Part shown: in pieces, positions 1 through 64,000 of the stretch
Layout of the letters: each line of letters begins with the position of its first letter
Numbering within the stretch: the first letter of the stretch is position 1
NCBI RefSeq assembly: GCF_000214375.1
Contig: NC_015578.1
Span: 3,162,001 to 3,226,000 of the forward strand
Source: Treponema primitia ZAS-2
Lineage (GTDB): Bacteria; Spirochaetota; Spirochaetia; Treponematales; Breznakiellaceae
Reading direction: 5' to 3'
DNA length: 64,000 nucleotides
The notes under the pieces: generated by a model
Database searches by the model: none
Told to the model about the DNA's origin: nothing
The model's input: only the letters and a program-made list of their open reading frames with translations
Program-made: the position numbers and the translations under genes

Positions 1-1045
1 ATAGTTCCCGTAATGCCTCAGCCCAGCGGCTGGTGGAGTCCGCCATAATCGCCACGTGGTAGCCCATGTCCCGGTAAAATTCCGCCAGGGTGACCCCGGT
101 GTAAATCGAAACTTCCCGGGCCGCCACGGGCATGTTAGAAGTATTGGCGATAAGGATGGTGCGCTCCATCAGGGAACGACCGCTCCGGGGGTCCGTGAGG
201 TGGGGGAATTCGGTGAGCACGTCGGTCATCTCATTGCCCCGCTCGCCGCAGCCTATGTAGATGATCACCTCCGCATCGCACCACTTGGCGATGGCGTGCT
301 GGGTCATGGTCTTGCCGGTGCCGAAACCCCCGGGAATAGCTGCGGTGCCGCCCTTGGAAAGGGGGAAAAATACGTCGATGACCCGCTGGCCCGTAACCAG
401 GGGCTGATCCTGGGGCAGCCGGGCCGCACTAGGCCGGGGGACCCGCACGGGCCACCACTGGGCCAGGGTGATTTCCTCACCATGATCCGTCCGGGCAATA
501 ATAGCATTACAGTTGTAGTCCCCTGCCGGGGCCAGCTCGGTCAGAGCCGCCCCGTGAAGAGCCGGGGGAACCATGATCTTACAGACTATGCTGGGGGTTT
601 CCTGAACCATGCCCAGAACCAGGCCCGGCTTGGGGACCGGCTTTTCCCCGGCGGCGATTTGCGCGGCCAGGCCAGGATCCGGAACAAAGGGCCAGAGCTT
701 GGAGGAGTCCAGAGCTTCACCCCGTGCGCCGGGGTCCATGAAGGCGCCGCTCTGCTTGAACAGCGCTTCCAGGGGCCGCTGTATGCCATCGTAAATCGTG
801 CCGATGAGCCCCGGACCGAGCAGTACCGACAGGGGCCGGCCTGTGGAAGAAGCTTCGGCACCTATCATGAGCCCCGTATCGTCTTCGTAGACCTGGATCA
901 CCGCCTCGTCCTGCTCCAGCCGGACGATTTCGCCGATGATCCGCTTCTCCCCTACCTCGACCAGGTCAAAGAGACCTGCGCCGCCGAGACCGGAGGCCCG
1001 TACTATGGGCCCGGAGATGCGCCGGACCTTACCGTTGATGGTCAT
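1..1045 (-). CDS. atpA: V/A-type ATP synthase catalytic subunit A (partial, C-terminus beyond window)
   Basis: Nucleotide-binding catalytic subunit of the rotary V/A-ATPase; it converts ATP hydrolysis or synthesis into ion movement at the membrane. The minus-strand frame starts at ATG 1045 ([13 protein letters not shown]) and stays open to the window edge. It shows the family N-terminal beta-barrel, the non-homologous insert, and the P-loop as GGFGTGKT, followed by GCGERGNEM and the [13 protein letters not shown] block. The C-terminal part lies outside the window. The start overlaps the stop of subunit E (ATGA), so translation is probably coupled. Subunits B and D are expected further left but are not seen. 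Identification is firm. Confidence 0.95.
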
Positions 1046-1743
1046 TGTGCACCCCCTGGGGAGATGCCGGCTCCTGTGGAAGCGCCGGCTCCTGATACGT
1101 CAAGGGATCCGGAACCTAAAAGCGCCTCCACCAGTTCCGCCCGGCTGTCCTCCAGCAGGGATTTTGCCAGGGCATCCACCGAGGCGGTGATCCGCACCGA
1201 GGGAGCGTCCAGGATAATAGCCGGAAGGTTACCGGAAAGCTGATGGAGACTACGATCCTTGTCAAAGGTCCAGGCCAGGCCAGGAGCCGCCCGGTTTAGG
1301 ATGGACTGAAGTTCAGCTTCACCCAGATCCCGGCAGCCTACTTTCAGGGGGGCGCCGGCAGTATCGGGGATTTCAGCCGCGCTACTTGCAACGAAGTCTC
1401 CCGCGCAGCGGCGCAACTCGGCTTCCAGCAGGGAAAGAATTTTTTCCCGGGGCAGGGATTTCAGGTAGCTGTTCATGGAACTTTGCAATTGAGACTCCAC
1501 CCGCTCAGTATAACTGCGCCGCTTGTCCAGGGGCAGCCGGGCCATCATCTCGTCCCGGGCCTTTTCCGCCCGGCCCGCAAAACTCTGTTTGAGCTTTTCT
1601 ATGTCCTTAAGCACACGCTTTTCCCACTTTGCCTGGGAAGCGGCTATGGTATCCCCGGCGGTTTTCAGGATACGCTGAGCCTTTTTGCGGGCGTCCTCGA
1701 GGATTTCCTTGTCCAATATATCGGTTGATTGCAGTTCTTCCAT
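1042..1743 (-). CDS. atpE: V/A-type ATP synthase subunit E (peripheral stalk)
   Basis: 233-residue protein forming, with the G/H-like subunit, the peripheral stalk that holds the catalytic head against rotation. The N-terminal half is highly charged and predicted coiled coil (Lys/Glu-rich, roughly residues 10-110); the C-terminal half is globular with [17 protein letters not shown], typical of the subunit E head-binding domain. It lies between subunits F (18-bp gap) and A (4-bp overlap), the position seen in bacterial V/A operons. Sequence identity of this subunit is usually low, so the call rests on layout, length and coiled coil together. No irregularities seen. Confidence 0.88.
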
Positions 1744-1761
1744 AAAATTTCCCCAGCCAGC

Positions 1762-2106
1762 CTATACCCGAACCCCGACCGCTTCCCGGATGGAATCCAC
1801 CAGAGATTTACGGCCCGGCAGCCGTCCCATGGTACCGGGAATTTCTACTATCAGGGGATATTTGCCGGAGATTTGCCATTCAGTCAGATCGTTCCCCAGC
1901 CAGTCAGCGGCTTCTTCGGTGAGGATCAGAACCCGGCAACCCTCAACCCCACCGGGAAGCACCGCCTTGGCAGTGTCGTCCCAGCCCCGGGTTATGCGCA
2001 GAAAAGCTGCGCGGGCAGTGTCAGCGTTGAAAACCGCGGCGCCATTGATCCCGATAAAGCGGAAGGCGGTGACCAGTTCCGAATCCCCGATAAAAAAATA
2101 ATCCAT
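1762..2106 (-). CDS. atpF: V/A-type ATP synthase subunit F (central stalk)
   Basis: 114-residue central-stalk subunit that sits with subunit D on the rotor. It begins MDYFFIGDSELVTAFRFIG, the standard start of the family (a Rossmann-like fold with the GD..L..GF pattern), and contains ILTEEAADWL and a YPLIVEIPG segment near the C-terminus, both characteristic. Its ATG shares one base with the stop of the K gene (TGATG), suggesting coupled translation. Length is normal. The gene position K-F-E-A matches other spirochaetal V/A-ATPase operons. Confident. Confidence 0.92.
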   Translation of the reverse strand: MDYFFIGDSELVTAFRFIGINGAAVFNADTARAAFLRITRGWDDTAKAVLPGGVEGCRVLILTEEAADWLGNDLTEWQISGKYPLIVEIPGTMGRLPGRKSLVDSIREAVGVRV

Positions 2107-2417
2107 CAGAGTATCATGATGAGCAGGGCCACCAGGAAGCCCCAGAGACAGATACCTTCCGCAAGACCCGCATAGGGCAGGGCCTTTCCGGAAAGTTCCG
2201 GGTTCTCACTCATGGCGCCCATGGCCGCAGCGCCTATCTGGCCTACCGCAATACCACCGGCGATACAGGAGACACCCACCGCCAGAGCAGCGGCAAAGTA
2301 CTTCCATACCGAAGTATTCCCCGCGCCTTCCTGGGCTGCCTCAGCCGCTTCCTGGGCGAATACCGGCACCGCCAGGGCAAACAATACAAGGGTGAACAAC
2401 ACTATTCTGCGTTTCAT
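2106..2417 (-). CDS. atpK: V/A-type ATP synthase subunit K (membrane rotor ring)
   Basis: 103-residue proteolipid of the membrane rotor ring. After a cleavable-looking leader (VLFALAVPVFAQ, about residues 1-22) and an Ala/Glu-rich linker come two transmembrane helices, about residues 38-68 and 78-103, so this is a single-hairpin ring subunit rather than the doubled form. The second helix carries the ion-binding glutamate in GLAEGICLWG; the first carries Gln in AVGQIGAAAMG, a position that in Na+-type rings can help coordinate Na+, though the ion cannot be settled here. Strong Shine-Dalgarno AGGGAGG precedes ATG 2417. The gene follows subunit I by 2 bp. Confidence 0.92.
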   Translation of the reverse strand: MKRRIVLFTLVLFALAVPVFAQEAAEAAQEGAGNTSVWKYFAAALAVGVSCIAGGIAVGQIGAAAMGAMSENPELSGKALPYAGLAEGICLWGFLVALLIMIL

Positions 2418-2419
2418 AA

Positions 2420-4483
2420 CTAAACCTCCCTGCGAAACCGGAAAGGGGAAAACTCCACCCCGGTTTCGGTAAAAAACTTGCTAAAAAATTCGTAATATTG
2501 AAGACGTACAACCTGAATGGCGACGATCATTCCCTCAAGCAGTATTATTACCACATTCCCAAAGATCATGATCAGCAGGAATACTGCAGATCCTCCGATG
2601 CCGCCGGCAGATTCCATTACCATCTCAGAAAGTTTAAAGATGATAAAGGAAAGTACCGCATGGGAAAGGGCAAAGGCCCCAACCCGCAGAAAACTTACGG
2701 TATTGGAAACATAGGTAGAGGCGGTTTCCAGTATCTCCACGAATCCTTCCATAAAGAACACCAGAAAGCCGTGTTCCAGCACCGGCCTTTTCCCTTCCAC
2801 CATGCGCCAAATCAGGGGGCCGAAGAAGATACAGAAAACCGGCAGGGCCAGACCGATAAAATCGAACCACCTGAAGCCGCCCCCCAGAAGGCAGCGTATG
2901 GCGATGGAAATGGCATACCAGAAGAGCAGCATTCCTGCTATACCGGTTTTGGAGAACAGGGCCTTTTCATATTTTTTGAGCCCCCACTGGTTAATAATAT
3001 TAACCAAAAGCCCAATGGAGTTGAAGATGATCCCCACAGCAATGGTAAAGCCGAAAAAGTAGAAAAGTTTTGTCACGCTCCCCCCCTTTTCGGTAAGGGG
3101 CATGAGGGTCAATATGCGGTCCACCGGATGGCCCGTAAGGAAGCCCGTGATCGTCCTGGTGGGGCCTGTAAGAATTTCTTCGTCGGTAAAAAATTCACCG
3201 TTTAGGATGCCCATGACCATGGAAGCAATTCCCACTGCAATAAGCGGGGTGGAGTAACCCTTGAGACCCTTCAGGGCTTTAAGGCCCCGGCGGCCTGTAA
3301 GAAGCCCTGCCAGAAGCAGTACAAGACCCTGACCCACATCGCCGAACATGATCCCAAAGAGGATAGTGAAGAAAAAAGCCACCAATGGTGTGGGATCGAT
3401 GGTACCGTAAAGAGGCGCCCCGTAGGAAAACACCACCCCTTCAAAGCCCTTAACAAAGGCGCCGTGGTCCAGGGAAACCGGGACCTTTTCCTTCCCCAGC
3501 CGCACCTCGGGAATTTCCTGGGGATCAAAGGCCCGCACCGCTACCCTGCCCCCGGTCTGCTTCTCCAAGTCATCCACCAGGATGCCCAGGTTGGCCTCAG
3601 GTACCCAGCCGCTCAGAACATACACACTTTTTGTGGCAGCCAGATGGCTCTTGAGTTCCCCGGTGATGGAAGCCATGAGGTAGGAGCCGTTCAGGGATTT
3701 CAGGGTGGGGCCGTATTCCTGGACCACCTCTTTTTTGTCCGCCTCAATGGACTGCAAATCAGTTTCCATAGTTTTAAGCCGGCCCTGAAGCCCCGAAAGG
3801 AGTTCCCCGGGCACACCCTTGTACCCCTCGGGAACACTTATAGGAACAAAGGCTTGCTTTTTCAGTTCCGAGTCCATGGCAAAGCGGCCCTTCCGGGAAG
3901 CGGCGGCCAGGATGCGGTCATCCCCTTCACCGGATCCCAGGGGTATGATCACCGCCCGGTCCGCCAGGCTGGTACGAAGATCCTCCAGACGCTCCGGTTC
4001 CAGCCGGCCTATACGCAGGGTCAGGTAGGAAAGCTGATCCAAGTCCGCAAAGGGGGCGTTGAGGTTGGCAAAGGACTTGGCTTCGTTCAAAGCGTCTTCA
4101 ACCTTTTTCTTTTCCTGGAGGGTTTCATTTTCCCGTTTGCTCAGTAATTCTATCCGGGAACAGATCTGTTCGGTAAGCTGGGCTTCCTCGGGACCCGGTA
4201 GCCGGCTGTCCTCATCGGGTTCAGCAGGAAGTTCGATCCCCAAATAGACTGCCCCGGCCCTGATTTTTTCCAGATTTTCCAGTGTCCCCTGCCGGACAGC
4301 CTCATCCCCCGGGCGGAAGGAACTCAGTTCCTCGGCGCCGTAAGAGCCCGAAGCAGGCAACTCCCCCTCTTCATTTTTGGGGAAGTGCATCAGGGCACGG
4401 CGGCCCAGGTATTCGATGACCCCGTCCACATCCCGGTCCAGGACCGTGAGTTCAACCTGCTTCATCCTCCGGGGGCGAATCAC
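2420..4483 (-). CDS. atpI: V/A-type ATP synthase subunit I (membrane stator)
   Basis: Large membrane stator subunit (687 residues from the start chosen) containing the ion half-channels. The N-terminal about 330 residues are soluble, beginning KQVELTVLDRDVDGVIEYL, with coiled-coil stretches; the C-terminal half has about seven or eight transmembrane helices including FFTILFGIMFGDVGQG and VSFLRVGAFALSHA, both hallmark segments with the conserved arginine. I chose GTG 4483 because AGGAGG sits 5 bases upstream; ATG 4465 has GGAGG touching the start codon, and a longer upstream frame lacks such a site. It ends 2 bp before subunit K. Confidence 0.9.
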   Translation of the reverse strand: MIRPRRMKQVELTVLDRDVDGVIEYLGRRALMHFPKNEEGELPASGSYGAEELSSFRPGDEAVRQGTLENLEKIRAGAVYLGIELPAEPDEDSRLPGPEEAQLTEQICSRIELLSKRENETLQEKKKVEDALNEAKSFANLNAPFADLDQLSYLTLRIGRLEPERLEDLRTSLADRAVIIPLGSGEGDDRILAAASRKGRFAMDSELKKQAFVPISVPEGYKGVPGELLSGLQGRLKTMETDLQSIEADKKEVVQEYGPTLKSLNGSYLMASITGELKSHLAATKSVYVLSGWVPEANLGILVDDLEKQTGGRVAVRAFDPQEIPEVRLGKEKVPVSLDHGAFVKGFEGVVFSYGAPLYGTIDPTPLVAFFFTILFGIMFGDVGQGLVLLLAGLLTGRRGLKALKGLKGYSTPLIAVGIASMVMGILNGEFFTDEEILTGPTRTITGFLTGHPVDRILTLMPLTEKGGSVTKLFYFFGFTIAVGIIFNSIGLLVNIINQWGLKKYEKALFSKTGIAGMLLFWYAISIAIRCLLGGGFRWFDFIGLALPVFCIFFGPLIWRMVEGKRPVLEHGFLVFFMEGFVEILETASTYVSNTVSFLRVGAFALSHAVLSFIIFKLSEMVMESAGGIGGSAVFLLIMIFGNVVIILLEGMIVAIQVVRLQYYEFFSKFFTETGVEFSPFRFRREV

Positions 4484-4517
4484 AGGAACCTCCTCACTAC
4501 GTTCTTCGGGTGAGTGT

Positions 4518-5597
4518 TCACGAGGCAACCCCCAGCAAATCAAGGATATCCTGGGCGGGCATACCCAGGCTTAAGCCCTCAGCAATGCTAATCAGGAGAT
4601 CCTCTTCAAAGAGTTTAAGTTTAATAAAACAGGCCACCATGTCCAGGGAGAAGGGCCGGAGCCGGAAGGAATGGCGGGCCAGGGTGTAGAGATATTCCGC
4701 AGCGGCGTTTTGGAAATACCGGGGGTCCGCAGCCCAGGCTTCACCGCTGAGCCGGGGGTTCAGAAACTTTACCCAGCGCCAGTGTTCCCAGTCAGCAGGA
4801 TTGTCCAAGGCCATGGAAAGGGAATCCTGGGCATCGTCGGCCAGGGTAGGCTTGGCCGCACTGCGCGAGGAACTCCGTTGCAAGTGGCGCCCCCTGTGCC
4901 AGTGGGAGTGGTAGTCCTTCAAGGCGGGGATGGACACCAGGTATTCCCCGGCCTGGTCCTCGGACATGCCGTAATAAGTCCGCATACGCAGGGCCCAGGC
5001 AGCATTCCGCAGGCTCACCTCTTCAGAGAGTATCCGTTCAATGGATTTTCGATCCGCCGGGGCGAGGCGCAGCATGGATTTCCAGAGGCTGAAATAGTAA
5101 TGATGGTCCAGTTTGTTCTGGATTACCATGGTTTTAATATCCAGTGGGGTAAGCAGGTCCTCCAGAAGGAATTCAAATTCAGTACCCTTGAGCATCAGGC
5201 TGAAATGGGGGTACTCCTTGTAATTAATGGTAGCAAAGCGGCCTATATCCGTAATCTGGGGCAGGTTCCGTTCACCAGCGGTAGCGGCGGCGATCACCCG
5301 TTTCAGGTCCGTGTACTCGAAATCCCGGATAAGACGGACCAACATTTCCGGAGGATGGGGGAAAGAATCAACAATGATAATAATTTGCCGGGCGGTACGG
5401 TTGATGATCCGCCGCTCCAGGTCTACCAGGAGTTCCTGTTCCGGAAGATCCCGGGCATCCTTGCCAAAGACAAGCCGGTCCAGTTCGGAAAGCCGGGTTA
5501 ATCCGCCAAGCTTGGAGAGGCGTTTCCCTATAAAGGAGTTCCCCACTATCCCGCAAGCCTTGGCGTACACATACGACCGTTCCCCCATGCCCGGCAT
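4518..5597 (-). CDS. atpC: V/A-type ATP synthase subunit C (d-type, rotor-stalk connector)
   Basis: 359-residue soluble, largely helical subunit that caps the membrane ring and joins it to the central stalk. Typical elements are SYVYAKACGIVGNSFIGKRL at the N-terminus, a YKEYPHFSLMLKGTEFEFL block and repeated helical segments including ALRMRTYYGMSEDQ. ATG 5597 follows AAGGA by 6 bases and overlaps the preceding stop by one base (TAATG). Sequence and position between the G-like subunit and subunit I support the call. Ser/Arg-rich insert HRGRHLQRSSSRSAAK near residue 240 is a little unusual and probably a surface loop. Confidence 0.88.
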   Translation of the reverse strand: MPGMGERSYVYAKACGIVGNSFIGKRLSKLGGLTRLSELDRLVFGKDARDLPEQELLVDLERRIINRTARQIIIIVDSFPHPPEMLVRLIRDFEYTDLKRVIAAATAGERNLPQITDIGRFATINYKEYPHFSLMLKGTEFEFLLEDLLTPLDIKTMVIQNKLDHHYYFSLWKSMLRLAPADRKSIERILSEEVSLRNAAWALRMRTYYGMSEDQAGEYLVSIPALKDYHSHWHRGRHLQRSSSRSAAKPTLADDAQDSLSMALDNPADWEHWRWVKFLNPRLSGEAWAADPRYFQNAAAEYLYTLARHSFRLRPFSLDMVACFIKLKLFEEDLLISIAEGLSLGMPAQDILDLLGVAS

Positions 5598-6010
5598 TAA
5601 GGTTCCTTAGGAAACGCCGTTTCCGGGAAAAGCAGGGATTCCGTCAATGCGAAAAATTCCTTCAGGTGAAGCGGCAGGGCAGTAATACTTTCCCGGTAAA
5701 GTTCAAGCTGTTTCCGGTAATCCTCTTTGGCTGCCCTTATAGTCTCTTCGTACCGCGAGTTTAGCTCCGCCGCTTCCTTTCCAAACCGTTCTTCGTGACG
5801 GGCCCGGTTTTCATTTTCGTTCTCAGAAACCCGGCGATCCGCCTCGGCTTGGGCATCGTCCACCAGGACCGAAGCCTGGGACTCCACACTCAGCAGGTGC
5901 TGGAGCACACTCTTTTCATCCCGCCCCCCCTCAAAAGCGGTGCTATAGGCGCCGTTTTCGGAGTCCGGAAACTCTGAGCTTAACCTTTCATTCAGGGTAG
6001 CGGTATCCAT
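5597..6010 (-). CDS. V/A-ATPase G/H-like peripheral stalk subunit
   Basis: 137-residue, strongly charged protein with a long heptad-like coiled coil from about residue 35 to 105 (DDAQAEADRRVSENENENR and following). First gene of the ATPase set, overlapping subunit C by one base. In other V/A-ATPase operons this position is held by the small subunit (G or H) that pairs with E in the peripheral stalk; the family is too divergent to prove by sequence, so the function is inferred from position and coiled coil. The PtsN stop lies 24 bp upstream, so it is probably read through from secG-ptsN. Confidence 0.7.
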   Translation of the reverse strand: MDTATLNERLSSEFPDSENGAYSTAFEGGRDEKSVLQHLLSVESQASVLVDDAQAEADRRVSENENENRARHEERFGKEAAELNSRYEETIRAAKEDYRKQLELYRESITALPLHLKEFFALTESLLFPETAFPKEP

Positions 6011-6034
6011 TAAAAACCTTTTTTAGCAGAAATT

Positions 6035-6508
6035 CTAATTCAAAGTGATGAGGGTATCCTCATATTTTTTCAAAACCCCATACACACTTTGAACATCCTT
6101 CTGAGCGGCAATATCCAAAAAAAACTGAGGATTGGTCAGCAGCTCCGCCAAGCCCTGAAGGACATGGAGGTGTTTTTCCGAATCCGTTGGGGGACCCACA
6201 ATCATAAAAAGCAAATAGACCGGATTCCCATCCAGGGCTTCATAGTCTATCCCCTTCCGGGAGATGCCCAACATACCGTACACCTTGTCCACCGCGTGGG
6301 TTTTCCCATGGGGAATGGCGATACCCCGCTGGATTCCCGTGGACATCTTTACTTCCCGTTCTTTGAGGGCTTCCAGGATATCATCCCGGGCATTGGATTT
6401 TATTACCTGACAAAAACGATCTACCAGTTCTTCAAAAACTTCCTCTTTATCACTGGATTCCAGATCTACCAGGATAAATTCGGGCGAAAAAATCTCGTGT
6501 AATAACAT
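6035..6508 (-). CDS. ptsN: PTS EIIA-like nitrogen-regulatory protein (PtsN type)
   Basis: 157-residue PTS EIIA domain of the fructose/nitrogen type, a phospho-accepting regulatory protein. The phosphorylatable histidine is in GIAIPHGKT (about residue 67), followed by the typical VYLLFMIVGP strand and HLHVLQGLAELL helix. No sugar permease domain (EIIB or EIIC) is attached or adjacent, which fits a regulatory rather than transport role; in other bacteria PtsN adjusts K+ transport and metabolism according to phosphorylation state. It sits 15 bp after secG and 24 bp before the ATPase genes, suggesting a single transcript. Confidence 0.88.
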   Translation of the reverse strand: MLLHEIFSPEFILVDLESSDKEEVFEELVDRFCQVIKSNARDDILEALKEREVKMSTGIQRGIAIPHGKTHAVDKVYGMLGISRKGIDYEALDGNPVYLLFMIVGPPTDSEKHLHVLQGLAELLTNPQFFLDIAAQKDVQSVYGVLKKYEDTLITLN

Positions 6509-6523
6509 CGAGCCTCCTCAATC

Positions 6524-6910
6524 CTATTCTAAAGACTCGGCCTCTGTGGGTTCAGCTTGGGGAAATTGGAATTCAGGCTGATCATTCAAGATATTGGCAC
6601 CCTCTTGATCCTGCCACCAGTCATTATTCACTTCCGATGACAAGGCCCTTCCGGCTGCTTCAACCCCGGCGCCGCTGGGAGTCCGGTTAAGAAGGGCCAA
6701 CCCCAGGCTGAGTACCAAAAAAATCGCCCCCAAAATGGAGGTTGCCCTGGTAAGGACATTGCCGGACCGGGACCCAAAAGCCGAGGAACTGCCGCCGGCA
6801 AAAATTCCCCCCAGGCTATCCCCTTCCTCATTCTGTATCAGAACCAATAAAATAAGAAGGATCGCCGCAATAACGAAAAACACCAATAAAACAACACTGA
6901 ACACACCCAT
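6524..6910 (-). CDS. secG: Preprotein translocase subunit SecG
   Basis: 128-residue membrane subunit of the SecYEG channel. Two transmembrane helices (about residues 4-26 and 56-77) flank the conserved loop, here VLIQNEEGDSLGGIFAGGSS, with SAFGSRSGNVLTRAT; this is the SecG signature. The C-terminal tail is longer and acidic (ending EPTEAESLE), as seen in some spirochaetes. GGAG lies 7 bases before ATG 6910, and a sigma70-type promoter stands 28-56 bases upstream. First gene of the proposed secG-ptsN-ATPase transcription unit. Confidence 0.93.
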   Translation of the reverse strand: MGVFSVVLLVFFVIAAILLILLVLIQNEEGDSLGGIFAGGSSSAFGSRSGNVLTRATSILGAIFLVLSLGLALLNRTPSGAGVEAAGRALSSEVNNDWWQDQEGANILNDQPEFQFPQAEPTEAESLE

Positions 6911-6937
6911 TTACTATCTCCACAAAGAATATACTAT

Positions 6938-6966
6938 ATTTTACTAAATCAAAAAAAGTTATGCAA
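6938..6966 (-). promoter_or_regulatory. sigma70-type promoter for secG-ptsN-ATPase
   Basis: On the minus strand TTGCAT (6966-6961), a 17-base spacer and TAAAAT (6943-6938) lie just upstream of secG; the predicted start near 6931 leaves a 20-base leader containing GGAG. Confidence 0.55.
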
Positions 6967-7098
6967 GGTAAAGCGGGGGTCCTCAGCCTCCAAGGGGCAT
7001 GATATCCCATATCAAAAGTCTATACAAGTAATGAGAGCTTAAACCATAGGCTATACAGAACGGAATACCTGTTTCTCCATATTGACCCAGATCCCCGG

Positions 7099-7213
7099 GG
7101 TGGGTGGGGATGCTTCTGGGGGCGTCTATGGAATTCCCCGCCGTAGCAGACCGCGCAGCGGGCTGACGGAGGCGGACTCAACATGTTAGCCCCCAGGAGC
7201 GTCCCCACCCACC
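7099..7213. repeat. Large imperfect inverted repeat in secG upstream gap
   Basis: Arms of 25 bases at 7099-7123 (starts GGTGGGTGGGGA) and 7189-7213 (ends TCCCCACCCACC) match at about 22 positions, enclosing 65 bases that are themselves GC-rich. The 6911-7235 gap holds no convincing gene; a 62-codon frame here lacks any recognisable protein. The region may be a dispersed palindromic element or a bidirectional terminator relic, but it lacks a T-run. Confidence 0.55.
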
Positions 7214-7235
7214 CAGAAAAATGAGCCGCTCTTGG

Positions 7236-8240
7236 TTAAACTGAAAATTCCTCGTAGTGCCCGGTTTGGCTAATATCATAGCCCCCCATGAGCTCCAGGT
7301 CCTTTTTGAATTCATCGGAAGCGATATAGGCGCTCACTATCCTGATTGCGGGGTTATGCCGATCCTCCAGGCGGAAGACAAAATCGTACCATTCCATCTG
7401 AAGGGGGATAAATTCGACCCCCGCTACCCTATCAATACCCCGTTCACAGCCGTAGCCTACTTCGGCGCCGCCCTTAGCCACGGTACTGGCGCAGGCCAGG
7501 TGGGAACTTGATTCCCGGGTATAACCCTGGATTTTGGCGGCGTTTATCCCCAGAAGGGCCAGTTTCTGGTCCAGCAGGATCCGGGCGCCGGATCCCCGTT
7601 CCCGGTTAACCATGGTCAAGCCCGGGCGGCTGAAATCCTTCCAGTCCCGGATGTTCTGGGGGTTCCCCTTCCGGACATAGAGGCCCTCCATACGGCCCAA
7701 CAAGCGAAAAACCCCCACCGGGAGCCCCGGAAGGAGGCGGCGGATAAAGGGGTAGTTGTAGGTATCGGTCTCCCCGTCCCAGAGGTGGGAGGCGGACATG
7801 GTTACCCGGCCGTGGTAGAGACTGTAGAGGCCATTGTAACAGCCCACAAAGGAGCGGAGTATCGGGATCCCCTCCCCGGCAAGCCGGGCTACCAGGAGGT
7901 CCAGGCATATATCCTGGCCGGAGATGATCACCGAGGCGGCGGAAGGCCTGCTCTCCCCTGACTCCCCTTCCCCGCCGGGAGCTTGCCGGCTAAGGCCGGC
8001 GCCGGGACCTGGCTGCTCGGCAAATTCACGGCGCCCCGGGTCCGGGGATCGCAGTTCCGAGTACTGGGGGCCGGTCTTGGAAAGCTCCAGGTAGCGGTCA
8101 ATATCGGTCTGGGAAATCCGGACTTGCTTCCCTACTTTGGATGAGGGGAGCTCGCCCCGTTTGATCAGTTCATATACGGTGTATTTTTTTATCCGCAGCT
8201 GTTTTGCAACATCCTCAGCGGTGAGAAGGGTTGATTCCAT
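7236..8240 (-). CDS. Excisionase-type HTH regulator fused to a periplasmic-binding-like ligand domain
   Basis: 334 residues. Residues 1-55 are a MerR/excisionase-type winged helix (LLTAEDVAKQLRIKKYTVYELIKRG and VRISQTDIDRYLE, in part). A Pro/Gly-rich linker of about 50 residues leads to a domain related to molybdate-type solute-binding proteins (the PBP_like family), with GSGARILLDQ and a GGAEVGYGCERGI motif near the C-terminus. Such proteins are intracellular transcription factors that sense a small ligand, often thought to be oxyanions; the ligand is not known here. Last gene of the five-gene operon, 21 bp after the solute-binding-like gene, so likely its regulator. No signal peptide. Confidence 0.8.
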   Translation of the reverse strand: MESTLLTAEDVAKQLRIKKYTVYELIKRGELPSSKVGKQVRISQTDIDRYLELSKTGPQYSELRSPDPGRREFAEQPGPGAGLSRQAPGGEGESGESRPSAASVIISGQDICLDLLVARLAGEGIPILRSFVGCYNGLYSLYHGRVTMSASHLWDGETDTYNYPFIRRLLPGLPVGVFRLLGRMEGLYVRKGNPQNIRDWKDFSRPGLTMVNRERGSGARILLDQKLALLGINAAKIQGYTRESSSHLACASTVAKGGAEVGYGCERGIDRVAGVEFIPLQMEWYDFVFRLEDRHNPAIRIVSAYIASDEFKKDLELMGGYDISQTGHYEEFSV

Positions 8241-8261
8241 ACTTTCATTGTATAGTACAAA

Positions 8262-9314
8262 TCAAGAAACGGCAATTGATAAAAAACTGGCAGGGACCGG
8301 GTCTTCGGGGTGGAACCTTTGGCGCTCATCGTAATAGACGGCTTCGATTTCCTCTATCCTCGGGAGGAGGCCTTTTTCGTAGATATAGTCCCAGCCTATC
8401 CAGCGGATTAAGGCGCCTTCGGGCAGGGGATGGCGGACTGCGCTGTTTACGTGGGCAAACCAGCCGTCGGCCATGACCTGGCCCAGTTCGGGGCTGAAAA
8501 CCCAGTCTGCGGCGGCTCGCTGGGGTTCGGTCAGGTCTTTCTTTATTAGGGCATACATGGGGTTGAGCACCGCCCCGTCTTCGGGCCAGATAATTTCCAA
8601 AAAATCACGCTTGGGAATTGCGTGGGCCCAGAACCAGGACAGGAAGTAAACACAGCAGCCATCCCGGTTTCCCTGGGTGTCGGCGGCCATTTCCTGGGCC
8701 CTGCCGGTAAAGCCGATATTGCGGGCCAGGGAGCGTATGCCCCTTTCGCCCTGCTCTTTCCACGTTTCCAGCAGCAGGAGTTCCGAAATATCATCTAAGG
8801 CAAAGCCGGTGCCCAAACTCCCTTCATATATAGGATTGGTGAGGTCCGAGATACACCGGGGCGCGGGCCGGCCATTAAGGCGGCGGTGGTTCACCAGGAT
8901 CACATAGGGCATGGCGCCGAAGATGCTAAAATTGCCCCGGGGGTCTTGAAGGTCCAGGTTCCGGAACAGGGGATGAACCGGTTGAGGCAGGGGCCATTGG
9001 GCGAAATGATCCTGCTTTTCCGGGGTCGAGAGGAAATTCCCGGTGAAGTATTCCCCATACCCGGATTCGGAAACCACTGCGGGGAATTTTGCCAGGTCCT
9101 GAATCGTGCTTATATTATAGTAGATATCTACTCCGCAACCCCCCATGGGAACCACGCCTTTGATTTTCCGGTCATGGGAAAGGTTATACCGGGCTTCGAA
9201 ATCCTTCCAGGCCGTAGAAAACCGATCCTTTATGGGGCAGTGCACATGGCCCAGATAATCCAGGTCTTCCCGCATGGAATCGGGAACCAGTTCGATGATC
9301 GACTCTTTTTTCAT
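8262..9314 (-). CDS. Solute-binding-protein-like, no signal peptide
   Basis: 350-residue protein with the fold signature of family-1 extracellular solute-binding proteins of the iron(III)/thiamine/putrescine type (YVILVNHRRLNG, DLTNPIYEGSLG, GFALDDISELLLL in order). The N-terminus (MKKESIIELVPDSMREDL) is charged and has no hydrophobic leader or lipobox, so the protein should stay in the cytoplasm. It contains several cysteines (GGCGVDIYYN, HCPIKD, DGCCVYF) that could bind metal. ATG 9314 overlaps the ABC ATPase stop by 4 bases. An export-less binding protein next to an ABC ATPase with no permease is odd; a carrier or chaperone role for a metal or cofactor is an inference. Confidence 0.7.
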   Translation of the reverse strand: MKKESIIELVPDSMREDLDYLGHVHCPIKDRFSTAWKDFEARYNLSHDRKIKGVVPMGGCGVDIYYNISTIQDLAKFPAVVSESGYGEYFTGNFLSTPEKQDHFAQWPLPQPVHPLFRNLDLQDPRGNFSIFGAMPYVILVNHRRLNGRPAPRCISDLTNPIYEGSLGTGFALDDISELLLLETWKEQGERGIRSLARNIGFTGRAQEMAADTQGNRDGCCVYFLSWFWAHAIPKRDFLEIIWPEDGAVLNPMYALIKKDLTEPQRAAADWVFSPELGQVMADGWFAHVNSAVRHPLPEGALIRWIGWDYIYEKGLLPRIEEIEAVYYDERQRFHPEDPVPASFLSIAVS

Positions 9315-10183
9315 GACAAACTCCTTTCTTTCACGGAAATCCCTTCTAAAAAAAATGTTTCCATATCAAAATCCAGGACGGCCCCTTCCCGGAGCAAGTC
9401 CCTGAGGGCTAGAAATTTCCCGCTCAGCTCCCCCATGAGGACCGCATTGCGCCGTTCCGCCGGGCTGGTCTCGATGATACGCCGCACCCCGCCCCGGTGT
9501 ATACAGATCCGCCGCTGCCCCAGCAGGGCCAGCACCGGGTCGTGGGTGGAAACCAGGACTATCTTATCCTCACCCACCAAAAGTTCCAGTGCCCCACGGC
9601 GGTCCACCCCGGCATTTTCCAGCTCGTCGATGAGCACCACCGGGGAGGGGCTGAGCAGGGCCGTATCGGCGATCATCAAAGACCGGGACTGGCCCCCGGA
9701 AAGCTGGGTTACCGCCGTACCCGCCGACAGGGCCTCCCCGGTGAGCCGGTTGGCGGCGGTCACAATCCGCTCCACCAGGCGGGGGCCGGAAAAATCTTCA
9801 CCCAGGGAGGCCAAATTGCGGCTTTCCGCGTGCATGAGGATAAATTCCTCCACCGTCAGGTCCATGATAAAGTTCATGTTTTGGGAAAGCTGGGCCACCA
9901 GCCTCCCATCCAAGGAATACCGCTGTTCCTGGCTGGGCTCCCGGCCGTCCAGGAGCAGACGCCGCCCTGTGGGGGTGTCCCCCTGGGCAAGGCAGCCTAT
10001 GTCCTCCAGGAAGCGACTTTTTCCCGCTCCGGTGGGTCCCACCACGCAGAGTATGCCCCCGGCCTCCAGGGTCAGGGTAAAGTCCTCGGGCAAGCCGTCC
10101 TTATCATGGCCGCCTATTATGGTGATGCTGTGGACTCCGCCCTTGGCTTCGCCGTCAGGAACGGCGTAATTTGTGTTAGACAT
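9311..10183 (-). CDS. ABC-type ATPase lacking a partner permease
   Basis: 290 residues from ATG 10183, chosen because GGAG lies 8 bases upstream. Complete ABC nucleotide-binding domain: Walker A GPTGAGKSRF, Q-loop near QLSQNMNF, signature LSGGQSRSLMIAD, Walker B VVLIDELENAG and H-loop STHDP. An N-terminal extension of about 25 residues and a C-terminal tail of about 40 are not typical for importers. No membrane gene lies in the operon, and the chain overlaps both neighbours. It may belong to a soluble ABC class (as in metal-cofactor assembly) or serve a permease elsewhere; not decidable here. Confidence 0.78.
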   Translation of the reverse strand: MSNTNYAVPDGEAKGGVHSITIIGGHDKDGLPEDFTLTLEAGGILCVVGPTGAGKSRFLEDIGCLAQGDTPTGRRLLLDGREPSQEQRYSLDGRLVAQLSQNMNFIMDLTVEEFILMHAESRNLASLGEDFSGPRLVERIVTAANRLTGEALSAGTAVTQLSGGQSRSLMIADTALLSPSPVVLIDELENAGVDRRGALELLVGEDKIVLVSTHDPVLALLGQRRICIHRGGVRRIIETSPAERRNAVLMGELSGKFLALRDLLREGAVLDFDMETFFLEGISVKERSLS

Positions 10184-10889
10184 GGGCTTCTCCGACCGGG
10201 GGTATCTCGATTTTTCGGGCAATCATACTGTTGGTGGCATAGTCCGGGCCTATGCGGGTTTCCCCCAGGCAATAGGAACAGAGGGCCGAAGGCAAAGGGA
10301 ACCGGATCTGCCCATGGTTCAGGGTGGCGACTTCCGGGGCGTCCCGGAGAAAGCGGGCCAATTCGGAGGCCCCCTCCCCGGTAAGGCCGTTCACAAAGAG
10401 GAATCGGGCGTTCCGGTTTGCCTCCCGGGCCCGGAAGGCAAAAACCTCCCGTTCAGCCTGGGAAACTACATCCGCCTTGGTGATCACCACCATGTCGGCG
10501 AAGAGGAGCATGGGGCCGATTTTTTTTGGGGTGTTAACCCCGGAAAGGCAGTCGATGACGCAGAGGGAACGGACCCCCTTGATATGGGGAGAACAGCGGT
10601 TGCAGAGCCCGGCGCTTTCACTGAAGAGATAGTCCAGGTTGCGGGAAAGGCCCCAGGCCACGCAATCTTCAATATTAGTGATAAAGTAATGGTCCGGGCA
10701 AAAATTCCCCGATATCCCCGTGAGCACCGGGATACCCCGCTTTTGGTAGAGTTCGTCATCCGTAGTGGAGATGCAGTCGAATTTGACCGCCCCCACGGTG
10801 AGCCCCTCTTTCATAAGGGCTTCCGCAGTCTTGATAGCCGCCGAAGTTTTGCCCGCCGAGGGGGGCCCGGCAAAGGTTACAAGCCTCAT
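10176..10889 (-). CDS. HypB/UreG-like SIMIBI GTPase with two CxxC motifs
   Basis: 237-residue P-loop GTPase of the group used for nickel and other metal delivery (HypB, UreG, CobW relatives). P-loop AGPPSAGKTSAA at residues 7-18; switch region LFSESAGLCNRCSP, similar in position to the HypB glutamate-Gly segment; base-recognition VITKADVV. Cysteine pairs CNRC and CSYC (near the C-terminus) are candidate metal ligands. The family folds or inserts metal centres using GTP. ATG overlaps the methyltransferase stop and the stop overlaps the ABC ATPase start, giving tight coupling. The metal and client are unknown. Confidence 0.8.
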   Translation of the reverse strand: MRLVTFAGPPSAGKTSAAIKTAEALMKEGLTVGAVKFDCISTTDDELYQKRGIPVLTGISGNFCPDHYFITNIEDCVAWGLSRNLDYLFSESAGLCNRCSPHIKGVRSLCVIDCLSGVNTPKKIGPMLLFADMVVITKADVVSQAEREVFAFRAREANRNARFLFVNGLTGEGASELARFLRDAPEVATLNHGQIRFPLPSALCSYCLGETRIGPDYATNSMIARKIEIPPVGEAHV

Positions 10890-11587
10890 AAGGGCACTCC
10901 GCTTACTGCGGCTTTGCGAAGAAGGAGCCAGTCCCCGGTATCATCATGGACCACCCGGACTTCGGCGAAGCCCAGGGACTGGGCCACCGGGGCATAATCC
11001 TCGGGCAGGGAATCCTGGGTGGTTTTCTGCTGACGCGCCCCAAAGTCGTCGCCGTTTCGTTCCGACATGACCCGGTAAATCTCGGTCTTCAAAGCCGGGC
11101 TGCCATAGCCCCCGCCCAAAACTGCCACCCCGCCGGGCGCCAGAATACGCCTGATTTCGGTCAGGCTTTGTTCCTTGTCCCAAAACCACATGGCCCCCCG
11201 GCTGACAACCAGGCCCGCCGAAGCCTCCGCAATGGGCATGGCGTGAACATCCGCGCAGAGGGTCGCTATACGCTCCCGGTCCGCTTCTTTGATGCGCCGG
11301 GCAGCCAGTTCCAGGGCATAGGGGTTTGAGTCCAAAAGGGTGATTTCATTCGTAACCAGTTCCGCAAGGGCCAGGCCCAGATGCCCCCCGCCGCAGCCCA
11401 GGTCCACACAGCGCCCCCGGCTTATCCCAGCAAGTTCCAGGAGCCGCCTTGCGATGGGCAGATATATGGGGGCGAACACCTCATCGGCGATGCGGTCGAA
11501 TTCCAAGGCTTTAGCCCGGGCTTTTTCAGCGGGAAGCGCGACGGTAGGGGAAATAGTGTTTAGCTTCGCCTCTGCTTCCGCAGCCAT
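10886..11587 (-). CDS. Class I SAM-dependent methyltransferase
   Basis: 233 residues from ATG 11587, chosen for AGGAGG seven bases upstream; a longer in-frame reading to 11719 has no such site and begins with improbable residues. The SAM-binding motif I is CVDLGCGGGHLGLAL (about residues 53-67), followed by ITLLDSNPYALE (acidic residue at the end of strand 2) and VVSRGAMWFWDKEQSL. This is a type-11 methyltransferase; substrate unknown. First gene of the operon; its stop overlaps the GTPase start (ATGA). The substrate might be a cofactor or corrinoid-like intermediate, but this is guesswork. Confidence 0.8.
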   Translation of the reverse strand: MAAEAEAKLNTISPTVALPAEKARAKALEFDRIADEVFAPIYLPIARRLLELAGISRGRCVDLGCGGGHLGLALAELVTNEITLLDSNPYALELAARRIKEADRERIATLCADVHAMPIAEASAGLVVSRGAMWFWDKEQSLTEIRRILAPGGVAVLGGGYGSPALKTEIYRVMSERNGDDFGARQQKTTQDSLPEDYAPVAQSLGFAEVRVVHDDTGDWLLLRKAAVSGVPL

Positions 11588-11612
11588 CGGGTCCTCCTGG
11601 TAAGTATAACAA

Positions 11613-11641
11613 ATTATACCGGGGGAAACCTTAGCTATCAA
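11613..11641 (-). promoter_or_regulatory. sigma70-type promoter for the methyltransferase-GTPase-ABC operon
   Basis: Minus strand TTGATA (11641-11636), 17-base spacer, TATAAT (11618-11613). The predicted start near 11606 leaves a leader of about 20 bases that holds AGGAGG before ATG 11587. Confidence 0.6.
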
Positions 11642-11726
11642 GATGCTATTCTGCTCAAACATGATCTTATAAAACATAAAACACAATAAAACCACACGGA
11701 TTTGTCTATATTTAGCCAAATTTAAC

Positions 11727-11755
11727 TTGACGAGGGATTATCGATCGGTTATGAT
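11727..11755 (+). promoter_or_regulatory. sigma70-type promoter for the lipoprotein series
   Basis: TTGACG (11727-11732), a 17-base spacer and TATGAT (11750-11755). A direct repeat of GATCGGTT (11743-11750 and 11753-11760) overlaps the -10 region and could be a regulator site. The leader to ATG 11864 would be about 100 bases. Confidence 0.55.
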
Positions 11756-11863
11756 CGGTTTTGTTTAAACTTCTAGTCTTATACACCAAATGAAACAAAC
11801 TAAAATAGAAACAAATACGTCAACTCCCTTGAGTTGCGTTTTGGAATAAAGAAGGAGCTATTT

Positions 11864-13609
11864 ATGAGAAAATGTCCAGCACGGGGTAGTATTACCCGGC
11901 TTCTGGCGGCGAGCCTAATCGCCGCTGCGCTGCTCGCAACGGGCTGCGAAAACGCTACTGAAGACCCCACACCCGGGCCGCTGAGTGTCGATACATCAGG
12001 GTTGATCAGCGGTATCACTCAGGCGAAAGAATTGCGGGATGCTACTGAAGTTTCAACAAATGGTGCGGATGTGCATACCAGCCAAAAATGGGTAACCCAG
12101 GCGGTCAAAACTGCCTTTACCACCGCGATTACCGCAGCTCAAACGGCAGCGGACAAAAGCGACGCCACCCAGGCGGAGATCGATGCGGCCCTGGCAGCCT
12201 TGAATACCGCCAAAACTACCTTTACCGACGCCCTCAGAGACGGAACCAGCGTAGCCAATAAAACCGCCCTTAATAGGGCCATCACTGAGGCCCAGGAATT
12301 ACTCGACAATACCGCAGTCTCGGCGGACGGCGCGGATCTGCTTACCAGTGAAAAATGGGTAAGCCAGGCGGCCCAAACTGCCCTTACCAACGCTATTGCC
12401 ACTGCTCAAACCACGGCGGGTACGCAAGACGCCACACAGGCTGCGGTCGATGAGGCGCGGACAGCCCTGAATACTGCCATAAGCGTCTTTATCAACGCCA
12501 TAGAAAACGGAACCGGCGCCAAGGCGGCGTTGCTCAGCGCTATCACAGCGGCGGAGAAAACACCGGAAAACATCCTAGTTTCGATAGACGGGGCAGATGT
12601 GCTGGTCAGTGAAAAATGGGTAACCCAGGCAGCCCTGACTACCTTTACCACTGCGATTAGCGCGGCGCAAACAGTGGCGGACAAAAGCGGCGCCCTGCAA
12701 GCGGAGTTTGATGCCGCCCTGGCAGCCCTGAATACCGCAAAGACCACCTTTACCACCGCCGCCCAGGCCGGAACCGGCGCCAAGGCGGCACTGCTCAGCG
12801 CTATCGCAGAGGCGGAAGGTTTACAGGCGAGCACCAAAGTTTCCACAGATGGAATGGATGTTCTTACCAGTCAAAAATGGGCACTCCAGGCAGCCAAAAC
12901 TGCCTTTGACAGCGCGATTACTACCGCCAAAACAGCGGCTGAAACGAGCGGCGCACTGCAAAAGGCGTTCGATGATGCGCTGACGGCCTTAAATACCGCA
13001 AAGACCACCTTTACCAGCGCCTCCAGCGCAGGATCATTGGCCGATAAAGCGGCGCTTCGCAGGGCTATCACTGAGGCCCAGGGCTTACTGACCAATACCG
13101 AGGTTTCGACTGACGGCACTGAGGTTTCTATATATAAAAAATGGGTAAATTCTCAGACGTACAAGGATGATTTAAGCGACGCTATTGTCCTGGCACAAGC
13201 GGTGGTGGACGTGACCGATATCACACAGCCCCAGACCGATGTTGATAATGCAAAAATAGCCCTTACTACGGCAATAAACGTCTTTAAAGGCGCTAGCAAG
13301 TATGGGTTTAACAGCACCACCGGATCGGTCAAGGATATCACCATTACCCTTTACCATGGGGCAGAGGCGCTTTCAGAATCACCAACGGTGAACATTGTAA
13401 CGAGGCTCAGTCACTACACAGTTTCGATTGGCTCGGGATGGACGGACATAGCCTGGTATCTTAACAACAGTACCAAATTGGCCTCTACGGATCTGGTACT
13501 TGGGCTACCCACCAGCGGCGGGAACAATTCGTACCTCACCCTGACCGTCGAAGCGAAAAAAGATGGGCTCCTCTGCACAGGAAACTGGATTTTCAAGCTT
13601 CAAAACTAA
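11864..13609 (+). CDS. Lipoprotein with five FIVAR-like repeats
   Basis: 581 residues from ATG 11864 (AAGGAG 7 bases upstream). A signal peptide ends in the lipobox LLATGC, so it is probably lipid-anchored. Five tandem repeats of about 85 residues follow (for example AITEAQELLDNTAVS, then a Trp-centred SEKWVSQA, then ATQAAVDEARTALNTAI); this pattern matches FIVAR-type helical repeats seen in surface proteins of other bacteria. The final 100 residues differ: beta-rich, with FNSTTGSVKDITITLYHG. Composition is Ala/Thr-rich. Likely a surface or periplasmic stalk; the binding partner is not known. First gene of a same-direction run reaching 22259. Confidence 0.85.
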   Translation: MRKCPARGSITRLLAASLIAAALLATGCENATEDPTPGPLSVDTSGLISGITQAKELRDATEVSTNGADVHTSQKWVTQAVKTAFTTAITAAQTAADKSDATQAEIDAALAALNTAKTTFTDALRDGTSVANKTALNRAITEAQELLDNTAVSADGADLLTSEKWVSQAAQTALTNAIATAQTTAGTQDATQAAVDEARTALNTAISVFINAIENGTGAKAALLSAITAAEKTPENILVSIDGADVLVSEKWVTQAALTTFTTAISAAQTVADKSGALQAEFDAALAALNTAKTTFTTAAQAGTGAKAALLSAIAEAEGLQASTKVSTDGMDVLTSQKWALQAAKTAFDSAITTAKTAAETSGALQKAFDDALTALNTAKTTFTSASSAGSLADKAALRRAITEAQGLLTNTEVSTDGTEVSIYKKWVNSQTYKDDLSDAIVLAQAVVDVTDITQPQTDVDNAKIALTTAINVFKGASKYGFNSTTGSVKDITITLYHGAEALSESPTVNIVTRLSHYTVSIGSGWTDIAWYLNNSTKLASTDLVLGLPTSGGNNSYLTLTVEAKKDGLLCTGNWIFKLQN

Positions 13610-13634
13610 TGAACAGGAATACTAAGGAGTATAT

Positions 13635-15710
13635 ATGATGAAAAAGGCAATTATTGTGATGGCGGCCATGGCCATGATCCTGGCCGTAGGGTGCGAAAAT
13701 GTTTTGGACCAAGGTAATAGGCCTTCAGGGTCCCATGAAATTACCGTGGAAATCGGCGGCTCCACCGCACGGTCGATCATGCCGGCATCAGACGACTTTA
13801 CCTATGTGGAATTCAGTTTTAGTGCCGTGCCCCCCACACCGTCCGAGGATATCCCCCCGGTACAGACCGAAACCGGCAGCGCCACCTTCTACCTGCCCGC
13901 AGGAACATGGCAGCTTACGGCTAAGGCCTATCGGAAAGGGCTGAGCAGCCCGGTGGCCCAAGCGACCAATGACATAAGCATTAATAGTTATGGGGCTGTA
14001 ACAGCGGGCAGTACCACTGTTTTCCTTTTACCTGTAGGAACCGGCAGGGGTGAATTTAAATACACGGTGACCAAAACCGCTGCTGCCCTTTCCACCAGTG
14101 CCAGCGCCGCCAGCAGCATCACCATCACCCGGCTTGACAGCGGGGAGACGGGTATCGAAGATGAGGCTTTTGTTGATGGGGTGCGAAAATTAGTCACCGC
14201 CGACTTTACCGATAATGTTCTTACCGGCAGCCTTTCCCTTGATGCGGGACGGTACACTGTGGATATACGGCTGCTTACCAATGCCAGCAGCATAGCCCGG
14301 AGCCTGTATGCGGTGTCCATCATGGACGGGCTGGATTCAGAACTCAGCTACGATGCAACAATATCAGGCTATGTGAGTTCAACAGCCGGCGTGATACCCT
14401 TTACCCCGGACATTGTGTTAGGCAAAACGGCATCTGTTGGCTCCCATATAGCCTTGAGTATCCCTTTCAATCCCGGCACAGCGGCGCAGCTCCGGTTTCT
14501 TACTGTTCCGAATACCACCGCTTCGGTGTACTTTACCGCCGCAAAAAACGCGTTACAGACTATTACCATTGGGGGTACCGACAGCAGTTCGATAACCAAA
14601 GCGGTTACTATCGTGGATGGTTCAACCCCGTCCGATACCCTGGATGTGTTTACCGTAGACACTACCGCTATTCCCACTGGGGGGGGTGAAAAAACCTTTA
14701 CCCTTACGGTGAACGAAGACGGTTACCGTTCCATCGTGAGCACCGTTACTGTAAAGGTAATAGAGCCAAACTCACCGGGTATTTGGGCCCCCGTTTCACC
14801 CTATGTTATAGGTGGCGGCGGCAGCGATGTGGTGTGGGGCAATGGTAAGTTTGTTGCCTCCGACTATAATAACGGGTCCGCCGCATATTCGGCAGACGGA
14901 GTTGCCTGGACTACCATAACCCAAGATGCAACGACCTTTGGCGCCAATTATATTAAAGATTTAGCGTACCTGAATGGCTCCTTTTGGGCCGTAGGAAAGG
15001 GCGGAAAAATTGCCACATCAGTAGACGGCATTACCTGGACAGCGGTAACCCAAACTGTTGCGGCCACGACTGAATTTTACAGCATAGCCTGGGGAGGTGG
15101 AGTATACATCATTGCCGGAGTTAGCGGGACAATGATACGCTCCACTGATGGAGTGGACTGGCAAAAAGTAGAAACAAGTACATTTGGTTCGGCCACTATA
15201 AACGGCGTAGCTTATGGTAACGGTATATTCATTGCTGTAGGGGCAAACGGCACTTCCGCTTATTCCCCGGATGGAACAAGCTGGACCAGTACCAGTACTA
15301 CAACCAATACCGGCAGTTTCTTTAGCACCAATACCATTAAAAAGATTGCCTTTGGCGGAGGAAACTTTCTCGCGGTCTCGCGATATGGCGTGGCAAGTAC
15401 CGCCAACGGGACAGATTGGACCTGGCATGAACTATGGCACTTTGACAGTCCGACGGACCCGGCCTGTGAAAATACCAAAGTGTGGATTCAGGCTGTAGCC
15501 TATGGCAACGAGTATTGGTGTGTAGGCGGCCAGGGCGGACGTATAGCCTACACTTCCGATCTGGGTACCTGGAACAAGGTTAACGGCGGTTACCATAATG
15601 ATCCTTTTGCCAATGGTGATTATGTGAACGGTATAGCCTATAGCGACACCGGCACATGGCTTATTACCGGCGGCGATGGCAGCCCGAAAGCCATGATTTC
15701 CCGGCCGTAA
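13635..15710 (+). CDS. Lipoprotein with C-terminal propeller-like domain
   Basis: 691 residues; AAGGAG lies 5 bases before ATG 13635. Signal sequence with ILAVGCENV (lipobox AVGC). The N-terminal half (residues 25-370) is beta-rich, Thr/Ser-rich and contains Ig-like strands (KTFTLTVNEDGYRS). The C-terminal 320 residues hold repeated blades of the form YS.DG..WT (AYSADGVAWTTIT, IRSTDGVDWQKVE, AYSPDGTSWT), each preceded by a GNG.F.AVG strand; this resembles sialidase-type or BNR propellers with Asp-box-like turns. The same blade type closes the next lipoprotein. Function unknown; envelope location likely. Confidence 0.83.
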   Translation: MMKKAIIVMAAMAMILAVGCENVLDQGNRPSGSHEITVEIGGSTARSIMPASDDFTYVEFSFSAVPPTPSEDIPPVQTETGSATFYLPAGTWQLTAKAYRKGLSSPVAQATNDISINSYGAVTAGSTTVFLLPVGTGRGEFKYTVTKTAAALSTSASAASSITITRLDSGETGIEDEAFVDGVRKLVTADFTDNVLTGSLSLDAGRYTVDIRLLTNASSIARSLYAVSIMDGLDSELSYDATISGYVSSTAGVIPFTPDIVLGKTASVGSHIALSIPFNPGTAAQLRFLTVPNTTASVYFTAAKNALQTITIGGTDSSSITKAVTIVDGSTPSDTLDVFTVDTTAIPTGGGEKTFTLTVNEDGYRSIVSTVTVKVIEPNSPGIWAPVSPYVIGGGGSDVVWGNGKFVASDYNNGSAAYSADGVAWTTITQDATTFGANYIKDLAYLNGSFWAVGKGGKIATSVDGITWTAVTQTVAATTEFYSIAWGGGVYIIAGVSGTMIRSTDGVDWQKVETSTFGSATINGVAYGNGIFIAVGANGTSAYSPDGTSWTSTSTTTNTGSFFSTNTIKKIAFGGGNFLAVSRYGVASTANGTDWTWHELWHFDSPTDPACENTKVWIQAVAYGNEYWCVGGQGGRIAYTSDLGTWNKVNGGYHNDPFANGDYVNGIAYSDTGTWLITGGDGSPKAMISRP

Positions 15711-15724
15711 CAGATTTTCCGGTA

Positions 15725-15767
15725 AAAGGGATGCCCAGGAACTTACTTAATTCCCGGGTATCCCTTT
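15725..15767 (+). terminator. Terminator-like hairpin after the propeller lipoprotein
   Basis: 17-base arms 15725-15741 (AAAGGGATGCCCAGGAA) and 15751-15767 pair at about 15 positions around a 9-base loop; a T-containing tail (CCATTTTATC) follows, so termination may be weak. Confidence 0.55.
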
Positions 15768-15783
15768 CCATTTTATCCAAAAA

Positions 15784-15796
15784 GGTGCCTGGCACC
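15784..15796. repeat. GGTG-CACC palindrome, copy 1
   Basis: 13-base palindrome GGTGCCTGGCACC preceded by an A-run. Member of a small dispersed family in this window (other copies at 18278, 18322, 37380 and 41388). Confidence 0.7.
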
Positions 15797-15798
15797 AG

Positions 15799-15827
15799 AT
15801 CGCCTGAAAGGGCGATTTGCTTTTTTA
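15799..15827 (+). terminator. Second intergenic hairpin with T-run
   Basis: ATCGCC (15799-15804) and GGCGAT (15811-15816) form a stem, followed by TTGCTTTTTTAG. It precedes the next gene by only about 12 bases, so it may attenuate read-through into it. Confidence 0.5.
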
Positions 15828-15838
15828 GGGAGCAGCTT

Positions 15839-18271
15839 ATGAAAACGAAAGTTATTACCAAGATTATTATCGGGCTGGCCCTGCTGCTGGTCCCGGTATT
15901 TGGATTGAGTATCCTGGGGTGCGAAACCGATTCGCCCTCATCATCGGTAACAAATATTTCCATAAGCCCCCTGAGAGCTTCGGTGAAGCAGGGCGAAGCA
16001 GTGCAGTTTTCCGCATCAGTGTCGGCAATAAACGGCGCCCATGAGGGGGTGCTGTGGTCTGTTGAAGGAGGTCACCCGGGAACCGCAATTTTTCAAACAG
16101 GTTTACTCACTTTGGCCACCGATGAAAGCGCCGAAACCCTGACGGTAAGGGTAATATCCACCTTTGATACAGCCAAGTCCGCTGTCGCCATCATTACGGT
16201 AACACCGGCCTTAGGGGTCCCCTCGGTAAGCGGCGTTACCATAACTCCCAATACGGTTACAGTTGAACAGGGCGAGACCCAGCAATTTACAGCCCACGTT
16301 GATGTGACAGGGGATCTGGCAACAACTAAGACATGGTCCGTTACCGGGAACACCAGTGATGATACTACGATTTCCGGGGATGGTTTACTGACCGTGGCCG
16401 CCGGGGAAACCGCAGAGACCCTGACGGTAATGGCGGTGTCCACGGCGGACAAAACCAGATACGATGCTGTGTCTGTAACCGTAACGCCGGCGCCGGTGTC
16501 CCATTCAATAGCCCTAAATCCCGTAAGGGTTTCTGTTGATCCCGGTAAGACCCAGCAATTTGCCGCTGTTGATAATGAAGGCCAGGAAATTGCTGTAAGT
16601 TGGTCTGTGGAAGGATCATCCACAGGAACCGAAATTTCCCAAACAGGTTTATTGACCGTGACCAACGACGAAACCGCGGTAATCCTGACAGTGAAAGCAG
16701 TTTCCACGGCGGATACAGCCAAATCAGCCACAGCCATTGTTACTATAATACAGCCACCCCAGATTCACTCCGTGACCGTAAACCCCTCAACAGTATCGGT
16801 ACATAAGGGTAGTACCCAGCGCTTTACCGCCAATGTCAGCGTGACCGGTGATGCAGTACGTACTGTTATCTGGTCAGTGGATGGAGCTGCTGCAGCAGAA
16901 ACCACCATATCCGCAGAGGGGCTGCTCAGTGTTGGCGCCGGTGAAACCGCAGCGACTCTGACGGTGAAGGCAGTTTCCACAGCAGACTCGGGCAAGTTTA
17001 ACACATCGACTGTAAGCGTAGCAGTACCGATGGTACAATCTGTGGCATTAAGCCCTGCAACAGCATCAATGCAACGGGGTACAACCCTGAAATTCATAGT
17101 TATGGTCAAGGCAACAGGAGACCTGGCAAAGACCGTGACCTGGTCTGTCGATGGGGCTCACACGGGAACTGCGATTTCCACAGATGGTTTGCTCACCGTA
17201 GCCACCACCGAGACCTCGGGGTCATTGACGGTAACGGCAATATCAACCGCAGACACAAGCAAGTTCGGCACTGCAACGATAACCGTAACAACACCGTCAG
17301 GTCCCACGCCATCAACATGGACGGCAATCACCATTACCGGCTTTGCCGGCCTGGAAAACGATTCTATCAACAGCGTAAGCTACGGAGCCGGTACAGGCTT
17401 CATTGCCGGCGGCGGACCCTATGCCCAGGGAGCAGCCGCGCATCCGGTTATCTCCATCTCGTCAAACGGTATCGATAATTGGTCGCCCATGGATTTACTC
17501 ATCGATCCCTTTGACAGCTATGTTGGCAAAATAGTTTATCTAAACGATAAATTTTTGGTCACCCGAGGCAGCGGGGTTAAAGTGGGCCTCTATTCTACGG
17601 ACAGCGAAAATTGGGCGGTAACAGAAATAGGATTCGGTACAAAGGGTTTCGCTTATGGGAACGGCACTTACGTTGTAGGCGGACAGCACGGCCAGGCTGC
17701 CTGGAGCAGTAATGGTACGGACTGGAACGTCCTCACCTTAGATAAGACCACTTTTGATAACGGCAGCGCAAATCAATTGTATATAAACGCCGTAGCCTAT
17801 GGTAACAGCATATTTGTCATGGGCGGAGGCCGGGGACACACCGCCTGGTCTGGGGATGGTAAAAATTGGCAAGGCGTACAGGGAAATACCGCACCATCGG
17901 AGATCATCTTCGACGGGCCTTCAGGGTTCATTGACTGTATGGTTTTCGGGGCCGGTAAATTTGTCGCCCTGGGCGGCATGGACGGCTATGACGCCAAATC
18001 CGCCTGGTCCATCGATGGTGTTCACTGGACCCAGGGCGGGGATCCCCATCTTAAGACGGGAAACGGCAGCCCCACTATTGAGTTCGGAGGCGGTTTTTTT
18101 CTGGCTGGGGATAACAATGGGAATGCGTCCTATTCCAAAGACGGCATAAGTTGGACAGCCATAGGGGACACCACCTTTGCGGGTACGCCAATCAAAGGTG
18201 TTGCCTACGGAGACAGCAGGTTTGTTATGGTAGGCGGCGAAGGAAAAGCCGCGTATTCACTTATTGAATAG
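15839..18271 (+). CDS. Lipoprotein with five Ig-like (BIG2-type) repeats and propeller-like C-terminus
   Basis: 810 residues from ATG 15839, with GGGAG 8 bases upstream; an in-frame reading to 15656 crosses the previous gene and two hairpins and is rejected. Lipobox LSILGC. Five Ig-like repeats of about 90 residues follow (ITPNTVTVEQGETQQFTA, WSVTG, GLLTVAAGETAETLTV, AVSTAD), matching the BIG2/invasin-type pattern common in surface proteins. From about residue 490 the propeller blades WS.NG.DW and GGGRGHTAWSGDGKNW appear, as in the upstream gene. Probably an outer-surface adhesive or binding protein; the ligand is unknown. Confidence 0.85.
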   Translation: MKTKVITKIIIGLALLLVPVFGLSILGCETDSPSSSVTNISISPLRASVKQGEAVQFSASVSAINGAHEGVLWSVEGGHPGTAIFQTGLLTLATDESAETLTVRVISTFDTAKSAVAIITVTPALGVPSVSGVTITPNTVTVEQGETQQFTAHVDVTGDLATTKTWSVTGNTSDDTTISGDGLLTVAAGETAETLTVMAVSTADKTRYDAVSVTVTPAPVSHSIALNPVRVSVDPGKTQQFAAVDNEGQEIAVSWSVEGSSTGTEISQTGLLTVTNDETAVILTVKAVSTADTAKSATAIVTIIQPPQIHSVTVNPSTVSVHKGSTQRFTANVSVTGDAVRTVIWSVDGAAAAETTISAEGLLSVGAGETAATLTVKAVSTADSGKFNTSTVSVAVPMVQSVALSPATASMQRGTTLKFIVMVKATGDLAKTVTWSVDGAHTGTAISTDGLLTVATTETSGSLTVTAISTADTSKFGTATITVTTPSGPTPSTWTAITITGFAGLENDSINSVSYGAGTGFIAGGGPYAQGAAAHPVISISSNGIDNWSPMDLLIDPFDSYVGKIVYLNDKFLVTRGSGVKVGLYSTDSENWAVTEIGFGTKGFAYGNGTYVVGGQHGQAAWSSNGTDWNVLTLDKTTFDNGSANQLYINAVAYGNSIFVMGGGRGHTAWSGDGKNWQGVQGNTAPSEIIFDGPSGFIDCMVFGAGKFVALGGMDGYDAKSAWSIDGVHWTQGGDPHLKTGNGSPTIEFGGGFFLAGDNNGNASYSKDGISWTAIGDTTFAGTPIKGVAYGDSRFVMVGGEGKAAYSLIE

Positions 18272-18272
18272 C

Positions 18273-18295
18273 AAAAAGGTGACAGTCACCTTTTT
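18273..18295. repeat. GGTG-CACC palindrome, copy 2 (terminator-like)
   Basis: Perfect 23-base palindrome: A5, GGTGAC, a central A, GTCACC, T5. It starts one base after the stop of the upstream lipoprotein and could act as a bidirectional terminator. Confidence 0.75.
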
Positions 18296-18321
18296 GTGGA
18301 TAAATATTTATCGATTAAAAT

Positions 18322-18334
18322 GGTGACTGTCACC
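18322..18334. repeat. GGTG-CACC palindrome, copy 3
   Basis: GGTGACTGTCACC, flanked by AAAAT and TTTTAGGAG; the latter supplies the ribosome-binding site of the next gene. It lies 31 bases after copy 2. Confidence 0.7.
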
Positions 18335-18347
18335 TTTTAGGAGAACT

Positions 18348-20177
18348 ATGAAAAACCCGATCATCCCGGGGGTGCTGCTTTTTATCGCCCTGTGTTTCAG
18401 TTCCTGTGAATCAAATCCCGAACAGGACAAGCTTCCCTTATCCGGGCCGAAGTCCATACAGCTTACCGCAAGAAATGAATCAATTGTTGTCCAGTGGAGT
18501 AAAGTCGCTTCCGCCCAGGGGGTGGCGCCGTACTACGCGGTGTATTACAGCACAAACCCTAACCCCGGTTCAGCAATACAATGGGCATATCTGGAAGCGC
18601 CTGAAATGAACCTGGTAACATCGACTATTACGGGCCTTAAAAACTACGTTACCTATTATGTGTGGGTAAAGACCTTCTTCCCCGGTTTGGGAGAATCAGA
18701 CTTTAGCCCCACCGAATATACCAACCCCATTCCCCCGCCTCAAAAACCGGGAAACATCACCCTGAAGGCCCTTGAAGAAATGCTGGAACTTAGCTGGGAT
18801 TCTGTTACCGATGCTTTTACCTATAAAATTTTCTGTATACCCGGCGATTCTGCAGAAGAATCCCCCCCGGACGGAACCATGGTAATGGAAGTGCCCAACA
18901 GGGAGACAAAATCCGGTGGGGTGGTTTTTAAACTAGCCGATGATACCCGGCTCGTTAATACTACTGCCTATACCCTCTGGGTACAGGCAGTGAATACCGC
19001 AGGTGAATCACCCTATACAAAAACTAATGGAACGCCACAGTCGGCAGTAAGCGTTCCTGCGCAGCCCCCGGAAAAACCAACCCTGACCGTGGGAAATAAA
19101 AAAATATTTGTAACCTGGAATCAGGTTTCCGGGGTCCCGCACTATACCATATCTTATGGCACAAGCAATAATTTTTCTGAATCGGTGACACGCACCGATA
19201 CTGTTCCGGCAGACACCCCAATAGTAAGCACCGAAATTACCGGACTTATCAATGGTACAAGCTATTATGTATGGGTACAGTCAAGCAATTCAAAGGGAAA
19301 TTCAGCTCCCAGTGAGGCGGCGACAGCGGCCCCGGTGGCAAAACCAGCAATCAATTATAACAATTTACAATTTGAGCTGGGCAGGGCGTCTGCAGATTTC
19401 ATATTTGCCGTTGATTTACCCCCAAGTGTTTGGTTTTTTAATGGCAGGCCAAGCACAGACCGGCTTACCCGGTTCCAGGAAGCCGCCATAGGCAACCTTT
19501 TTTGTGATGGTGCCGCATGGTACATTAGAAACAATTATCCCGAAGAAATATTTGACTTTGTGTTTCTTAATGGCAGTTTTGTTAACAATCCCCTTCCCAA
19601 GGGGTCTATAAGCATCGGAACCATGATGAACGCAGTCACTCCCGATGGACGGTCAGACAAGGCCTGTTTAATTACCCTGAAAGGCGACAGGCTTATTGAG
19701 CTGTTTAACGATGTAGCCGATGTCCCCCATACCGGGCATGGCAGTTCCAATACCGGCTGGTTCATCATGGTATCCGCCGAAGCACGGTATACCATTCAGT
19801 ATTATAAGCCCCCTGAACTTTCCGAATGGACAAGCCCGGATGAGATAATCCGCGGAACTTCAGAGCCCTACTATCATGGCTGGATTAAAGAGGGTACCCT
19901 GAAAATTAACGGACAACCCATTGATGTAAATAAGGAGTACCGTATTCTAACCACCGATTACCTGGCCCGGGGCGAATGGTACACCACCTTTCCCCTATAC
20001 GGAACAAATAAAAAAATATTCCCTATACAAATGTGGAAAACCGTATCGGAATACATTTATGATCAGTCTGTAATTACTCCAAAACTTGATGGCCGGGTCA
20101 AAATAGAAGGCGGTGTCCCCCTACCCCCGCCCTGGGAACCGGGCAATTTGATAAACAACGATCCTCCCCTATGGTAG
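18348..20177 (+). CDS. Lipoprotein with Fn3 domains and a 5'-nucleotidase C-terminal domain
   Basis: 609 residues; AGGAG precedes ATG 18348 by 5 bases. Lipobox CFSSC. Residues 30-330 hold three fibronectin type III domains (VQWSKV, YVWVKT; LELSWDSV, TLWVQAVN; VTWNQV, YVWVQSSN). The remainder is a 5_nucleotid_C domain (FQEAAIGNLFCDGAAWYI, GSFVNNPLPKGSISIG, LPLYGTNKK-like end), which in UshA-type enzymes binds nucleotide. The metallophosphoesterase catalytic domain is absent, so hydrolysis is unlikely; a binding role is inferred. It ends 21 bp before the TonB receptor, probably in the same transcript. Confidence 0.85.
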   Translation: MKNPIIPGVLLFIALCFSSCESNPEQDKLPLSGPKSIQLTARNESIVVQWSKVASAQGVAPYYAVYYSTNPNPGSAIQWAYLEAPEMNLVTSTITGLKNYVTYYVWVKTFFPGLGESDFSPTEYTNPIPPPQKPGNITLKALEEMLELSWDSVTDAFTYKIFCIPGDSAEESPPDGTMVMEVPNRETKSGGVVFKLADDTRLVNTTAYTLWVQAVNTAGESPYTKTNGTPQSAVSVPAQPPEKPTLTVGNKKIFVTWNQVSGVPHYTISYGTSNNFSESVTRTDTVPADTPIVSTEITGLINGTSYYVWVQSSNSKGNSAPSEAATAAPVAKPAINYNNLQFELGRASADFIFAVDLPPSVWFFNGRPSTDRLTRFQEAAIGNLFCDGAAWYIRNNYPEEIFDFVFLNGSFVNNPLPKGSISIGTMMNAVTPDGRSDKACLITLKGDRLIELFNDVADVPHTGHGSSNTGWFIMVSAEARYTIQYYKPPELSEWTSPDEIIRGTSEPYYHGWIKEGTLKINGQPIDVNKEYRILTTDYLARGEWYTTFPLYGTNKKIFPIQMWKTVSEYIYDQSVITPKLDGRVKIEGGVPLPPPWEPGNLINNDPPLW

Positions 20178-20198
20178 AATTACTGTGGTAAGTTTACA

Positions 20199-22259
20199 AT
20201 GGTAAGATACGGTGCGGTTCTTGGAGTGCTCTGCACCTTTTTTCTGACAACCACCCTGTTCGCAGCAGAGGCGGATGAAGTAGGGGTAGAAGCGGATGAA
20301 GCAATCAGGCTGCCCGAAGCAAGGGTAGAAGATGTGCGGGATACGCCGGAACATATTACCCAGGAAGAGATGGAACGGGACGGCGTTACAGATCTATGGG
20401 AGGCGGTGCGTTATGTCCCCGGCGTAATCCTCTCAGGCGGGGGCCGCCGTAATGATTCAAATTTTACTGTTCGGGGATACGGCGCCGATGCTGTCCCCAT
20501 TTATATTGACGGAATAATTATGGCAAACCCCTACAGGGGTGAGGGAGATGCCGCCCGTTTTTTAACCGGAGACTTGGAGAGTATAGATATACAAAAAGGG
20601 TATAGCGACGAATTGCTGGGGGCAAATACTCTGGGGGGCGCCATACTTATGCGTACTGCAAAGCCCCGGAATAGTTTTGAAGCATCTGTAAAAACAAGTT
20701 TAGATTTTGACAGTATTGGAAAATACGCCGATTCCACCCATGTCCTGAGTTTGGGCAGCAGGTTGAAATATTTTTACACAAAAGCTGTGGCTCAATACCG
20801 TGATATAAACCATTTTCGCCTGCCCGGGGACTTTGAACCCACAAAATATAACCCCCAGGAAAAAGGAGACCGGCTCTGGTCTGATTCAAAGGATACTAAA
20901 ATTACGCTTTTAGCAGGGTTTACTCCGTTTCCCGAACTTGATATATGGGCAAACTGGGTTTATCAAACGGCAGACAAGGGTTTTTCAACCCCGGAAACAC
21001 GGACCAGGGAGTATCAAATATGGGACTGGCCGGTTTGGAATAGACAGAGCAGCTCCCTTAACGGGACCTATACGGCGGATGTTTGGAATATTGAAGCCCT
21101 GGCCTATTTTGATAAATACGATAACCGCTTAATAGAATACTATAACTGGAAAGCCTATACCCTTGGTATTCATCACGAACCTTCGGATTATGATGAGTAT
21201 ACCGCAGGGGGACACCTCAAGTTTGGGTGGGATATTAACAGTTGGAATACTGTCCGCTCTGGCGTTACCTATATTAAAGAGGATCATAAAAGCCTGTCTG
21301 ACGGAGAAGAACAGGTCCATGTGAATGAAGATACCTGGTCGTTTGGGGCTGAGTATTCAATGAACTATTGGGAACCCCTGACAGTAAATCTGGGAGGTGG
21401 TTTTAATTCCCTTGTGCCTATTGATTTTTATGGGGATGAAAATGAATTTATGAAAGCCCTGGGGGACCATTATTATGTCATTAAAACAAAACCAATGTTT
21501 CTGTATACCTGGCAGGCCGGTCTTTTTTACAAGCTTACTACATCCCATGAACTGCACCTTAGCTATGCGCGGAAAAATCATTTCCCCACCATGTCGGACA
21601 GGTATTCGACCCGCTTTGGCAGGAAACTCCCAAATCCGAACCTGGGCCCTGAAATCGCCAATCATTTTGAATTTGGATACCAGGGCGCCATACTCGAAAA
21701 ACTTACGATAAACACCGCAGTTTATTACAGCATCATGACAGGAAAAATTGTAAATATAAAACTGCCAAACCCTGAATATCCCCCTGTGGAGGTTGATTAT
21801 GCCAGAAACCTTGACTCCACATCATTTTACGGATTTGAATTTTCTCCGGAATTATTTATCAACAGCTTTATTAGCAGTGGCGCTTCATTTTCATATAATA
21901 AATATACGATAAACAACAGCCTACAGGGCGTCCTGAAACTTGATTATTATCCTGAAATCACGACCAATGCTTATGTGGTAATAAACCTGATTACCAAGGC
22001 GCCGGATAAAGCAAAATGGCTTACCCAGCTTTCCATTATTCCCCGCATTGAATTTATCGGATCCCGGTACGCGGACACCGCAGGAAAAAATGAGCTGGAC
22101 AGCTACTTCCTGGGGAACATCAAATTGGTACTTGGCATCACCAAGTATTGCACCATCTCCACAAGCGTAGAAAATATATTTGATGAATATTATGAAATCC
22201 GTGAAAACTGGCCCCTGGCGGGGCGATCGTTTAATATAAGCCTGACCGCCAAATACTGA
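20199..22259 (+). CDS. TonB-dependent outer-membrane receptor
   Basis: 686 residues. Signal peptide MVRYGAVLGVLCTFFLTTT ending near LFAAEA. Plug domain residues 45-150 (DLWEAVRYVPGV, FTVRGYGADAVPIYIDG, IDIQKGYSDELLGANTLGG), then a beta-barrel of alternating aromatic strands ending SFNISLTAKY with a terminal aromatic, as expected. Imports a metal complex or other bulky substrate across the outer membrane using TonB energy. The gene is followed by a DUF364 protein, tonB and a FecBCD-type importer, pointing to metal/siderophore uptake. The ribosome-binding site at ATG 20199 is weak. Spirochaetes seldom carry such receptors. Confidence 0.93.
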   Translation: MVRYGAVLGVLCTFFLTTTLFAAEADEVGVEADEAIRLPEARVEDVRDTPEHITQEEMERDGVTDLWEAVRYVPGVILSGGGRRNDSNFTVRGYGADAVPIYIDGIIMANPYRGEGDAARFLTGDLESIDIQKGYSDELLGANTLGGAILMRTAKPRNSFEASVKTSLDFDSIGKYADSTHVLSLGSRLKYFYTKAVAQYRDINHFRLPGDFEPTKYNPQEKGDRLWSDSKDTKITLLAGFTPFPELDIWANWVYQTADKGFSTPETRTREYQIWDWPVWNRQSSSLNGTYTADVWNIEALAYFDKYDNRLIEYYNWKAYTLGIHHEPSDYDEYTAGGHLKFGWDINSWNTVRSGVTYIKEDHKSLSDGEEQVHVNEDTWSFGAEYSMNYWEPLTVNLGGGFNSLVPIDFYGDENEFMKALGDHYYVIKTKPMFLYTWQAGLFYKLTTSHELHLSYARKNHFPTMSDRYSTRFGRKLPNPNLGPEIANHFEFGYQGAILEKLTINTAVYYSIMTGKIVNIKLPNPEYPPVEVDYARNLDSTSFYGFEFSPELFINSFISSGASFSYNKYTINNSLQGVLKLDYYPEITTNAYVVINLITKAPDKAKWLTQLSIIPRIEFIGSRYADTAGKNELDSYFLGNIKLVLGITKYCTISTSVENIFDEYYEIRENWPLAGRSFNISLTAKY

Positions 22260-22275
22260 GCACTCCGGATATAAC

Positions 22276-23040
22276 TCAGCCCCGGGCTATGCCCACCCGT
22301 TTCCCCGCGTCAAAGATGGTCCCCTCCCGTTTCCCGGTAATCACATCCCGGCACAGATCCGGATCGGTAAGCACCAGGCCCTGGAGGTCCCGCACTCCGA
22401 AGTCAAAGAGCAGGGGCGAAAGGGGCGTGGTAGGACCTGTCAGGATCATTCCCTGTCGGCGGGAAAGCTCCAGAAGCCGGGGCAGGGTCTTATTGACCAG
22501 GGTAACCCCGGTGGCAAAGACAAAATCCTGGAAAGGGATGATGAATTCACAGGCGGAATCCGGGTAATCCCCCGGGCCGGGGCGTTTTTCCAGGATAGAG
22601 AGCTCGCAAACCGGCCCCAGGATCCGTTCCAGGTGCATAAAATGGCCAACCACTGCCACTTTTTTGCCTGCAACCCGGCCTTTCCAGGCTTCAAAGGCGC
22701 TCATATCCTCCTCAGCAAGGGCAGATCTGACCTTCTTATGCTCCGGAGAGTTCCAGTAGGCGTTAATTGCCGCCACACCCAGGCTTGCTTCGGCAATATT
22801 CCAGGATTTAGCCGCCGTCGCCAGGTCCCGCAGGGCCATACCCCGGCAGGAATCCGGGAGGGTCCGGGGGCGGGTTTCGTTATTCGATAGATGGCCAAGG
22901 TTCATGGCCAGCCCAACCCGATCCCCGGAACGGACATAGCTCCAATGTTCCCCGGAAATTGCCTCATCGGCCTTATGTTCCGGGGGTATCGCGGCTATAA
23001 GACAATCATAGAGCGCCCAGGGATTCGTATTTTCTGCCAT
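22276..23040 (-). CDS. DUF364/DUF4213 putative heavy-metal-chelation-type protein
   Basis: 254 residues from ATG 23040; AGGAGG lies 7 bases upstream, so the upstream reading to 23067 is rejected. N-terminal about 80 residues resemble the DUF4213 enolase-like domain (GEHWSYVRSGDRVGLAMN), followed by a Rossmann-like DUF364 domain (VAVVGHFMHLERIL, FVFATGVTLVNKTLP, LTGPTTPLSPLLFDFG). The DUF364/DUF4213 family is linked to metal-uptake loci in other bacteria; it has been proposed, not proven, to chelate heavy metals or act on metal compounds. No signal peptide. Convergent with the receptor and divergent from tonB, sharing a palindromic operator-like site. Confidence 0.8.
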   Translation of the reverse strand: MAENTNPWALYDCLIAAIPPEHKADEAISGEHWSYVRSGDRVGLAMNLGHLSNNETRPRTLPDSCRGMALRDLATAAKSWNIAEASLGVAAINAYWNSPEHKKVRSALAEEDMSAFEAWKGRVAGKKVAVVGHFMHLERILGPVCELSILEKRPGPGDYPDSACEFIIPFQDFVFATGVTLVNKTLPRLLELSRRQGMILTGPTTPLSPLLFDFGVRDLQGLVLTDPDLCRDVITGKREGTIFDAGKRVGIARG

Positions 23041-23078
23041 CCTATTTCCTCCTGCTAAACCTGACAATTCAAAGAAGA

Positions 23079-23095
23079 TTAGTATAGTATACTAA
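23079..23095. promoter_or_regulatory. 17-bp operator-like palindrome upstream of DUF364 gene and tonB
   Basis: TTAGTATA-G-TATACTAA is a perfect odd-centred palindrome 39 bases upstream of the DUF364 start and 49 bases upstream of the tonB -35. It overlaps a TATACT on the minus strand. Shape and size suit a DtxR/TroR- or Fur-like metalloregulator, but the protein is not identified. Confidence 0.55.
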
Positions 23096-23143
23096 CCAAA
23101 CAAGTACATATCATATAAAACTAAATAAAACCTGTTTGTTTTC

Positions 23144-23172
23144 TTGACAAAATTATAAAACCAGACTATAAC
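23144..23172 (+). promoter_or_regulatory. sigma70-type promoter for tonB
   Basis: TTGACA (23144-23149), 17-base spacer, TATAAC (23167-23172). The predicted start near 23179 gives a leader of about 130 bases carrying a hairpin. Confidence 0.65.
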
Positions 23173-23202
23173 AAATTATGGAAAAAAAGTAATCGGCCTC
23201 GG

Positions 23203-23237
23203 TCCCGCCGGAATTCCTCTCCAATTTTCCGGTGGGA
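23203..23237 (+). promoter_or_regulatory. Hairpin in the tonB leader
   Basis: 11-base arms 23203-23213 (TCCCGCCGGAA) and 23227-23237 (TTCCGGTGGGA) pair with a single G-T exception, followed by CTATTATTTTACC. It could be an attenuator or a weak terminator; no known riboswitch is recognised. Confidence 0.45.
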
Positions 23238-23308
23238 CTATTATTTTACCGGAGCCCTTGGTTGAGGCTTCATTATGAACTATAAAGTGGTGTATAAAGC
23301 AATACTCC

Positions 23309-24022
23309 ATGAAAAAAAATCTGTGGCCCTTGATAATCTGTGTCTCTATGGTCATTCATGGGCTGATTTTTTTTATCCTTTCGGCTTTTCCCATGCCTGT
23401 TTCCCCGGCGTTGAAGCAGAAACCCTCCGGGGAAGCCTTCTCATTGGTCAATCTCGCCCTGGCAGAACCCCCGGAAGCGCCTCGGGACGATCCCCGGCCA
23501 AGGACGGCGCCGGAAATACCCATGGATCCTCAAACGGAAATCCCCCCGGCGCCTACCGAGGAGGCTGACGCTGAACTTTCTTCCCAATCCCTTGCGGAAA
23601 ATTTTATCACCCTGGAGGACAGCCCTGAGGATAAGCCTGGCTCTGCCGCCCCGGCTTCAGCCGGTTCCCCTGCGGGGATGTCCCCGGTTGAAGCCGGGGA
23701 TGGAAGCAGCGCGGGAAGCTCCTCTGGAAATTCCCCCCAAACCGCAGCCTATCTTAGCCGCAACTACAACTATATCCAGCGCCGCATCCGAGACAGCCTA
23801 GTGTACCCGGCCCAGGCGCGGCGCACCGGCATTCAGGGAACTGCGGAACTAATCTTCACCATTCACGAGGATGGCCGGGTAAGCGGGGTTAGGGTAAGCG
23901 AAAGCAGCGGGTCGGCGCTTCTGGACGCCGCAGCGGTGGAGGCCATCTATGCCGCAGCGCCATTCAGGCGACCTCCGGCGGAAGCCCGGCTGCTTATACC
24001 CGTGGCCTTCCGGCTGCATTGA
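23309..24022 (+). CDS. tonB: TonB energy transducer
   Basis: 237 residues. One N-terminal transmembrane helix (residues 7-28, ICVSMVIHGLIFFIL, with the family His), a Pro/Glu-rich periplasmic linker (residues 45-145), and a C-terminal TonB domain (YPAQARRTGIQGTAELIF, VRVSESSGSALLDAAAVEAI). It couples proton-motive force from the inner membrane to the outer-membrane receptor, normally with ExbB and ExbD, neither of which is seen nearby. ATG 23309 has no clear Shine-Dalgarno, whereas ATG 23275 in another frame has GAGG; see the finding. Lies upstream of the FecBCD-type importer. Confidence 0.9.
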   Translation: MKKNLWPLIICVSMVIHGLIFFILSAFPMPVSPALKQKPSGEAFSLVNLALAEPPEAPRDDPRPRTAPEIPMDPQTEIPPAPTEEADAELSSQSLAENFITLEDSPEDKPGSAAPASAGSPAGMSPVEAGDGSSAGSSSGNSPQTAAYLSRNYNYIQRRIRDSLVYPAQARRTGIQGTAELIFTIHEDGRVSGVRVSESSGSALLDAAAVEAIYAAAPFRRPPAEARLLIPVAFRLH

Positions 24023-24107
24023 GGTATTAGCAGACCCCGGCGCTTGCCGGCCCACGGGTTTTGACCAACTCAACCAAACGGCACATAACAAAACAGTGAT
24101 TTAAGCA

Positions 24108-24135
24108 TTGACAGTTAGGTTTTGGCCGGTATAAT
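24108..24135 (+). promoter_or_regulatory. Strong sigma70-type promoter giving a leaderless transcript
   Basis: TTGACA (24108-24113), 16-base spacer, TATAAT (24130-24135). The ATG at 24142 starts 6 bases after the -10, so transcription should begin at or beside the A of ATG, leaving no leader. Confidence 0.7.
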
Positions 24136-24141
24136 GGTTTT

Positions 24142-25281
24142 ATGAAGTACAATACCAATCAATATCGCCCTAATCGTTCTATTTTGTTTTACCGGGGCCT
24201 GCTTTGCAGTGTCCTATTCCTGGCGCTCAGTCTTCAATTAAATGCCGCGCCGCGGAAGGATGTTTCGGCGCCCCAGCCTTCGGAGACCGTGTCCGGGACA
24301 AGGTCCTTTACGGACTCCAGCGGGAGGACCCTGGAGATTCCGGGGAAGATCACAAAGATTTCTCCCTCGGGCAGCCTGGCTCAGATGTTCCTTTTGGCAA
24401 TCGCGCCGGATCTGATCTGCACCGTTTCCTCCGCCTATTCTCCTGACCAGGCGGAATTTGTCCCGGATTACCTGATGAACCTGCCCGTGGTGGGTCAGTT
24501 CTACGGCTCCCGGGACCTTAACCCCGAGGAAATCGCCCGGATAGGGCCGGATCTGGTTATCGATATCGGAGAGCCCAAGGACAGCATCGCCCAGGACATG
24601 GATGCCATCACCCAGTCTATCGCCATTCCGGCCATCCATATTACCGCTACCCTCAGGAGCACCCCGCAGGCGTTCCGCACCCTGGGCCAACTCCTGGACA
24701 GAGAGGAACAGGGGGAAAAACTCGCCCTTTTCTGCGAAAAAGCCCTTTCTCGAGTCGATGACATTGTGGCTAAGGCGGGAAATAATAAAAAAGAGTTGCT
24801 CTACTGCCTGGGACCTAGGGGTATCAACGTACTCGCCGCAGGGTCCTTTCATACGGAAGTCCTGGACTGGATAGCCAACAATAAGGCGGTGGTGGATAAT
24901 CCCTCTTCCCGGGGGAGTGGCAATGAAACCAACCTGGAACAGATACTGCTCTGGGATCCGGAGCTGATCATCTTCGGTCCGGACAGCGTGTATAGTTCCG
25001 TCGCGGCGGACCCTACCTGGAAGCAGCTCCGGGCTATACGCACCGGGGCCTACTACGAGGTTCCCCAGGGTCCCTATAACTGGATGGGTACCCCCCCGTC
25101 GATAAACCGTTACATAGGTATGCTCTGGCTGGGGAAAATCCTCTACCCCCAATACGCTCAATACGACCTATACACCGAAACCGCAGAATACTACCGGCTG
25201 TTTTACGGACGGGAACTCAGCCGGGAACGGTATGAGCGGCTGACCGCAAACAGTATTTCTGCGGGTGGTCCGGGTAAATAG
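24142..25281 (+). CDS. Periplasmic binding protein of a FecBCD-type metal/siderophore ABC importer
   Basis: 379 residues. Signal peptide of about 37 residues (RGLLCSVLFLALSLQLNA). The mature part is a class III (FecB/BtuF-type) solute-binding protein: RSFTDSSGRTLEIPG, GSLAQMFLLAIAPD, NPEEIARIGPDLVI, and the late GPYNWMGTPPSINRYIG segment. It captures a metal complex in the periplasm for the permease. Candidate ligands include ferric siderophore, corrinoid or molybdate; the sequence does not decide. Apparently leaderless (promoter at 24108). Next gene begins about at its stop. Confidence 0.88.
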   Translation: MKYNTNQYRPNRSILFYRGLLCSVLFLALSLQLNAAPRKDVSAPQPSETVSGTRSFTDSSGRTLEIPGKITKISPSGSLAQMFLLAIAPDLICTVSSAYSPDQAEFVPDYLMNLPVVGQFYGSRDLNPEEIARIGPDLVIDIGEPKDSIAQDMDAITQSIAIPAIHITATLRSTPQAFRTLGQLLDREEQGEKLALFCEKALSRVDDIVAKAGNNKKELLYCLGPRGINVLAAGSFHTEVLDWIANNKAVVDNPSSRGSGNETNLEQILLWDPELIIFGPDSVYSSVAADPTWKQLRAIRTGAYYEVPQGPYNWMGTPPSINRYIGMLWLGKILYPQYAQYDLYTETAEYYRLFYGRELSRERYERLTANSISAGGPGK

Positions 25282-25288
25282 GCCCTTT

Positions 25289-26323
25289 ATGGCGGATTCC
25301 TCCTCCGGTAAACTTGGTGCTTCCGGCGCCGGCCTGAGCCGGAGATTTCCTGCCGCCGCCATCCTGGGCTTGCTCCTGGTCGCGGCAGTGCTGGTGTCCC
25401 TGTCCCTGGGCCGCTACCCCATACCCCTGGGCGCCCTGATCACTCGGCTCCTGGGAGGCACCTTTGCCACACCCCAGATGGAAGCGATCTTCTTCAATGT
25501 GCGGCTTCCCCGGATCATCCTGGCCTGCCTGGTTGGGTGCTCCCTGGCGGCGGCGGGGGCCAGCTACCAGGGGGTGTTTCAGAATCCCTTGGCTGCCCCG
25601 GACATACTGGGGGCCTCAAGCGGGGCCGCCACCGGGGCAACCCTGGCGATACTGATGCGGCTCCCGGGCCCCATGATCACGATTTTTGCCTTTTTTGCCA
25701 GCATTATTACCATAGCCCTGGTAATGTTCATCGGGAACCAGACCCGGGGCAGAAACATTGTGGGGCTTATCCTTGCGGGCTTGATGATATCATCCCTGAA
25801 CAGCGCCGCCATATCCTTCATGAAGCTCATGGCGGACCCCAACAATGTGCTGCCCGAGATCGTCTACTGGCTCATGGGCTCCCTGGCTAAAACAAAGCCT
25901 GCGGATGTAGCTTTTGTGTTCATCCCCATGACTCTGGGGCTGGTCCCCCTGTTTATTTTCCGCTGGAGGATCAACCTCCTCACCCTGAGCGAAGATGAAG
26001 CCCAGTCCATGGGGGTCAATGTCAAACGCACCCGGGCATTAGTAATTGTGTGCTCCACCCTGATTACTGCTGCGGCAGTTTCCGTGAGTGGCATCATAGG
26101 CTGGGCCGGGCTGGTGATCCCCCACCTGACCCGGCGTTTCGTGGGCAACGATTACCAAAAGCTCATGCCCGCAACTATGCTCTTCGGGGCCCTCTTCCTC
26201 CTGGTGATCGACAATATCTCCCGCAACCTCTTTGCCACCGAGGTCCCCCTGGGGATACTCACATCCCTGGTAGGGGCGCCATTCTTCCTCTGGCTCATCA
26301 CCAGGAAGGGGGATTTATGGTAA
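25289..26323 (+). CDS. FecCD-type ABC permease
   Basis: 344 residues from ATG 25289 (a GTG at 25265, overlapping the binding-protein gene, is also possible; neither has a clear ribosome-binding site). About nine to ten transmembrane helices with hallmarks VRLPRIILACLVGCSLAAAG, GVFQNPLAAPDILGASSGA and SGIIGWAGLVIPHLTR. Forms the membrane channel through which the binding protein's metal cargo crosses the inner membrane. The stop overlaps the ATPase start by 7 bases, showing one operon. Sequence normal. Confidence 0.92.
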   Translation: MADSSSGKLGASGAGLSRRFPAAAILGLLLVAAVLVSLSLGRYPIPLGALITRLLGGTFATPQMEAIFFNVRLPRIILACLVGCSLAAAGASYQGVFQNPLAAPDILGASSGAATGATLAILMRLPGPMITIFAFFASIITIALVMFIGNQTRGRNIVGLILAGLMISSLNSAAISFMKLMADPNNVLPEIVYWLMGSLAKTKPADVAFVFIPMTLGLVPLFIFRWRINLLTLSEDEAQSMGVNVKRTRALVIVCSTLITAAAVSVSGIIGWAGLVIPHLTRRFVGNDYQKLMPATMLFGALFLLVIDNISRNLFATEVPLGILTSLVGAPFFLWLITRKGDLW

Positions 26324-27162
26324 ACTTAAAGGTTCCCCAGGAAGCGCCCCGGGAATCTCCCGACCTAAAACCGGCCCTGGAAGTACGGGACTTGAGTTTT
26401 TCCTACGGAAACAATCCGGTGCTGAAGGATATTGGTTTTACCATGAGAAGCGGGGTACTCCTGGGTCTGCTGGGGCCCAACGGCGCGGGGAAAAGTACCC
26501 TGTTCCGCTGCATCCTGGGGCTGGAGAAAACCCACTCAGGCACGGTGCTTCTGGACGGCCAGAACATAAAAACCCTGACCCCCGCCGCCCTGGCAAAACG
26601 TATTGCCTATGTACCCCAAATCCATTTCCCATCTTTCAACTATTCCGCTCTGGACATGGTGCTCATGGGAACCGCCGCCCAGGGCAAAGAATGGGCCATC
26701 CCGAATACCCGGCAGCGGGAGGTGGCTTCTGCTGCCCTGGAACAGCTGGGCATGGGCAAATTCCGGGACAGGGGATTCCGCCAGCTTTCCGGGGGCGAAC
26801 AGCAACTAGTCCTCATCGCCCGGGCTCTGGCCCAGGATGCCCGTCTCCTGGTGATGGACGAACCCACGGCCAACCTGGACTACGGCAACCAGATCCGGGT
26901 CCTTCTGCAAGTTAAGGAATTGAGCCGCCAGGGCTACAGTATTATTCTCAGCACCCACAACCCGGATCACGCATTTCTGTTCGCCGACCAGGTTCTGGCG
27001 CTGCACAACAACAGTATCGCTGTGTCGGGGGCGCCGGGAGAAGTCTTGACCGGGGAACTCATCACCCGGCTCTACGGAGTTCCGGTAACCATACGCCGGG
27101 ACAGCCGGGGGATACCCAGCTGTTTGCCCGTAATGCCGGGGTCGCTGTTCAATTCAGTTTAG
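26317..27162 (+). CDS. FecE-type ABC ATPase
   Basis: 281 residues from ATG 26317 (GGAAGGGGG just upstream; the longer reading from 26050 overlaps the permease fully and is rejected). Walker A GPNGAGKST, Q-loop YVPQIHF, signature LSGGEQQLVLIA, Walker B LLVMDEPTANLD, H-loop STHNPDH. It energises the FecCD-type permease. Translation is coupled to the permease by overlap. Ends by a convergent junction with the CBS-ACT gene. Confidence 0.93.
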   Translation: MVNLKVPQEAPRESPDLKPALEVRDLSFSYGNNPVLKDIGFTMRSGVLLGLLGPNGAGKSTLFRCILGLEKTHSGTVLLDGQNIKTLTPAALAKRIAYVPQIHFPSFNYSALDMVLMGTAAQGKEWAIPNTRQREVASAALEQLGMGKFRDRGFRQLSGGEQQLVLIARALAQDARLLVMDEPTANLDYGNQIRVLLQVKELSRQGYSIILSTHNPDHAFLFADQVLALHNNSIAVSGAPGEVLTGELITRLYGVPVTIRRDSRGIPSCLPVMPGSLFNSV

Positions 27163-27200
27163 GCAAGCTGCAGAGGATATGGAGGACACGGAGGCTTGCC
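27162..27200. repeat. Small inverted repeat enclosing a CAGAGG/ACACGG repeat relic
   Basis: GGCAAGC (27162-27168) and GCTTGCC (27194-27200) flank GCAGAGGATATGGAGGACACGG-type sequence, similar to the short intergenic repeat found in many genomes. Lies between convergent genes and may also act as a terminator. Confidence 0.4.
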
Positions 27201-27209
27201 GATTCGGTT

Positions 27210-27854
27210 CTACCCGCGAATATCTTCCAGCACCGCGTCCGGCAGGGCATGGACGCTCTCTTCAATATCCGCGCGGCTCAGGCCGGAAATTTTCAGGGTG
27301 ATCCGCCGGTGGTCCAGGTCGTCCCCGTCCGAAGGAACCAGGGCTATGATATTGCCGCCCTTGACGGTGATGGCGTGGGTGAGCTTTTCTAACTGCCCAG
27401 GCTTTTCGGCCACATTGATGGTGATGCGGATACCGGGGTGCCGGGCGCCAAAGGCTTTGACAAAGACGTGGAAGAGGTCAGTTTCGGTGATGATGCCTAC
27501 CAGAAGCTCCCCTTTCAATACAGGAATGCAGCCAATGTCCTTGTCCGCCATGATCCGGGCCACTTCTTCCACCACCTCGTTCTCGTCCACGGTGATCACA
27601 TCCTTCACCATGATCTTTTCCACCCTGAGCTTGGACAGGAGGTAGCTGATCTCGTACATATCCAGGCTGGTGGCCGCCGAGGGGCCCGCCTGGAGCATGT
27701 CTTTTTTGGTGAGTATGCCCACCAGCTTATTGTTTTTATCCAGCACCGGCAGGTGACCTATCTGTTCCTTTTCCATCAGGGAACGGACCTCAGTAACCGA
27801 CATGTCGGGGTGCACATAGATGGGGTTTTTCGTCATCACACGGTTTATAAGCAT
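27210..27854 (-). CDS. CBS-domain plus ACT-domain protein (AcuB-like)
   Basis: 214 residues. Two CBS motifs (MTKNPIYVHPDMSVTEV, VGILTKKDML; MVKDVITVDENEVVEEVA, VGIITETDLF) form a Bateman pair that usually binds adenine nucleotides, followed by an ACT domain (INVAEKPGQLEKL) that often binds amino acids. ATG 27854 lies 1 bp after the LivF stop, so it belongs to the liv operon. A sensing role for amino-acid or energy state is plausible; AcuB itself is named from acetoin utilisation in Bacillus and its chemistry is unclear. Confidence 0.85.
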   Translation of the reverse strand: MLINRVMTKNPIYVHPDMSVTEVRSLMEKEQIGHLPVLDKNNKLVGILTKKDMLQAGPSAATSLDMYEISYLLSKLRVEKIMVKDVITVDENEVVEEVARIMADKDIGCIPVLKGELLVGIITETDLFHVFVKAFGARHPGIRITINVAEKPGQLEKLTHAITVKGGNIIALVPSDGDDLDHRRITLKISGLSRADIEESVHALPDAVLEDIRG

Positions 27855-27855
27855 C

Positions 27856-28566
27856 TTATCCTCCTAAATACGCGGCCTTCACCGCATCGTCCTTCATCAG
27901 TTCCTTTGCGGGGCCGCTTTTTATCACCTGGCCGGTTTCCAGAATATAGCCCCGTGAAGCAAGGCCCAGGGCCTTAAAGGCGTTCTGCTCCACCAGCAGT
28001 ATCGTTGTTCCTGTTTCATTAATGCGCTTGATAATCGAAAAAATTTCGTCCACCAGGATGGGGGCCAGGCCCATGGAGGGTTCGTCCAGGAGCAAAAGCC
28101 GGGGCTTGGACATCAGGGCCCGTCCCATGGCCAGCATCTGCTGTTCGCCCCCTGAGAGGGTGCCCGCCACCTGGCGGAGCCGCTCCTTGAGCCGGGGAAA
28201 AAGGGTAAAGACGTTTTCCATGTCATCCCGGATGGCGGGCCGGTCCCGGCGGGTATAGGCCCCCATTTCCAGGTTGTCCTTCACCGAAAGGTTGGCAAAG
28301 ATGCGCCGGCCTTCGGGGACCTGGATGAGCCCCGCAGAAACAATGCGATCCGGGGACAGGCCGCTGATATCGGCGCCGTCGAAAAAAACGGCCCCCCCAG
28401 ATTTTCTGATGATGTTGGAAATGCCGTGGAGGGTGGTGGTTTTCCCCGCACCGTTGGAGCCTATCAGGGTGATGATCTCCCCCTGGTCCACCTCAAAGGA
28501 AATGCCCCGCAGGGCCTGGATTGCACCGTAGTGGACCGTCAGATCCGTGACCTTAAGCATCGGCAA
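27856..28566 (-). CDS. livF: Branched-chain amino-acid ABC transporter ATPase LivF
   Basis: 236 residues if TTG 28566 is used (GGAGG 6 bases upstream); ATG 28560, two codons in, has a 12-base gap and is the alternative. LivF-type features: VHYGAIQALRGISFEV, Walker A GSNGAGKTTTLH, ISGLSPDRIVSAGLIQVPEG (typical LivF), signature LSGGEQQMLAMGRAL, Walker B LLLLDEPSMGLAP, VEQNAFKALGLA. Energises the LivHM permease. Overlaps livG by 13 bases. Confidence 0.93.
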   Translation of the reverse strand: MPMLKVTDLTVHYGAIQALRGISFEVDQGEIITLIGSNGAGKTTTLHGISNIIRKSGGAVFFDGADISGLSPDRIVSAGLIQVPEGRRIFANLSVKDNLEMGAYTRRDRPAIRDDMENVFTLFPRLKERLRQVAGTLSGGEQQMLAMGRALMSKPRLLLLDEPSMGLAPILVDEIFSIIKRINETGTTILLVEQNAFKALGLASRGYILETGQVIKSGPAKELMKDDAVKAAYLGG

Positions 28567-29348
28567 GGGCGTCCTCCCCCAGGTAGGCTTTGATCACTGC
28601 GGGGTCCCGGCGTATTTCATCCGGCAGCCCCTGGGCGATAACCCGGCCGTAGTCCAGGACCACGATGCGCTCGCAGATACCCATGACCAGTTGCATATCG
28701 TGTTCGATAAGCAGGATGGTGAGGTGAAATTCCTTGCGTATAAAAGAAATCAGCTTCATCAGCTCCGCTGTTTCCTGGGGGTTCATCCCCGCAGCAGGTT
28801 CGTCCAGGAGAAGCAGTATGGGGTTGGCAGCCAGGGCCCGGGCGATTTCCAGCTTCCGCTGTTCCCCGTAGGGGAGGTTCCGGGCCAGCTCGTGCTTCTT
28901 GTTATCGATCTTAAACAGGGAGAGCAGTTCTTCTGCCCGCTGCCGCATCTGTTCCTCGTCGTGATAAAACCGGGGGAGCCGGAACAGAACATCCAGGGGG
29001 TTTTCCACCCTGGATGAATGGAGGGCGATCCGCACATTGTCCTCCACAGTCATGTTGTTGAACAGCCGTATATTCTGAAAGGTCCGGGCAATGCCGATGC
29101 GGTTCAAAGTGGCGGGGCTCAGTTTTCCTATCACATGGACCTTGCCCTGGCGGTCCCAGAAATCGATCTCCCCCTCTGTGGGGGCATAGATCCCGGACAG
29201 CATATTGAACACCGTGGTCTTCCCCGCGCCGTTAGGCCCGATCAGACCGGTCAGTTCACCTTTGTGGAGTTCGCAGGAAAAGCCGCTTACCGCCCGGAGC
29301 CCTCCGAAGACGATGGACAGGTCCGAAACTTTTAACAAGAGGTCCCGG

Positions 29349-29359
<11 letters not shown>
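28553..29359 (-). CDS. livG: Branched-chain amino-acid ABC transporter ATPase LivG
   Basis: 268 residues. Second ATPase of the system: SIVFGGLRAVSGFSCEL, Walker A GPNGAGKTTVFNMLSG, the LivG-specific IGIARTFQNIRLF, signature-like LPYGEQRKLEIARAL, Walker B LLLLDEPAAGMNPQE and IEHDMQLVMGICERI. The start overlaps livM by 11 bases. No irregularities. Confidence 0.93.
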
Positions 29360-30344
<985 letters not shown>

Positions 30345-30345
30345 A

Positions 30346-31245
30346 TTACACCTTCACCCTGGCTTTTTTGCCCAGTATCCCCGAAGGCTTAACCAGGAGG
30401 ATCACGATAAGTATCGAAAAGGAAATAGCGTCCGCATACTGGGAGGAGATGAAGCCCTTGGTCATGGTTTCTGCGATACCCAGGATGAAGCCCCCCAGCA
30501 TGGCCCCGGGCACCGAGCCTATGCCCCCCAGGACCGCCGCCACAAAGGCCTTGAGCCCCGGCATGGTCCCCATGGTGGGGGAAACCTGGGGGTAGGCGCA
30601 GGCAAAGAGTATGCCCCCGGCGGCGGCCAGCACCGACCCCAGGGCAAAGGTGAAAGAAATGGTGCCGTTCACCGGAATCCCCATGAGGCTGGAAGCCTGG
30701 AGGTCAAAGGAAACCGCCTGCATGGCCTTCCCCCGCCGAGTATAGTTGACAATATAGTTAAGCCCCAACATCAGGGCTGCGGAAGACAAAATCACGATAA
30801 TCTGGATATTGGAAATCGAAATAATCCCCAAGGAAATATTCACCACCGGCGGCTGGGGAAACTGCCGGGGGTTGGGCCCGATAAAGGGCAACACCCGGGC
30901 GCCGTTCTGTAAAATAAGGGAAACCGCGATGGCGGTTATCAGGGAGTTGAGCCTGGGCGCCCCCCTCAGGGGGCGGTAGGCAAAGCGTTCAATAAAGACC
31001 CCCAGGCATCCGCAGAGGGTCATGGCGAACAGAAAAGCTGCGGCCAGGGTCAGGGGGCTTACGCCGAATTTGCTCAGCACAAAGTAGCCCGCATAGGCCC
31101 CCACCATGAGAATATCCCCATGGGCAAAGTTGATGAGCAGCACTATGCCGTAGACCATGGTGTACCCCAGGGCTATCAAAGCATAGATACTGCCCAGGGA
31201 TACACCGTTAAGAAGCTGTTGTAAAAAAATTACGCCCGTTTCCAC
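30346..31245 (-). CDS. livH: Branched-chain amino-acid ABC transporter permease LivH
   Basis: 299 residues beginning at GTG 31245 (AGGA about 7 bases upstream). Family blocks GVSLGSIYALIALGYTMVYG, NFAHGDILMVGAYAGY, AVLGGIGSVPGAMLGGFILG. Second permease half of the importer. Follows the binding-protein gene by 20 bp on the same strand. Confidence 0.93.
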   Translation of the reverse strand: METGVIFLQQLLNGVSLGSIYALIALGYTMVYGIVLLINFAHGDILMVGAYAGYFVLSKFGVSPLTLAAAFLFAMTLCGCLGVFIERFAYRPLRGAPRLNSLITAIAVSLILQNGARVLPFIGPNPRQFPQPPVVNISLGIISISNIQIIVILSSAALMLGLNYIVNYTRRGKAMQAVSFDLQASSLMGIPVNGTISFTFALGSVLAAAGGILFACAYPQVSPTMGTMPGLKAFVAAVLGGIGSVPGAMLGGFILGIAETMTKGFISSQYADAISFSILIVILLVKPSGILGKKARVKV

Positions 31246-31265
31246 AACAATCCTGAAAAGCCGGT

Positions 31266-32411
31266 TTAGGGATTTACCGTGGTCTTATAGGCCGTGGTAA
31301 GTTTGCCGTCACTGCCTTTGACCAGTTCCAGCACCACCGCAGATTTAATGGGGTTGCGCTTGGCATCAAAGGTGATATTCCCGGTAACATAACTGCTGTT
31401 AGTCTTTGCCAGGGCGTCCCGGACCGGAGTTGCATCTGCGGAGCCGGCGCTGATGATGGCGTCCCGGATCAGGTATGCAGAATCATAGCCCAGGGCCGCA
31501 AAGGCATTGGGCAGACTGTTGTACTTCGCCTGGAAGGCTTTGACAAAGTTCACCACCTTAGGCGCAGTGGAATCCGCAGTAAAGTTATTGGTAAAGAAGC
31601 CGTTCAGCACCTCGTCCCCGGCGTTTTCCTGAAGCCCGTCCCAGCCGTCGGCGCCAATAATGGGGGTGTTGATCCCCTGGGCCCGGAGCTGCTTGGCAAT
31701 TAGGGCCACGGTGTTGTAGTAATCCGGAAGGTAGACCACATCGGGGTTGGCTGCCTTGATCCGGGTCAGCTGGGCGTTAAAGTCCACATCCCCGGCATTG
31801 TACACTTCGCTGGCTACCACAGAGCCGCCGTTAGCGGCAAAGGACTTGGCAAAATTTTCCTGGAGCCCCACGGAATAGTCATTGCCGTTATCATAGAGCA
31901 CCGCCGCCCGTTTTGCCTTGATTTCATTAGCCGCGAAAAGGCCACCCACGGTCCCCTGGAAGGGATCGATGAAACAGGCCCGGAACACATAATTCCCCGC
32001 ATCCGTAACCGCCTCGTTGGAGGCCGCCGGGGCCATGAGCACCACACTCTGGTTCTGGGCCAGGGAGCTGATCGCAATGGTACACCCTGAGGTGAGGGAC
32101 CCGATAACGATCTGCACCTTATCCCGGGAAGTGAGCTTCCTGAAGGCGTTCACGGACTTTACCGCGTCACCCTCATCATCCTCGGAAACGAGGACCACCT
32201 TCTTTCCACCTATGCCCCCCGCCGCGTTGATCTCCGCGATGGCAAGTTCAATACCCTTCCGGGCTTCCACCCCGTATACCGCAACGCCCCCTGAGAGGGG
32301 GAAAATCCCACCGATAACAATGTCCCCGCTTGCCCCGCCGTCCGCCTTTCCTCCGGCAAAGGCCAGGGAAGCGGCGCAGAGGGCTAAAAGAAGCGCCCAT
32401 AATTTTTTCAT
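31266..32411 (-). CDS. Branched-chain amino-acid ABC transporter substrate-binding protein
   Basis: 381 residues from ATG 32411 (GGAGG 5 bases upstream); an upstream in-frame ATG at 32456 lacks support. Signal peptide of about 20 residues ending LAFAGGK. Leu/Ile/Val-binding type I fold: IGGIFPLSGGVAVYGVEARKG (in part), ISSLAQNQSVVLMAPAASN, YNAGDVDFNAQLTRIK, YDSAYLIRDAI. Delivers an amino acid to LivHM. Whether the ligand is strictly branched-chain is not given by sequence. First gene of the operon; an operator-like palindrome lies 41 bases upstream. Confidence 0.92.
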   Translation of the reverse strand: MKKLWALLLALCAASLAFAGGKADGGASGDIVIGGIFPLSGGVAVYGVEARKGIELAIAEINAAGGIGGKKVVLVSEDDEGDAVKSVNAFRKLTSRDKVQIVIGSLTSGCTIAISSLAQNQSVVLMAPAASNEAVTDAGNYVFRACFIDPFQGTVGGLFAANEIKAKRAAVLYDNGNDYSVGLQENFAKSFAANGGSVVASEVYNAGDVDFNAQLTRIKAANPDVVYLPDYYNTVALIAKQLRAQGINTPIIGADGWDGLQENAGDEVLNGFFTNNFTADSTAPKVVNFVKAFQAKYNSLPNAFAALGYDSAYLIRDAIISAGSADATPVRDALAKTNSSYVTGNITFDAKRNPIKSAVVLELVKGSDGKLTTAYKTTVNP

Positions 32412-32451
32412 ACATTCCTCCATAAGTTTGTGAAAATATGGTTTATAATAC

Positions 32452-32465
32452 TGCATAATTATGCA
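32452..32465. promoter_or_regulatory. ARG-box-like palindrome upstream of the liv operon
   Basis: Perfect 14-base palindrome TGCATAATTATGCA. It resembles the ArgR half-site pattern TGAATnnTTATTCA with one changed position per half and overlaps the likely promoter region of the binding-protein gene. Confidence 0.4.
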
Positions 32466-32512
32466 AGATGTCTAGGGCAGATACCGGCAACAGAAACCGC
32501 CGCAACCCGTTG

Positions 32513-32537
32513 AAAAAAAGCGCCCGGAGAGGGGCGC
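32513..32537 (-). terminator. Rho-independent terminator after the GH3 gene
   Basis: Stem GCGCCC (32520-32525)/GGGCGC (32532-32537), 6-base loop, then seven T residues on the minus strand (complement of 32513-32519). It ends the GH3 transcript 10 bases after its stop; a T-run on the plus side makes it possibly bidirectional. Confidence 0.8.
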
Positions 32538-32546
32538 CTTTTTTCA

Positions 32547-34250
32547 TTAACCTTTAACCAGTTCCTTGAACACTCCGTGCCGCTTTTCGTCCTGCATGAG
32601 GAGGTTCACCTTGAACTGGCCGTCCCGGTAGCCCTGATCGATGCAGTAGGCCTTGAACTGCTCAAAGGATTCCGGCTGCAAGAGCCGGGTTTCCGGGTCC
32701 TTCAGGCGGTTACTGGCCCGCTTTTCCTTGTACTCCATGTTGAAAGTTTTAAGGATTTCGTCGATCTCCTTTGTAAACTGTTCCGCTTCGTTCTTTGAGA
32801 TCCCCTGATCGGCAAATTCGTAGTAGAATTTGTAATTTGACTGGTCAATATCCGCAAAGCCGACAAAGAAGGCTGTCTTGCGGCCGGTTTTTTTCTCCGC
32901 TTCCCGGACCGCTTCAATAAACTGGCGCTCGTGGAGCTTTTCACCGGTGAGGCTTATGGTACCGTTCAGCTTCTGGATAAATTTCAGGGTGGGGAACTGA
33001 TTGTAATACCCGGTAATTTCCAAAAGATCGTTCATGTTATACCGGTAGAGCCCCGCAGAAGTGGTAACCAGCATACAGTAACGCTGTCCCTTTTCCACTT
33101 CGTAGATTTGGTAGATTCGGGGATTGGGATTGTCCATCTCCGATTCGTGGATGAACTCAAAGTAGATCTTGTGGCCGAACACAACCGTGTCCGGAGAATT
33201 GGACTTGAGGACCAGGCCGGCTTTGCATTCCGTGGACATATAACTGAATTCGTGGAACACCGTTGTTGTGGGGAAGGAATCCTTGATCTTGTTGAAATAG
33301 ACCTGGGTGTTGCCGCAGAACCAGACGCAGATGGTTTGCAATTCCGGCCAGTAGTGCTTGGGCAGCACCTTGCCGTACTTGGCCTTGAGGGCCCGGAGTT
33401 CCGCCGCCCGGCCGGGGTTGGGAGTCAATTTTGCTTCAATGGCGCTGCGGATTTCTTCGGGGATGGTAAAGAGCCGGCTTAGGGTGCCCTGCTCTACATC
33501 CTTTACATATTCGTCGTAAAATTCGTTGGCATTGGTCTGCATTTCCACCAGGGTGCTGGGGTTGGCGGTGATGATGCAATGGACGTTCCGGCCAATGGCC
33601 ATGCGCATGATGGCGTAGTACCGGGCCTTGTAGTCCGCAATATGGAAGACTTCCGCCGGGGCGGTGTGGAGGACGTGCATAAATTTTGGGATGTCCCGCT
33701 GCATGATCCCCGAAAGGGAACCGTAGACCGTACCATCCGGGGCAGCCCCTTCGATGGACTTGCCCACCAGGGAGGCTGAGGGGCCGTACCAAACATGGGG
33801 CTTTTCCCGCATCATAAGGTAGAACCAGAGCTGGTTCATCCCCTTGTACACTTCCCGGTAATAGGTCTCGGTAACCGGTATCCACTTGGGTTCCTTGGTG
33901 GTTCCGCTGGTGGTGGCGTAGAGTTTAGGCTTTCCGGGGAACAGTATCCCTGCTTCACCCTGCTTGTGCCGCTCGATATAGGGCTGAAGGTCCTCGTAGT
34001 TATTAGCAGGGACGTAGTTCTGGTAGCGCTTAAAAAGCTCATCCGCCGTATCCGCCTTCAAAATCTCATCAAAATGATGCTCCTTCCCGTAGACCGTGTC
34101 CTTGGAAAGATCGAGGATATGCCGCAGGGTTCCATCCTGGGCTTTTTTTCCATCCTTGGACGCCTTGGTCAGCTCCTTCAGGCCCTTGCTGCCGACTATG
34201 ATCAGCGCAAGCCGTATGAGCCACCATCCCTTTACCCTGGGTTCTTTCAT
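32547..34250 (-). CDS. GH3-family acyl-adenylating enzyme
   Basis: 567 residues (ATG 34250 with GGAG 5 bases away; ATG 34253 one codon upstream is too close to the site). Belongs to the GH3 auxin-responsive family, members of the acyl-AMP-forming superfamily that join amino acids to carboxylic acids in plants. Seen here: LYATTSGTTKEPKWIPVT (the ATP-binding Ser/Thr-rich loop), YMSTECKAGLVL, CMLVTTSAGLYRYNMNDLLE, and ISLTGEKLHE. Bacterial members are widespread but poorly characterised; the substrate here is unknown. Single gene, own terminator. Confidence 0.88.
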   Translation of the reverse strand: MKEPRVKGWWLIRLALIIVGSKGLKELTKASKDGKKAQDGTLRHILDLSKDTVYGKEHHFDEILKADTADELFKRYQNYVPANNYEDLQPYIERHKQGEAGILFPGKPKLYATTSGTTKEPKWIPVTETYYREVYKGMNQLWFYLMMREKPHVWYGPSASLVGKSIEGAAPDGTVYGSLSGIMQRDIPKFMHVLHTAPAEVFHIADYKARYYAIMRMAIGRNVHCIITANPSTLVEMQTNANEFYDEYVKDVEQGTLSRLFTIPEEIRSAIEAKLTPNPGRAAELRALKAKYGKVLPKHYWPELQTICVWFCGNTQVYFNKIKDSFPTTTVFHEFSYMSTECKAGLVLKSNSPDTVVFGHKIYFEFIHESEMDNPNPRIYQIYEVEKGQRYCMLVTTSAGLYRYNMNDLLEITGYYNQFPTLKFIQKLNGTISLTGEKLHERQFIEAVREAEKKTGRKTAFFVGFADIDQSNYKFYYEFADQGISKNEAEQFTKEIDEILKTFNMEYKEKRASNRLKDPETRLLQPESFEQFKAYCIDQGYRDGQFKVNLLMQDEKRHGVFKELVKG

Positions 34251-34310
34251 CATTTCTCCCCTATTATGATAAATTTCTTGATCAAATTTAGTTTTTTGGC
34301 ACTTTCCTAT

Positions 34311-34337
34311 TTTGACAAATGTATATAATTTGTCAAA
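34311..34337. promoter_or_regulatory. Inverted repeat upstream of GH3 gene
   Basis: TTTGACAAA (34311-34319) and TTTGTCAAA (34329-34337) form perfect 9-base arms around a TGTATATAA loop. The minus strand has TTGACA but only a weak -10 (AAAATA) at 17 bases, so promoter use is uncertain; an operator is possible. Confidence 0.45.
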
Positions 34338-34390
34338 GTTACTCTTTTAAAATACTAAAATTTACGATATAATTCAAGGCGTTACTAAGC

Positions 34391-34440
34391 CCGCAGAAGA
34401 GGAAGATAAACCGCAGAGATGCACAGAGGGAAGGACACGG
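34391..34440. repeat. CAGAGG/ACACGG-type repeat relic
   Basis: CCGCAGAAGAGG, CCGCAGAGATGCACAGAGG and AAGGACACGG recur here, matching the widespread short intergenic repeat with the core CCACAGAGG/ACACGG. It lies in the 34254-34602 gap, which otherwise holds an operator-like repeat and a terminator but no gene. Confidence 0.4.
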
Positions 34441-34509
34441 GAAAGGGGACCATACTCTGTCATGATCCATAGGCAAAAGCTTGGTAAGGGACGCCGGATA
34501 CCTGTTACC

Positions 34510-34553
34510 AAAAAAAGGGGGCGGTTCCAAAAAGATGATTTGGAACCGCCCCC
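34510..34553 (-). terminator. Strong rho-independent terminator of the four-repeat lipoprotein gene
   Basis: Perfect 15-base stem (34517-34531 and 34539-34553; left arm GGGGGCGGTTCCAAA), 7-base loop, then seven T residues on the minus strand (34516-34510). A second, weaker hairpin CTGCCCAT/ATGGGCAG sits at 34564-34592. Confidence 0.85.
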
Positions 34554-34602
34554 TCAGTTTTGCCTGCCCATGAAGTAACGCTTTATGGGCAGAACAGGCG
34601 CC

Positions 34603-36747
34603 TTATTTAGCGTAGGCCCCGCTTAAGTCTGAATATTCAGAAGCAGAAAACTGTATAAACAAGGAAAGCAGAATGTTGGCGTATCCGACTTTTGATCCTC
34701 CGGATTTCAATGATGCATGATCCATACCATAAGTGTCGTCCAACTCATAGGTACCACTCCATGTATTACCGTCAAGAGTAATAGTCCAATCGCTTCCGGT
34801 GAATGTAGCTATAGCGCCCTTGGGAGCGGTATACCCGGGAACAGCATTCCAAACTCCAATAAAAGCATTGCTGCTGGGAGTGGGATCGGTGGTAATAGGA
34901 TTGGTGGACTTGGTAAAAGTCTCCGTGATGTCACCAATGAAATGCGCCGTCAATTTGTTCCCTGAAATAGTGGCGGTTCCAACGGGATATCCTAACATTT
35001 TTAATGTTGCGGTGATCCCTGTTGCAGTAGTCCCCGTTACAGTATAAGTACCGCTTTCATCATCCCCATAGTACCAGTTCCCGTCTTCGGTAATCTCTAA
35101 TACGCCTCCTCCACTCCCCTGCCAATACCCCACAAAGGAATCTTCGTCAGTAGGAGGCTGTTCGTCACTAACCCGCTTAACGAACTTACTCCAGGCTACA
35201 GATATCGTTTCTGTGGAAAAATTTATTTTTCCGTTGCGGGTAACATAATCGTGAAGTCCGCTTGGTTCCACAGAATTCCAAAGATACATGTAGTAAGAAC
35301 CGGTCCCCGTCCAATCCCCTGTAAGCTCTTCACCACTAATAGTTTGCAGAGGAATAGTAACAGTACCGCCGGAAATTGATGCGCTGCCACCCGCGATCAC
35401 ATTTGGGTCTTTTATTAGTTCATCGACCAGAACAACAAAAACCGGACCCGAAATACCACTAATCCCGGTAATGGTTAATTTGTTTCTATTTTCGCTACCA
35501 GCGGTTTTATACACAGCTACGGTCTTTGCTGCGGTTTCTATACCGGCCTTGGTTATGGAAACGGTCACCGTCCCCGGCGTTGTTACCGCTGTTAACGCGA
35601 TTGTCCACGTTGTGCCGCTGCCGGTGAGCGCTCCCTTTGTTGCCGCGCCGGTTCCGCCGGCAATCGTTATGTTACCCTCCGTCAGGCCGGTAACCGTTTC
35701 GTTAAAGGTTAATATAATGCCGGTAGAATCTGTGGTTCCCGCTGTTCCGCCGACCTGGGCGGCGGTATAGCTTATGTCGGCTTTATACACAGCTACGGTC
35801 TTTGCTGCGGTTTCTATGCCGGCCTTGTTTATAAAAACCGTTACATTGCCTTCGGCAACCGCCGTTAACGGGATTGTCCACGTTGTGCCGCCGCCGGTGA
35901 GGGTTCCCTTTGTTGCCGCGCCGGTTCCGTTGGCAATCGTTATGTCACCCGCCGTCAGGCTGGTAAGCGCTTCGACAAAGGTTAGCGTAATGCCGGTAGA
36001 AGTCGTGGTTCCCGGTGCCCCGCCAGCCTGGACGGCGGTATAAGTAATGTCAGCAACTTCGCCCGCTTTATACACGGCTACGGGCTTTGCGGTGATTTCT
36101 ATACCGGGCTTGGTTATCGAAACATTCACCGTCCCCGGCGTTGGTACCGCCGATAACGCAATGGTCCACGTTGTGTCGTTGCCGGTGAGCGCTCCCTTTG
36201 TTGCCGCGCCGGTTCCGTTGGTAATCGTTATGTCATCCGCCGTCAGATCGGTAACCGCTGCGTCAAAGGTCAGGGTAATGCCGGTAGAATCTGTGGTTCC
36301 CGATACCCCGCCAGTCTGGACGGCGGTATAAGTAATGTCAGCAACTTCGTCCGCTTTATACACGGCTACGGGCTTTGCGGTGGCTTCTATACCGAGCTTG
36401 GCTATGAAAACCGTTACATTACCTTCGGTAGTGACCGCCGATAACGCGATTGCCCACGTTGTGCCGTTGCCGGTAAGTGTTCCCTTTGTCGCCGCGCCGG
36501 TTCCGCTGACAATCGTTATGTCACCCGCCGTCAGATCGGTAACTGCCGCGCTAAAGATTAATATAATGCCGGTAGAATCTGTGGTTCCCGCCGTTCCGCC
36601 GACCTGGACGGCGGTATAGCTTATATCAGTGCTCGTATAGGGATCCTCTTTAGGCTCCATAGGACATCCGGTAAAAAACAAAGTTACTGCCAGCGCTGCC
36701 AGCATTGTAGATTTGGCCAATCTTCCTGAAAATTGAAACTTTTTCAT
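34603..36747 (-). CDS. Lipoprotein with four tandem repeats of about 94 residues
   Basis: 714 residues; AAGGAGG is 8 bases before ATG 36747. Lipobox LFFTGC. Residues about 40-420 hold four near-identical repeats beginning DI(S/T)YTAVQ.GG and ending AVYKA, Thr/Gly-rich and probably beta-sandwich modules. Then comes a segment with LTITGISGISGPVFVVLVDE and two similar lipocalin-like C-terminal blocks (FVGYWQGSGGGVLEI; FIGVWNAVPGYTAP) containing GTYTVTG and GTYELDD. Likely a surface or periplasmic binding protein; ligand unknown. Repeats are also similar at the DNA level, inviting recombination. Confidence 0.82.
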   Translation of the reverse strand: MKKFQFSGRLAKSTMLAALAVTLFFTGCPMEPKEDPYTSTDISYTAVQVGGTAGTTDSTGIILIFSAAVTDLTAGDITIVSGTGAATKGTLTGNGTTWAIALSAVTTEGNVTVFIAKLGIEATAKPVAVYKADEVADITYTAVQTGGVSGTTDSTGITLTFDAAVTDLTADDITITNGTGAATKGALTGNDTTWTIALSAVPTPGTVNVSITKPGIEITAKPVAVYKAGEVADITYTAVQAGGAPGTTTSTGITLTFVEALTSLTAGDITIANGTGAATKGTLTGGGTTWTIPLTAVAEGNVTVFINKAGIETAAKTVAVYKADISYTAAQVGGTAGTTDSTGIILTFNETVTGLTEGNITIAGGTGAATKGALTGSGTTWTIALTAVTTPGTVTVSITKAGIETAAKTVAVYKTAGSENRNKLTITGISGISGPVFVVLVDELIKDPNVIAGGSASISGGTVTIPLQTISGEELTGDWTGTGSYYMYLWNSVEPSGLHDYVTRNGKINFSTETISVAWSKFVKRVSDEQPPTDEDSFVGYWQGSGGGVLEITEDGNWYYGDDESGTYTVTGTTATGITATLKMLGYPVGTATISGNKLTAHFIGDITETFTKSTNPITTDPTPSSNAFIGVWNAVPGYTAPKGAIATFTGSDWTITLDGNTWSGTYELDDTYGMDHASLKSGGSKVGYANILLSLFIQFSASEYSDLSGAYAK
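35486..36625. repeat. Four tandem DNA repeats of about 273-288 bp inside the lipoprotein gene
   Basis: Units begin near 36625, 36334, 36046 and 35773 (minus-strand order). Long stretches such as GCGCCGGTTCCG and ACCTGGACGGCGGTATA-type junctions recur in each unit, so copy number may vary between strains. Confidence 0.75.
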
Positions 36748-36830
36748 TAAAAAGCCTCCTTAAAAAAGGATATTAAAACAGGGCAACGCCTGCCGGTAAC
36801 AGAGGGAAGCGAGAAAATGTTGTGAACTGG

Positions 36831-36860
36831 ATTATATCACTTTTTATTAAAAAGCTACAA
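36831..36860 (-). promoter_or_regulatory. sigma70-type promoter for the four-repeat lipoprotein
   Basis: Minus strand TTGTAG (36860-36855), 18-base spacer, TATAAT (36836-36831), about 85 bases before the ATG. Confidence 0.5.
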
Positions 36861-36878
36861 CGGGGTGTATGGCGCCGT

Positions 36879-37442
36879 CTATTCAATAATCAAAAACTCA
36901 TTGAAGTACAAAGTCTCGATCTGCCCCAGCCGGAGTAGTGCGTTGTACCGGGACAGGAGTTCCGCTTTCACGGCGGATTCGGGTATGCGGTACAGTTCTT
37001 CTGCGGAGAGGGCTGCGAAATAGTCCAGGGTGAGGTTCCGGAACTCCCGGATCCGGGAAACCAGCTCCTCGGAAAAGGGGCGGTCCCCGGGGTAGTAGGG
37101 GAAAACCGCCTGGAGGATCACGGCGCCCCCGGCGGCGGGGCAGCGGAGGCGGCCCAGGGCGGTGAACATGGATGCTTCGGAACTTCCGGCCAGACCGTTG
37201 GCGGGAGCAGAAGAGGCCCCGGAGTGCGAAGAACCGGAGGCAGCGGGTTTGGGCCGCAGTACCAGGGCGTAGAGGGTCCCACCCAGGATGACCAGGATCA
37301 AAAGCAGGACCAGAGCCATGAGGGTGCGATACACACCCAGGGCTGCCCGGGGACTTTTTGACCGGGAGGAAGACGTATAGGTGCCAGGCACCTTTTTAGC
37401 GGCGGGCTTGGCCCGGGTCGGGCGGTATTCTCTGCGGGACAT
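36879..37442 (-). CDS. FliL-like flagellar basal-body-associated membrane protein
   Basis: 187 residues. A basic N-terminal tail (residues 1-35) precedes one transmembrane helix (ALVLLLILVILGGTLYALVL, about 42-61). The C-terminal domain (LAAEELYR-like AALSAEELYRIPESA, AELLSRYNALLRLGQIETLYFNEF) matches the FliL pattern ending in a FxxF-like strand. FliL sits at the stator of the flagellar motor; the gene is next to an MscS channel and not in a motility operon, so this may be a FliL paralogue. Its tail encodes a GGTG-CACC palindrome (37380-37392) in frame as KKVPGTYT. Confidence 0.7.
   Translation of the reverse strand: MSRREYRPTRAKPAAKKVPGTYTSSSRSKSPRAALGVYRTLMALVLLLILVILGGTLYALVLRPKPAASGSSHSGASSAPANGLAGSSEASMFTALGRLRCPAAGGAVILQAVFPYYPGDRPFSEELVSRIREFRNLTLDYFAALSAEELYRIPESAVKAELLSRYNALLRLGQIETLYFNEFLIIE
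37380..37392. repeat. GGTG-CACC palindrome, copy 4, inside a coding sequence
   Basis: GGTGCCAGGCACC followed by CTTTTTAG on the plus strand; minus-strand codons read KKVPGT in the FliL-like protein's N-terminal tail. The same kind of palindrome is otherwise intergenic here. Confidence 0.7.
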
Positions 37443-37444
37443 AC

Positions 37445-38464
37445 TTACATCAGGCGGATGCCTGCCCCCTCAAAACGCCGCAGGGTCTCCAGGTTCACCC
37501 CGTTAATGGTGGCCCAGTAATCGGCATTTTTGGCAATATTGTAGATCAGGCTGATCTGGCAGAACAGGCCGCCCACGGAAACCAGGGCCGCCACCGGGGG
37601 GCCCTCCAGGCCGGGAACCGCTTTGTGAAGCTCCCGCAAAAGGGCCAGCCCTTCCTCGATTTTTTCGCTGCTGTTATCCCCCTTGACCTGTATGGTCTGG
37701 CTGACCTTGCTGTGGGGGGCGGAACTGACATTTTCGATGGGGGTCGCCGCAAAAAGGCTGTTGGGGATCACCACAATGCGGTTTTCCAGGGTCCGGAGCC
37801 GGGAAGTCCGTATCCCTATTTCGGTAATAACCCCATCGTAGCTCCCTATTTTGATCCGGTCATTGATATGGAAGGGTTTGTCCACCAGGACCGTGATGGA
37901 ACCGAACACGTTGGACAGGGTATCCTTGGAAGCTAGGGCCAGGGCCGCGCCTCCCAGGCCAAGCCCGGCCAGAAGGGCACTGATATTGTAGCCCAGTTTC
38001 CGCAAAATCAGGACCCCTGCAAAGATCCAGACAATGGTTTCAAAAAAATTCCGCAGCACCGGCTGGAGCGCCGCCTCCCCCTTGATCAGGGCCCGTCCCT
38101 TGGAAGGCACATAGTGGAGTATCAGGGCGCCGATGATCCGGTTCAGCCCCACCGCAAGGATCAGGATCAGGGCGATGGACAGGATGCGGTCGGCCCAGAG
38201 CGCCGCCGGCGGGGAAAGTACCAGCTGGTACAAGCCCAGGCCAATGCCCCCCAGGGTAATCAGGAGCACCAGGGGCAGCCTGAGCCCGGCTATCACAATA
38301 TCGTCCAGCTTGGATTTGGTTTTAGAGGCCCCATGTTTCAGGACAAGAGCCAAAATCCAGGAACAGAGTTTCCCCGCAATAAAGCCCCCGGCAATAAAAG
38401 CCGCCGCCCGGAACCACTGTTCCACCCGCTGGCCTAACAAAACATAGTTCAAGAGATCCTGCAT
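37445..38464 (-). CDS. MscS-type mechanosensitive channel
   Basis: 339 residues. Three or so N-terminal transmembrane helices, then the MscS pore helix and beta domain: LAGLGLGGAALALASKDTL, FGSITVLVDKPFHINDRIKIG, VTEIGIRTSRLRTLENR-type block and VIPNSLFAATPIENVS. Opens under membrane tension to release solutes. GGGG precedes ATG 38464 by 5 bases. The stop is 2 bases before the FliL-like start, so the two genes are probably co-expressed. Confidence 0.9.
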   Translation of the reverse strand: MQDLLNYVLLGQRVEQWFRAAAFIAGGFIAGKLCSWILALVLKHGASKTKSKLDDIVIAGLRLPLVLLITLGGIGLGLYQLVLSPPAALWADRILSIALILILAVGLNRIIGALILHYVPSKGRALIKGEAALQPVLRNFFETIVWIFAGVLILRKLGYNISALLAGLGLGGAALALASKDTLSNVFGSITVLVDKPFHINDRIKIGSYDGVITEIGIRTSRLRTLENRIVVIPNSLFAATPIENVSSAPHSKVSQTIQVKGDNSSEKIEEGLALLRELHKAVPGLEGPPVAALVSVGGLFCQISLIYNIAKNADYWATINGVNLETLRRFEGAGIRLM

Positions 38465-38551
38465 AAATTCCCCGGCATCTATTCATTTAAGACTTATACT
38501 ATTAAACTTATTATACTATATTAATAATACCATCAATCAAGGAGCATTACC

Positions 38552-38896
38552 ATGATAACTAAACGGGCAGATATGAAGACTGAAATAAAGGAAAAAATGC
38601 GGGGCGGCGAAGGGGTGGTTAATTTCACCTACTATGCGCCGAATGACACGGAAAAGAACGCCCGGATGCTGGCGGAACTGAGCCTGCCCCCGGGCGCCTC
38701 CATAGGCCGGCATAAACACGAAAATGAAACCGAATACTTCATTTTTATATCCGGCACGGGAATCGCCGACGACAACGGTACGGAAAAGCCCGTAAACCCC
38801 GGGGATGTGATGATCATCGGCGACGGCGGCGCCCATAGTGTGAAAAACACCGGGTCCGTGCCCCTGGTTTTCAGCGCCATCATCGTCACCCACTAG
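38552..38896 (+). CDS. Small cupin-domain protein
   Basis: 114 residues; AAGGAG 7 bases before ATG 38552. A single cupin barrel with the metal-ligand pattern H.H....E (GRHKHENETEYFIFISG) and a later His in GGAHSVKNTG, so it probably binds a divalent metal. Such proteins include sugar isomerases, dioxygenases and regulators; the substrate cannot be stated. It lies 9 bp upstream of glmS in the same direction and might be involved in sugar-phosphate metabolism, but that is inference from position only. Confidence 0.82.
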   Translation: MITKRADMKTEIKEKMRGGEGVVNFTYYAPNDTEKNARMLAELSLPPGASIGRHKHENETEYFIFISGTGIADDNGTEKPVNPGDVMIIGDGGAHSVKNTGSVPLVFSAIIVTH

Positions 38897-38905
38897 GATA
38901 GCGGC

Positions 38906-40747
38906 ATGTGCGGCATTGTCGGGTATGTGGGGGATGAGGAAGCGGCCCCGGTCCTTATCAGCGGCCTCAAGCGACTGGAATACCGGGGCTATGATTCGGC
39001 GGGGATCGCCGTGTTGGGCAAATCCGGGCTTGCCATACGGAAGTCCAAAGGGGCCCTGAAATTCCTGGAAGAGAAGATAGCTGGGGAACTGAAAGAAGGC
39101 GCCCTGAACGGGACCCTGGGCATAGGCCACACCCGCTGGGCAACCCATGGGGAGCCTTCGGACATCAACGCCCACCCCCATACTGATGTATCCGGCAAAA
39201 TCGCCGTGGTCCACAACGGGATCATCGAAAACCACGCCAAACTCAAGGAATGGCTCATCAGCCACGGGGCCAACTTCCGCAGCGAAACCGACACCGAGGT
39301 TATTGCCCACCTGCTGAACTTTTATTATCACGGGGACCTGCTGAAAGCGGTGATTGAAGCCTTGAAACGGCTTGAGGGTTCCTACGCCCTGGGCATAGCC
39401 TGCGAAGACGAGCCGGACCGGATCATCGCGGTCCGCAAAGAGTGCCCCCTGGTTGCCGGAGCGGGCAAGGGGGAAAACCTCATCGCCTCGGATGTGCCGG
39501 CCCTGCTGGAATACACCCGGGAAGTCTACTACCTGGAGGACCGGGAAATCGCCGTGCTCTACCGGGACCGGATCGAATTTTTCAATGCCGAAGGGGAGCG
39601 CCGGGAAAAGCAGAGCTCCCATGTGGAGTGGGACGCCGCCGCCGCTGAGAAGGGCGGCTACGAACACTTCATGCTCAAGGAGATCCACGAGCAGCCCAAG
39701 GCCCTGACCGACACTCTTCGGGCCCGAATCAAAACCTACGCAACCAAAACCATCAACCTGGAAGAAATAGGCTTTGACCAGTCCTGGGCAAACGCGAACC
39801 GGGTGGTCATTGCCGCCTGCGGCACCGCCTGGCACGCCGGGGTTATCGGCAAGTACGCCTTTGAACGCTTTGCCCGAATTCCTACAGAGGCGGACATCGC
39901 CTCGGAGTACCGCTACCGGAACCCCATTTTCAACCCCCGGGACATCTTCCTCATCATCAGCCAGTCCGGAGAAACTGCGGACACCCTGGCCGCCATGCGG
40001 ATGGCCAAAAAAAACGGCAACCGGATCATCGCCATAACCAACGCCGTGGGATCCACCCTGGCCCGGGAAGCGGATCTGGTCATGTACACCTGGGCAGGCC
40101 CGGAAATCGCCGTGGCCTCCACCAAGGCCTTCACCACCCAGCTCATGTGCATCTACCTCATCGCCCTCCAGCTAGGGCGGCTCCGGGAAACCGTCAGCGA
40201 TACCGAGCTAGCCTCCTGTATTGAAGCATTAGAAAAACTGCCCGAACAGGCGGAACAGATACTCGCAGGAAAGGAAAATATCCAGCGCTTTGCCTCCCAG
40301 CAGTTCAACAAAGCAAAAGTGTTCTACATGGGCCGGCTCTTTGACTATGCGGTAAGCCTGGAAAGCGCCTTGAAGCTCAAGGAGATCAGCTACACCCACT
40401 CGGAAGCCTTTGCCGCAGGGGAACTGAAGCACGGCCCCATTGCCCTGGTGGACGAAACAACCCTGGTAACGGCGCTTTGCACCCAGACCGCCCTCTTTGA
40501 CAAAATGGATTCCAATATAAAGGAAGTAAAGGCCCGGCGCGCCGCCACTGCGGTGATCACCTACGAGGATGTGGATTACTTTGACAAAACCGCAGACCAG
40601 GTGTTCCGCATACCCCGGACCCTGGACAGCCTTTCACCAATACTGTCGATCATCCCCTGCCAGCTCTACGCGTATTACTGCTCGGTGCTCCGGGGACTTG
40701 ACCCGGATAAGCCCCGGAACCTGGCGAAGTCGGTGACCGTGGAATAG
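38906..40747 (+). CDS. glmS: Glutamine--fructose-6-phosphate aminotransferase (isomerizing)
   Basis: 613 residues, normal length. Makes glucosamine-6-phosphate from fructose-6-phosphate and glutamine, the first step to UDP-GlcNAc for cell wall. N-terminal glutaminase begins with the catalytic Cys (MCGIVGYVG) and contains RWATHGEPS and HNGIIENH; two SIS domains follow (CGTAWHAG, SQSGETADT; AGELKHGPIALV), ending PRNLAKSVTVE, the expected C-terminus. AGGATAGCGGC precedes the ATG. Lies between the cupin and the pyruvate-kinase-like gene. No glmS ribozyme was recognised upstream. Confidence 0.97.
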   Translation: MCGIVGYVGDEEAAPVLISGLKRLEYRGYDSAGIAVLGKSGLAIRKSKGALKFLEEKIAGELKEGALNGTLGIGHTRWATHGEPSDINAHPHTDVSGKIAVVHNGIIENHAKLKEWLISHGANFRSETDTEVIAHLLNFYYHGDLLKAVIEALKRLEGSYALGIACEDEPDRIIAVRKECPLVAGAGKGENLIASDVPALLEYTREVYYLEDREIAVLYRDRIEFFNAEGERREKQSSHVEWDAAAAEKGGYEHFMLKEIHEQPKALTDTLRARIKTYATKTINLEEIGFDQSWANANRVVIAACGTAWHAGVIGKYAFERFARIPTEADIASEYRYRNPIFNPRDIFLIISQSGETADTLAAMRMAKKNGNRIIAITNAVGSTLAREADLVMYTWAGPEIAVASTKAFTTQLMCIYLIALQLGRLRETVSDTELASCIEALEKLPEQAEQILAGKENIQRFASQQFNKAKVFYMGRLFDYAVSLESALKLKEISYTHSEAFAAGELKHGPIALVDETTLVTALCTQTALFDKMDSNIKEVKARRAATAVITYEDVDYFDKTADQVFRIPRTLDSLSPILSIIPCQLYAYYCSVLRGLDPDKPRNLAKSVTVE

Positions 40748-40796
40748 CGGAGAAAAGTACTTGCGATCTTTGAATTGATGAGCATAGGAGGTTCGT

Positions 40797-41354
40797 ATGT
40801 ATTTCGATTCGACAGGCCCGGCCAATACCGGAGAAACGGTGGCCATTGCGGTGCGGGAAGCGAAGGAACGGAAGGTGTCCCACATCATTATTGCGTCCAA
40901 CACGGGAAAAACGGCGGAGGCTTTGGCTGCGGAAGCCCGCAAAGCGGGATATGACGGCCGGATAATCTGCGTCAGCCATGTCAACGGCTTTAGAGAAAAC
41001 GGGGTCAACGAGCTTTCCGACGAAAACCGGCAACGGCTTGTGGAACAGGGTGTGCAAGTGTACACCGGAAGCCATGTCTTAAGCGGGGCGGAGCGGGCCA
41101 TAAGCCGCACCTTCCACGGCGCCTACCCGGTGGAGATCATCGCCCACAGCCTGCGTATGCTGGGCTCCGGGGTAAAGGTGGCGGTGGAGATTTCCGTGAT
41201 GGCCCTGGACGGCGGGCTTATCCCCCACGGGAAACCGGTCATTGGCATTGGCGGAACCGGCGGCGGCGCCGACACCGCAGCGCTGCTGACCCCCGGCCAT
41301 GCCAGCGCCATCTTTGAAACCAGGATACACGAAATTCTCTGCAAGCCCCGTTAG
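40797..41354 (+). CDS. Stand-alone pyruvate kinase C-terminal-like domain protein
   Basis: 185 residues; AGGAGG 6 bases before ATG 40797. Matches the PK_C (alpha/beta) domain without the catalytic TIM-barrel: ETVAIAVREAKERKVSHIII, ASNTGKTAEALA, IICVSHVNGF, GGTGGGADTAALLTPGH. Thus it cannot be a pyruvate kinase, but may bind a phosphorylated sugar or be a regulator; in other bacteria this stand-alone family is widespread and uncharacterised. Located 49 bp after glmS. Confidence 0.85.
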   Translation: MYFDSTGPANTGETVAIAVREAKERKVSHIIIASNTGKTAEALAAEARKAGYDGRIICVSHVNGFRENGVNELSDENRQRLVEQGVQVYTGSHVLSGAERAISRTFHGAYPVEIIAHSLRMLGSGVKVAVEISVMALDGGLIPHGKPVIGIGGTGGGADTAALLTPGHASAIFETRIHEILCKPR

Positions 41355-41387
41355 TAAAATAAAGTATGACCCACTTCGGACATAAAA

Positions 41388-41400
41388 GGTGACCGGCACC
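41388..41400. repeat. GGTG-CACC palindrome, copy 5 (one mismatch)
   Basis: GGTGACCGGCACC, preceded by AAAA; arms differ at one position (GAC/GGC). Confidence 0.55.
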
Positions 41401-41452
41401 ATGGACAATGCCTTATAACTTTTTGTATCATTTTAAAATTATTTTGTTCACT

Positions 41453-41490
41453 AGCGCCAAAGGCGCCGCCGAAACCGCATTGGCGGCGCT
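41453..41490. other. GC-rich nested hairpins in a non-coding region
   Basis: AGCGCC-AAA-GGCGCC overlaps a second possible stem GGCGCCGCC (41462-41470)/GGCGGCGCT (41482-41490). The stretch 41401-41779 contains no gene that I can support; these hairpins and a T-rich tail (AAAAAAATAGTAGTAGTG, 41537 onward) may be a mobile-element relic. Confidence 0.4.
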
Positions 41491-41779
41491 CCATGGCAGG
41501 GGTGTGGGGGCCGCTGTTCAATGCGGCTATTCTGTAAAAAAATAGTAGTAGTGTAACGCCCCCCGCCATACCATTGCCTTAACACGGATGTTTGGACGAG
41601 TTTTTTTATTTATTATATTCTTCTATTTTATGCCTGTTAAATAAATTAACACCATTAAATAAACTTTTATATTCTGATGGTAATATTATAAATAAGCTAA
41701 TTAGTTCACTTACCAAGCCGCCTAGCGCAACTCCTATAACCATTGGATTGCCAATATCAAGTGGTTTTTCATCTCGAAC

Positions 41780-42208
41780 AAACGGAATGATTGCTTCCCC
41801 AATATCGCCGAAGGGCCTTTTTTCCCCTTCCCGCTCTATTTCCCAGCGTCCGCAGAAAAACACTTTTCCCCCCGGTCGAGTTCCTCAAAGTCGATGTCCA
41901 GCGGCGATTTAGTATCAAAAGACGAATTGGTTAAAAGCGAAATGTCCGCAGGGAGTGCATCCAAAATGGCCCACTTAACTTCGATACCGTGAACACCCTG
42001 GGGCTTGCCATGATTGGGGTTTAATGCCGTATCCAAAGCGATCTCGTAGGGCATCAGAAGCGGCCCCAGCGAGACTTGCGGGCTTGGGATGTTCCATACA
42101 GCTGTAATAGCTCAGGGCAACGGCTATGCTATATGATATATGGGCGTAATAGAAGTTTTTTGCCCAGACCAGAAACGCCTCATCTTTGATAGGAATGTAA
42201 TCTGCCAT
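41780..42208 (-). pseudogene. Decayed gene with internal deletion and two frameshifts
   Basis: Three frames together give one interrupted protein. Minus strand from ATG 42208 reads MADYIPIKDEAFLVWAKNF, then another frame gives WNIPSPQVSLGPLL joined to LNPNHGKP and VHGIEVKWAILD, NSSFDTKSPL, and a third frame gives WEIEREGEKRPFGDIGEAI. Intact homologues that I recall (an uncharacterised family with many copies in Treponema and relatives) have about 70-100 further residues between NPNHGKP and VHGI, so an internal deletion is likely as well. No function is known. Part of a decayed stretch 41401-42569. Confidence 0.75.
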
Positions 42209-42247
42209 GTTTTACGCCTCCTTTTGCGGGTAAAATAGGGTATATGA

Positions 42248-42272
42248 TTTGGAATTCAGACTGAATTCCAAA
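42248..42272. repeat. 25-bp perfect palindrome in the 42209-42569 gap
   Basis: TTTGGAATTCAG-A-CTGAATTCCAAA. Further small palindromes (GGATTAC-TT-GTAATCC, 42325-42340, and a relative at 42346) follow. The gap holds no convincing gene; reading frames here are antisense or random. Confidence 0.6.
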
Positions 42273-42569
42273 AAAGCCACGGCACGCTTCAAAAAATGCG
42301 GTTTGGCGATTGGGAATATGACTTGGATTACTTGTAATCCAGCTTGGATTGCAAGTAATCTGCGCGGCATTTTGTATACGGTAAGTCACCTTTCAGCGCA
42401 AACAGGCCATTTACCAAAGAAGACGCTATATATTGTATGTATGCTAAATTGCCTGCGCTATATACGGGGGATGGCGGCTCCGGAAGCTGCCGGCAACGCT
42501 GGGCCACCGCCCGTTTCCAAGCGATTCATACTCATATTCGTAAACCGATACACTCAGGCTTCCAAATGG

Positions 42570-42971
42570 CTATTGAACCCAGTCTTCCAGGGGCAAATCG
42601 GGGATATGATCAAAATGCCTGGTGTTGTGGGTCACCAGTGTATACCCATGCTGGAGACAGAACCCGGCTTGCAAGAGGTCCGATTCCGCCATGGTCTGCC
42701 CGCTTCTCCGGCATTGGACGTAGAGTTTGGCAGTCCGTACCCAATCGGCCTTCATCATGTCGCCTCGCGCAAGCCGGACGCACAGCGATTCAAAATGGGG
42801 CAGCTTGTTTTTCGAGTTAACGGCGTATAGGCCGCGGATAATTTCATAATACGTAATAGGGGGAATGACGACCGTATTTTCGCGATCAAATTCCCGTTCC
42901 AGCTTTTTTTCCAGGTTGTAGCGGTTGTTGAGCCAGTAAGAGATGCTATTGCTGTCCAAGGCGTAGGTCAC
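42570..42971 (-). CDS. PIN-domain toxin (VapC-type RNase)
   Basis: 133 residues. PIN-domain acidic residues: D5 in YALDSNSISYWL, E in TYYEIIRGLY, D in AESDLLQAGF, with the final THNTRHFDHIPDL; this is the normal VapC pattern for an RNase that cuts tRNA or rRNA when the antitoxin is lost. Start overlaps the upstream antitoxin's stop by 4 bases (ATGA). Length is normal. The pair has its own promoter. Confidence 0.9.
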   Translation of the reverse strand: MTYALDSNSISYWLNNRYNLEKKLEREFDRENTVVIPPITYYEIIRGLYAVNSKNKLPHFESLCVRLARGDMMKADWVRTAKLYVQCRRSGQTMAESDLLQAGFCLQHGYTLVTHNTRHFDHIPDLPLEDWVQ

Positions 42972-43240
42972 GAGAAGTCTATGTCCCGAAAGGTGAGGCC
43001 CTGAGCAAGCACTTTGTCAAACTCCTCGCCCAGTTCCTCGCCTTCCACCGCTTGGATGGCGTCAAAGGCTTCCCGAAAGAGCTTTCTTTGCCGCTCAGAT
43101 TCCGAAACAGCGGACTGCGCTTCCTGCGGAGGCATGGGGAAATCTAGAATAGTTACGATGACAGGCTGGCCATCGGGGATGGCAATATCATTTTCACTAT
43201 AAAAAGTCTTGTCCTTAAAATATCCTTTAACAGCCAGCAT
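42968..43240 (-). CDS. Antitoxin partner of the PIN toxin
   Basis: 90 residues. N-terminal YFKDKTFYSENDIAIPDGQPVIVTIL is a short beta-rich segment like the AbrB-type or DUF-type antitoxin that binds DNA; the C-terminal region is acidic and helical (SERQRKLFREAFDAIQ, EEFDKVLAQGLTFRDI), as needed to wrap the toxin. GGAGG lies upstream of ATG 43240. Identity inferred from overlap with the PIN gene and size; family not certain. Confidence 0.78.
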   Translation of the reverse strand: MLAVKGYFKDKTFYSENDIAIPDGQPVIVTILDFPMPPQEAQSAVSESERQRKLFREAFDAIQAVEGEELGEEFDKVLAQGLTFRDIDFS

Positions 43241-43260
43241 ATTCCGTCCCTCCTGTAACC

Positions 43261-43289
43261 AGTATACGGTTTTTTCGCCTTCCGTACAA
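43261..43289 (-). promoter_or_regulatory. sigma70-type promoter for the toxin-antitoxin pair
   Basis: Minus strand TTGTAC (43289-43284), 17-base spacer, TATACT (43266-43261), about 20 bases upstream of the ATG. The same TTGTAC -35 recurs before cas6. Confidence 0.6.
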
Positions 43290-43297
43290 GTTTCTTT

Positions 43298-44416
43298 TTA
43301 CGCTTCCAGTTCCCGGGCAATGGTCTTCATGTTTTCGACAATCCCGATGTGCTGGGGACAGACCTGCTCACAGTTTCCGCAGGCAACGCAGTCCGACGCT
43401 TTGCCCCGCGCCGTGGTTGCCAGGCCATAGCGGCCCTTGGCGCTTCCTAAATCGTTGTGAGTCATCTTGCGATTATAGGCCGCAAAAACATTGGGAATGG
43501 GTATATTCTGCGGGCAGCCCTCTACACAATATTCACAGGCCGTACAGGGAATATGGGGAATTGCATCCAGCGCAGCACGGACCTTGTCAATAACGGCGTG
43601 TTCCGCCTGGTTAAGGGGCTTGAACTTTTCCATAAAGGATACGTTGTCCCGTACCTGATCTATGGTGGACATGCCGCTCAGCACCGTAACAATGTTGTCC
43701 AGGGAGGCTGCAAAACGGATAGCCCATGATGCGGGGGAAACATCCGGGTTAGCATCGGTAAATATTTTTTGCACGTTTTCCATGAGCTTCGCCAGCATAC
43801 CGCCTTTAACCGGTTCCATGACGATCACAGGTTTATGGTGCTTCAGGGCCACTTCATAGCATTTCCGGGATTGAATGGTGGGGCTCTCCCAGTCGTCGTA
43901 ATTCAGTTGAAATTGGACAAACTCCGCCTCCGGGTGTTCGGTCAAAACCTTGTCCAGCGCGTCCGCCTTGTCATGAATTGAAAAGCCGATATGCTTCACC
44001 AGGCCTTTTTCTTTAAGTTCACGGACATAATCCCACATCTTGAAATCATCGAAACGTTGGGTGCGGCTGTCTCCCAGATTGTGAAGCAGATAGAAATCGA
44101 TATAACCTGCGCCGGTACGCTTCAATGAAGTGTGTATCATATCCCTGGCCTCTTCTGCGGTTTTGACAGTCCAGACGGGGCATTTAGTGGCAATTTGAAA
44201 ACTTTCACGGGGATACCGGTCAACAATGGCAGCCTTCATTGCCTCTTCTGATTTGCCGCCGCCATAGCCCCAGGAGGAATCAAAATAACTGAAACCCTTT
44301 GCCATAAACAGATCGACCATTTCCTTTGTCTGTTCAATGTCAATTTCATCCCCAATCATGGGAAGCCGCATAAACCCAAACCCGAGTTTCGGAATGTCTT
44401 CACCTAAATATCCCAT
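43298..44416 (-). CDS. Aldo/keto reductase with C-terminal 4Fe-4S ferredoxin domain
   Basis: 372 residues; GGAGGG 5 bases before ATG 44416. Aldo/keto reductase barrel with catalytic set D-Y-K-H: SYFDSSWGYGGGKSEEAM (Asp, Tyr), QIATKCPVW (Lys), YLLHNLGDS (His). After about residue 290, two ferredoxin clusters: CTACEYCVEGCPQNIP and CVACGNCEQVCPQHIG. Cytoplasmic oxidoreductase that may pass electrons from a reduced carrier rather than only NADPH; substrate unknown. The 200-bp divergent gap to threonine aldolase contains a promoter and a repeat relic. Confidence 0.9.
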   Translation of the reverse strand: MGYLGEDIPKLGFGFMRLPMIGDEIDIEQTKEMVDLFMAKGFSYFDSSWGYGGGKSEEAMKAAIVDRYPRESFQIATKCPVWTVKTAEEARDMIHTSLKRTGAGYIDFYLLHNLGDSRTQRFDDFKMWDYVRELKEKGLVKHIGFSIHDKADALDKVLTEHPEAEFVQFQLNYDDWESPTIQSRKCYEVALKHHKPVIVMEPVKGGMLAKLMENVQKIFTDANPDVSPASWAIRFAASLDNIVTVLSGMSTIDQVRDNVSFMEKFKPLNQAEHAVIDKVRAALDAIPHIPCTACEYCVEGCPQNIPIPNVFAAYNRKMTHNDLGSAKGRYGLATTARGKASDCVACGNCEQVCPQHIGIVENMKTIARELEA

Positions 44417-44438
44417 ACATGCCCTCCAAAATATGAAA

Positions 44439-44465
44439 GTTATACCATGTTAGCGGCATTGTCAA
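44439..44465 (-). promoter_or_regulatory. Putative promoter of the aldo/keto reductase gene
   Basis: Minus strand TTGACA (44465-44460), 15-base spacer, TATAAC (44444-44439). The spacer is short, so strength is uncertain. Confidence 0.45.
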
Positions 44466-44616
44466 TGTAAAACATAAGCACAGAGCACACGGACAAAGAG
44501 GGGGCAAAAATATCGTTTTCCATCAGCCATGCCTTGGATTTGTAACAAGCCCCTGGTATACTATCAGGAGCTTGTTACCGGAGGCCACTTCAAACGATGT
44601 ATATTGAGACTGCTCC

Positions 44617-45663
44617 ATGATAGATATTCGCAGTGATACCGTAACCGGCCCCACAGAGGCCATGCGCAAGGCCATGGCAAATGCCGAAGTTGGAGACGAT
44701 GTGTATGGGGACGATCCCACGGTCAACCGGCTGGAAAAGATGGGGGCGGAAATCCTCGACAAAGAGGCTTCCCTTTTTGTGCCTTCCGGGACTTTTGGAA
44801 ACCAGCTGGCCCTCTTTACCTGGTGCCCCCGGGGAACCGAGGTGATCCTGGGGGAGGAATGCCACATCATCCAGCATGAGGCAGGGGCGGCTTCGGTGAT
44901 CGCCGGGGTGCAGACCCGGCCCATTAGTGCCCCGGACGGGGTGTTGCGGCCGGCGGCTCTTCTGGAACGGCTGCGGAAGGCGGAGCTTCACTACCCGGCT
45001 ACTTCCCTGATCTGCCTGGAAAACGCCCACTCCCTGGGCAGGGCGGTTCCTGTGGAAGCCATGGACGAGGTCCGCGACCTGGCGGGCCAGTGGGGGCTTC
45101 CCGTCCACCTGGACGGCGCCCGGCTCTTTAATGCCGCAGCCGCCCTGAAGAGAGAAGCCCGGGAAATCGCCGCCCGGGCCGACTCGGTCATGTTCTGCCT
45201 TTCCAAGGGGCTTTGTGCGCCTGTGGGATCCCTGCTGGCGGGAAAGCGGGAATTTGTGGAAGCTGCCCGGTTCAAGCGGAAGATCATGGGAGGTGGGATG
45301 CGCCAGGCGGGCATATTGGCGGCCGCAGGGATCATTGCCCTGGAAGATCAGGCGGGCCGACTGCGGGAGGATCATGGGCGAGCACGGTTCCTGGAAAAGG
45401 AACTGGCGGCCATACCGGGCATTACTCTGAGCCCCGGGGATATCAACATGGTGTACTTTTCCTTTCCACCGGCAGAGGATCCAAAAATTGCCGGGGGGAT
45501 CACCGAATTTTTTCTCAAACAGAACATACGGATCAACGGGCCGGAGCGCGGGATTTTTCGCTTTGTCACCCACCACTGGATCGGAGATGCAGAAATCAAA
45601 ACAATCCTGGAGGCTTCCCAGGAAGCCTTCGGGGAACAATTTTCCAAAAAGGCGGCCCCATGA
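44617..45663 (+). CDS. Low-specificity threonine aldolase
   Basis: 348 residues, beta-eliminating-lyase family. Pyridoxal-phosphate enzyme that cleaves L-threonine or allo-threonine to glycine and acetaldehyde. Landmarks: IDIRSDTVTGPTEAMRKAM, GTFGNQLAL, HIIQHEAGAAS, HLDGARLFNAA and the lysine in CLSKGLCAPVGSLLAG. Length and motifs normal. ATG 44617 has only a weak upstream site. Its stop overlaps the peptidase ATG (ATGA), so the two are co-translated. Confidence 0.93.
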   Translation: MIDIRSDTVTGPTEAMRKAMANAEVGDDVYGDDPTVNRLEKMGAEILDKEASLFVPSGTFGNQLALFTWCPRGTEVILGEECHIIQHEAGAASVIAGVQTRPISAPDGVLRPAALLERLRKAELHYPATSLICLENAHSLGRAVPVEAMDEVRDLAGQWGLPVHLDGARLFNAAAALKREAREIAARADSVMFCLSKGLCAPVGSLLAGKREFVEAARFKRKIMGGGMRQAGILAAAGIIALEDQAGRLREDHGRARFLEKELAAIPGITLSPGDINMVYFSFPPAEDPKIAGGITEFFLKQNIRINGPERGIFRFVTHHWIGDAEIKTILEASQEAFGEQFSKKAAP

Positions 45664-46817
45664 GAGCCAACAGGATTCCTATCAAACAAGAGGAGGGCGA
45701 AGCTTCACCCTTTGAACTACGCCGGCAGAAAATCTACGACTGGATGGCCCGGGAAGGGATATCCATGGTCATGTTCGAAGATTTTGAAGGCCGGCGGGAC
45801 CCTTCAATACGCTGGCTAAGCGGCCAACCTTCCGACGCACTGCTCTTCCTTTGGGCAGGCGGGAAGTCCCTGCTGGTTCCTTGGGACGCCAATATGGCCG
45901 CCCTCTATGCCCAGACCGACGCAGTGATTCCCTACGCGGAATTTGAGCGCCAGGCTGTTAAGGCCCTGCGGGCAGCGGCGCTGTTTTTTAAAGTCCCCCC
46001 GGGGAGTCGTATTGAAATTTCTCCATCCACCTCCTATACAAGTTTTCTCAAATACCTTGAAGAAGCGGATGACTACGATATACTTTGCCGTATCGACTGC
46101 GCCCACAGTGAAACTGAGCAGCTGCGAGCCGTCAAGGATGAGGCGGAACAGCAAATCTACCGGAAAGCCGCAGAGATTACCAATGAGATAACGGATCTGC
46201 TGGAAAAAAATGTACGCGCCGGAACCCTCGGCTCGGAAAGCGATGTGGCCCTGTTCATCGAAGGGGAAAGCCGCAAGCGGGGCTGCGAAGGAACGGGGTT
46301 TGAAACCCTGGCCGCCGGTGCGGAACGGAGCTTTGGCATTCACGCCTTCCCCGCCTATACAGCCGAACCCTTTGCCGGGCCGGGGCTCTCCATCCTGGAC
46401 TACGGCCTCAAGTACATGGGCTACACCACCGATGTGACCCTCACTTTTGTCCGGGACCCTTCACCGGCCCAGGAGAAAATGCTCACCCTTACAGAAAAGG
46501 CCTACGCCAAATCCCTATCCCTGCTGAAGGACGGGGTTTCCGCCCGGGAAATCGCCCTTGCGGCGGACGCTGTTTTCAGCAAAGCACGGAAGTCCATGCC
46601 CCACTCCCTAGGCCACGGCATAGGCCTGGAAGCCCATGAGGCGCCGGCCTTGAGCAGCCGTACTGACAATTCCTGGCTGCTCAGAGCGGGGATGATCTTT
46701 ACCCTGGAACCGGGCCTCTACGACCCGCGCCATGGCGGCTGCCGCCTAGAAAACGATATACTCCTCACCCCCGAGGGGGCGGAAGTACTCACCAATTCCA
46801 GGATTGTACGTTTGTAA
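45660..46817 (+). CDS. M24-family metallopeptidase (Xaa-Pro aminopeptidase-like)
   Basis: 385 residues from ATG 45660 (overlapping the previous stop); the longer reading from 45213 is a frame artefact. Creatinase-like N-domain, then a pita-bread domain with five metal ligands: Asp in ILDYGLKYMGYTTDVT (two), His in LGHGIGLEAHE, Glu in TLEPGLYD and Glu in RLENDIL. Cleaves N-terminal residues next to proline, or an unknown peptide. Pairing with threonine aldolase suggests amino-acid salvage, by inference. Confidence 0.9.
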   Translation: MRANRIPIKQEEGEASPFELRRQKIYDWMAREGISMVMFEDFEGRRDPSIRWLSGQPSDALLFLWAGGKSLLVPWDANMAALYAQTDAVIPYAEFERQAVKALRAAALFFKVPPGSRIEISPSTSYTSFLKYLEEADDYDILCRIDCAHSETEQLRAVKDEAEQQIYRKAAEITNEITDLLEKNVRAGTLGSESDVALFIEGESRKRGCEGTGFETLAAGAERSFGIHAFPAYTAEPFAGPGLSILDYGLKYMGYTTDVTLTFVRDPSPAQEKMLTLTEKAYAKSLSLLKDGVSAREIALAADAVFSKARKSMPHSLGHGIGLEAHEAPALSSRTDNSWLLRAGMIFTLEPGLYDPRHGGCRLENDILLTPEGAEVLTNSRIVRL

Positions 46818-46829
46818 AATTGAATAGAA

Positions 46830-47279
46830 TTACTGCGTTTTTTCTATATCATGCAGTTTTTCTGCGACTGTCGCAGCTTTTGTATCCGCTTCTGCCAGAA
46901 ACTCTATCTCCGTGCCATCGCTATCCAGGTAGCGGAGCACAAACCGGGGCGCCCTGGCGAATACTATCCGTTTGAGCAAAGATTGTTCCCGGCGCAGCTC
47001 TGCTGACAGGATACGATCCCGGGGGACAAAGAGGGTCTTTTCCGTGGGAGGGGCGCCCCCGGAAGATGTCCGGGCAATCACCTGAATCCATCCCTCGTGG
47101 GGAAAATGGTGGAACCTGAACCCATGGCCGGTCGCAATCAGAAGCCCCCAGAGCGGGGGCTCACAGTCGGCCCAGCCGGAAATACACTGCCCCAAGGAAA
47201 AGGCTAACACCTTTTCTCCTAACTTAGCCTCATATTCCTTCCAGAATTCCGCCGGATCCGTGTTTTTCTTAGTCGCCAT
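46830..47279 (-). CDS. Conserved hypothetical protein
   Basis: 149 residues; no family recognised. Contains KVLAFSLGQCISGWADCEPP, GFRFHHFPHEGW and a C-terminal strand LRYLDSDGTEIEFL; a beta-rich, PH-like fold is possible. No signal peptide or membrane segment. Follows the metallo-hydrolase by 45 bp on the same strand and is probably the last gene of the LamG-TPR-HDOD group. Possible ribosome-binding site GGATAAC before ATG 47279. Confidence 0.6.
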   Translation of the reverse strand: MATKKNTDPAEFWKEYEAKLGEKVLAFSLGQCISGWADCEPPLWGLLIATGHGFRFHHFPHEGWIQVIARTSSGGAPPTEKTLFVPRDRILSAELRREQSLLKRIVFARAPRFVLRYLDSDGTEIEFLAEADTKAATVAEKLHDIEKTQ

Positions 47280-47324
47280 GTTATCCAGTATATACCTTTT
47301 ATCTCTCAGACGGAACCACGTGCC

Positions 47325-48242
47325 TCAAGCCTGAATGGTCAACCCTTCCCTGGCCATAATAAGTTCCAACCCGGTACCTGCCCCAAGCTGCGCCCGGTAT
47401 TTGGCTTCAAGAGCCGTCAACTGCTGGTCCGTACGGCGGGGATCGTGGTGAAATAAAATCAGCTTTTTAACCTTTGCCTTCAGGGCGGTGGCGATAGCAT
47501 ATTCGTAAGTGCAATGCCCCCAGCCTCTCTTATCCGCCTCATATTCAGCGGCAGTGTATTGGCAGTCGTGGATCAGCACATCGGCGTTCCTGTAAAACTG
47601 GACCAGCTTCTCGTTTTCCTCCAGGGCGGCCAGCTCCCCTTCCCGGGCGGCATCCTCGTTAAACCCGGGATCCCCGGTATCCGTGGGGAAGAGGTTATGG
47701 AAAGGTTCGGTGTCGTAGGCAGTGACAATGGACTTGCCCTGGTATTCAACCCGGTAGCCCAGACAGAGCACCGGATGGTTCAGGTACTTTGTGGTCACCC
47801 CAAGGCCGCCCCCCATATCCAGGGTTGTTTCCTTGATCTGATCGTACTCAATATGAACCGCAAGATCCTTCAATCTGATCGGCCAGTAAGGGTAAGAAAG
47901 CTGCGCACCCAGAACAGACTCAAGGGTTTCATTTCCATAGGAAACCGGCCCCCGGATACGCAGTTTTGTTGCGGGATGAAAAAGAGGGGAAAACATGGGG
48001 AAGCCCATGATATGATCCCAGTGGGTATGGGTAATAAAAATATCCGCATCAATGGGCCCCTGGCTCTGATAGTTGTCCATGAGCCAGTCCCCCAAAAGCC
48101 GCACCCCGGATCCCAAATCTACGATCACCAACCGTTTATCCGCACGGATCTCCAGGCAGGATGTATTTCCCCCAAACTCAACCGTGGACGGTCCCGGACA
48201 GGGGATGGAACCCCTATCACCCCAAATACAAACACTCAGCAT
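47325..48242 (-). CDS. Metallo-beta-lactamase-fold hydrolase
   Basis: 305 residues from ATG 48242 (AAAGGGG upstream). MBL-fold metal-binding motif THTHWDHIMG, with further ligand positions HDCQY and LILFHHDPRR. Opens with SVCIWGDRGSIPCPGP, typical of the RNase Z-like or cyclic-nucleotide-phosphodiesterase-like branch. Substrate unknown; cyclic nucleotide or RNA are candidates. Its start lies 10 bases after the HDOD gene's stop, so the pair likely acts in one pathway. Confidence 0.85.
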   Translation of the reverse strand: MLSVCIWGDRGSIPCPGPSTVEFGGNTSCLEIRADKRLVIVDLGSGVRLLGDWLMDNYQSQGPIDADIFITHTHWDHIMGFPMFSPLFHPATKLRIRGPVSYGNETLESVLGAQLSYPYWPIRLKDLAVHIEYDQIKETTLDMGGGLGVTTKYLNHPVLCLGYRVEYQGKSIVTAYDTEPFHNLFPTDTGDPGFNEDAAREGELAALEENEKLVQFYRNADVLIHDCQYTAAEYEADKRGWGHCTYEYAIATALKAKVKKLILFHHDPRRTDQQLTALEAKYRAQLGAGTGLELIMAREGLTIQA

Positions 48243-48252
48243 TGCTGCCCCT

Positions 48253-49110
48253 TTACAGGTTAAGAAAAACCTGGGCCTTGGTAATTTCCTCATCTACGAT
48301 GGGTTTAATCTCGTCAAATATTTCCCAGCTAAGGCCCAAGGTTTCCCCGATTACCCCGTCCGCCTTTCCCGGATGCCGGTCACCGGAAAACCCGGTCTCT
48401 GTAAGCGCCGCAAAACGGTTGGCGGCAATAACCGTGTAGAGTAGATCCCGGTATTCCCCTGCATAGTCGGTATAAAAATGGTGAAAAATAACCACGTCCC
48501 CGATGGGTCCCTCAAGGCGCCAGGCCTTTACCACAAGCTCCCCCACCTCGCAGTGGTTGATGCCCAGGGTTTCGGTCTCCGCCTGAACCAGGGATATCCG
48601 CCCCGTATCTGCGGCTTTGACAGTAAGCAAATAGTCCTTGGAAAGCACCGCGTTCAGGGGTATCTTCCCGATATCGTGGAGGAGCCCGGCGGTAAAGTAC
48701 TCTTCCAGCAGTTTGGGATCGATACTCCGTTTTCTGGCGATAACCTTCGCCGCCACCCCCACGCAAAGGGAATGCCGCCAAAACCCTTCGGTGTTGAGGC
48801 CCTGAAATTCCCTGAGGTTCATGTTCCCAATAATAGCAGAGGAAAGGGCCAGGTTCTTCACCGTATTGATCCCCAGCATGGTTATCGCCCGGACCAGGTT
48901 AGTCACCTGCTGGCTCAGCCCATAGTAAGCGGAATTGATCAGCTTCAACACCCGGCCTACCAACACTGGGTCCAGGGAAATCACATGGTTCAGATCCGCC
49001 GGGCTGGTCTGGGGGTTATTACAAATTTCCAGCACCTTAGACACAGTTATGGACAAGCTGGGCATGGTTCTTATATAATTCTCAACCTGTCTATACAGCG
49101 CCTCATCCAT
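48253..49110 (-). CDS. HDOD-domain regulatory protein
   Basis: 285 residues from ATG 49110, which overlaps the TPR gene's stop by 8 bases; an upstream ATG at 49131 is possible. HDOD pattern: YIRTMPSLSITVSKVLEI, LDPVLVGRVLKLINSAYYGL, AITMLGINTVKNLAL, FTAGLLHDIGKI. HDOD proteins are signalling modules in chemotaxis, biofilm and stress pathways and usually lack phosphohydrolase activity, though here H-D in LLHDIGK is present. Its partner is unknown. Confidence 0.88.
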   Translation of the reverse strand: MDEALYRQVENYIRTMPSLSITVSKVLEICNNPQTSPADLNHVISLDPVLVGRVLKLINSAYYGLSQQVTNLVRAITMLGINTVKNLALSSAIIGNMNLREFQGLNTEGFWRHSLCVGVAAKVIARKRSIDPKLLEEYFTAGLLHDIGKIPLNAVLSKDYLLTVKAADTGRISLVQAETETLGINHCEVGELVVKAWRLEGPIGDVVIFHHFYTDYAGEYRDLLYTVIAANRFAALTETGFSGDRHPGKADGVIGETLGLSWEIFDEIKPIVDEEITKAQVFLNL

Positions 49111-50668
49111 TTGGGTTTTCCAGGGTATCAATAATGAATTTCAATTCCATGTGAGCATCACTGTGCATAAATTCATTCAACGCCGATTCCGGTAGGGATT
49201 CTGTCAGGACCATCAGGTACCGCATCAGTCCCAGCAGATCCGGCTCCGGGGAACCCGCAAACGACAGGGATACTGCGGCAGTCTCATTTTCTTCGACTGG
49301 TTCTACTTCTTCGATTGGTTCAATTTCTGCGACAGCTTCCGTTTCTGCGACAATCTCCGCCCCTGCGGCAGCTTCCACTTCTTCGACTGGTTCAATTTCT
49401 GCGACAGCTTCCACTTCTGCGGCAGTCTCCGTTTCTGCGACAATCTCCGCCTCTGCGACAGCTTCCACTTCTTCGACAGCTTCAATTTCTGCGATAGTCT
49501 CCGCCTCTACGGCAGGTTCCACTTCTATGACAAGTTCCGCTTCTGCGGCAGCTTCCACCTCTTCGACAGTTTCAGTTTCTGCGACTGGTTCTACTTCTGC
49601 AACAGCTTCAATTTCCGCGGCTGGAGGTGACGGTTCAACCGGGACAGTCTTGCTAACAGGCTCAGCGGAACCCGCCTTAGCGGCGGGCGATTTGGAGGCC
49701 GACGCCTTGGCAGCTTTACCGGACCCGCGTTTTCCCGGCGCCGGTTTAGGAGGCGCCGGAGTGGCGGGGATCAGATCCAGGCAATACCGGGACTCGGGAT
49801 CTTCCAGCATGAATTTGGTATAGGTGTCCCCGGTTTCCGCCGCAGGGTCCAGGGTCGTTATTTTTTCAAAGATGTTCTTTGCTTCCTCATCATTGCCCTG
49901 GATCCCCTGGACCGAACCTGCGATCCGCATGGCCTGGATGTTTTCGGGATCTTTCTCCAGAACCGCACTGGCCTGATCCATGGCGTCATCGTAGCGTTCC
50001 AGTTTTTGATAGAGCCCTGCCAGGCGGGTCCGGACATCCCAGTCAGTGGGAGCCATATCCGCCAGCCGCTCCAGTTCTTCCAGGGCGCCGGGGAAATTTC
50101 CCGTGTCTTCCAATGCCCGGGCCAGGTTCAGGGCGGCTTTGATGTACCGGGAATCCTTTTCCAAGGCGGCCCGGTATTTCTTAATGGCTTCCTTGTGCCG
50201 GCCCTGATCCGCCAGAACCACACCCTTATTGTTCAGGGCTTCCGCATTGTCAGGATCGACCTTCAAAACCCGGGAAAAAGTCCGGTTGGCAGAGTTATAC
50301 ACTTCCTGTTTAAATTGCACGATGCCCAGGGCATTCAGGGCATCAATCCACTCCGGGTTATTGCGAATTGCCGACCTATAATGGCTTGGGGCCCGTTGGG
50401 GCTGTCCCCTGGCTTCCAGGGCTATGCCATAATTAAGGTGAAGGGTCGGGCTGTTCCGGTCCAGGGTTAAGCCCTTACGGAAGGCTGCCAGGGATTTTTT
50501 CCACTCCCTGAGCTTGCCATAGGCTATCCCCCGGAGATTATGGGCGGCAATAAATTCCGGGTCCGTTTCCAGGGCCGTATTCAGGGTTTCCGTAGCTTCC
50601 TTATACCGGCCATCCCGGATAAACATCCGGGCCCGCTTTGTTAAATCCTGTACATCCTGCGTGCTCAT
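49103..50668 (-). CDS. TPR-repeat protein with Glu/Val/Ala-rich low-complexity tail
   Basis: 521 residues. Residues 1-270 contain about seven tetratricopeptide repeats (AHNLRGIAYGKLREWKKSLA, EALNNKGVVLADQGRHKEAI). After a Lys/Ala/Pro linker comes an extended block of about 120 residues built on the motif EVEAVAEIEPVEE, encoded by tandem DNA repeats. The end (LMRYLMVLTESLPESALNEF) resembles a short helical partner-binding domain. Overlaps both neighbours (LamG gene upstream, HDOD downstream), so the three form a coupled set. Scaffolding role inferred. Confidence 0.85.
   Translation of the reverse strand: MSTQDVQDLTKRARMFIRDGRYKEATETLNTALETDPEFIAAHNLRGIAYGKLREWKKSLAAFRKGLTLDRNSPTLHLNYGIALEARGQPQRAPSHYRSAIRNNPEWIDALNALGIVQFKQEVYNSANRTFSRVLKVDPDNAEALNNKGVVLADQGRHKEAIKKYRAALEKDSRYIKAALNLARALEDTGNFPGALEELERLADMAPTDWDVRTRLAGLYQKLERYDDAMDQASAVLEKDPENIQAMRIAGSVQGIQGNDEEAKNIFEKITTLDPAAETGDTYTKFMLEDPESRYCLDLIPATPAPPKPAPGKRGSGKAAKASASKSPAAKAGSAEPVSKTVPVEPSPPAAEIEAVAEVEPVAETETVEEVEAAAEAELVIEVEPAVEAETIAEIEAVEEVEAVAEAEIVAETETAAEVEAVAEIEPVEEVEAAAGAEIVAETEAVAEIEPIEEVEPVEENETAAVSLSFAGSPEPDLLGLMRYLMVLTESLPESALNEFMHSDAHMELKFIIDTLENPNG
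49290..49630. repeat. Tandem low-complexity repeats encoding E-V-A units
   Basis: Units of roughly 18-24 bases such as TTCTGCGACAGCTTCC and CTTCGACTGGTTCAATTTC recur many times, coding for the Glu-rich tail of the TPR protein. Copy number is likely to vary. Confidence 0.7.
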
Positions 50669-52341
50669 TCAACCATCCTTAAGGGGCGGGCGGAAACTTC
50701 CCGGGAGAACATTCCCGCATTAGCGGTGCTGTTCCGATCATAAGCCGCCACAGTAAAATAGTAAAGTGTACCGTTTTTAAGGCCTTCAATACGGAAAGAA
50801 GTCCGTTTCCCCACATTTATTGGGGATACTCCCAATATAGCGCTTTCACCAAAATATTCCCCATGTGCAGTACCAAAATATACCAAATATCCGCTTAAAT
50901 CCTGATCCGGGCTGGCTTTCCAGGAAAGTTCCACCGCCCCATCGTCTGCTATGGCCGTTACCAGGGAAGGAGGCAGGGGTGGATCATCCCGCTGGTAGAG
51001 GATGCGGATTTCATCCAGATAGGGCGCTGCTTCCCCGTCCCCTGAAGGGTAGAAAGCCGCTGCCAGTTGTATGTACCGGCCCCGCATATTCTCCGAAAAT
51101 TCCAAACCCGGCTCAAAGGGTATCCAGCCGGTATCCGCGGCTGCCCATTGGTAGGGGCTATCCGCCGCCCGGATAAAGAACTGCACCATAGAGTCGTTAG
51201 CAAATCTGAAACGCCCCGAACCAGCATACTCATTCTGCATGATGGCCGCAGCCCTGGGGTTCTTTCCGCCAGGGGAAAAGTTCCCCCCCAGGGTTTCTAT
51301 TTTCAGGACCCTGCTGTTCCGTTCCCCTAAATCCAGGGGCCGGGTCTCGATCCGCCCACCCTGGAGGGAATATTTGGACAGTTGGGGCGCCTCATTGTAC
51401 CGGCCGTAAAGCCGGAATTCGTCCATGAGCCCTGCAAAACGCTTGCCCAGCACCAGGGTTCCCCCGTCGCCGGACACAGGGCAGAACAGTTCTCCCCCTT
51501 CCCGGCCGGAGCTTGTGGCATAGACCACCCCTTCCAGGCGGCCGTCCACCAGGTACTCCAGGAGCCCGGTATCTGAATCAAAGCGTATAAGGTGATGGCT
51601 CCAGACCCGGGGCAGCACCGGGGATCCGCTCAAACTCAGAGTCATCTGCCGGCTATCGTCGGGGGATGAGAAAAAATCCAAAAAGGTCCAGCTCAACCGG
51701 TTCTTCGCAGCGCCGCAGAGGATGCGCTGAAAGGTTTTAGCCCCCTGGGCAGTCTGTCGGGTGGAAGTCCAGGAGATAATCTGCTCCCCGTTTTCCATAT
51801 TAAGGGGATAAAGCCAGAATTCAATGCTGAAATCCCTGAAATGCCGGCCCGAAGAGAGCAGGGCGTTCTGTCCACGGGGGGTGATAACCAGGGGCCCCTC
51901 GCTGAGATCGCTGAACCCCCGGGAAGCCCCGGTACTATCCCGAGCGAAGGGCAGGGATTGATCCTGAGCGCCCAAGGGAGAATCGCCGGAAAAAAGAGCC
52001 GCCCCGGTTCCGGCCCGGGACCAGCGGTAGTTCACCGCGCTCAAGGCTGCCGAAACAGAAACCTGATAATGCCCGGTCAGGTCGGTAAAGGATTCCGGAC
52101 GGTCCTCATCAAAGGACAGGGCCATATCCAGGTAGGGATCATTCCCAGGCCGGACCGAGGACAGGGTTAGCACCGGATTGGGCCGTATGGCCGAAACTTC
52201 GGCTATCCCTGAACGGTTCACTACCGCGTTCCAGCTGGAACCAGCCCCCAAAATCAGGGTACTCTCCCCAACACCGTAGAGGCCCGCCGTAATTTGCAAA
52301 AAAATACCCGTAATAAGGGTTAAAACTGTTGCTTTTCTCAT
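50665..52341 (-). CDS. Secreted LamG-like and Fn3-domain protein
   Basis: 558 residues from ATG 52341 (AGGGG 5 bases upstream); the longer reading to 52557 overlaps uvrC's leader and is rejected. Signal peptide about 25 residues (TLITGIFLQITAGLYG). A concanavalin/LamG-like region spans about 120-330 (FSIEFWLYPLNMENGEQII, LVLGKRFAGLMDEFRLYGR), and one fibronectin type III domain lies near the C-terminus (VELSWKASPDQDLSGYLVY, YYFTVAAYDR). Envelope or surface function, ligand unknown. First gene of a five-gene group; stop overlaps the TPR start. Confidence 0.82.
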   Translation of the reverse strand: MRKATVLTLITGIFLQITAGLYGVGESTLILGAGSSWNAVVNRSGIAEVSAIRPNPVLTLSSVRPGNDPYLDMALSFDEDRPESFTDLTGHYQVSVSAALSAVNYRWSRAGTGAALFSGDSPLGAQDQSLPFARDSTGASRGFSDLSEGPLVITPRGQNALLSSGRHFRDFSIEFWLYPLNMENGEQIISWTSTRQTAQGAKTFQRILCGAAKNRLSWTFLDFFSSPDDSRQMTLSLSGSPVLPRVWSHHLIRFDSDTGLLEYLVDGRLEGVVYATSSGREGGELFCPVSGDGGTLVLGKRFAGLMDEFRLYGRYNEAPQLSKYSLQGGRIETRPLDLGERNSRVLKIETLGGNFSPGGKNPRAAAIMQNEYAGSGRFRFANDSMVQFFIRAADSPYQWAAADTGWIPFEPGLEFSENMRGRYIQLAAAFYPSGDGEAAPYLDEIRILYQRDDPPLPPSLVTAIADDGAVELSWKASPDQDLSGYLVYFGTAHGEYFGESAILGVSPINVGKRTSFRIEGLKNGTLYYFTVAAYDRNSTANAGMFSREVSARPLRMVE

Positions 52342-52450
52342 AAATTCCCCTTTAAATATCGGTATATAGAAAGGATCATGAAAGGATTTTCGGGGAATTT
52401 TGCGGATTCCCCGGAACCGGAGGACTTCAAGCAAGTTGGGGAGAAATTTG

Positions 52451-54496
52451 ATGCCATCCGCTGCCAATACGGTATTCGACACCCTCAAAGCCGCTGCCCA
52501 TGACGCCCCCCAGGAGCCGGGGGTATATATCATGCGGGATGAGGAGAGCCGGATCATCTATGTGGGCAAAGCCCGGGTACTCAGGAATCGGCTGAGCTCC
52601 TACTTTTCCGGCGCCAAGGACATCAAGACCCATACCCTCATACACAACGCCCGGAGCATAGAAACCATCATCGTGGCCAACGAGTACGAAGCCCTACTCC
52701 TGGAAAACACCCTGATCAAGCAGCACAGCCCCCGGTACAACATCAACCTCAAGGACGGCAAAACCTACCCGGTAATCCGGGTAAGCGCCGATCCCTTTCC
52801 CCGGGTATTCCGCACCCGGCACATCATCGAAGACGGCTCCCGGTACTACGGCCCCTTCCCCAATGTCCAGGCAGTGGACACCATGCTGGAACTGGTAGAC
52901 AAGCTCTTCCCCCTGCGCAAATGCCGTTCCCTGAAAAAGCGCAAAGCCCCCTGCATGTACTTCCACATAGGCCGCTGCGCCGCCCCCTGCTGCGGCAAAA
53001 TCACCGAAGGCGACTATCACCTCCACGTAGACCGGGTACAAAAACTACTGGCCGGCGAAACCGGTTCCCTGATAATCGACCTCACGGAACAAATGCACGG
53101 AGCGGCAAAACAGCTCTTCTTTGAACGGGCCGCCCAGATACGCAACACCATTGATGCCATCGGCAACCTTTCCGAAGGCCCCACGGTAGTGGACTTCGAC
53201 CCCGAAGGCCGGGACTACATAGCCTGGGCAAGCGAAAGCCTGCTCACCACCTGGTCGGTTTTTTCCATGAGAGGAGGCAAGATGACCGGCCGGGAACTCT
53301 TCCGCACCCGATCTGCCGCTGACGAAACAGAGTCTCTGGAAACCTTCCTGGCCAGCTATTACAGCCCGGACCGCCCCCCGCCCTCCCGCATCTTTATTCG
53401 TGGCGAGGGAGTTAATGCCCCGCCCCTTGAACAAACGGCATCAGCCCCGGAACAGGCAGCCCCCTCGGAACCAGCTACGGCCCAGTCTGTGACTTTCAAC
53501 GAAGTTTCCCGCACACTATTACTGTCGTGGTTCAGAGAACAGTTCGGCTGCGAACCGGAACTGCTGTTCCCCGAAGAAAAGCGCCACCAGGCGGTACTCG
53601 CCATGGCCCGGCAAAACGCCCTGGAGGACCTGCGGCAGCAGCTCAAAGAACGGGGTGCCGGCCCGGCCCTGGACGAACTCAGGCAAGCCCTGAATCTCCG
53701 CTCCCGGCCCGAACGTATCGAAGGCTTTGACATAGCCCAGCTGGACGGCAAACATCCTGTGGCGTCACTCATTTCGTTTAAAAACGGCATCCCGGACAAG
53801 AAAAACTACCGCTACTTCAAACTCCGTTCAGTAGTAGGGGTGGTGGACGATTTTGCCGCCATGCGTGAAGCGGTACACCGCCGCTATTCCCGGCTCATTA
53901 AGGAAGGGACCGAACTGCCGGACCTGATCCTCATAGACGGCGGCATAGGCCAGGTAAACGCCGCCAAGGGGGTCCTGAAAGAGCTCGGCGCCGATCCGGA
54001 CCTGGTAGGCCTTGCCAAGCGGGACGAAGAACTCTGGCTCCCCGCGGCCCGTGAACCCATACGCCTCTCCAAACGCTCAGAAGCACTAAAACTGCTGCAA
54101 CATGTCCGTGACGAAACCCACCGCTTTGCCACGGGCCTGAACCAAAAGCTCCGCTCCAAAGACCTCCTCTTCCCCACCCTGGAATCCGTAGAAGGCATAG
54201 GCCCCAAACGGGCCGCAGCAATCATGAAGGCCTACGGCAATCTCCCCGCCATAGCCGCCGCCGACCCCGCGGACCTGGCGGAAACCTGCGGCCTCAGCGA
54301 AGCCGCCGCCCGGGCCGTCCACGCAGCAGCACTGCTCGCCCTGCAGGACCAGGCCGCCGCCAAGGCCCGGCTGACCAAGGGCGTGCACAGCCGATCCCGC
54401 GCCGCCACAGCAGCCGGGCAAGCGGCCTACCCTGCGGATGAGGCTATATCGTTCCTCGCTGCGGAAGCGGCGGAGGATGAGTTTGGCGGGGAATGA
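52451..54496 (+). CDS. uvrC: Excinuclease ABC subunit C
   Basis: 681 residues from ATG 52451 (GGGGAG 7 bases upstream). Makes both incisions in nucleotide-excision repair. N-terminal GIY-YIG nuclease (EPGVYIMRDEESRIIYVGKA, in part), Cys-containing segment (CAAPCCGKI), UVR-like region, RNase H-like endonuclease domain (GFDIAQLDGKHPVASLISF, LPDLILIDGGIGQ) and C-terminal helix-hairpin-helix (LESVEGIGPKRAAAIMKAYG). The central part has a Gln/Ala-rich insert of about 40 residues (EQTASAPEQAAPSEPATAQ), unusual but in a linker. Ends near a hairpin terminator. Confidence 0.96.
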   Translation: MPSAANTVFDTLKAAAHDAPQEPGVYIMRDEESRIIYVGKARVLRNRLSSYFSGAKDIKTHTLIHNARSIETIIVANEYEALLLENTLIKQHSPRYNINLKDGKTYPVIRVSADPFPRVFRTRHIIEDGSRYYGPFPNVQAVDTMLELVDKLFPLRKCRSLKKRKAPCMYFHIGRCAAPCCGKITEGDYHLHVDRVQKLLAGETGSLIIDLTEQMHGAAKQLFFERAAQIRNTIDAIGNLSEGPTVVDFDPEGRDYIAWASESLLTTWSVFSMRGGKMTGRELFRTRSAADETESLETFLASYYSPDRPPPSRIFIRGEGVNAPPLEQTASAPEQAAPSEPATAQSVTFNEVSRTLLLSWFREQFGCEPELLFPEEKRHQAVLAMARQNALEDLRQQLKERGAGPALDELRQALNLRSRPERIEGFDIAQLDGKHPVASLISFKNGIPDKKNYRYFKLRSVVGVVDDFAAMREAVHRRYSRLIKEGTELPDLILIDGGIGQVNAAKGVLKELGADPDLVGLAKRDEELWLPAAREPIRLSKRSEALKLLQHVRDETHRFATGLNQKLRSKDLLFPTLESVEGIGPKRAAAIMKAYGNLPAIAAADPADLAETCGLSEAAARAVHAAALLALQDQAAAKARLTKGVHSRSRAATAAGQAAYPADEAISFLAAEAAEDEFGGE

Positions 54497-54528
54497 AGAA
54501 ATTCCTAATTTGGATTTGCCAAAGGAGT

Positions 54529-54556
54529 CAGGCGGGCCATGTCGCCTGTGTTTTTT
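54529..54556 (+). terminator. Rho-independent terminator of uvrC
   Basis: Stem CAGGCG (54529-54534)/CGCCTG (54543-54548), 8-base loop, then TGTTTTTT. Confidence 0.7.
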
Positions 54557-54616
54557 CCTACAATTTATTGATAACCAACTATTGACACAACCGAAATTAT
54601 TTTGTATCACAAAAAA

Positions 54617-55158
54617 ATGAATTACCATTTTAAACTGCATAAAGAGACCATAGGGTATTGGGCGGAGCGCTGTGAATTAAAAGGCTGTAATACCGAAGGA
54701 GATTCAATGGAAGAAATAAAAAAAGCATGCAAAGAAGCCCTGGATGTTTATCTTTATGAACCGGATAATTCTGAAAGAATAATCCCATTACCCAATGATA
54801 CTTTGGATGGAGGAAAAGCATAATAAGGGTAGCCGTGGACCCTCAGAGGGCATTTGTAATATTACTAAAAAATTATAGACTAAATTCACATATAACACAA
54901 AAACAGGTTGCAGAAATGCTTGGCATGAAAAATATTTATAACTATCAAGGATTAGAAAAAGAATCAAATCCATCTTTTAAAATAATAAATCAACAACCTC
55001 GCCCTAAAGGGACGAGGTATGTTGTTCTCATAAGGTATTTGTATTCGGGGTTTAATACCTTTTTCAAGCGCCCTAAAGGGCGGGGTATTAAACCCCTCAA
55101 CACGAATAAAATATATACTGTATTTCCGGAAATCAAATTAGAATACCTATTTTTGTAA
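54617..55158 (+). pseudogene. hicB: HicB-type antitoxin gene: one-base frameshift and in-frame palindromic insertion
   Basis: N-terminal half from ATG 54617 (MNYHFKLHKETIGYWAE, CELKGCNTEGDSMEEIKKAC) is a HicB RNase-H-like domain; it stops at 54823. The C-terminal half continues in another frame from about 54817 (IIRVAVDPQRAFVILL, HITQKQVAEMLGMKNIY) as the HicB helix-turn-helix. Adding one A to the run at GGAAAAGC restores the whole protein, so a single-base loss is likely. A 117-bp palindromic element then sits between KIIN and KIYTVFPEIKLEYLFL without breaking the frame. No hicA toxin gene is seen upstream. A programmed frameshift is possible but less likely. Confidence 0.8.
54991..55107 (+). 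mobile_element. 117-bp two-hairpin palindromic element inserted in frame in hicB
   Basis: Exactly 39 codons, no stop in the gene's frame. First hairpin 54991-55024: CAACA-ACCTCG against CGAGGT-A-TGTTG around CCCTAAAGGG. Second hairpin 55047-55096: 13-base perfect arms GGGGTTTAATACC/GGTATTAAACCCC, with inner CGCCC-TAAA-GGGCG; outer ATTCG/CGAAT flank it. Both tips share the CCCTAAAGGG core. Shape recalls ends of IS200/IS605-type elements or Rickettsia-style palindromic elements in genes; no transposase gene is present. Confidence 0.75.
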
Positions 55159-55181
55159 TCCCGGATTATCACCCCATAACA

Positions 55182-56513
55182 TCAGGGCACCTGGCCCTCA
55201 ACAACACTGTCCTTTGGCCTGACATTGTCAAAGAATATCTGAACAGCCTCTTTGGACTTTTTCAGCGCATCCCGTATTTCCTGGGCCGTAAAAGACAGCC
55301 CTTTGGATGCTTTTGATCCCCATCGCTTTTTATAGCCCCCATGGGCAATAGCATTCCGAATGCTTTCAATATCCCTCAGGGGATGTACCACATTCAGGGC
55401 TTCCCTCTTTTGCTGGTAGTTTTTCTGATAATTTGGACCATCAATATCATGCCACGCTGAGTAGTCGCCTATATCATCGGGAGACCCAAAGGCTTCTATC
55501 GTCCTGGTTTCAAGGGCTACCTGCAGGGTAATTATTGCCTGAATAAAAAGCCCATGCTGCTCAAGCAAAGCTGAAAAGGACCGCAGAACTTCGCTTGTCT
55601 TCAGGGAGCGGTTTCCTTTGGCAGGAGATATTTTTTCAACAATTTCTGACTGCACAATTTTCCTGATTTCCAGAACCCATTCCGGTTCGGTTCCCTTAAG
55701 CGGCCTACCAAGATCGCGGTTTGCGTCCTTGAGCCACTTTGGAATATCAAGCGCCAGATTACACTCAACGATGGTACTGAACCGTGAAATTAACTCTTCA
55801 CCCTGGGGCCATTCATCGTGGAGCAATTGGGCAAGGCGTTTCCCGTCCAGGCGCCGGGCAAACAGGTTTTTCGCCTCAGTTATCTGCGAAAGCTGCCAGT
55901 ATTGGGACAAATCGCGGGCAGGGGACAGCCCATTGTTTCTGATTTCACCATAAATTAATTCCACGTTACGCGGCGGCAGACCTGTAAGGCCGAATTGAAG
56001 GGCCTGATATACCAGGATCGGCAAAGACCTGAAACTGTGGGTGATATCAAGCAGTATATCTGTTTCAGGGGCAAGCTCGGAGACCAGAGTATTGTAAATT
56101 GGGAAAATTTCCGGGATAGTTTCTGCATCAATGACCGGGGTGTGGACTTTAATCGCCACAGGAAGGCAAAGCTTCTTCGACAGCGCTTCTTCCAGCAGCG
56201 CGGCCGATTCATCCGAAATACCAGCGGATTCGCATTCATCAATGATTTTGGACCAGAGACTGCCGTAATCCGGGGAGCTGCTGTCGGAACGGATATCCGC
56301 AAGCAGGACATCCCAACTTGAAGTTCTTGTTCCCAGGAGAATAACTTTTTTTATGGATCTATAACCAGATTTAAGAAGCGCCTCAAGAAATATATTGGTA
56401 GTATATGTGGTCCCATTGGGGAATTGATAAGAAGCTTCCGAATACCCTTCTTTACCCCCGTCTTTTTTAAATGCCCCGGTCCCGACAAAAGAAATCAAAG
56501 TGTAGTGCTTCAT
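55182..56513 (-). CDS. CRISPR-associated CARF-HEPN ribonuclease (TM1812/Csx2-like)
   Basis: 443 residues from ATG 56513 (overlap with the Csm5 stop). N-terminal CARF domain: FVGTGAFKK and LGTRTSSWDVLL near the start, and DITHSFRSLPILVYQAL in place of the family DxTHG. The C-terminal domain carries the HEPN RNase motif RNAIAHGG (R-x4-H, about residue 399). In type III systems, Cas10 makes cyclic oligoadenylates that bind CARF and switch on HEPN RNase activity, so this is the likely ancillary effector. The pairing with csm1-5 is by operon. Which cyclic oligoadenylate ring size is used cannot be told. Confidence 0.85.
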   Translation of the reverse strand: MKHYTLISFVGTGAFKKDGGKEGYSEASYQFPNGTTYTTNIFLEALLKSGYRSIKKVILLGTRTSSWDVLLADIRSDSSSPDYGSLWSKIIDECESAGISDESAALLEEALSKKLCLPVAIKVHTPVIDAETIPEIFPIYNTLVSELAPETDILLDITHSFRSLPILVYQALQFGLTGLPPRNVELIYGEIRNNGLSPARDLSQYWQLSQITEAKNLFARRLDGKRLAQLLHDEWPQGEELISRFSTIVECNLALDIPKWLKDANRDLGRPLKGTEPEWVLEIRKIVQSEIVEKISPAKGNRSLKTSEVLRSFSALLEQHGLFIQAIITLQVALETRTIEAFGSPDDIGDYSAWHDIDGPNYQKNYQQKREALNVVHPLRDIESIRNAIAHGGYKKRWGSKASKGLSFTAQEIRDALKKSKEAVQIFFDNVRPKDSVVEGQVP

Positions 56514-57670
56514 ACATTTTCCTTCGCCGTTATTGAACACCATCCCATGGGTACATATTGGCCGTTATAATCAAAAACAGTCCTGGTACCACCTGAACCC
56601 TTTGTATTATAGGGTATTCTGAATTCCTCTTCAAAGGTTACAAATTCTACCTGGCTCCACCGGCCAACGCGGATTATAAATTGATTTTTGCCCTGAACCG
56701 CCTCTTCCAGGTCCTGCTTTAGCTTAACAATAAGATCGGTCCCTTCGATGCTTTCACTGTAAAAATGTTCGTATTCTTTTTTAAATTCCCGCAGATAAAA
56801 ATAATTGCATGCTTCCATTAAATCCTGCATAGATATGGGCGTTATATTTGCAGGGCTTCCCCTTCTCTGGGCAGATTCGGGAAATTGAACGTCCTGCAAA
56901 TCCGCATCAATGCTGATGGCCGTTTCGGCACTATAGACGCCGCCCAGAAATTTTCCCCGGATTACTTCCGCCTGGATCTGCAATTTTTCAAGTCCGTCCA
57001 GTGTTTGGTGATGCCTGTTGTACCTGATGTTTTTTAAAACCCCCACAAGCTGGGTATCCTTTGCCTGAAAAGCGCAGTCCTCCAGGCTGATACAGCGGAA
57101 GGGATCGCTCTTTTCATCGCTGTAACGGAGCAGCTTTTTTTGCAGCGCCGCATCTTTTTTCTCATGGGGCAAAGCGTTATACTCATTATCCTCCAGAGAA
57201 GCAAGGCGAAAATTCAATATACCTGTGCGGATTGAACCTTTAATAGAACTGCCGGGGATCACAGGCTTCTTCGATCCCCCGGGATGGTACATCTGATGAA
57301 CCTCTGCGGCGTTCTCACCAGGATCATTCTGCAAATTGCGGCTATACTGGCGCTTAAATTCTTCTGTAATATCACAGAGATAATCAATATCTTCAACCGT
57401 GCAGTTTTCGTGAAAGAAATGCCGCAGCTCACCCATATTACCATCCACACTTGCCCGTTCAAAGTCCGTTAAATTTGCCCCCCCGGCTATGAGCCGCCTA
57501 AGGATATGGTCGCTGGAAAATTTCCAATACATATCCTTGACCACCTTTGCGTTTGCGGCCCCGGATGAGGATTTAACCAGCTTATAATCCAGGGGGTTTA
57601 GTTTTTCTCCCGTGCCGATATGAACACCGGTAAGGGGAGTAACAACCAGGGAATATGTTTTTTTTGCCAT
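56510..57670 (-). CDS. csm5: CRISPR type III-A RAMP protein Csm5
   Basis: 386 residues from ATG 57670 (GAGGAG 8 bases upstream). RAMP protein at the crRNA 3' end of the Csm complex. Seen: LVVTPLTGVHIGTGEKLNPLDY at the N-terminus and KKPVIPGSSIKGSIRTGILN, the glycine-rich RAMP block, and a C-terminal VPMGWCSIT. Located between csm4 (16-bp gap) and the CARF-HEPN gene (overlap). Length normal. Confidence 0.9.
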   Translation of the reverse strand: MAKKTYSLVVTPLTGVHIGTGEKLNPLDYKLVKSSSGAANAKVVKDMYWKFSSDHILRRLIAGGANLTDFERASVDGNMGELRHFFHENCTVEDIDYLCDITEEFKRQYSRNLQNDPGENAAEVHQMYHPGGSKKPVIPGSSIKGSIRTGILNFRLASLEDNEYNALPHEKKDAALQKKLLRYSDEKSDPFRCISLEDCAFQAKDTQLVGVLKNIRYNRHHQTLDGLEKLQIQAEVIRGKFLGGVYSAETAISIDADLQDVQFPESAQRRGSPANITPISMQDLMEACNYFYLREFKKEYEHFYSESIEGTDLIVKLKQDLEEAVQGKNQFIIRVGRWSQVEFVTFEEEFRIPYNTKGSGGTRTVFDYNGQYVPMGWCSITAKENV

Positions 57671-57686
57671 GCCTACTCCTCTCAAT

Positions 57687-58565
57687 TCAAGCGATCGGGA
57701 TTACAGGGGTAAACGCCGATTGACAGATACGGGGATCCATGTGCACATTCGGCAGTATTTTGCCCACATACCCCAGGCGCTTTTCCGAAGTGAATACGGC
57801 ACCTGCATCGTACAGCAAAACTGTTTTCTTGTATGGCACCACGATGGAAGCAAAATCACCGCCCAGCCTGCCGCTGCGGATAAAAATATCCCCCCGCAGA
57901 TCCGTAATAATAGTGTTGCTTTCCTTTACAAATGGCCCAAGGGCCATATACACAGACCCTGTTTTCCTGGCCTCCACCGGCTCAGGGCTGTTTTTTACCA
58001 GAATTTTCCCCTTCCCGGTGGAGGCATCGGCGCCGTACCCGTTTTCAAAAGCCCATTCGCATAATTCCTGCACCCTTTCTGCAGGGTCTGATGACAGCAC
58101 ATATATATCCCAGTCTGCCGTCCCAGCCCATTCCTCCTGCACCATGTAAAGCCCGCCTTCAAGGACGGCATTGGAGCTGCGGTCAATGGTATTGTGCAGC
58201 ACCGGCACGGCTTTAAAGGATCCCGCCTCATCGCCGGACATTTCAGCAACACCGGATACATAATCTGCCGCAGCCAGGTATTTTAACTTTTTGTTCAATT
58301 TTATCTTTGCGTATTCTTCTGCACTCAAGCCGCTTTTTGTACGCTCCTGAGGTTCAGGAATGGGGCGGCACAGCATTCCTGTAGGGAAGGCGCTGGAAAC
58401 CACCAGGGAGGGATCGCCTGATTTCTCCCGGGAAAGGAATTCCCCGATCCCTTCATCGCCCTCGTGGTTTGCTATTCCCCAGGCAATATGCCCCCAGATA
58501 GTATCGCCCTTGAGGGGGGTTGCCAGGGGAGAGCAAAGCCGCAGTGTTATCCGGTATAGCGTCAT
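57687..58565 (-). CDS. csm4: CRISPR type III-A RAMP protein Csm4
   Basis: 292 residues. RAMP fold: LYRITLRLCSPLATPLKGDTI, DTIWGHIAWGIANHEG, a GADASTGKGKILV glycine-rich loop and the late PVIPIA end. Binds the crRNA 5' tag and Cas10 in the Csm complex. Nine bases separate its start from the csm3 stop, and 16 its stop from csm5. AGGG immediately before ATG. Confidence 0.9.
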   Translation of the reverse strand: MTLYRITLRLCSPLATPLKGDTIWGHIAWGIANHEGDEGIGEFLSREKSGDPSLVVSSAFPTGMLCRPIPEPQERTKSGLSAEEYAKIKLNKKLKYLAAADYVSGVAEMSGDEAGSFKAVPVLHNTIDRSSNAVLEGGLYMVQEEWAGTADWDIYVLSSDPAERVQELCEWAFENGYGADASTGKGKILVKNSPEPVEARKTGSVYMALGPFVKESNTIITDLRGDIFIRSGRLGGDFASIVVPYKKTVLLYDAGAVFTSEKRLGYVGKILPNVHMDPRICQSAFTPVIPIA

Positions 58566-58574
58566 AATCCCTGC

Positions 58575-59249
58575 CTAAAGTTTTATTTCCTTATTACTTT
58601 CATCTTTCAAATCTTTAAAGCCAATGCGGCCGTTTCCCCGGGTACCGCCGCCGCCAAGATAATCATTTTGAAGCAGCCGCAAACCCTCCAGCACCACCAG
58701 ATCAAAGTATTCGCCGTCAGTCTTGCCGCCATCCCCGGTATCCAGTATCCGGTAGATCATTTCAAAACTGAATTCCACCCCCGGGACAACCCGCTCAATG
58801 GGCCGGGGATTAGCCTCCGCAGTAATCCTGTTCAGGGAATTTTCCGATTTTTCTTCCACCAGGGTTTTGCCTTCTTTAAACTGCCTGGACCAGTCCTCGG
58901 TCAGCGCCGCGTCACGGACAATCAGCCGCGAAGGCCCCCGTTTCTTTGCGCTTTCCGATGTTTTAGCCGTATTTCCGGCGCCAAAGACCCGGCAAATTTT
59001 GCAGTCCGGTTCCCCGCAGGAACATACCCTGCCAGCATTCTTTTCCACCAGATCAAATTTCCATTCCAGAAGGCTGCGCATTTTTCCCTTTAGGGACGAA
59101 CCGGGGATGTAGGGTTCCCGGTTCAGGGGATTCCTGATAATAGGGTTATCCATCCCGCCTATTTCCACCTTGTCAGTACCTGCGCCGACATGCAGCCCGG
59201 TCTTAACAACGATCGTACCTGTTATCTTTTTATTCCCAATTTGTTTCAT
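58575..59249 (-). CDS. csm3: CRISPR type III-A RAMP protein Csm3 (backbone RNase)
   Basis: 224 residues from ATG 59249, which has GGAGG 6 bases away; ATG 59255 two codons earlier lies directly on the site. Backbone of the Csm complex that cuts target RNA at 6-nt intervals. Catalytic Asp is conserved as D34 in EIGGMDNPIIRNP. Also PYIPGSSLKGKMRSLLEW, a zinc-like CSCGEPDCKICRVFG, and GGGGTRGNGRIGF near the end. Sits 29 bp after csm2. RNA cutting should be intact. Confidence 0.93.
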   Translation of the reverse strand: MKQIGNKKITGTIVVKTGLHVGAGTDKVEIGGMDNPIIRNPLNREPYIPGSSLKGKMRSLLEWKFDLVEKNAGRVCSCGEPDCKICRVFGAGNTAKTSESAKKRGPSRLIVRDAALTEDWSRQFKEGKTLVEEKSENSLNRITAEANPRPIERVVPGVEFSFEMIYRILDTGDGGKTDGEYFDLVVLEGLRLLQNDYLGGGGTRGNGRIGFKDLKDESNKEIKL

Positions 59250-59278
59250 GGCCATCCTCCTTGTTCTCCCGGCACAGC

Positions 59279-59770
59279 TTAGTCTTTGTTATGGTTTTTT
59301 TCCCAATAGAATCCATACACGGCCTCAAAGAGGGATACAAAAACATGGTAGTCCTTAGCTTCCTTAATTAGTTTGATACAATCGCTTATAAAAGCCGACA
59401 AATTTTGGTACACCACCTTAGCCGCAAAGTTATCTTTGATAGCCCGGGCAGTCAGATATGTAACCTTGGAACGTATCATCCTGATGTAGGGCAGCTGGGA
59501 TGAAAATTGTTCCGGTGAAACGTCGATAATCTGCTCAAACCGCTTTACCTCGTCAAAAAGGCGGCGCAGCTGGGTTTTACTGACCGCTGTCCTGGTGTTT
59601 TTGACCAGAAAACTATCGGCAATTTTTTCAGCGGTCTCGTCAAACAAATCCACAAGAAGTTTTCCATCCGCATAAAAACTGTCAATCTTTACCGGCGGCG
59701 GCGATGGTGGTAAGTCGTTCCGCTGTCCCCCTCTGTCCTGGTTACCCCGGTATCCTCCGTTTCTGTCCAT
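59279..59770 (-). CDS. csm2: CRISPR type III-A small subunit Csm2
   Basis: 163 residues; GGAGG about 10 bases before ATG 59770. Small helical subunit of the Csm complex forming the inner filament. Its first about 30 residues are Arg/Gly/Gln-rich and probably disordered (NGGYRGNQDRGGQRND). The rest is helical (AEKIADSFLVKN, TQLRRLFDEVKRFEQI, PYIRMIRSKVTYL). Position between cas10 and csm3 agrees. No catalytic role is expected. Confidence 0.88.
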   Translation of the reverse strand: MDRNGGYRGNQDRGGQRNDLPPSPPPVKIDSFYADGKLLVDLFDETAEKIADSFLVKNTRTAVSKTQLRRLFDEVKRFEQIIDVSPEQFSSQLPYIRMIRSKVTYLTARAIKDNFAAKVVYQNLSAFISDCIKLIKEAKDYHVFVSLFEAVYGFYWEKNHNKD

Positions 59771-59775
59771 AAAAT

Positions 59776-61977
59776 CTACTCCTCCTTAGCGTGTCTCCTG
59801 GCATAGAGCGCATAGCTGACTGCGATGCGTGATTTTTCAATATTTTCCGTGGTTCCGAATTTCAAAAACCAATTCCGCAGCTTTTCGTCCGGTATATTCC
59901 GTGCAGCCATGTACCGGAAATTGCTCGCCCAAACCATGTCCCGCAGGTTTCCTTTTATTCTGAAATTTTTCGCCCGGTTGGCAAAGTCTATCATTTTATA
60001 AACAAGCCCGGCGCTCAGCTTTCCTTCATTTAAATACTTAAAAAATTTTTCTCCCTCATCAAGGAGCTTATCGTACTCTTCCCAGCTAACGGTTACCCCA
60101 AACACGCAGATACCGTTTTTAACAATGCCCCCATTAGTCTGCCGCCCTTTTGCCATTTCAAGCGCCGCGTCCGCTTCTTCCGCAATGTTCCGCACCGGCA
60201 ATGCGGGGTTAGCCATGGCAATCCCCCCGGAAAGGGTTACCGAAGGATTGCGGTTGGTAAACTTCTCCAGCTCTTTTCTGAAGTCTCCGGCAAAGCGCAT
60301 CACCGCATCCCAGGCGCCCAGCACGCACAGATCGTCTCCCCCTGAAAACACGGTGTAAATTTTTTCACTGTATTCAGGGTGGCCATTGACAAACCGGGCA
60401 TAGTAGGCGGAAAAGAAATAGTGCAATTGGCGGCTCAGGGCAGCGTAGGCAGCAAAAGAAACCCTGTCCCCAAGGGAAGAGGAAAACACCAGGCCCAGGT
60501 TGTCGATATCCGCCTTAAACATGGCGAGTTTATTGCTTCCCTTAGAGCAGCCCGCGATATCTTCAAAGGTTTTAAGGATGCCCCTTTTCTCATCCATCCA
60601 GGGCGCCACATAGGGCAGAAACATCAGCGGACTGCCCGCTTTATATTCGTTGATAGTGTACCCGGAAGGGGATTCGTTTTTCTGCTGAATTGCAATCATG
60701 CTGCCAAGAGGAAGCAGTTTTTCTGTTTTAAGGACCACCCTGTTCGCCCGCAGAAGTTTCCCGCCCAGGGCAATCAGATCGGAACAGTTGGGGCAAATCT
60801 TCTTGTCCCCTCCATCGCCATAGGGCAGCTTTCCCGGCAATACCCCGCAGCAGGCACATTCGCCGTTTTCCAGGAGGCTGCTATAGAAGGATTCCAGAAC
60901 CGGCCCTTCTGCATCGAGGAAGGTCTGCATTTTCCGCTGCTTTGCCCACTCCGCATCGGTCCCGATTCTATTCAGCAAATCCTGCACAAGCCCTTTCCCC
61001 AGATCGTCATCCCCTGCGGAAACCCCATCGGAAAGGATAAACATAAGCTTACCCGCAAATTCCCCGGCAAAATACCGTTCCAGTTCGAGCCTGAGGCCGG
61101 GAATAGCATTCCTGTTCTCCTGAGTATTCGCTACCATCAGAAGGAATTTCCCCCCGGCGGAACTAATGATGCTTTCCCGGGACCCCTTGAAACACAAGGC
61201 CAGGTATTCCGCAATAACTTCGCTTAGTGCCCAGACCTGAAAACTACGGGCCCGCAGCATTTTTGCGCTTTGTTTGGTGTCCTTTAAATCAAAAATATAC
61301 CGTTGGATACCCGACATATCGCCGTTGATAAACAAAAACCCGGCTTCCTTTCCCGACGAAAGGGCCTCAAGGGATTCCGTCCCCGCCGCCTGATGATAGC
61401 GGTACAGCGCCCCGGCAAAAGCGGCGGTACTTTTTGAGTATTGATAGAAGCTGACCAGGGGATCCGTCCCGGAAGGGACACACCAAAGGTAATGTTCAAA
61501 CAGGGTATCCAGGGCAGGCATAAATTCCACCCAACCCTTACCGCTCAAAGCCTGAAAATCCTTTTCAAACCCCCGCATAATTTCCCGGTAAGGTTCTTTT
61601 CCTGTTTTCTGATTTTCCGCAGAAAAACTAATACTGCCATCCATAGGACCAGGAACATAATAACTATGAACACTTTTCCTGTTATCAATATTCAGGGCAG
61701 AAACCATATGTACCAGGGGCTTTTCAAACGGCGAAGGAGCCCTTTCGGTTTTCCCCGGGACGCCGCAGCCTAACCCGCAGGCATGGGCAATGATCCCTTC
61801 GTCATATCCGGATGGGTTACGGTAAGCGGACGCCAGCCGAATAACTTCATCCGGGCGCACATCGGCAGGGAAATACGGCTTCAAGGATTGGAGAAAACCG
61901 TCGCCATACAAACCATCCACACCGTGAAGCCAAGCCGCCAGGACTACTTCGTTATAGCTTGCATGAATGTCATCCAT
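59776..61977 (-). CDS. cas10: CRISPR type III-A Cas10 (Csm1)
   Basis: 733 residues, the signature subunit. Palm-domain nucleotide cyclase keeps the active motif FSGGDDLCVLGAWD, so cyclic oligoadenylate synthesis should be possible. The N-terminal HD nuclease, however, reads LAAWLHGVDGLYG where LLHD(I)GK is expected; the Asp is replaced by Gly and the rest is weak, so single-strand DNA cutting is probably lost. A zinc finger occurs as CACCGVLPGKLP and CPNCSDL. Starts at ATG 61977, 9 bases after the cas6 stop. Length normal. Confidence 0.95.
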   Translation of the reverse strand: MDDIHASYNEVVLAAWLHGVDGLYGDGFLQSLKPYFPADVRPDEVIRLASAYRNPSGYDEGIIAHACGLGCGVPGKTERAPSPFEKPLVHMVSALNIDNRKSVHSYYVPGPMDGSISFSAENQKTGKEPYREIMRGFEKDFQALSGKGWVEFMPALDTLFEHYLWCVPSGTDPLVSFYQYSKSTAAFAGALYRYHQAAGTESLEALSSGKEAGFLFINGDMSGIQRYIFDLKDTKQSAKMLRARSFQVWALSEVIAEYLALCFKGSRESIISSAGGKFLLMVANTQENRNAIPGLRLELERYFAGEFAGKLMFILSDGVSAGDDDLGKGLVQDLLNRIGTDAEWAKQRKMQTFLDAEGPVLESFYSSLLENGECACCGVLPGKLPYGDGGDKKICPNCSDLIALGGKLLRANRVVLKTEKLLPLGSMIAIQQKNESPSGYTINEYKAGSPLMFLPYVAPWMDEKRGILKTFEDIAGCSKGSNKLAMFKADIDNLGLVFSSSLGDRVSFAAYAALSRQLHYFFSAYYARFVNGHPEYSEKIYTVFSGGDDLCVLGAWDAVMRFAGDFRKELEKFTNRNPSVTLSGGIAMANPALPVRNIAEEADAALEMAKGRQTNGGIVKNGICVFGVTVSWEEYDKLLDEGEKFFKYLNEGKLSAGLVYKMIDFANRAKNFRIKGNLRDMVWASNFRYMAARNIPDEKLRNWFLKFGTTENIEKSRIAVSYALYARRHAKEE

Positions 61978-61986
61978 ACCGTTTTT

Positions 61987-62910
61987 TCAACCTTCCTTTG
62001 CCCAAACAGTTACTCTACCTAATCCGAAATTAGTATTCTTCCCGGCATGAAAAATTTCCGCAAACCCCAGGCAGGCATATTCATAGGCCGAAAAAGCCCC
62101 TTCCAGGACCATGCTGCCCGTAAGCCCCCCAAACTGCATAGTTTTCCGCTGCCGGGCCGAATAGTGGGCAAAATCCCGCCATACCAAGTTTCTTTCTTTT
62201 ATAGCCCATGCTTCCGAAAAATAATATCCTCCCTCAACATCATTGTCATGGACAACGCCGTATTGGGAGCAGAGGGTACGGGTCCTGCGGTGAAGGCAGA
62301 GCGCAAAATCTGCCGCACTAAAACTGTCATCGTAATGGCCCTGGACCTTAAACCTGAGGGGTGAAAGCATTTGTACCATCAGCCGCCTCTGCTTCACCGC
62401 GCCGTCTCCGGGGACATATTCCCAAACATCGGGCTCAAAGCGGGTATTAAGTGTTTCCTCATCCTCCAGCAGTTCATGGCCATCATCGAAAACCCCGGTT
62501 ACCCTGAAAGGAACCCGTTCCCTCAGGATCCCCGCCTCCCCGCCTTTCTTGAGGGCATAAAAAAAATAGGGCAGGTATTTAATCGCCGGCCCTAAAAAAA
62601 TAAGGTACAAGCCCAGGGAATCCCCGGGTTTTTCAAGAAAACTCTCTGTTTCAATTATTACCGGATGGGAAATCCGATCCCGCCCTGAAAGCACAGGGTT
62701 ATCCCTGGGCAGGATTGACTCAAAAGCAAACCCGTATGCGCAGGTCCCGCTAAACATACAATCCGGGCACTTAACGCCATGGGCGATGCAGCAAATCCGG
62801 TGCAGCTGAGCACCAATAATACTTCTAAAGACAAACGCAGGAGGCACAGGAAACCGTAACTCCCCCGCAAAAGCCAGGGTGAATCTGATTTTTTTGTAAA
62901 ACAGCTTCAT
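61987..62910 (-). CDS. cas6: CRISPR pre-crRNA endoribonuclease Cas6
   Basis: 307 residues from ATG 62910. RAMP fold endonuclease that cuts repeat RNA. Features: FRSIIGAQLHRICCIAHG, CPDCMFSGTCAYGFAFES (cysteines of a small metal site), LYLIFLGPAIKYLPYFF, and the C-terminal glycine-rich loop HAGKNTNFGLGRVTVW. First gene of the cas operon and 122 bp from the array. The start has no Shine-Dalgarno; a promoter 7 bases upstream suggests a leaderless message. An upstream in-frame start at 62979 is rejected for the same reason. Confidence 0.88.
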   Translation of the reverse strand: MKLFYKKIRFTLAFAGELRFPVPPAFVFRSIIGAQLHRICCIAHGVKCPDCMFSGTCAYGFAFESILPRDNPVLSGRDRISHPVIIETESFLEKPGDSLGLYLIFLGPAIKYLPYFFYALKKGGEAGILRERVPFRVTGVFDDGHELLEDEETLNTRFEPDVWEYVPGDGAVKQRRLMVQMLSPLRFKVQGHYDDSFSAADFALCLHRRTRTLCSQYGVVHDNDVEGGYYFSEAWAIKERNLVWRDFAHYSARQRKTMQFGGLTGSMVLEGAFSAYEYACLGFAEIFHAGKNTNFGLGRVTVWAKEG

Positions 62911-62916
62911 GTGGGT

Positions 62917-62945
62917 ATTGTACCACCCGGGCATGCGGGGTACAA
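62917..62945 (-). promoter_or_regulatory. Promoter of the cas operon giving a leaderless cas6 message
   Basis: Minus strand TTGTAC (62945-62940), 17-base spacer, TACAAT (62922-62917). Six bases separate the -10 from ATG 62910, so transcription probably starts at the ATG. The -35 matches that of the toxin-antitoxin pair. Confidence 0.5.
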
Positions 62946-63032
62946 GCGGGCATTGCGGGAGGCCTCCGAAATGCCCCAAAGAAGAGAGCCATCTATTGGT
63001 GGCTAAAAAGAGAATTGCTAGGCATTACAGGG

Positions 63033-63502
63033 GGCAGTTTAATCCCTTAAACAGGTCAGTGGTTAAAATACGGGAAACTCAAATTGTATATTACCGTGTA
63101 AACAGTCGCAATCCCTTTTAATTCAGGTCATTGGTTAAAATCACAAAAACTAGACAAGCGTGTCAGATTGCACAAGTCGCAATCCCTTTTAATTCAGGTC
63201 ATTGGTTAAAATTGAAGGCACCGTTGAACATAACAACGTGGGGTTCAAGTCGCAATCCCTTTTAATTCAGGTCATTGGTTAAAATAAGTATAACCATTCA
63301 ACGTTGACGGATATCATGAAGTCGCAATCCCTTTTAATTCAGGTCATTGGTTAAAATCCATAAAAATGTAAAATATATATTATCACGTAAACGTCGCAAT
63401 CCCTTTTAATTCAGGTCATTGGTTAAAATTGGCCGAAAAATTACCAGTAAAAAAGGCTTACTTAAGTCGCAATCCCTTTTAATTCAGGTCATTGGTTAAA
63501 AT
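63033..63502 (-). CRISPR. Type III-A CRISPR array: six exact 37-bp repeats plus one decayed repeat, six spacers
   Basis: Exact repeats at 63105, 63176, 63249, 63321, 63393 and 63466, each 37 bp beginning GTCGCAATCCCTTTTAATTC and ending AGGTCATTGGTTAAAAT; spacers are 34-36 bp. A decayed copy lies at 63033-63069 (good match in its last 20 bases only). Reversed, the repeat ends GGGATTGCGAC, like the ATTGAAAC tag of type III crRNAs, so transcription is most likely on the minus strand with the leader at 63503 onward and the decayed copy at the tail. This agrees with the cas genes' direction. Confidence 0.95.
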
Positions 63503-63700
63503 ACACCCCCATATAATTCCTTATCCCACAATGCTTTATTTGCCACTTTTCGCGAACCCCTCTCTGAAATCCGATTTCACAGAAGCATAGTTCCCATTTC
63601 ATCCCATAACTCCTTTTTTTATAAGCAATTATCATTTATGCGAACCCTGTTCCCTCTGCTGCCTGCCCGGAAGCGGAAGAATTCGCAGACTGTCAAAAAC
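63503..63700 (-). other. Putative CRISPR leader
   Basis: AT-rich stretch (TATAATTCC, TTATCCCACAATGC, CCTTTTTTTATAAGCAATTATC) adjoining the last exact repeat on the inferred leader side; no gene is seen. The boundary is uncertain. Confidence 0.45.
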
Positions 63701-63835
63701 CAAAATGCAGGATACGAAACATATAGTAGAAATTCCGCCCTTTGTCTACGACACGCAGTGCCTCATCGAAAAAGATACCAAAACGGGACTGTGCCTCATT
63801 TAGAAAAAGATACCCAAAAATAACAGACTATACCG

Positions 63836-64000
63836 TTAGAGAGCTGGCAAACAATAGGAATGTATGGGAAAATATTGTTTACAGTTTATACAGAGCGCGG
63901 AGAAAACAAACGGATTATATCCGCACGGCTGGCCGATAAAGCTATACATAATATCGACATTGACAAATCCCCAACCCCGTACCTATACTACCCCCATACA
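63836..64000 (+). pseudogene. BrnT-type toxin C-terminal fragment (runs to window edge)
   Basis: The plus-strand frame from 63836 reads LESWQTIGMYGKILFTVY, TERGENKRIISARLAD, matching the BrnT C-terminal region (RYxxIG...E...RxISAR). Upstream, the frame is closed by TAA at 63821, the expected N-terminal half is absent, and a 26-base direct repeat with TGCCTCAT and GAAAAAGATACC (63751-63778, 63791-63818) precedes it. No ORF start is clear, so a decayed or truncated gene is likely; a short intact start beyond the right edge cannot be excluded. Confidence 0.55.

What the first reader, a model, noticed from the sequence alone, without database searches (positions are those of the whole stretch)
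7236..11587. Permease-less five-gene operon: methyltransferase, HypB/UreG-like GTPase, ABC ATPase, unexported binding-like protein, ligand-sensing regulator
Four of the five genes overlap by 4-8 bases and share one TTGATA-17-TATAAT promoter; no membrane protein gene lies in or near the set. The binding-like protein has no signal peptide. Together with a metal-type GTPase and a methyltransferase, this suggests intracellular handling of a metal or cofactor rather than uptake. Seen: overlaps and motifs. Known: HypB/UreG-type GTPases deliver metals. Inferred: a cytoplasmic cofactor-assembly or delivery system. I do not recognise it as a described pathway.
Basis: partly seen in the sequence, partly recalled or inferred. 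Interest (0 to 1): 0.65.

Follow-up and report, generated by a model that had tools for sequence, protein, structure and literature searches.

The report
Cytosolic arm of molybdenum-linked metal uptake
Five bacterial genes that looked like a stand-alone metal-handling kit are better read as the inside-the-cell half of a molybdenum-regulated metal-import cluster found in nitrogen-fixing gut bacteria, built around a three-protein module of unknown mechanism that another group of bacteria appears to control together with its nitric-oxide defences.

Summary
The five genes, the overlaps and the promoter are as described. 'Permease-less' does not hold for the cluster as a whole. The same window carries a TonB receptor, TonB, a FecB-type binding protein, a FecCD permease and a FecE ATPase at 20.2-27.2 kb, in a layout shared with Treponema azotonutricia. 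In most sampled Bacteroidota the methyltransferase, binding protein, GTPase and ABC ATPase sit in one run of genes with fecBCD. The core is a trio: unexported SBP_bac_6 protein, Cys-rich HypB/UreG-like GTPase, and ABC ATPase. It occurs in at least five phyla.

Two regulatory wirings emerged. In Bacteroidota the trio operon has ModE boxes (40 seen, 2.9 expected), modABC/modE neighbours, and occurs only in nifH+ genomes (22/22 against 60/373). In treponemes the operon's regulator family sits beside modABC or a Mo-hydroxylase, and their promoters share a GTTTYAT repeat. In Fusobacteria and desulfuromonads the trio has HcpR (nitrosative-stress) sites.

Best reading: a cytosolic module that receives or processes an imported metal complex, tied to molybdenum here. 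The cargo and the chemistry are inferred, not shown. No description of this module was found in the open-access papers searched.

The parts
10886..11587 (-). class I SAM methyltransferase, first gene of the operon
   Evidence: Pfam Methyltransf_25/11; homologue in the trio operon of most sampled Bacteroidota
10176..10889 (-). CobW/HypB/UreG-class GTPase with invariant C64, C96xxC99, C204xxC207
   Evidence: Pfam cobW; 74-sequence alignment; fold nearest HypB 2hf8 and UreG 4hi0/5xkt
9311..10183 (-). ABC ATPase with no permease in its own operon (ATG start; TTG start at 10222 also possible)
   Evidence: ABC_tran; conserved LSGGQSR and LIDE(L/I)ENAG motifs
8262..9314 (-). unexported SBP_bac_6 binding-protein fold, invariant C26
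   Evidence: Pfam 161 bits; no signal peptide in homologues; fold nearest FbpA/FutA1/AfuA
7236..8240 (-). HTH_17 + PBP_like regulator, proposed molybdenum-linked regulator
   Evidence: Pfam; paralogues beside modABC and a Mo-hydroxylase in treponemes
11613..11641 (-). TTGATA-17-TATAAT promoter
   Evidence: sequence
11676..11692 (-). GTTTYAT direct-repeat site, proposed regulator site
   Evidence: 1 mismatch; motif
11790..11806 (-). second GTTTYAT direct-repeat site
   Evidence: 2 mismatches
20199..22259 (+). TonB-dependent outer-membrane receptor
   Evidence: NCBIfam heme/siderophore receptor models, all below cut-off; same layout in T. azotonutricia
22276..23067 (-). DUF4213/DUF364 'heavy-metal chelation' protein; directly upstream of the methyltransferase in relatives
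   Evidence: Pfam; synteny L039-L042
23115..23131 (-). perfect GTTTYAT direct-repeat site upstream of DUF364
   Evidence: 0 mismatches
23309..24022 (+). TonB
   Evidence: TonB_C
24142..25281 (+). FecB-type periplasmic binding protein with an apparent signal peptide
   Evidence: best solved relative 4pag, more distant HI_1472 3psa
25265..26323 (+). FecCD permease
   Evidence: FecCD 291 bits
26317..27162 (+). FecE-type ATPase
   Evidence: order TonBR-TonB-FecB-FecCD-FecE also in T. azotonutricia L052

Best explanation
The five genes are the cytosolic arm of a molybdenum-linked, TonB/FecBCD-type metal acquisition cluster in a treponeme that carries nitrogenase genes. The imported metal or metal chelate would be received by the cytosolic binding protein. 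The methyltransferase, with the partner DUF364 protein, would modify or release the chelator. The Cys-rich GTPase and the soluble ABC ATPase would drive metal hand-off to user enzymes such as nitrogenase. The HTH_17/PBP_like regulator would tune the set to molybdenum status, as ModE appears to in Bacteroidota. Shown here: gene content, synteny with the importer, regulatory sites and neighbours, nifH association, conserved cysteines. Inferred: that the cargo is molybdenum, each protein's chemistry, and the direction of metal flow.
For: Importer in the same window and syntenic in T. azotonutricia. Most sampled Bacteroidota loci carry FecCD, FecE, MT, FecB, SBP, GTPase and ABC in one run. ModE-like boxes 40 vs 2.85 expected, mostly just upstream of operon-first genes and at the E. 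coli ModE spacing (consensus in PMC545781). modABC/modE next door in many of these loci. All 22 trio+ Bacteroidota have nifH over cut-off vs 60 of 373 trio- (P 8e-17); several are physically close to nif/anf genes. Treponemal regulator paralogues sit divergently beside modABC next to nifB/nifN in T. azotonutricia, near modABC in G015, and beside a Mo-hydroxylase in G001. The shared GTTTYAT repeat gave an independent genome-wide hit just upstream of modD. DUF364 genome context was already linked to Mo/W/V/Fe transport (PMC2954201).
Against: The trio also occurs where molybdenum is an unlikely need: Leptotrichia and Fusobacteria with HcpR sites. Treponeme G015 has the operon but no nitrogenase-type gene. 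No ModE box was found at the window operon, and the GTTTYAT motif was partly trained on it. Bacteroidota trio+ genomes may be one lineage, so the nifH association is not phylogenetically independent. TonB receptor and FecB models fall below every family cut-off, and the SBP fold is nearest iron, sugar-phosphate and polyamine binders.
Confidence: 0.5

Rival explanations
1. The trio is a general intracellular iron (or Fe-S/Fe-chelate) handling or repair module. Molybdenum wiring in diazotrophs reflects their iron demand, and HcpR wiring reflects repair of NO-damaged iron centres.
For: SBP fold nearest ferric-binding FbpA/FutA1. HcpR-type sites in front of the trio in 11 of 12 desulfuromonads and perfect HcpR2 palindromes in 21 of 32 Fusobacteria-type and related loci; hcp adjacent in many. 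FecBCD/TonB partners are typical of iron-chelate uptake. AnfHDGK near the operon in G378, G468, G417 and G854.
Against: In Bacteroidota the operon carries ModE boxes and modABC/modE neighbours; the treponemal regulator family is Mo-linked. Fur-type sites were not tested.
Confidence: 0.3
2. One reading: a stand-alone cytoplasmic cofactor-assembly or delivery pathway unrelated to uptake.
For: The trio itself has no permease; in Fusobacteria and desulfuromonads it mostly stands without an importer; the HypA-like zinc-ribbon partner there resembles metallochaperone sets.
Against: Importer genes share the operon in most sampled Bacteroidota and the cluster in treponemes.
Confidence: 0.15
3. Tetrapyrrole or corrinoid-type ligand handling: the imported or modified molecule is a cyclic tetrapyrrole acted on by the methyltransferases.
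For: A SUMT-like TP_methylase heads several ModE-boxed Bacteroidota operons. Best FecCD model is BtuC, below cut-off. DUF364 resembles precorrin methyltransferases (PMC2954201).
Against: TP_methylase is absent from the treponemal cluster and scores below the SUMT cut-offs. No cobalamin riboswitch in the loci searched.
Confidence: 0.05

Closest known systems
FecBCD/TonB metallophore importers, including the H. influenzae MolBCA-type Mo/W branch (HI_1470-1472; function recalled, not looked up)
   Same: TonB receptor, FecB, FecCD, FecE set; the FecB-like protein has a distant match to HI_1472
   Different: Adds a cytosolic binding protein, GTPase, second ABC ATPase and methyltransferase, which as far as I recall have no counterpart there
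HypB / UreG metallochaperone GTPases
   Same: Fold and cobW domain
   Different: Below both family cut-offs (35 vs 121 and 27 vs 204 bits); own pattern of invariant cysteines; different operon partners
FbpA / FutA ferric-binding proteins (SBP_bac_6 relatives)
   Same: Predicted fold
   Different: No signal peptide in any homologue read; an invariant Cys at position 26
Soluble permease-less ABC ATPases such as SufC or PhnK/L (recalled)
   Same: ABC ATPase without permease in its own gene set
   Different: No SufBD or phosphonate genes seen in the operon; partners are a cytosolic SBP and a GTPase
ModE and HcpR regulons (PMC545781, PMC1274295)
   Same: Site consensus and spacing match
   Different: The passages read do not mention this trio; PMC1274295 gives only hcp for the F. 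nucleatum and T. denticola HcpR2 regulons

Membership tests
ABC importer | permease subunit encoded with the ATPase | tested here: not met
   none in the five-gene operon; the FecCD permease of the cluster has its own FecE
ABC importer | exported or lipid-anchored binding protein | tested here: not met
   no signal peptide or lipobox visible in the window SBP or about 70 homologues, N-termini read by eye
HypB | NCBIfam TIGR00073 cut-off | tested here: not met
   35.3 vs 121.2 bits
UreG | NCBIfam TIGR00101 cut-off | tested here: not met
   27.3 vs 204.2 bits
CobW/HypB/UreG superfamily GTPase | Pfam cobW domain and Walker A motif | tested here: met
   36.6 vs 20.7 bits; conserved GPPSxGKT
ModE regulon (Bacteroidota relatives) | CGnTATA-N10-TATAnCG boxes upstream | tested here: met
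   40 vs 2.85 expected, pattern allowing 7-11 spacer and one mismatch
ModE regulon (window operon) | ModE box upstream | tested here: not met
   only one hit in the window, inside a coding region
HcpR regulon (DUF1858-clade relatives) | HcpR1/HcpR2 palindromes upstream | tested here: met
   22 vs 1.3 and 26 vs 2.7 expected; 21 of 32 loci with perfect HcpR2 sites
Molybdenum acquisition system | binds or transports Mo | not testable with these tools
   regulatory and neighbourhood evidence only

The most novel reading that the evidence does not exclude
A previously undescribed intracellular metal-trafficking machine, made of a cytosolic periplasmic-binding-protein fold, a Cys-rich GTPase and a soluble ABC ATPase, which uses both GTP and ATP to move a metal complex between importer and enzymes. 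It has been wired into the nitrosative-stress regulon in one clade and the molybdenum regulon in the other.
Probability: 0.35. Interest if true: 0.8.

Novelty: new variant of a known kind. Interest (0 to 1): 0.6.

Why it matters
How anaerobes get scarce molybdenum into nitrogenase, and how metal is moved safely inside cells under NO stress, are open questions. This module is conserved at high identity across distant phyla and has no name in the family libraries searched. Its two regulatory wirings give direct predictions (Mo limitation, NO exposure) that can be tested in culturable organisms.

Tried and rejected
Hcp dependence: rejected as the general rule, since Leptotrichia genomes carry the trio without any Hcp found. 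Fe-only nitrogenase as the necessary partner: only 6 of 22 trio+ vs 4 of 50 tested nifH+ trio- Bacteroidota have AnfD (P 0.06), none in T. primitia or T. azotonutricia. Riboswitch control: no regulatory RNA near the operon in the window region or the eight loci searched; one FMN riboswitch in L091 lies elsewhere in that locus. ModE box at the window operon: absent. Sequence search of solved structures for the SBP: one insignificant hit. GTPase tree: treponemes group with Bacteroidota but with no support (0.02), so shared ancestry of the Mo-type clade is not established. Literature searches for molybdophore/TonB, DUF1858 with hybrid cluster, and T. primitia TonB found nothing on this module.

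Full report
What is there. Translation and Pfam confirm a minus-strand set: methyltransferase, cobW-type GTPase, ABC ATPase, SBP_bac_6 protein and an HTH_17+PBP_like regulator, with overlaps of 4, 8 and 4 bases, a 21-base gap before the regulator, and the TTGATA-17-TATAAT promoter. The genome is a single 4,059,867-bp contig, which from memory matches Treponema primitia ZAS-2; G034 (3,855,671 bp) likewise matches T. azotonutricia.

The set is not alone. At 20199-27162 the window holds a TonB receptor, a DUF4213/DUF364 protein, TonB, a FecB-type protein, a FecCD permease and a FecE-type ATPase. In four treponeme relatives (L039-L042) the DUF364 gene lies directly upstream of the methyltransferase, and in T. 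azotonutricia the TonB receptor-TonB-FecB-FecCD-FecE series runs divergently from it. In the window, large lipoprotein-like genes and the receptor now lie between the two halves.

A conserved trio. GTPase orthologues at 55-61% identity occur in Desulfuromonadales, Fusobacteria, Aminicenantes, Bacteroidota and other spirochaetes, next to the same SBP and ABC ATPase. The SBP is the variable member (mostly 15-28% identity outside the treponemes) but appears unexported everywhere, by inspection of N-termini. In one clade the SBP carries an N-terminal DUF1858 domain. The GTPase has five invariant cysteines, C64, C96xxC99 and C204xxC207; the SBP has an invariant Cys at position 26; the ATPase keeps LSGGQSR and LIDE(L/I)ENAG. 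AlphaFold models (SBP pLDDT 81, GTPase 67 with an unreliable C-terminal tail) are nearest FbpA/FutA1/AfuA-type binding proteins and HypB/UreG.

Context one: molybdenum. In most of the Bacteroidota loci examined, methyltransferase, FecB, SBP, GTPase and ABC ATPase form one run, usually with FecCD, FecE and a TonB receptor. A ModE-box pattern was found 40 times against 2.85 expected from local shuffles in 20 loci, mostly just before FecCD, TonB-receptor or modABC genes, and nearly all at the E. coli spacing given in PMC545781. ModE, ModABC, NifB, NifH or NifN genes are neighbours in many of them. In 395 sampled Bacteroidota, 82 have nifH over cut-off and all 22 trio-bearing genomes are among these, P = 8e-17 without correction for relatedness. 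In G468 the operon is divergent from anfH and has modE behind it. AnfD itself is not significantly associated (6/22 vs 4/50, P 0.06).

Treponemes have no ModE box at this operon, but paralogues of the operon's regulator lie divergently beside modABC next to nifB/nifN in T. azotonutricia, near modABC in G015, and beside a molybdenum hydroxylase in G001. A motif search over seven treponemal promoters gave a GTTTYAT direct repeat scoring above shuffles. In the window it matches only four places, three of them upstream of the methyltransferase and DUF364. Because the motif was trained on these promoters, that is partly circular. Genome-wide at one mismatch, three sites remain in each genome; in T. 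azotonutricia one is the modA promoter used in training and one lies just upstream of modD, which was not used.

Context two: nitrosative stress. In the DUF1858 clade, HcpR1-type sites precede the trio in 11 of 12 desulfuromonads (where hcp is often divergent, so the sites may serve hcp), and perfect HcpR2 palindromes lie upstream of the SBP in 21 of 32 Fusobacteria-type and related loci, only one of which has hcp nearby (consensus from PMC1274295). Leptotrichia carries the trio without any Hcp found. The trio is thus not an Hcp accessory by necessity.

Interpretation. The parts common to both contexts are a cytosolic binding protein, a metal-type GTPase and a soluble ABC ATPase. I infer a module that takes charge of a metal or metal complex inside the cell. 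Here it is coupled to import and to molybdenum status. Which metal it holds is not shown. Iron is the main rival, because of the binding-protein fold, the HcpR wiring and the absence of an obvious Mo need in Fusobacteria (recalled). Searches of an open-access paper collection found no description of this module; that collection omits most subscription journals.

Limits. ORF calls in the relatives are mechanical; many relatives are draft genomes; Bacteroidota relatedness could not be told from the handles; signal peptides were judged by eye; Fur sites and modABC in T. primitia itself were not searched.

Noticed in passing
L031, L033, L034, L090, L091, L093-L099, L101-L109 upstream of SBP: Perfect HcpR2 palindromes in front of the trio suggest the HcpR regulon of Fusobacteria is larger than hcp alone.
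   Followed up: partly
L041 1-6646: Beside the operon in T. azotonutricia lie two nitrogenase-component-1-like genes, a B12-binding protein and, by eye, two UroD-like proteins and a ferredoxin-domain activator.
   Followed up: partly
L063 1234-2031, L067 1439-2242: SUMT-like tetrapyrrole methylase, below SUMT cut-offs, behind a ModE box at the head of the Bacteroidota operon.
   Followed up: partly
L098 12653-17811: Fusobacterial fecBCD followed by a NifH/CfbC-like ATPase (below cut-offs) and a 487-aa protein with no NCBIfam match.
   Followed up: partly
L023 8132-8374 and relatives: 80-aa Cys-rich protein after the trio with a weak HypA match, frequent in the HcpR clade.
   Followed up: no
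L037 7030-7515: TrmO_N-domain protein inside a Bacteroides trio/FecCD operon.
   Followed up: no
window 11834-18271: Three large lipoprotein-like ORFs, some with repeated motifs, lie between the operon and the importer genes.
   Followed up: no
window 18348-20177: fn3 plus 5'-nucleotidase C-terminal domain protein, syntenic with the importer in L041/L040.
   Followed up: partly
window 55182-62979: ORFs that read like a type III CRISPR (Csm) set; by eye only.
   Followed up: no
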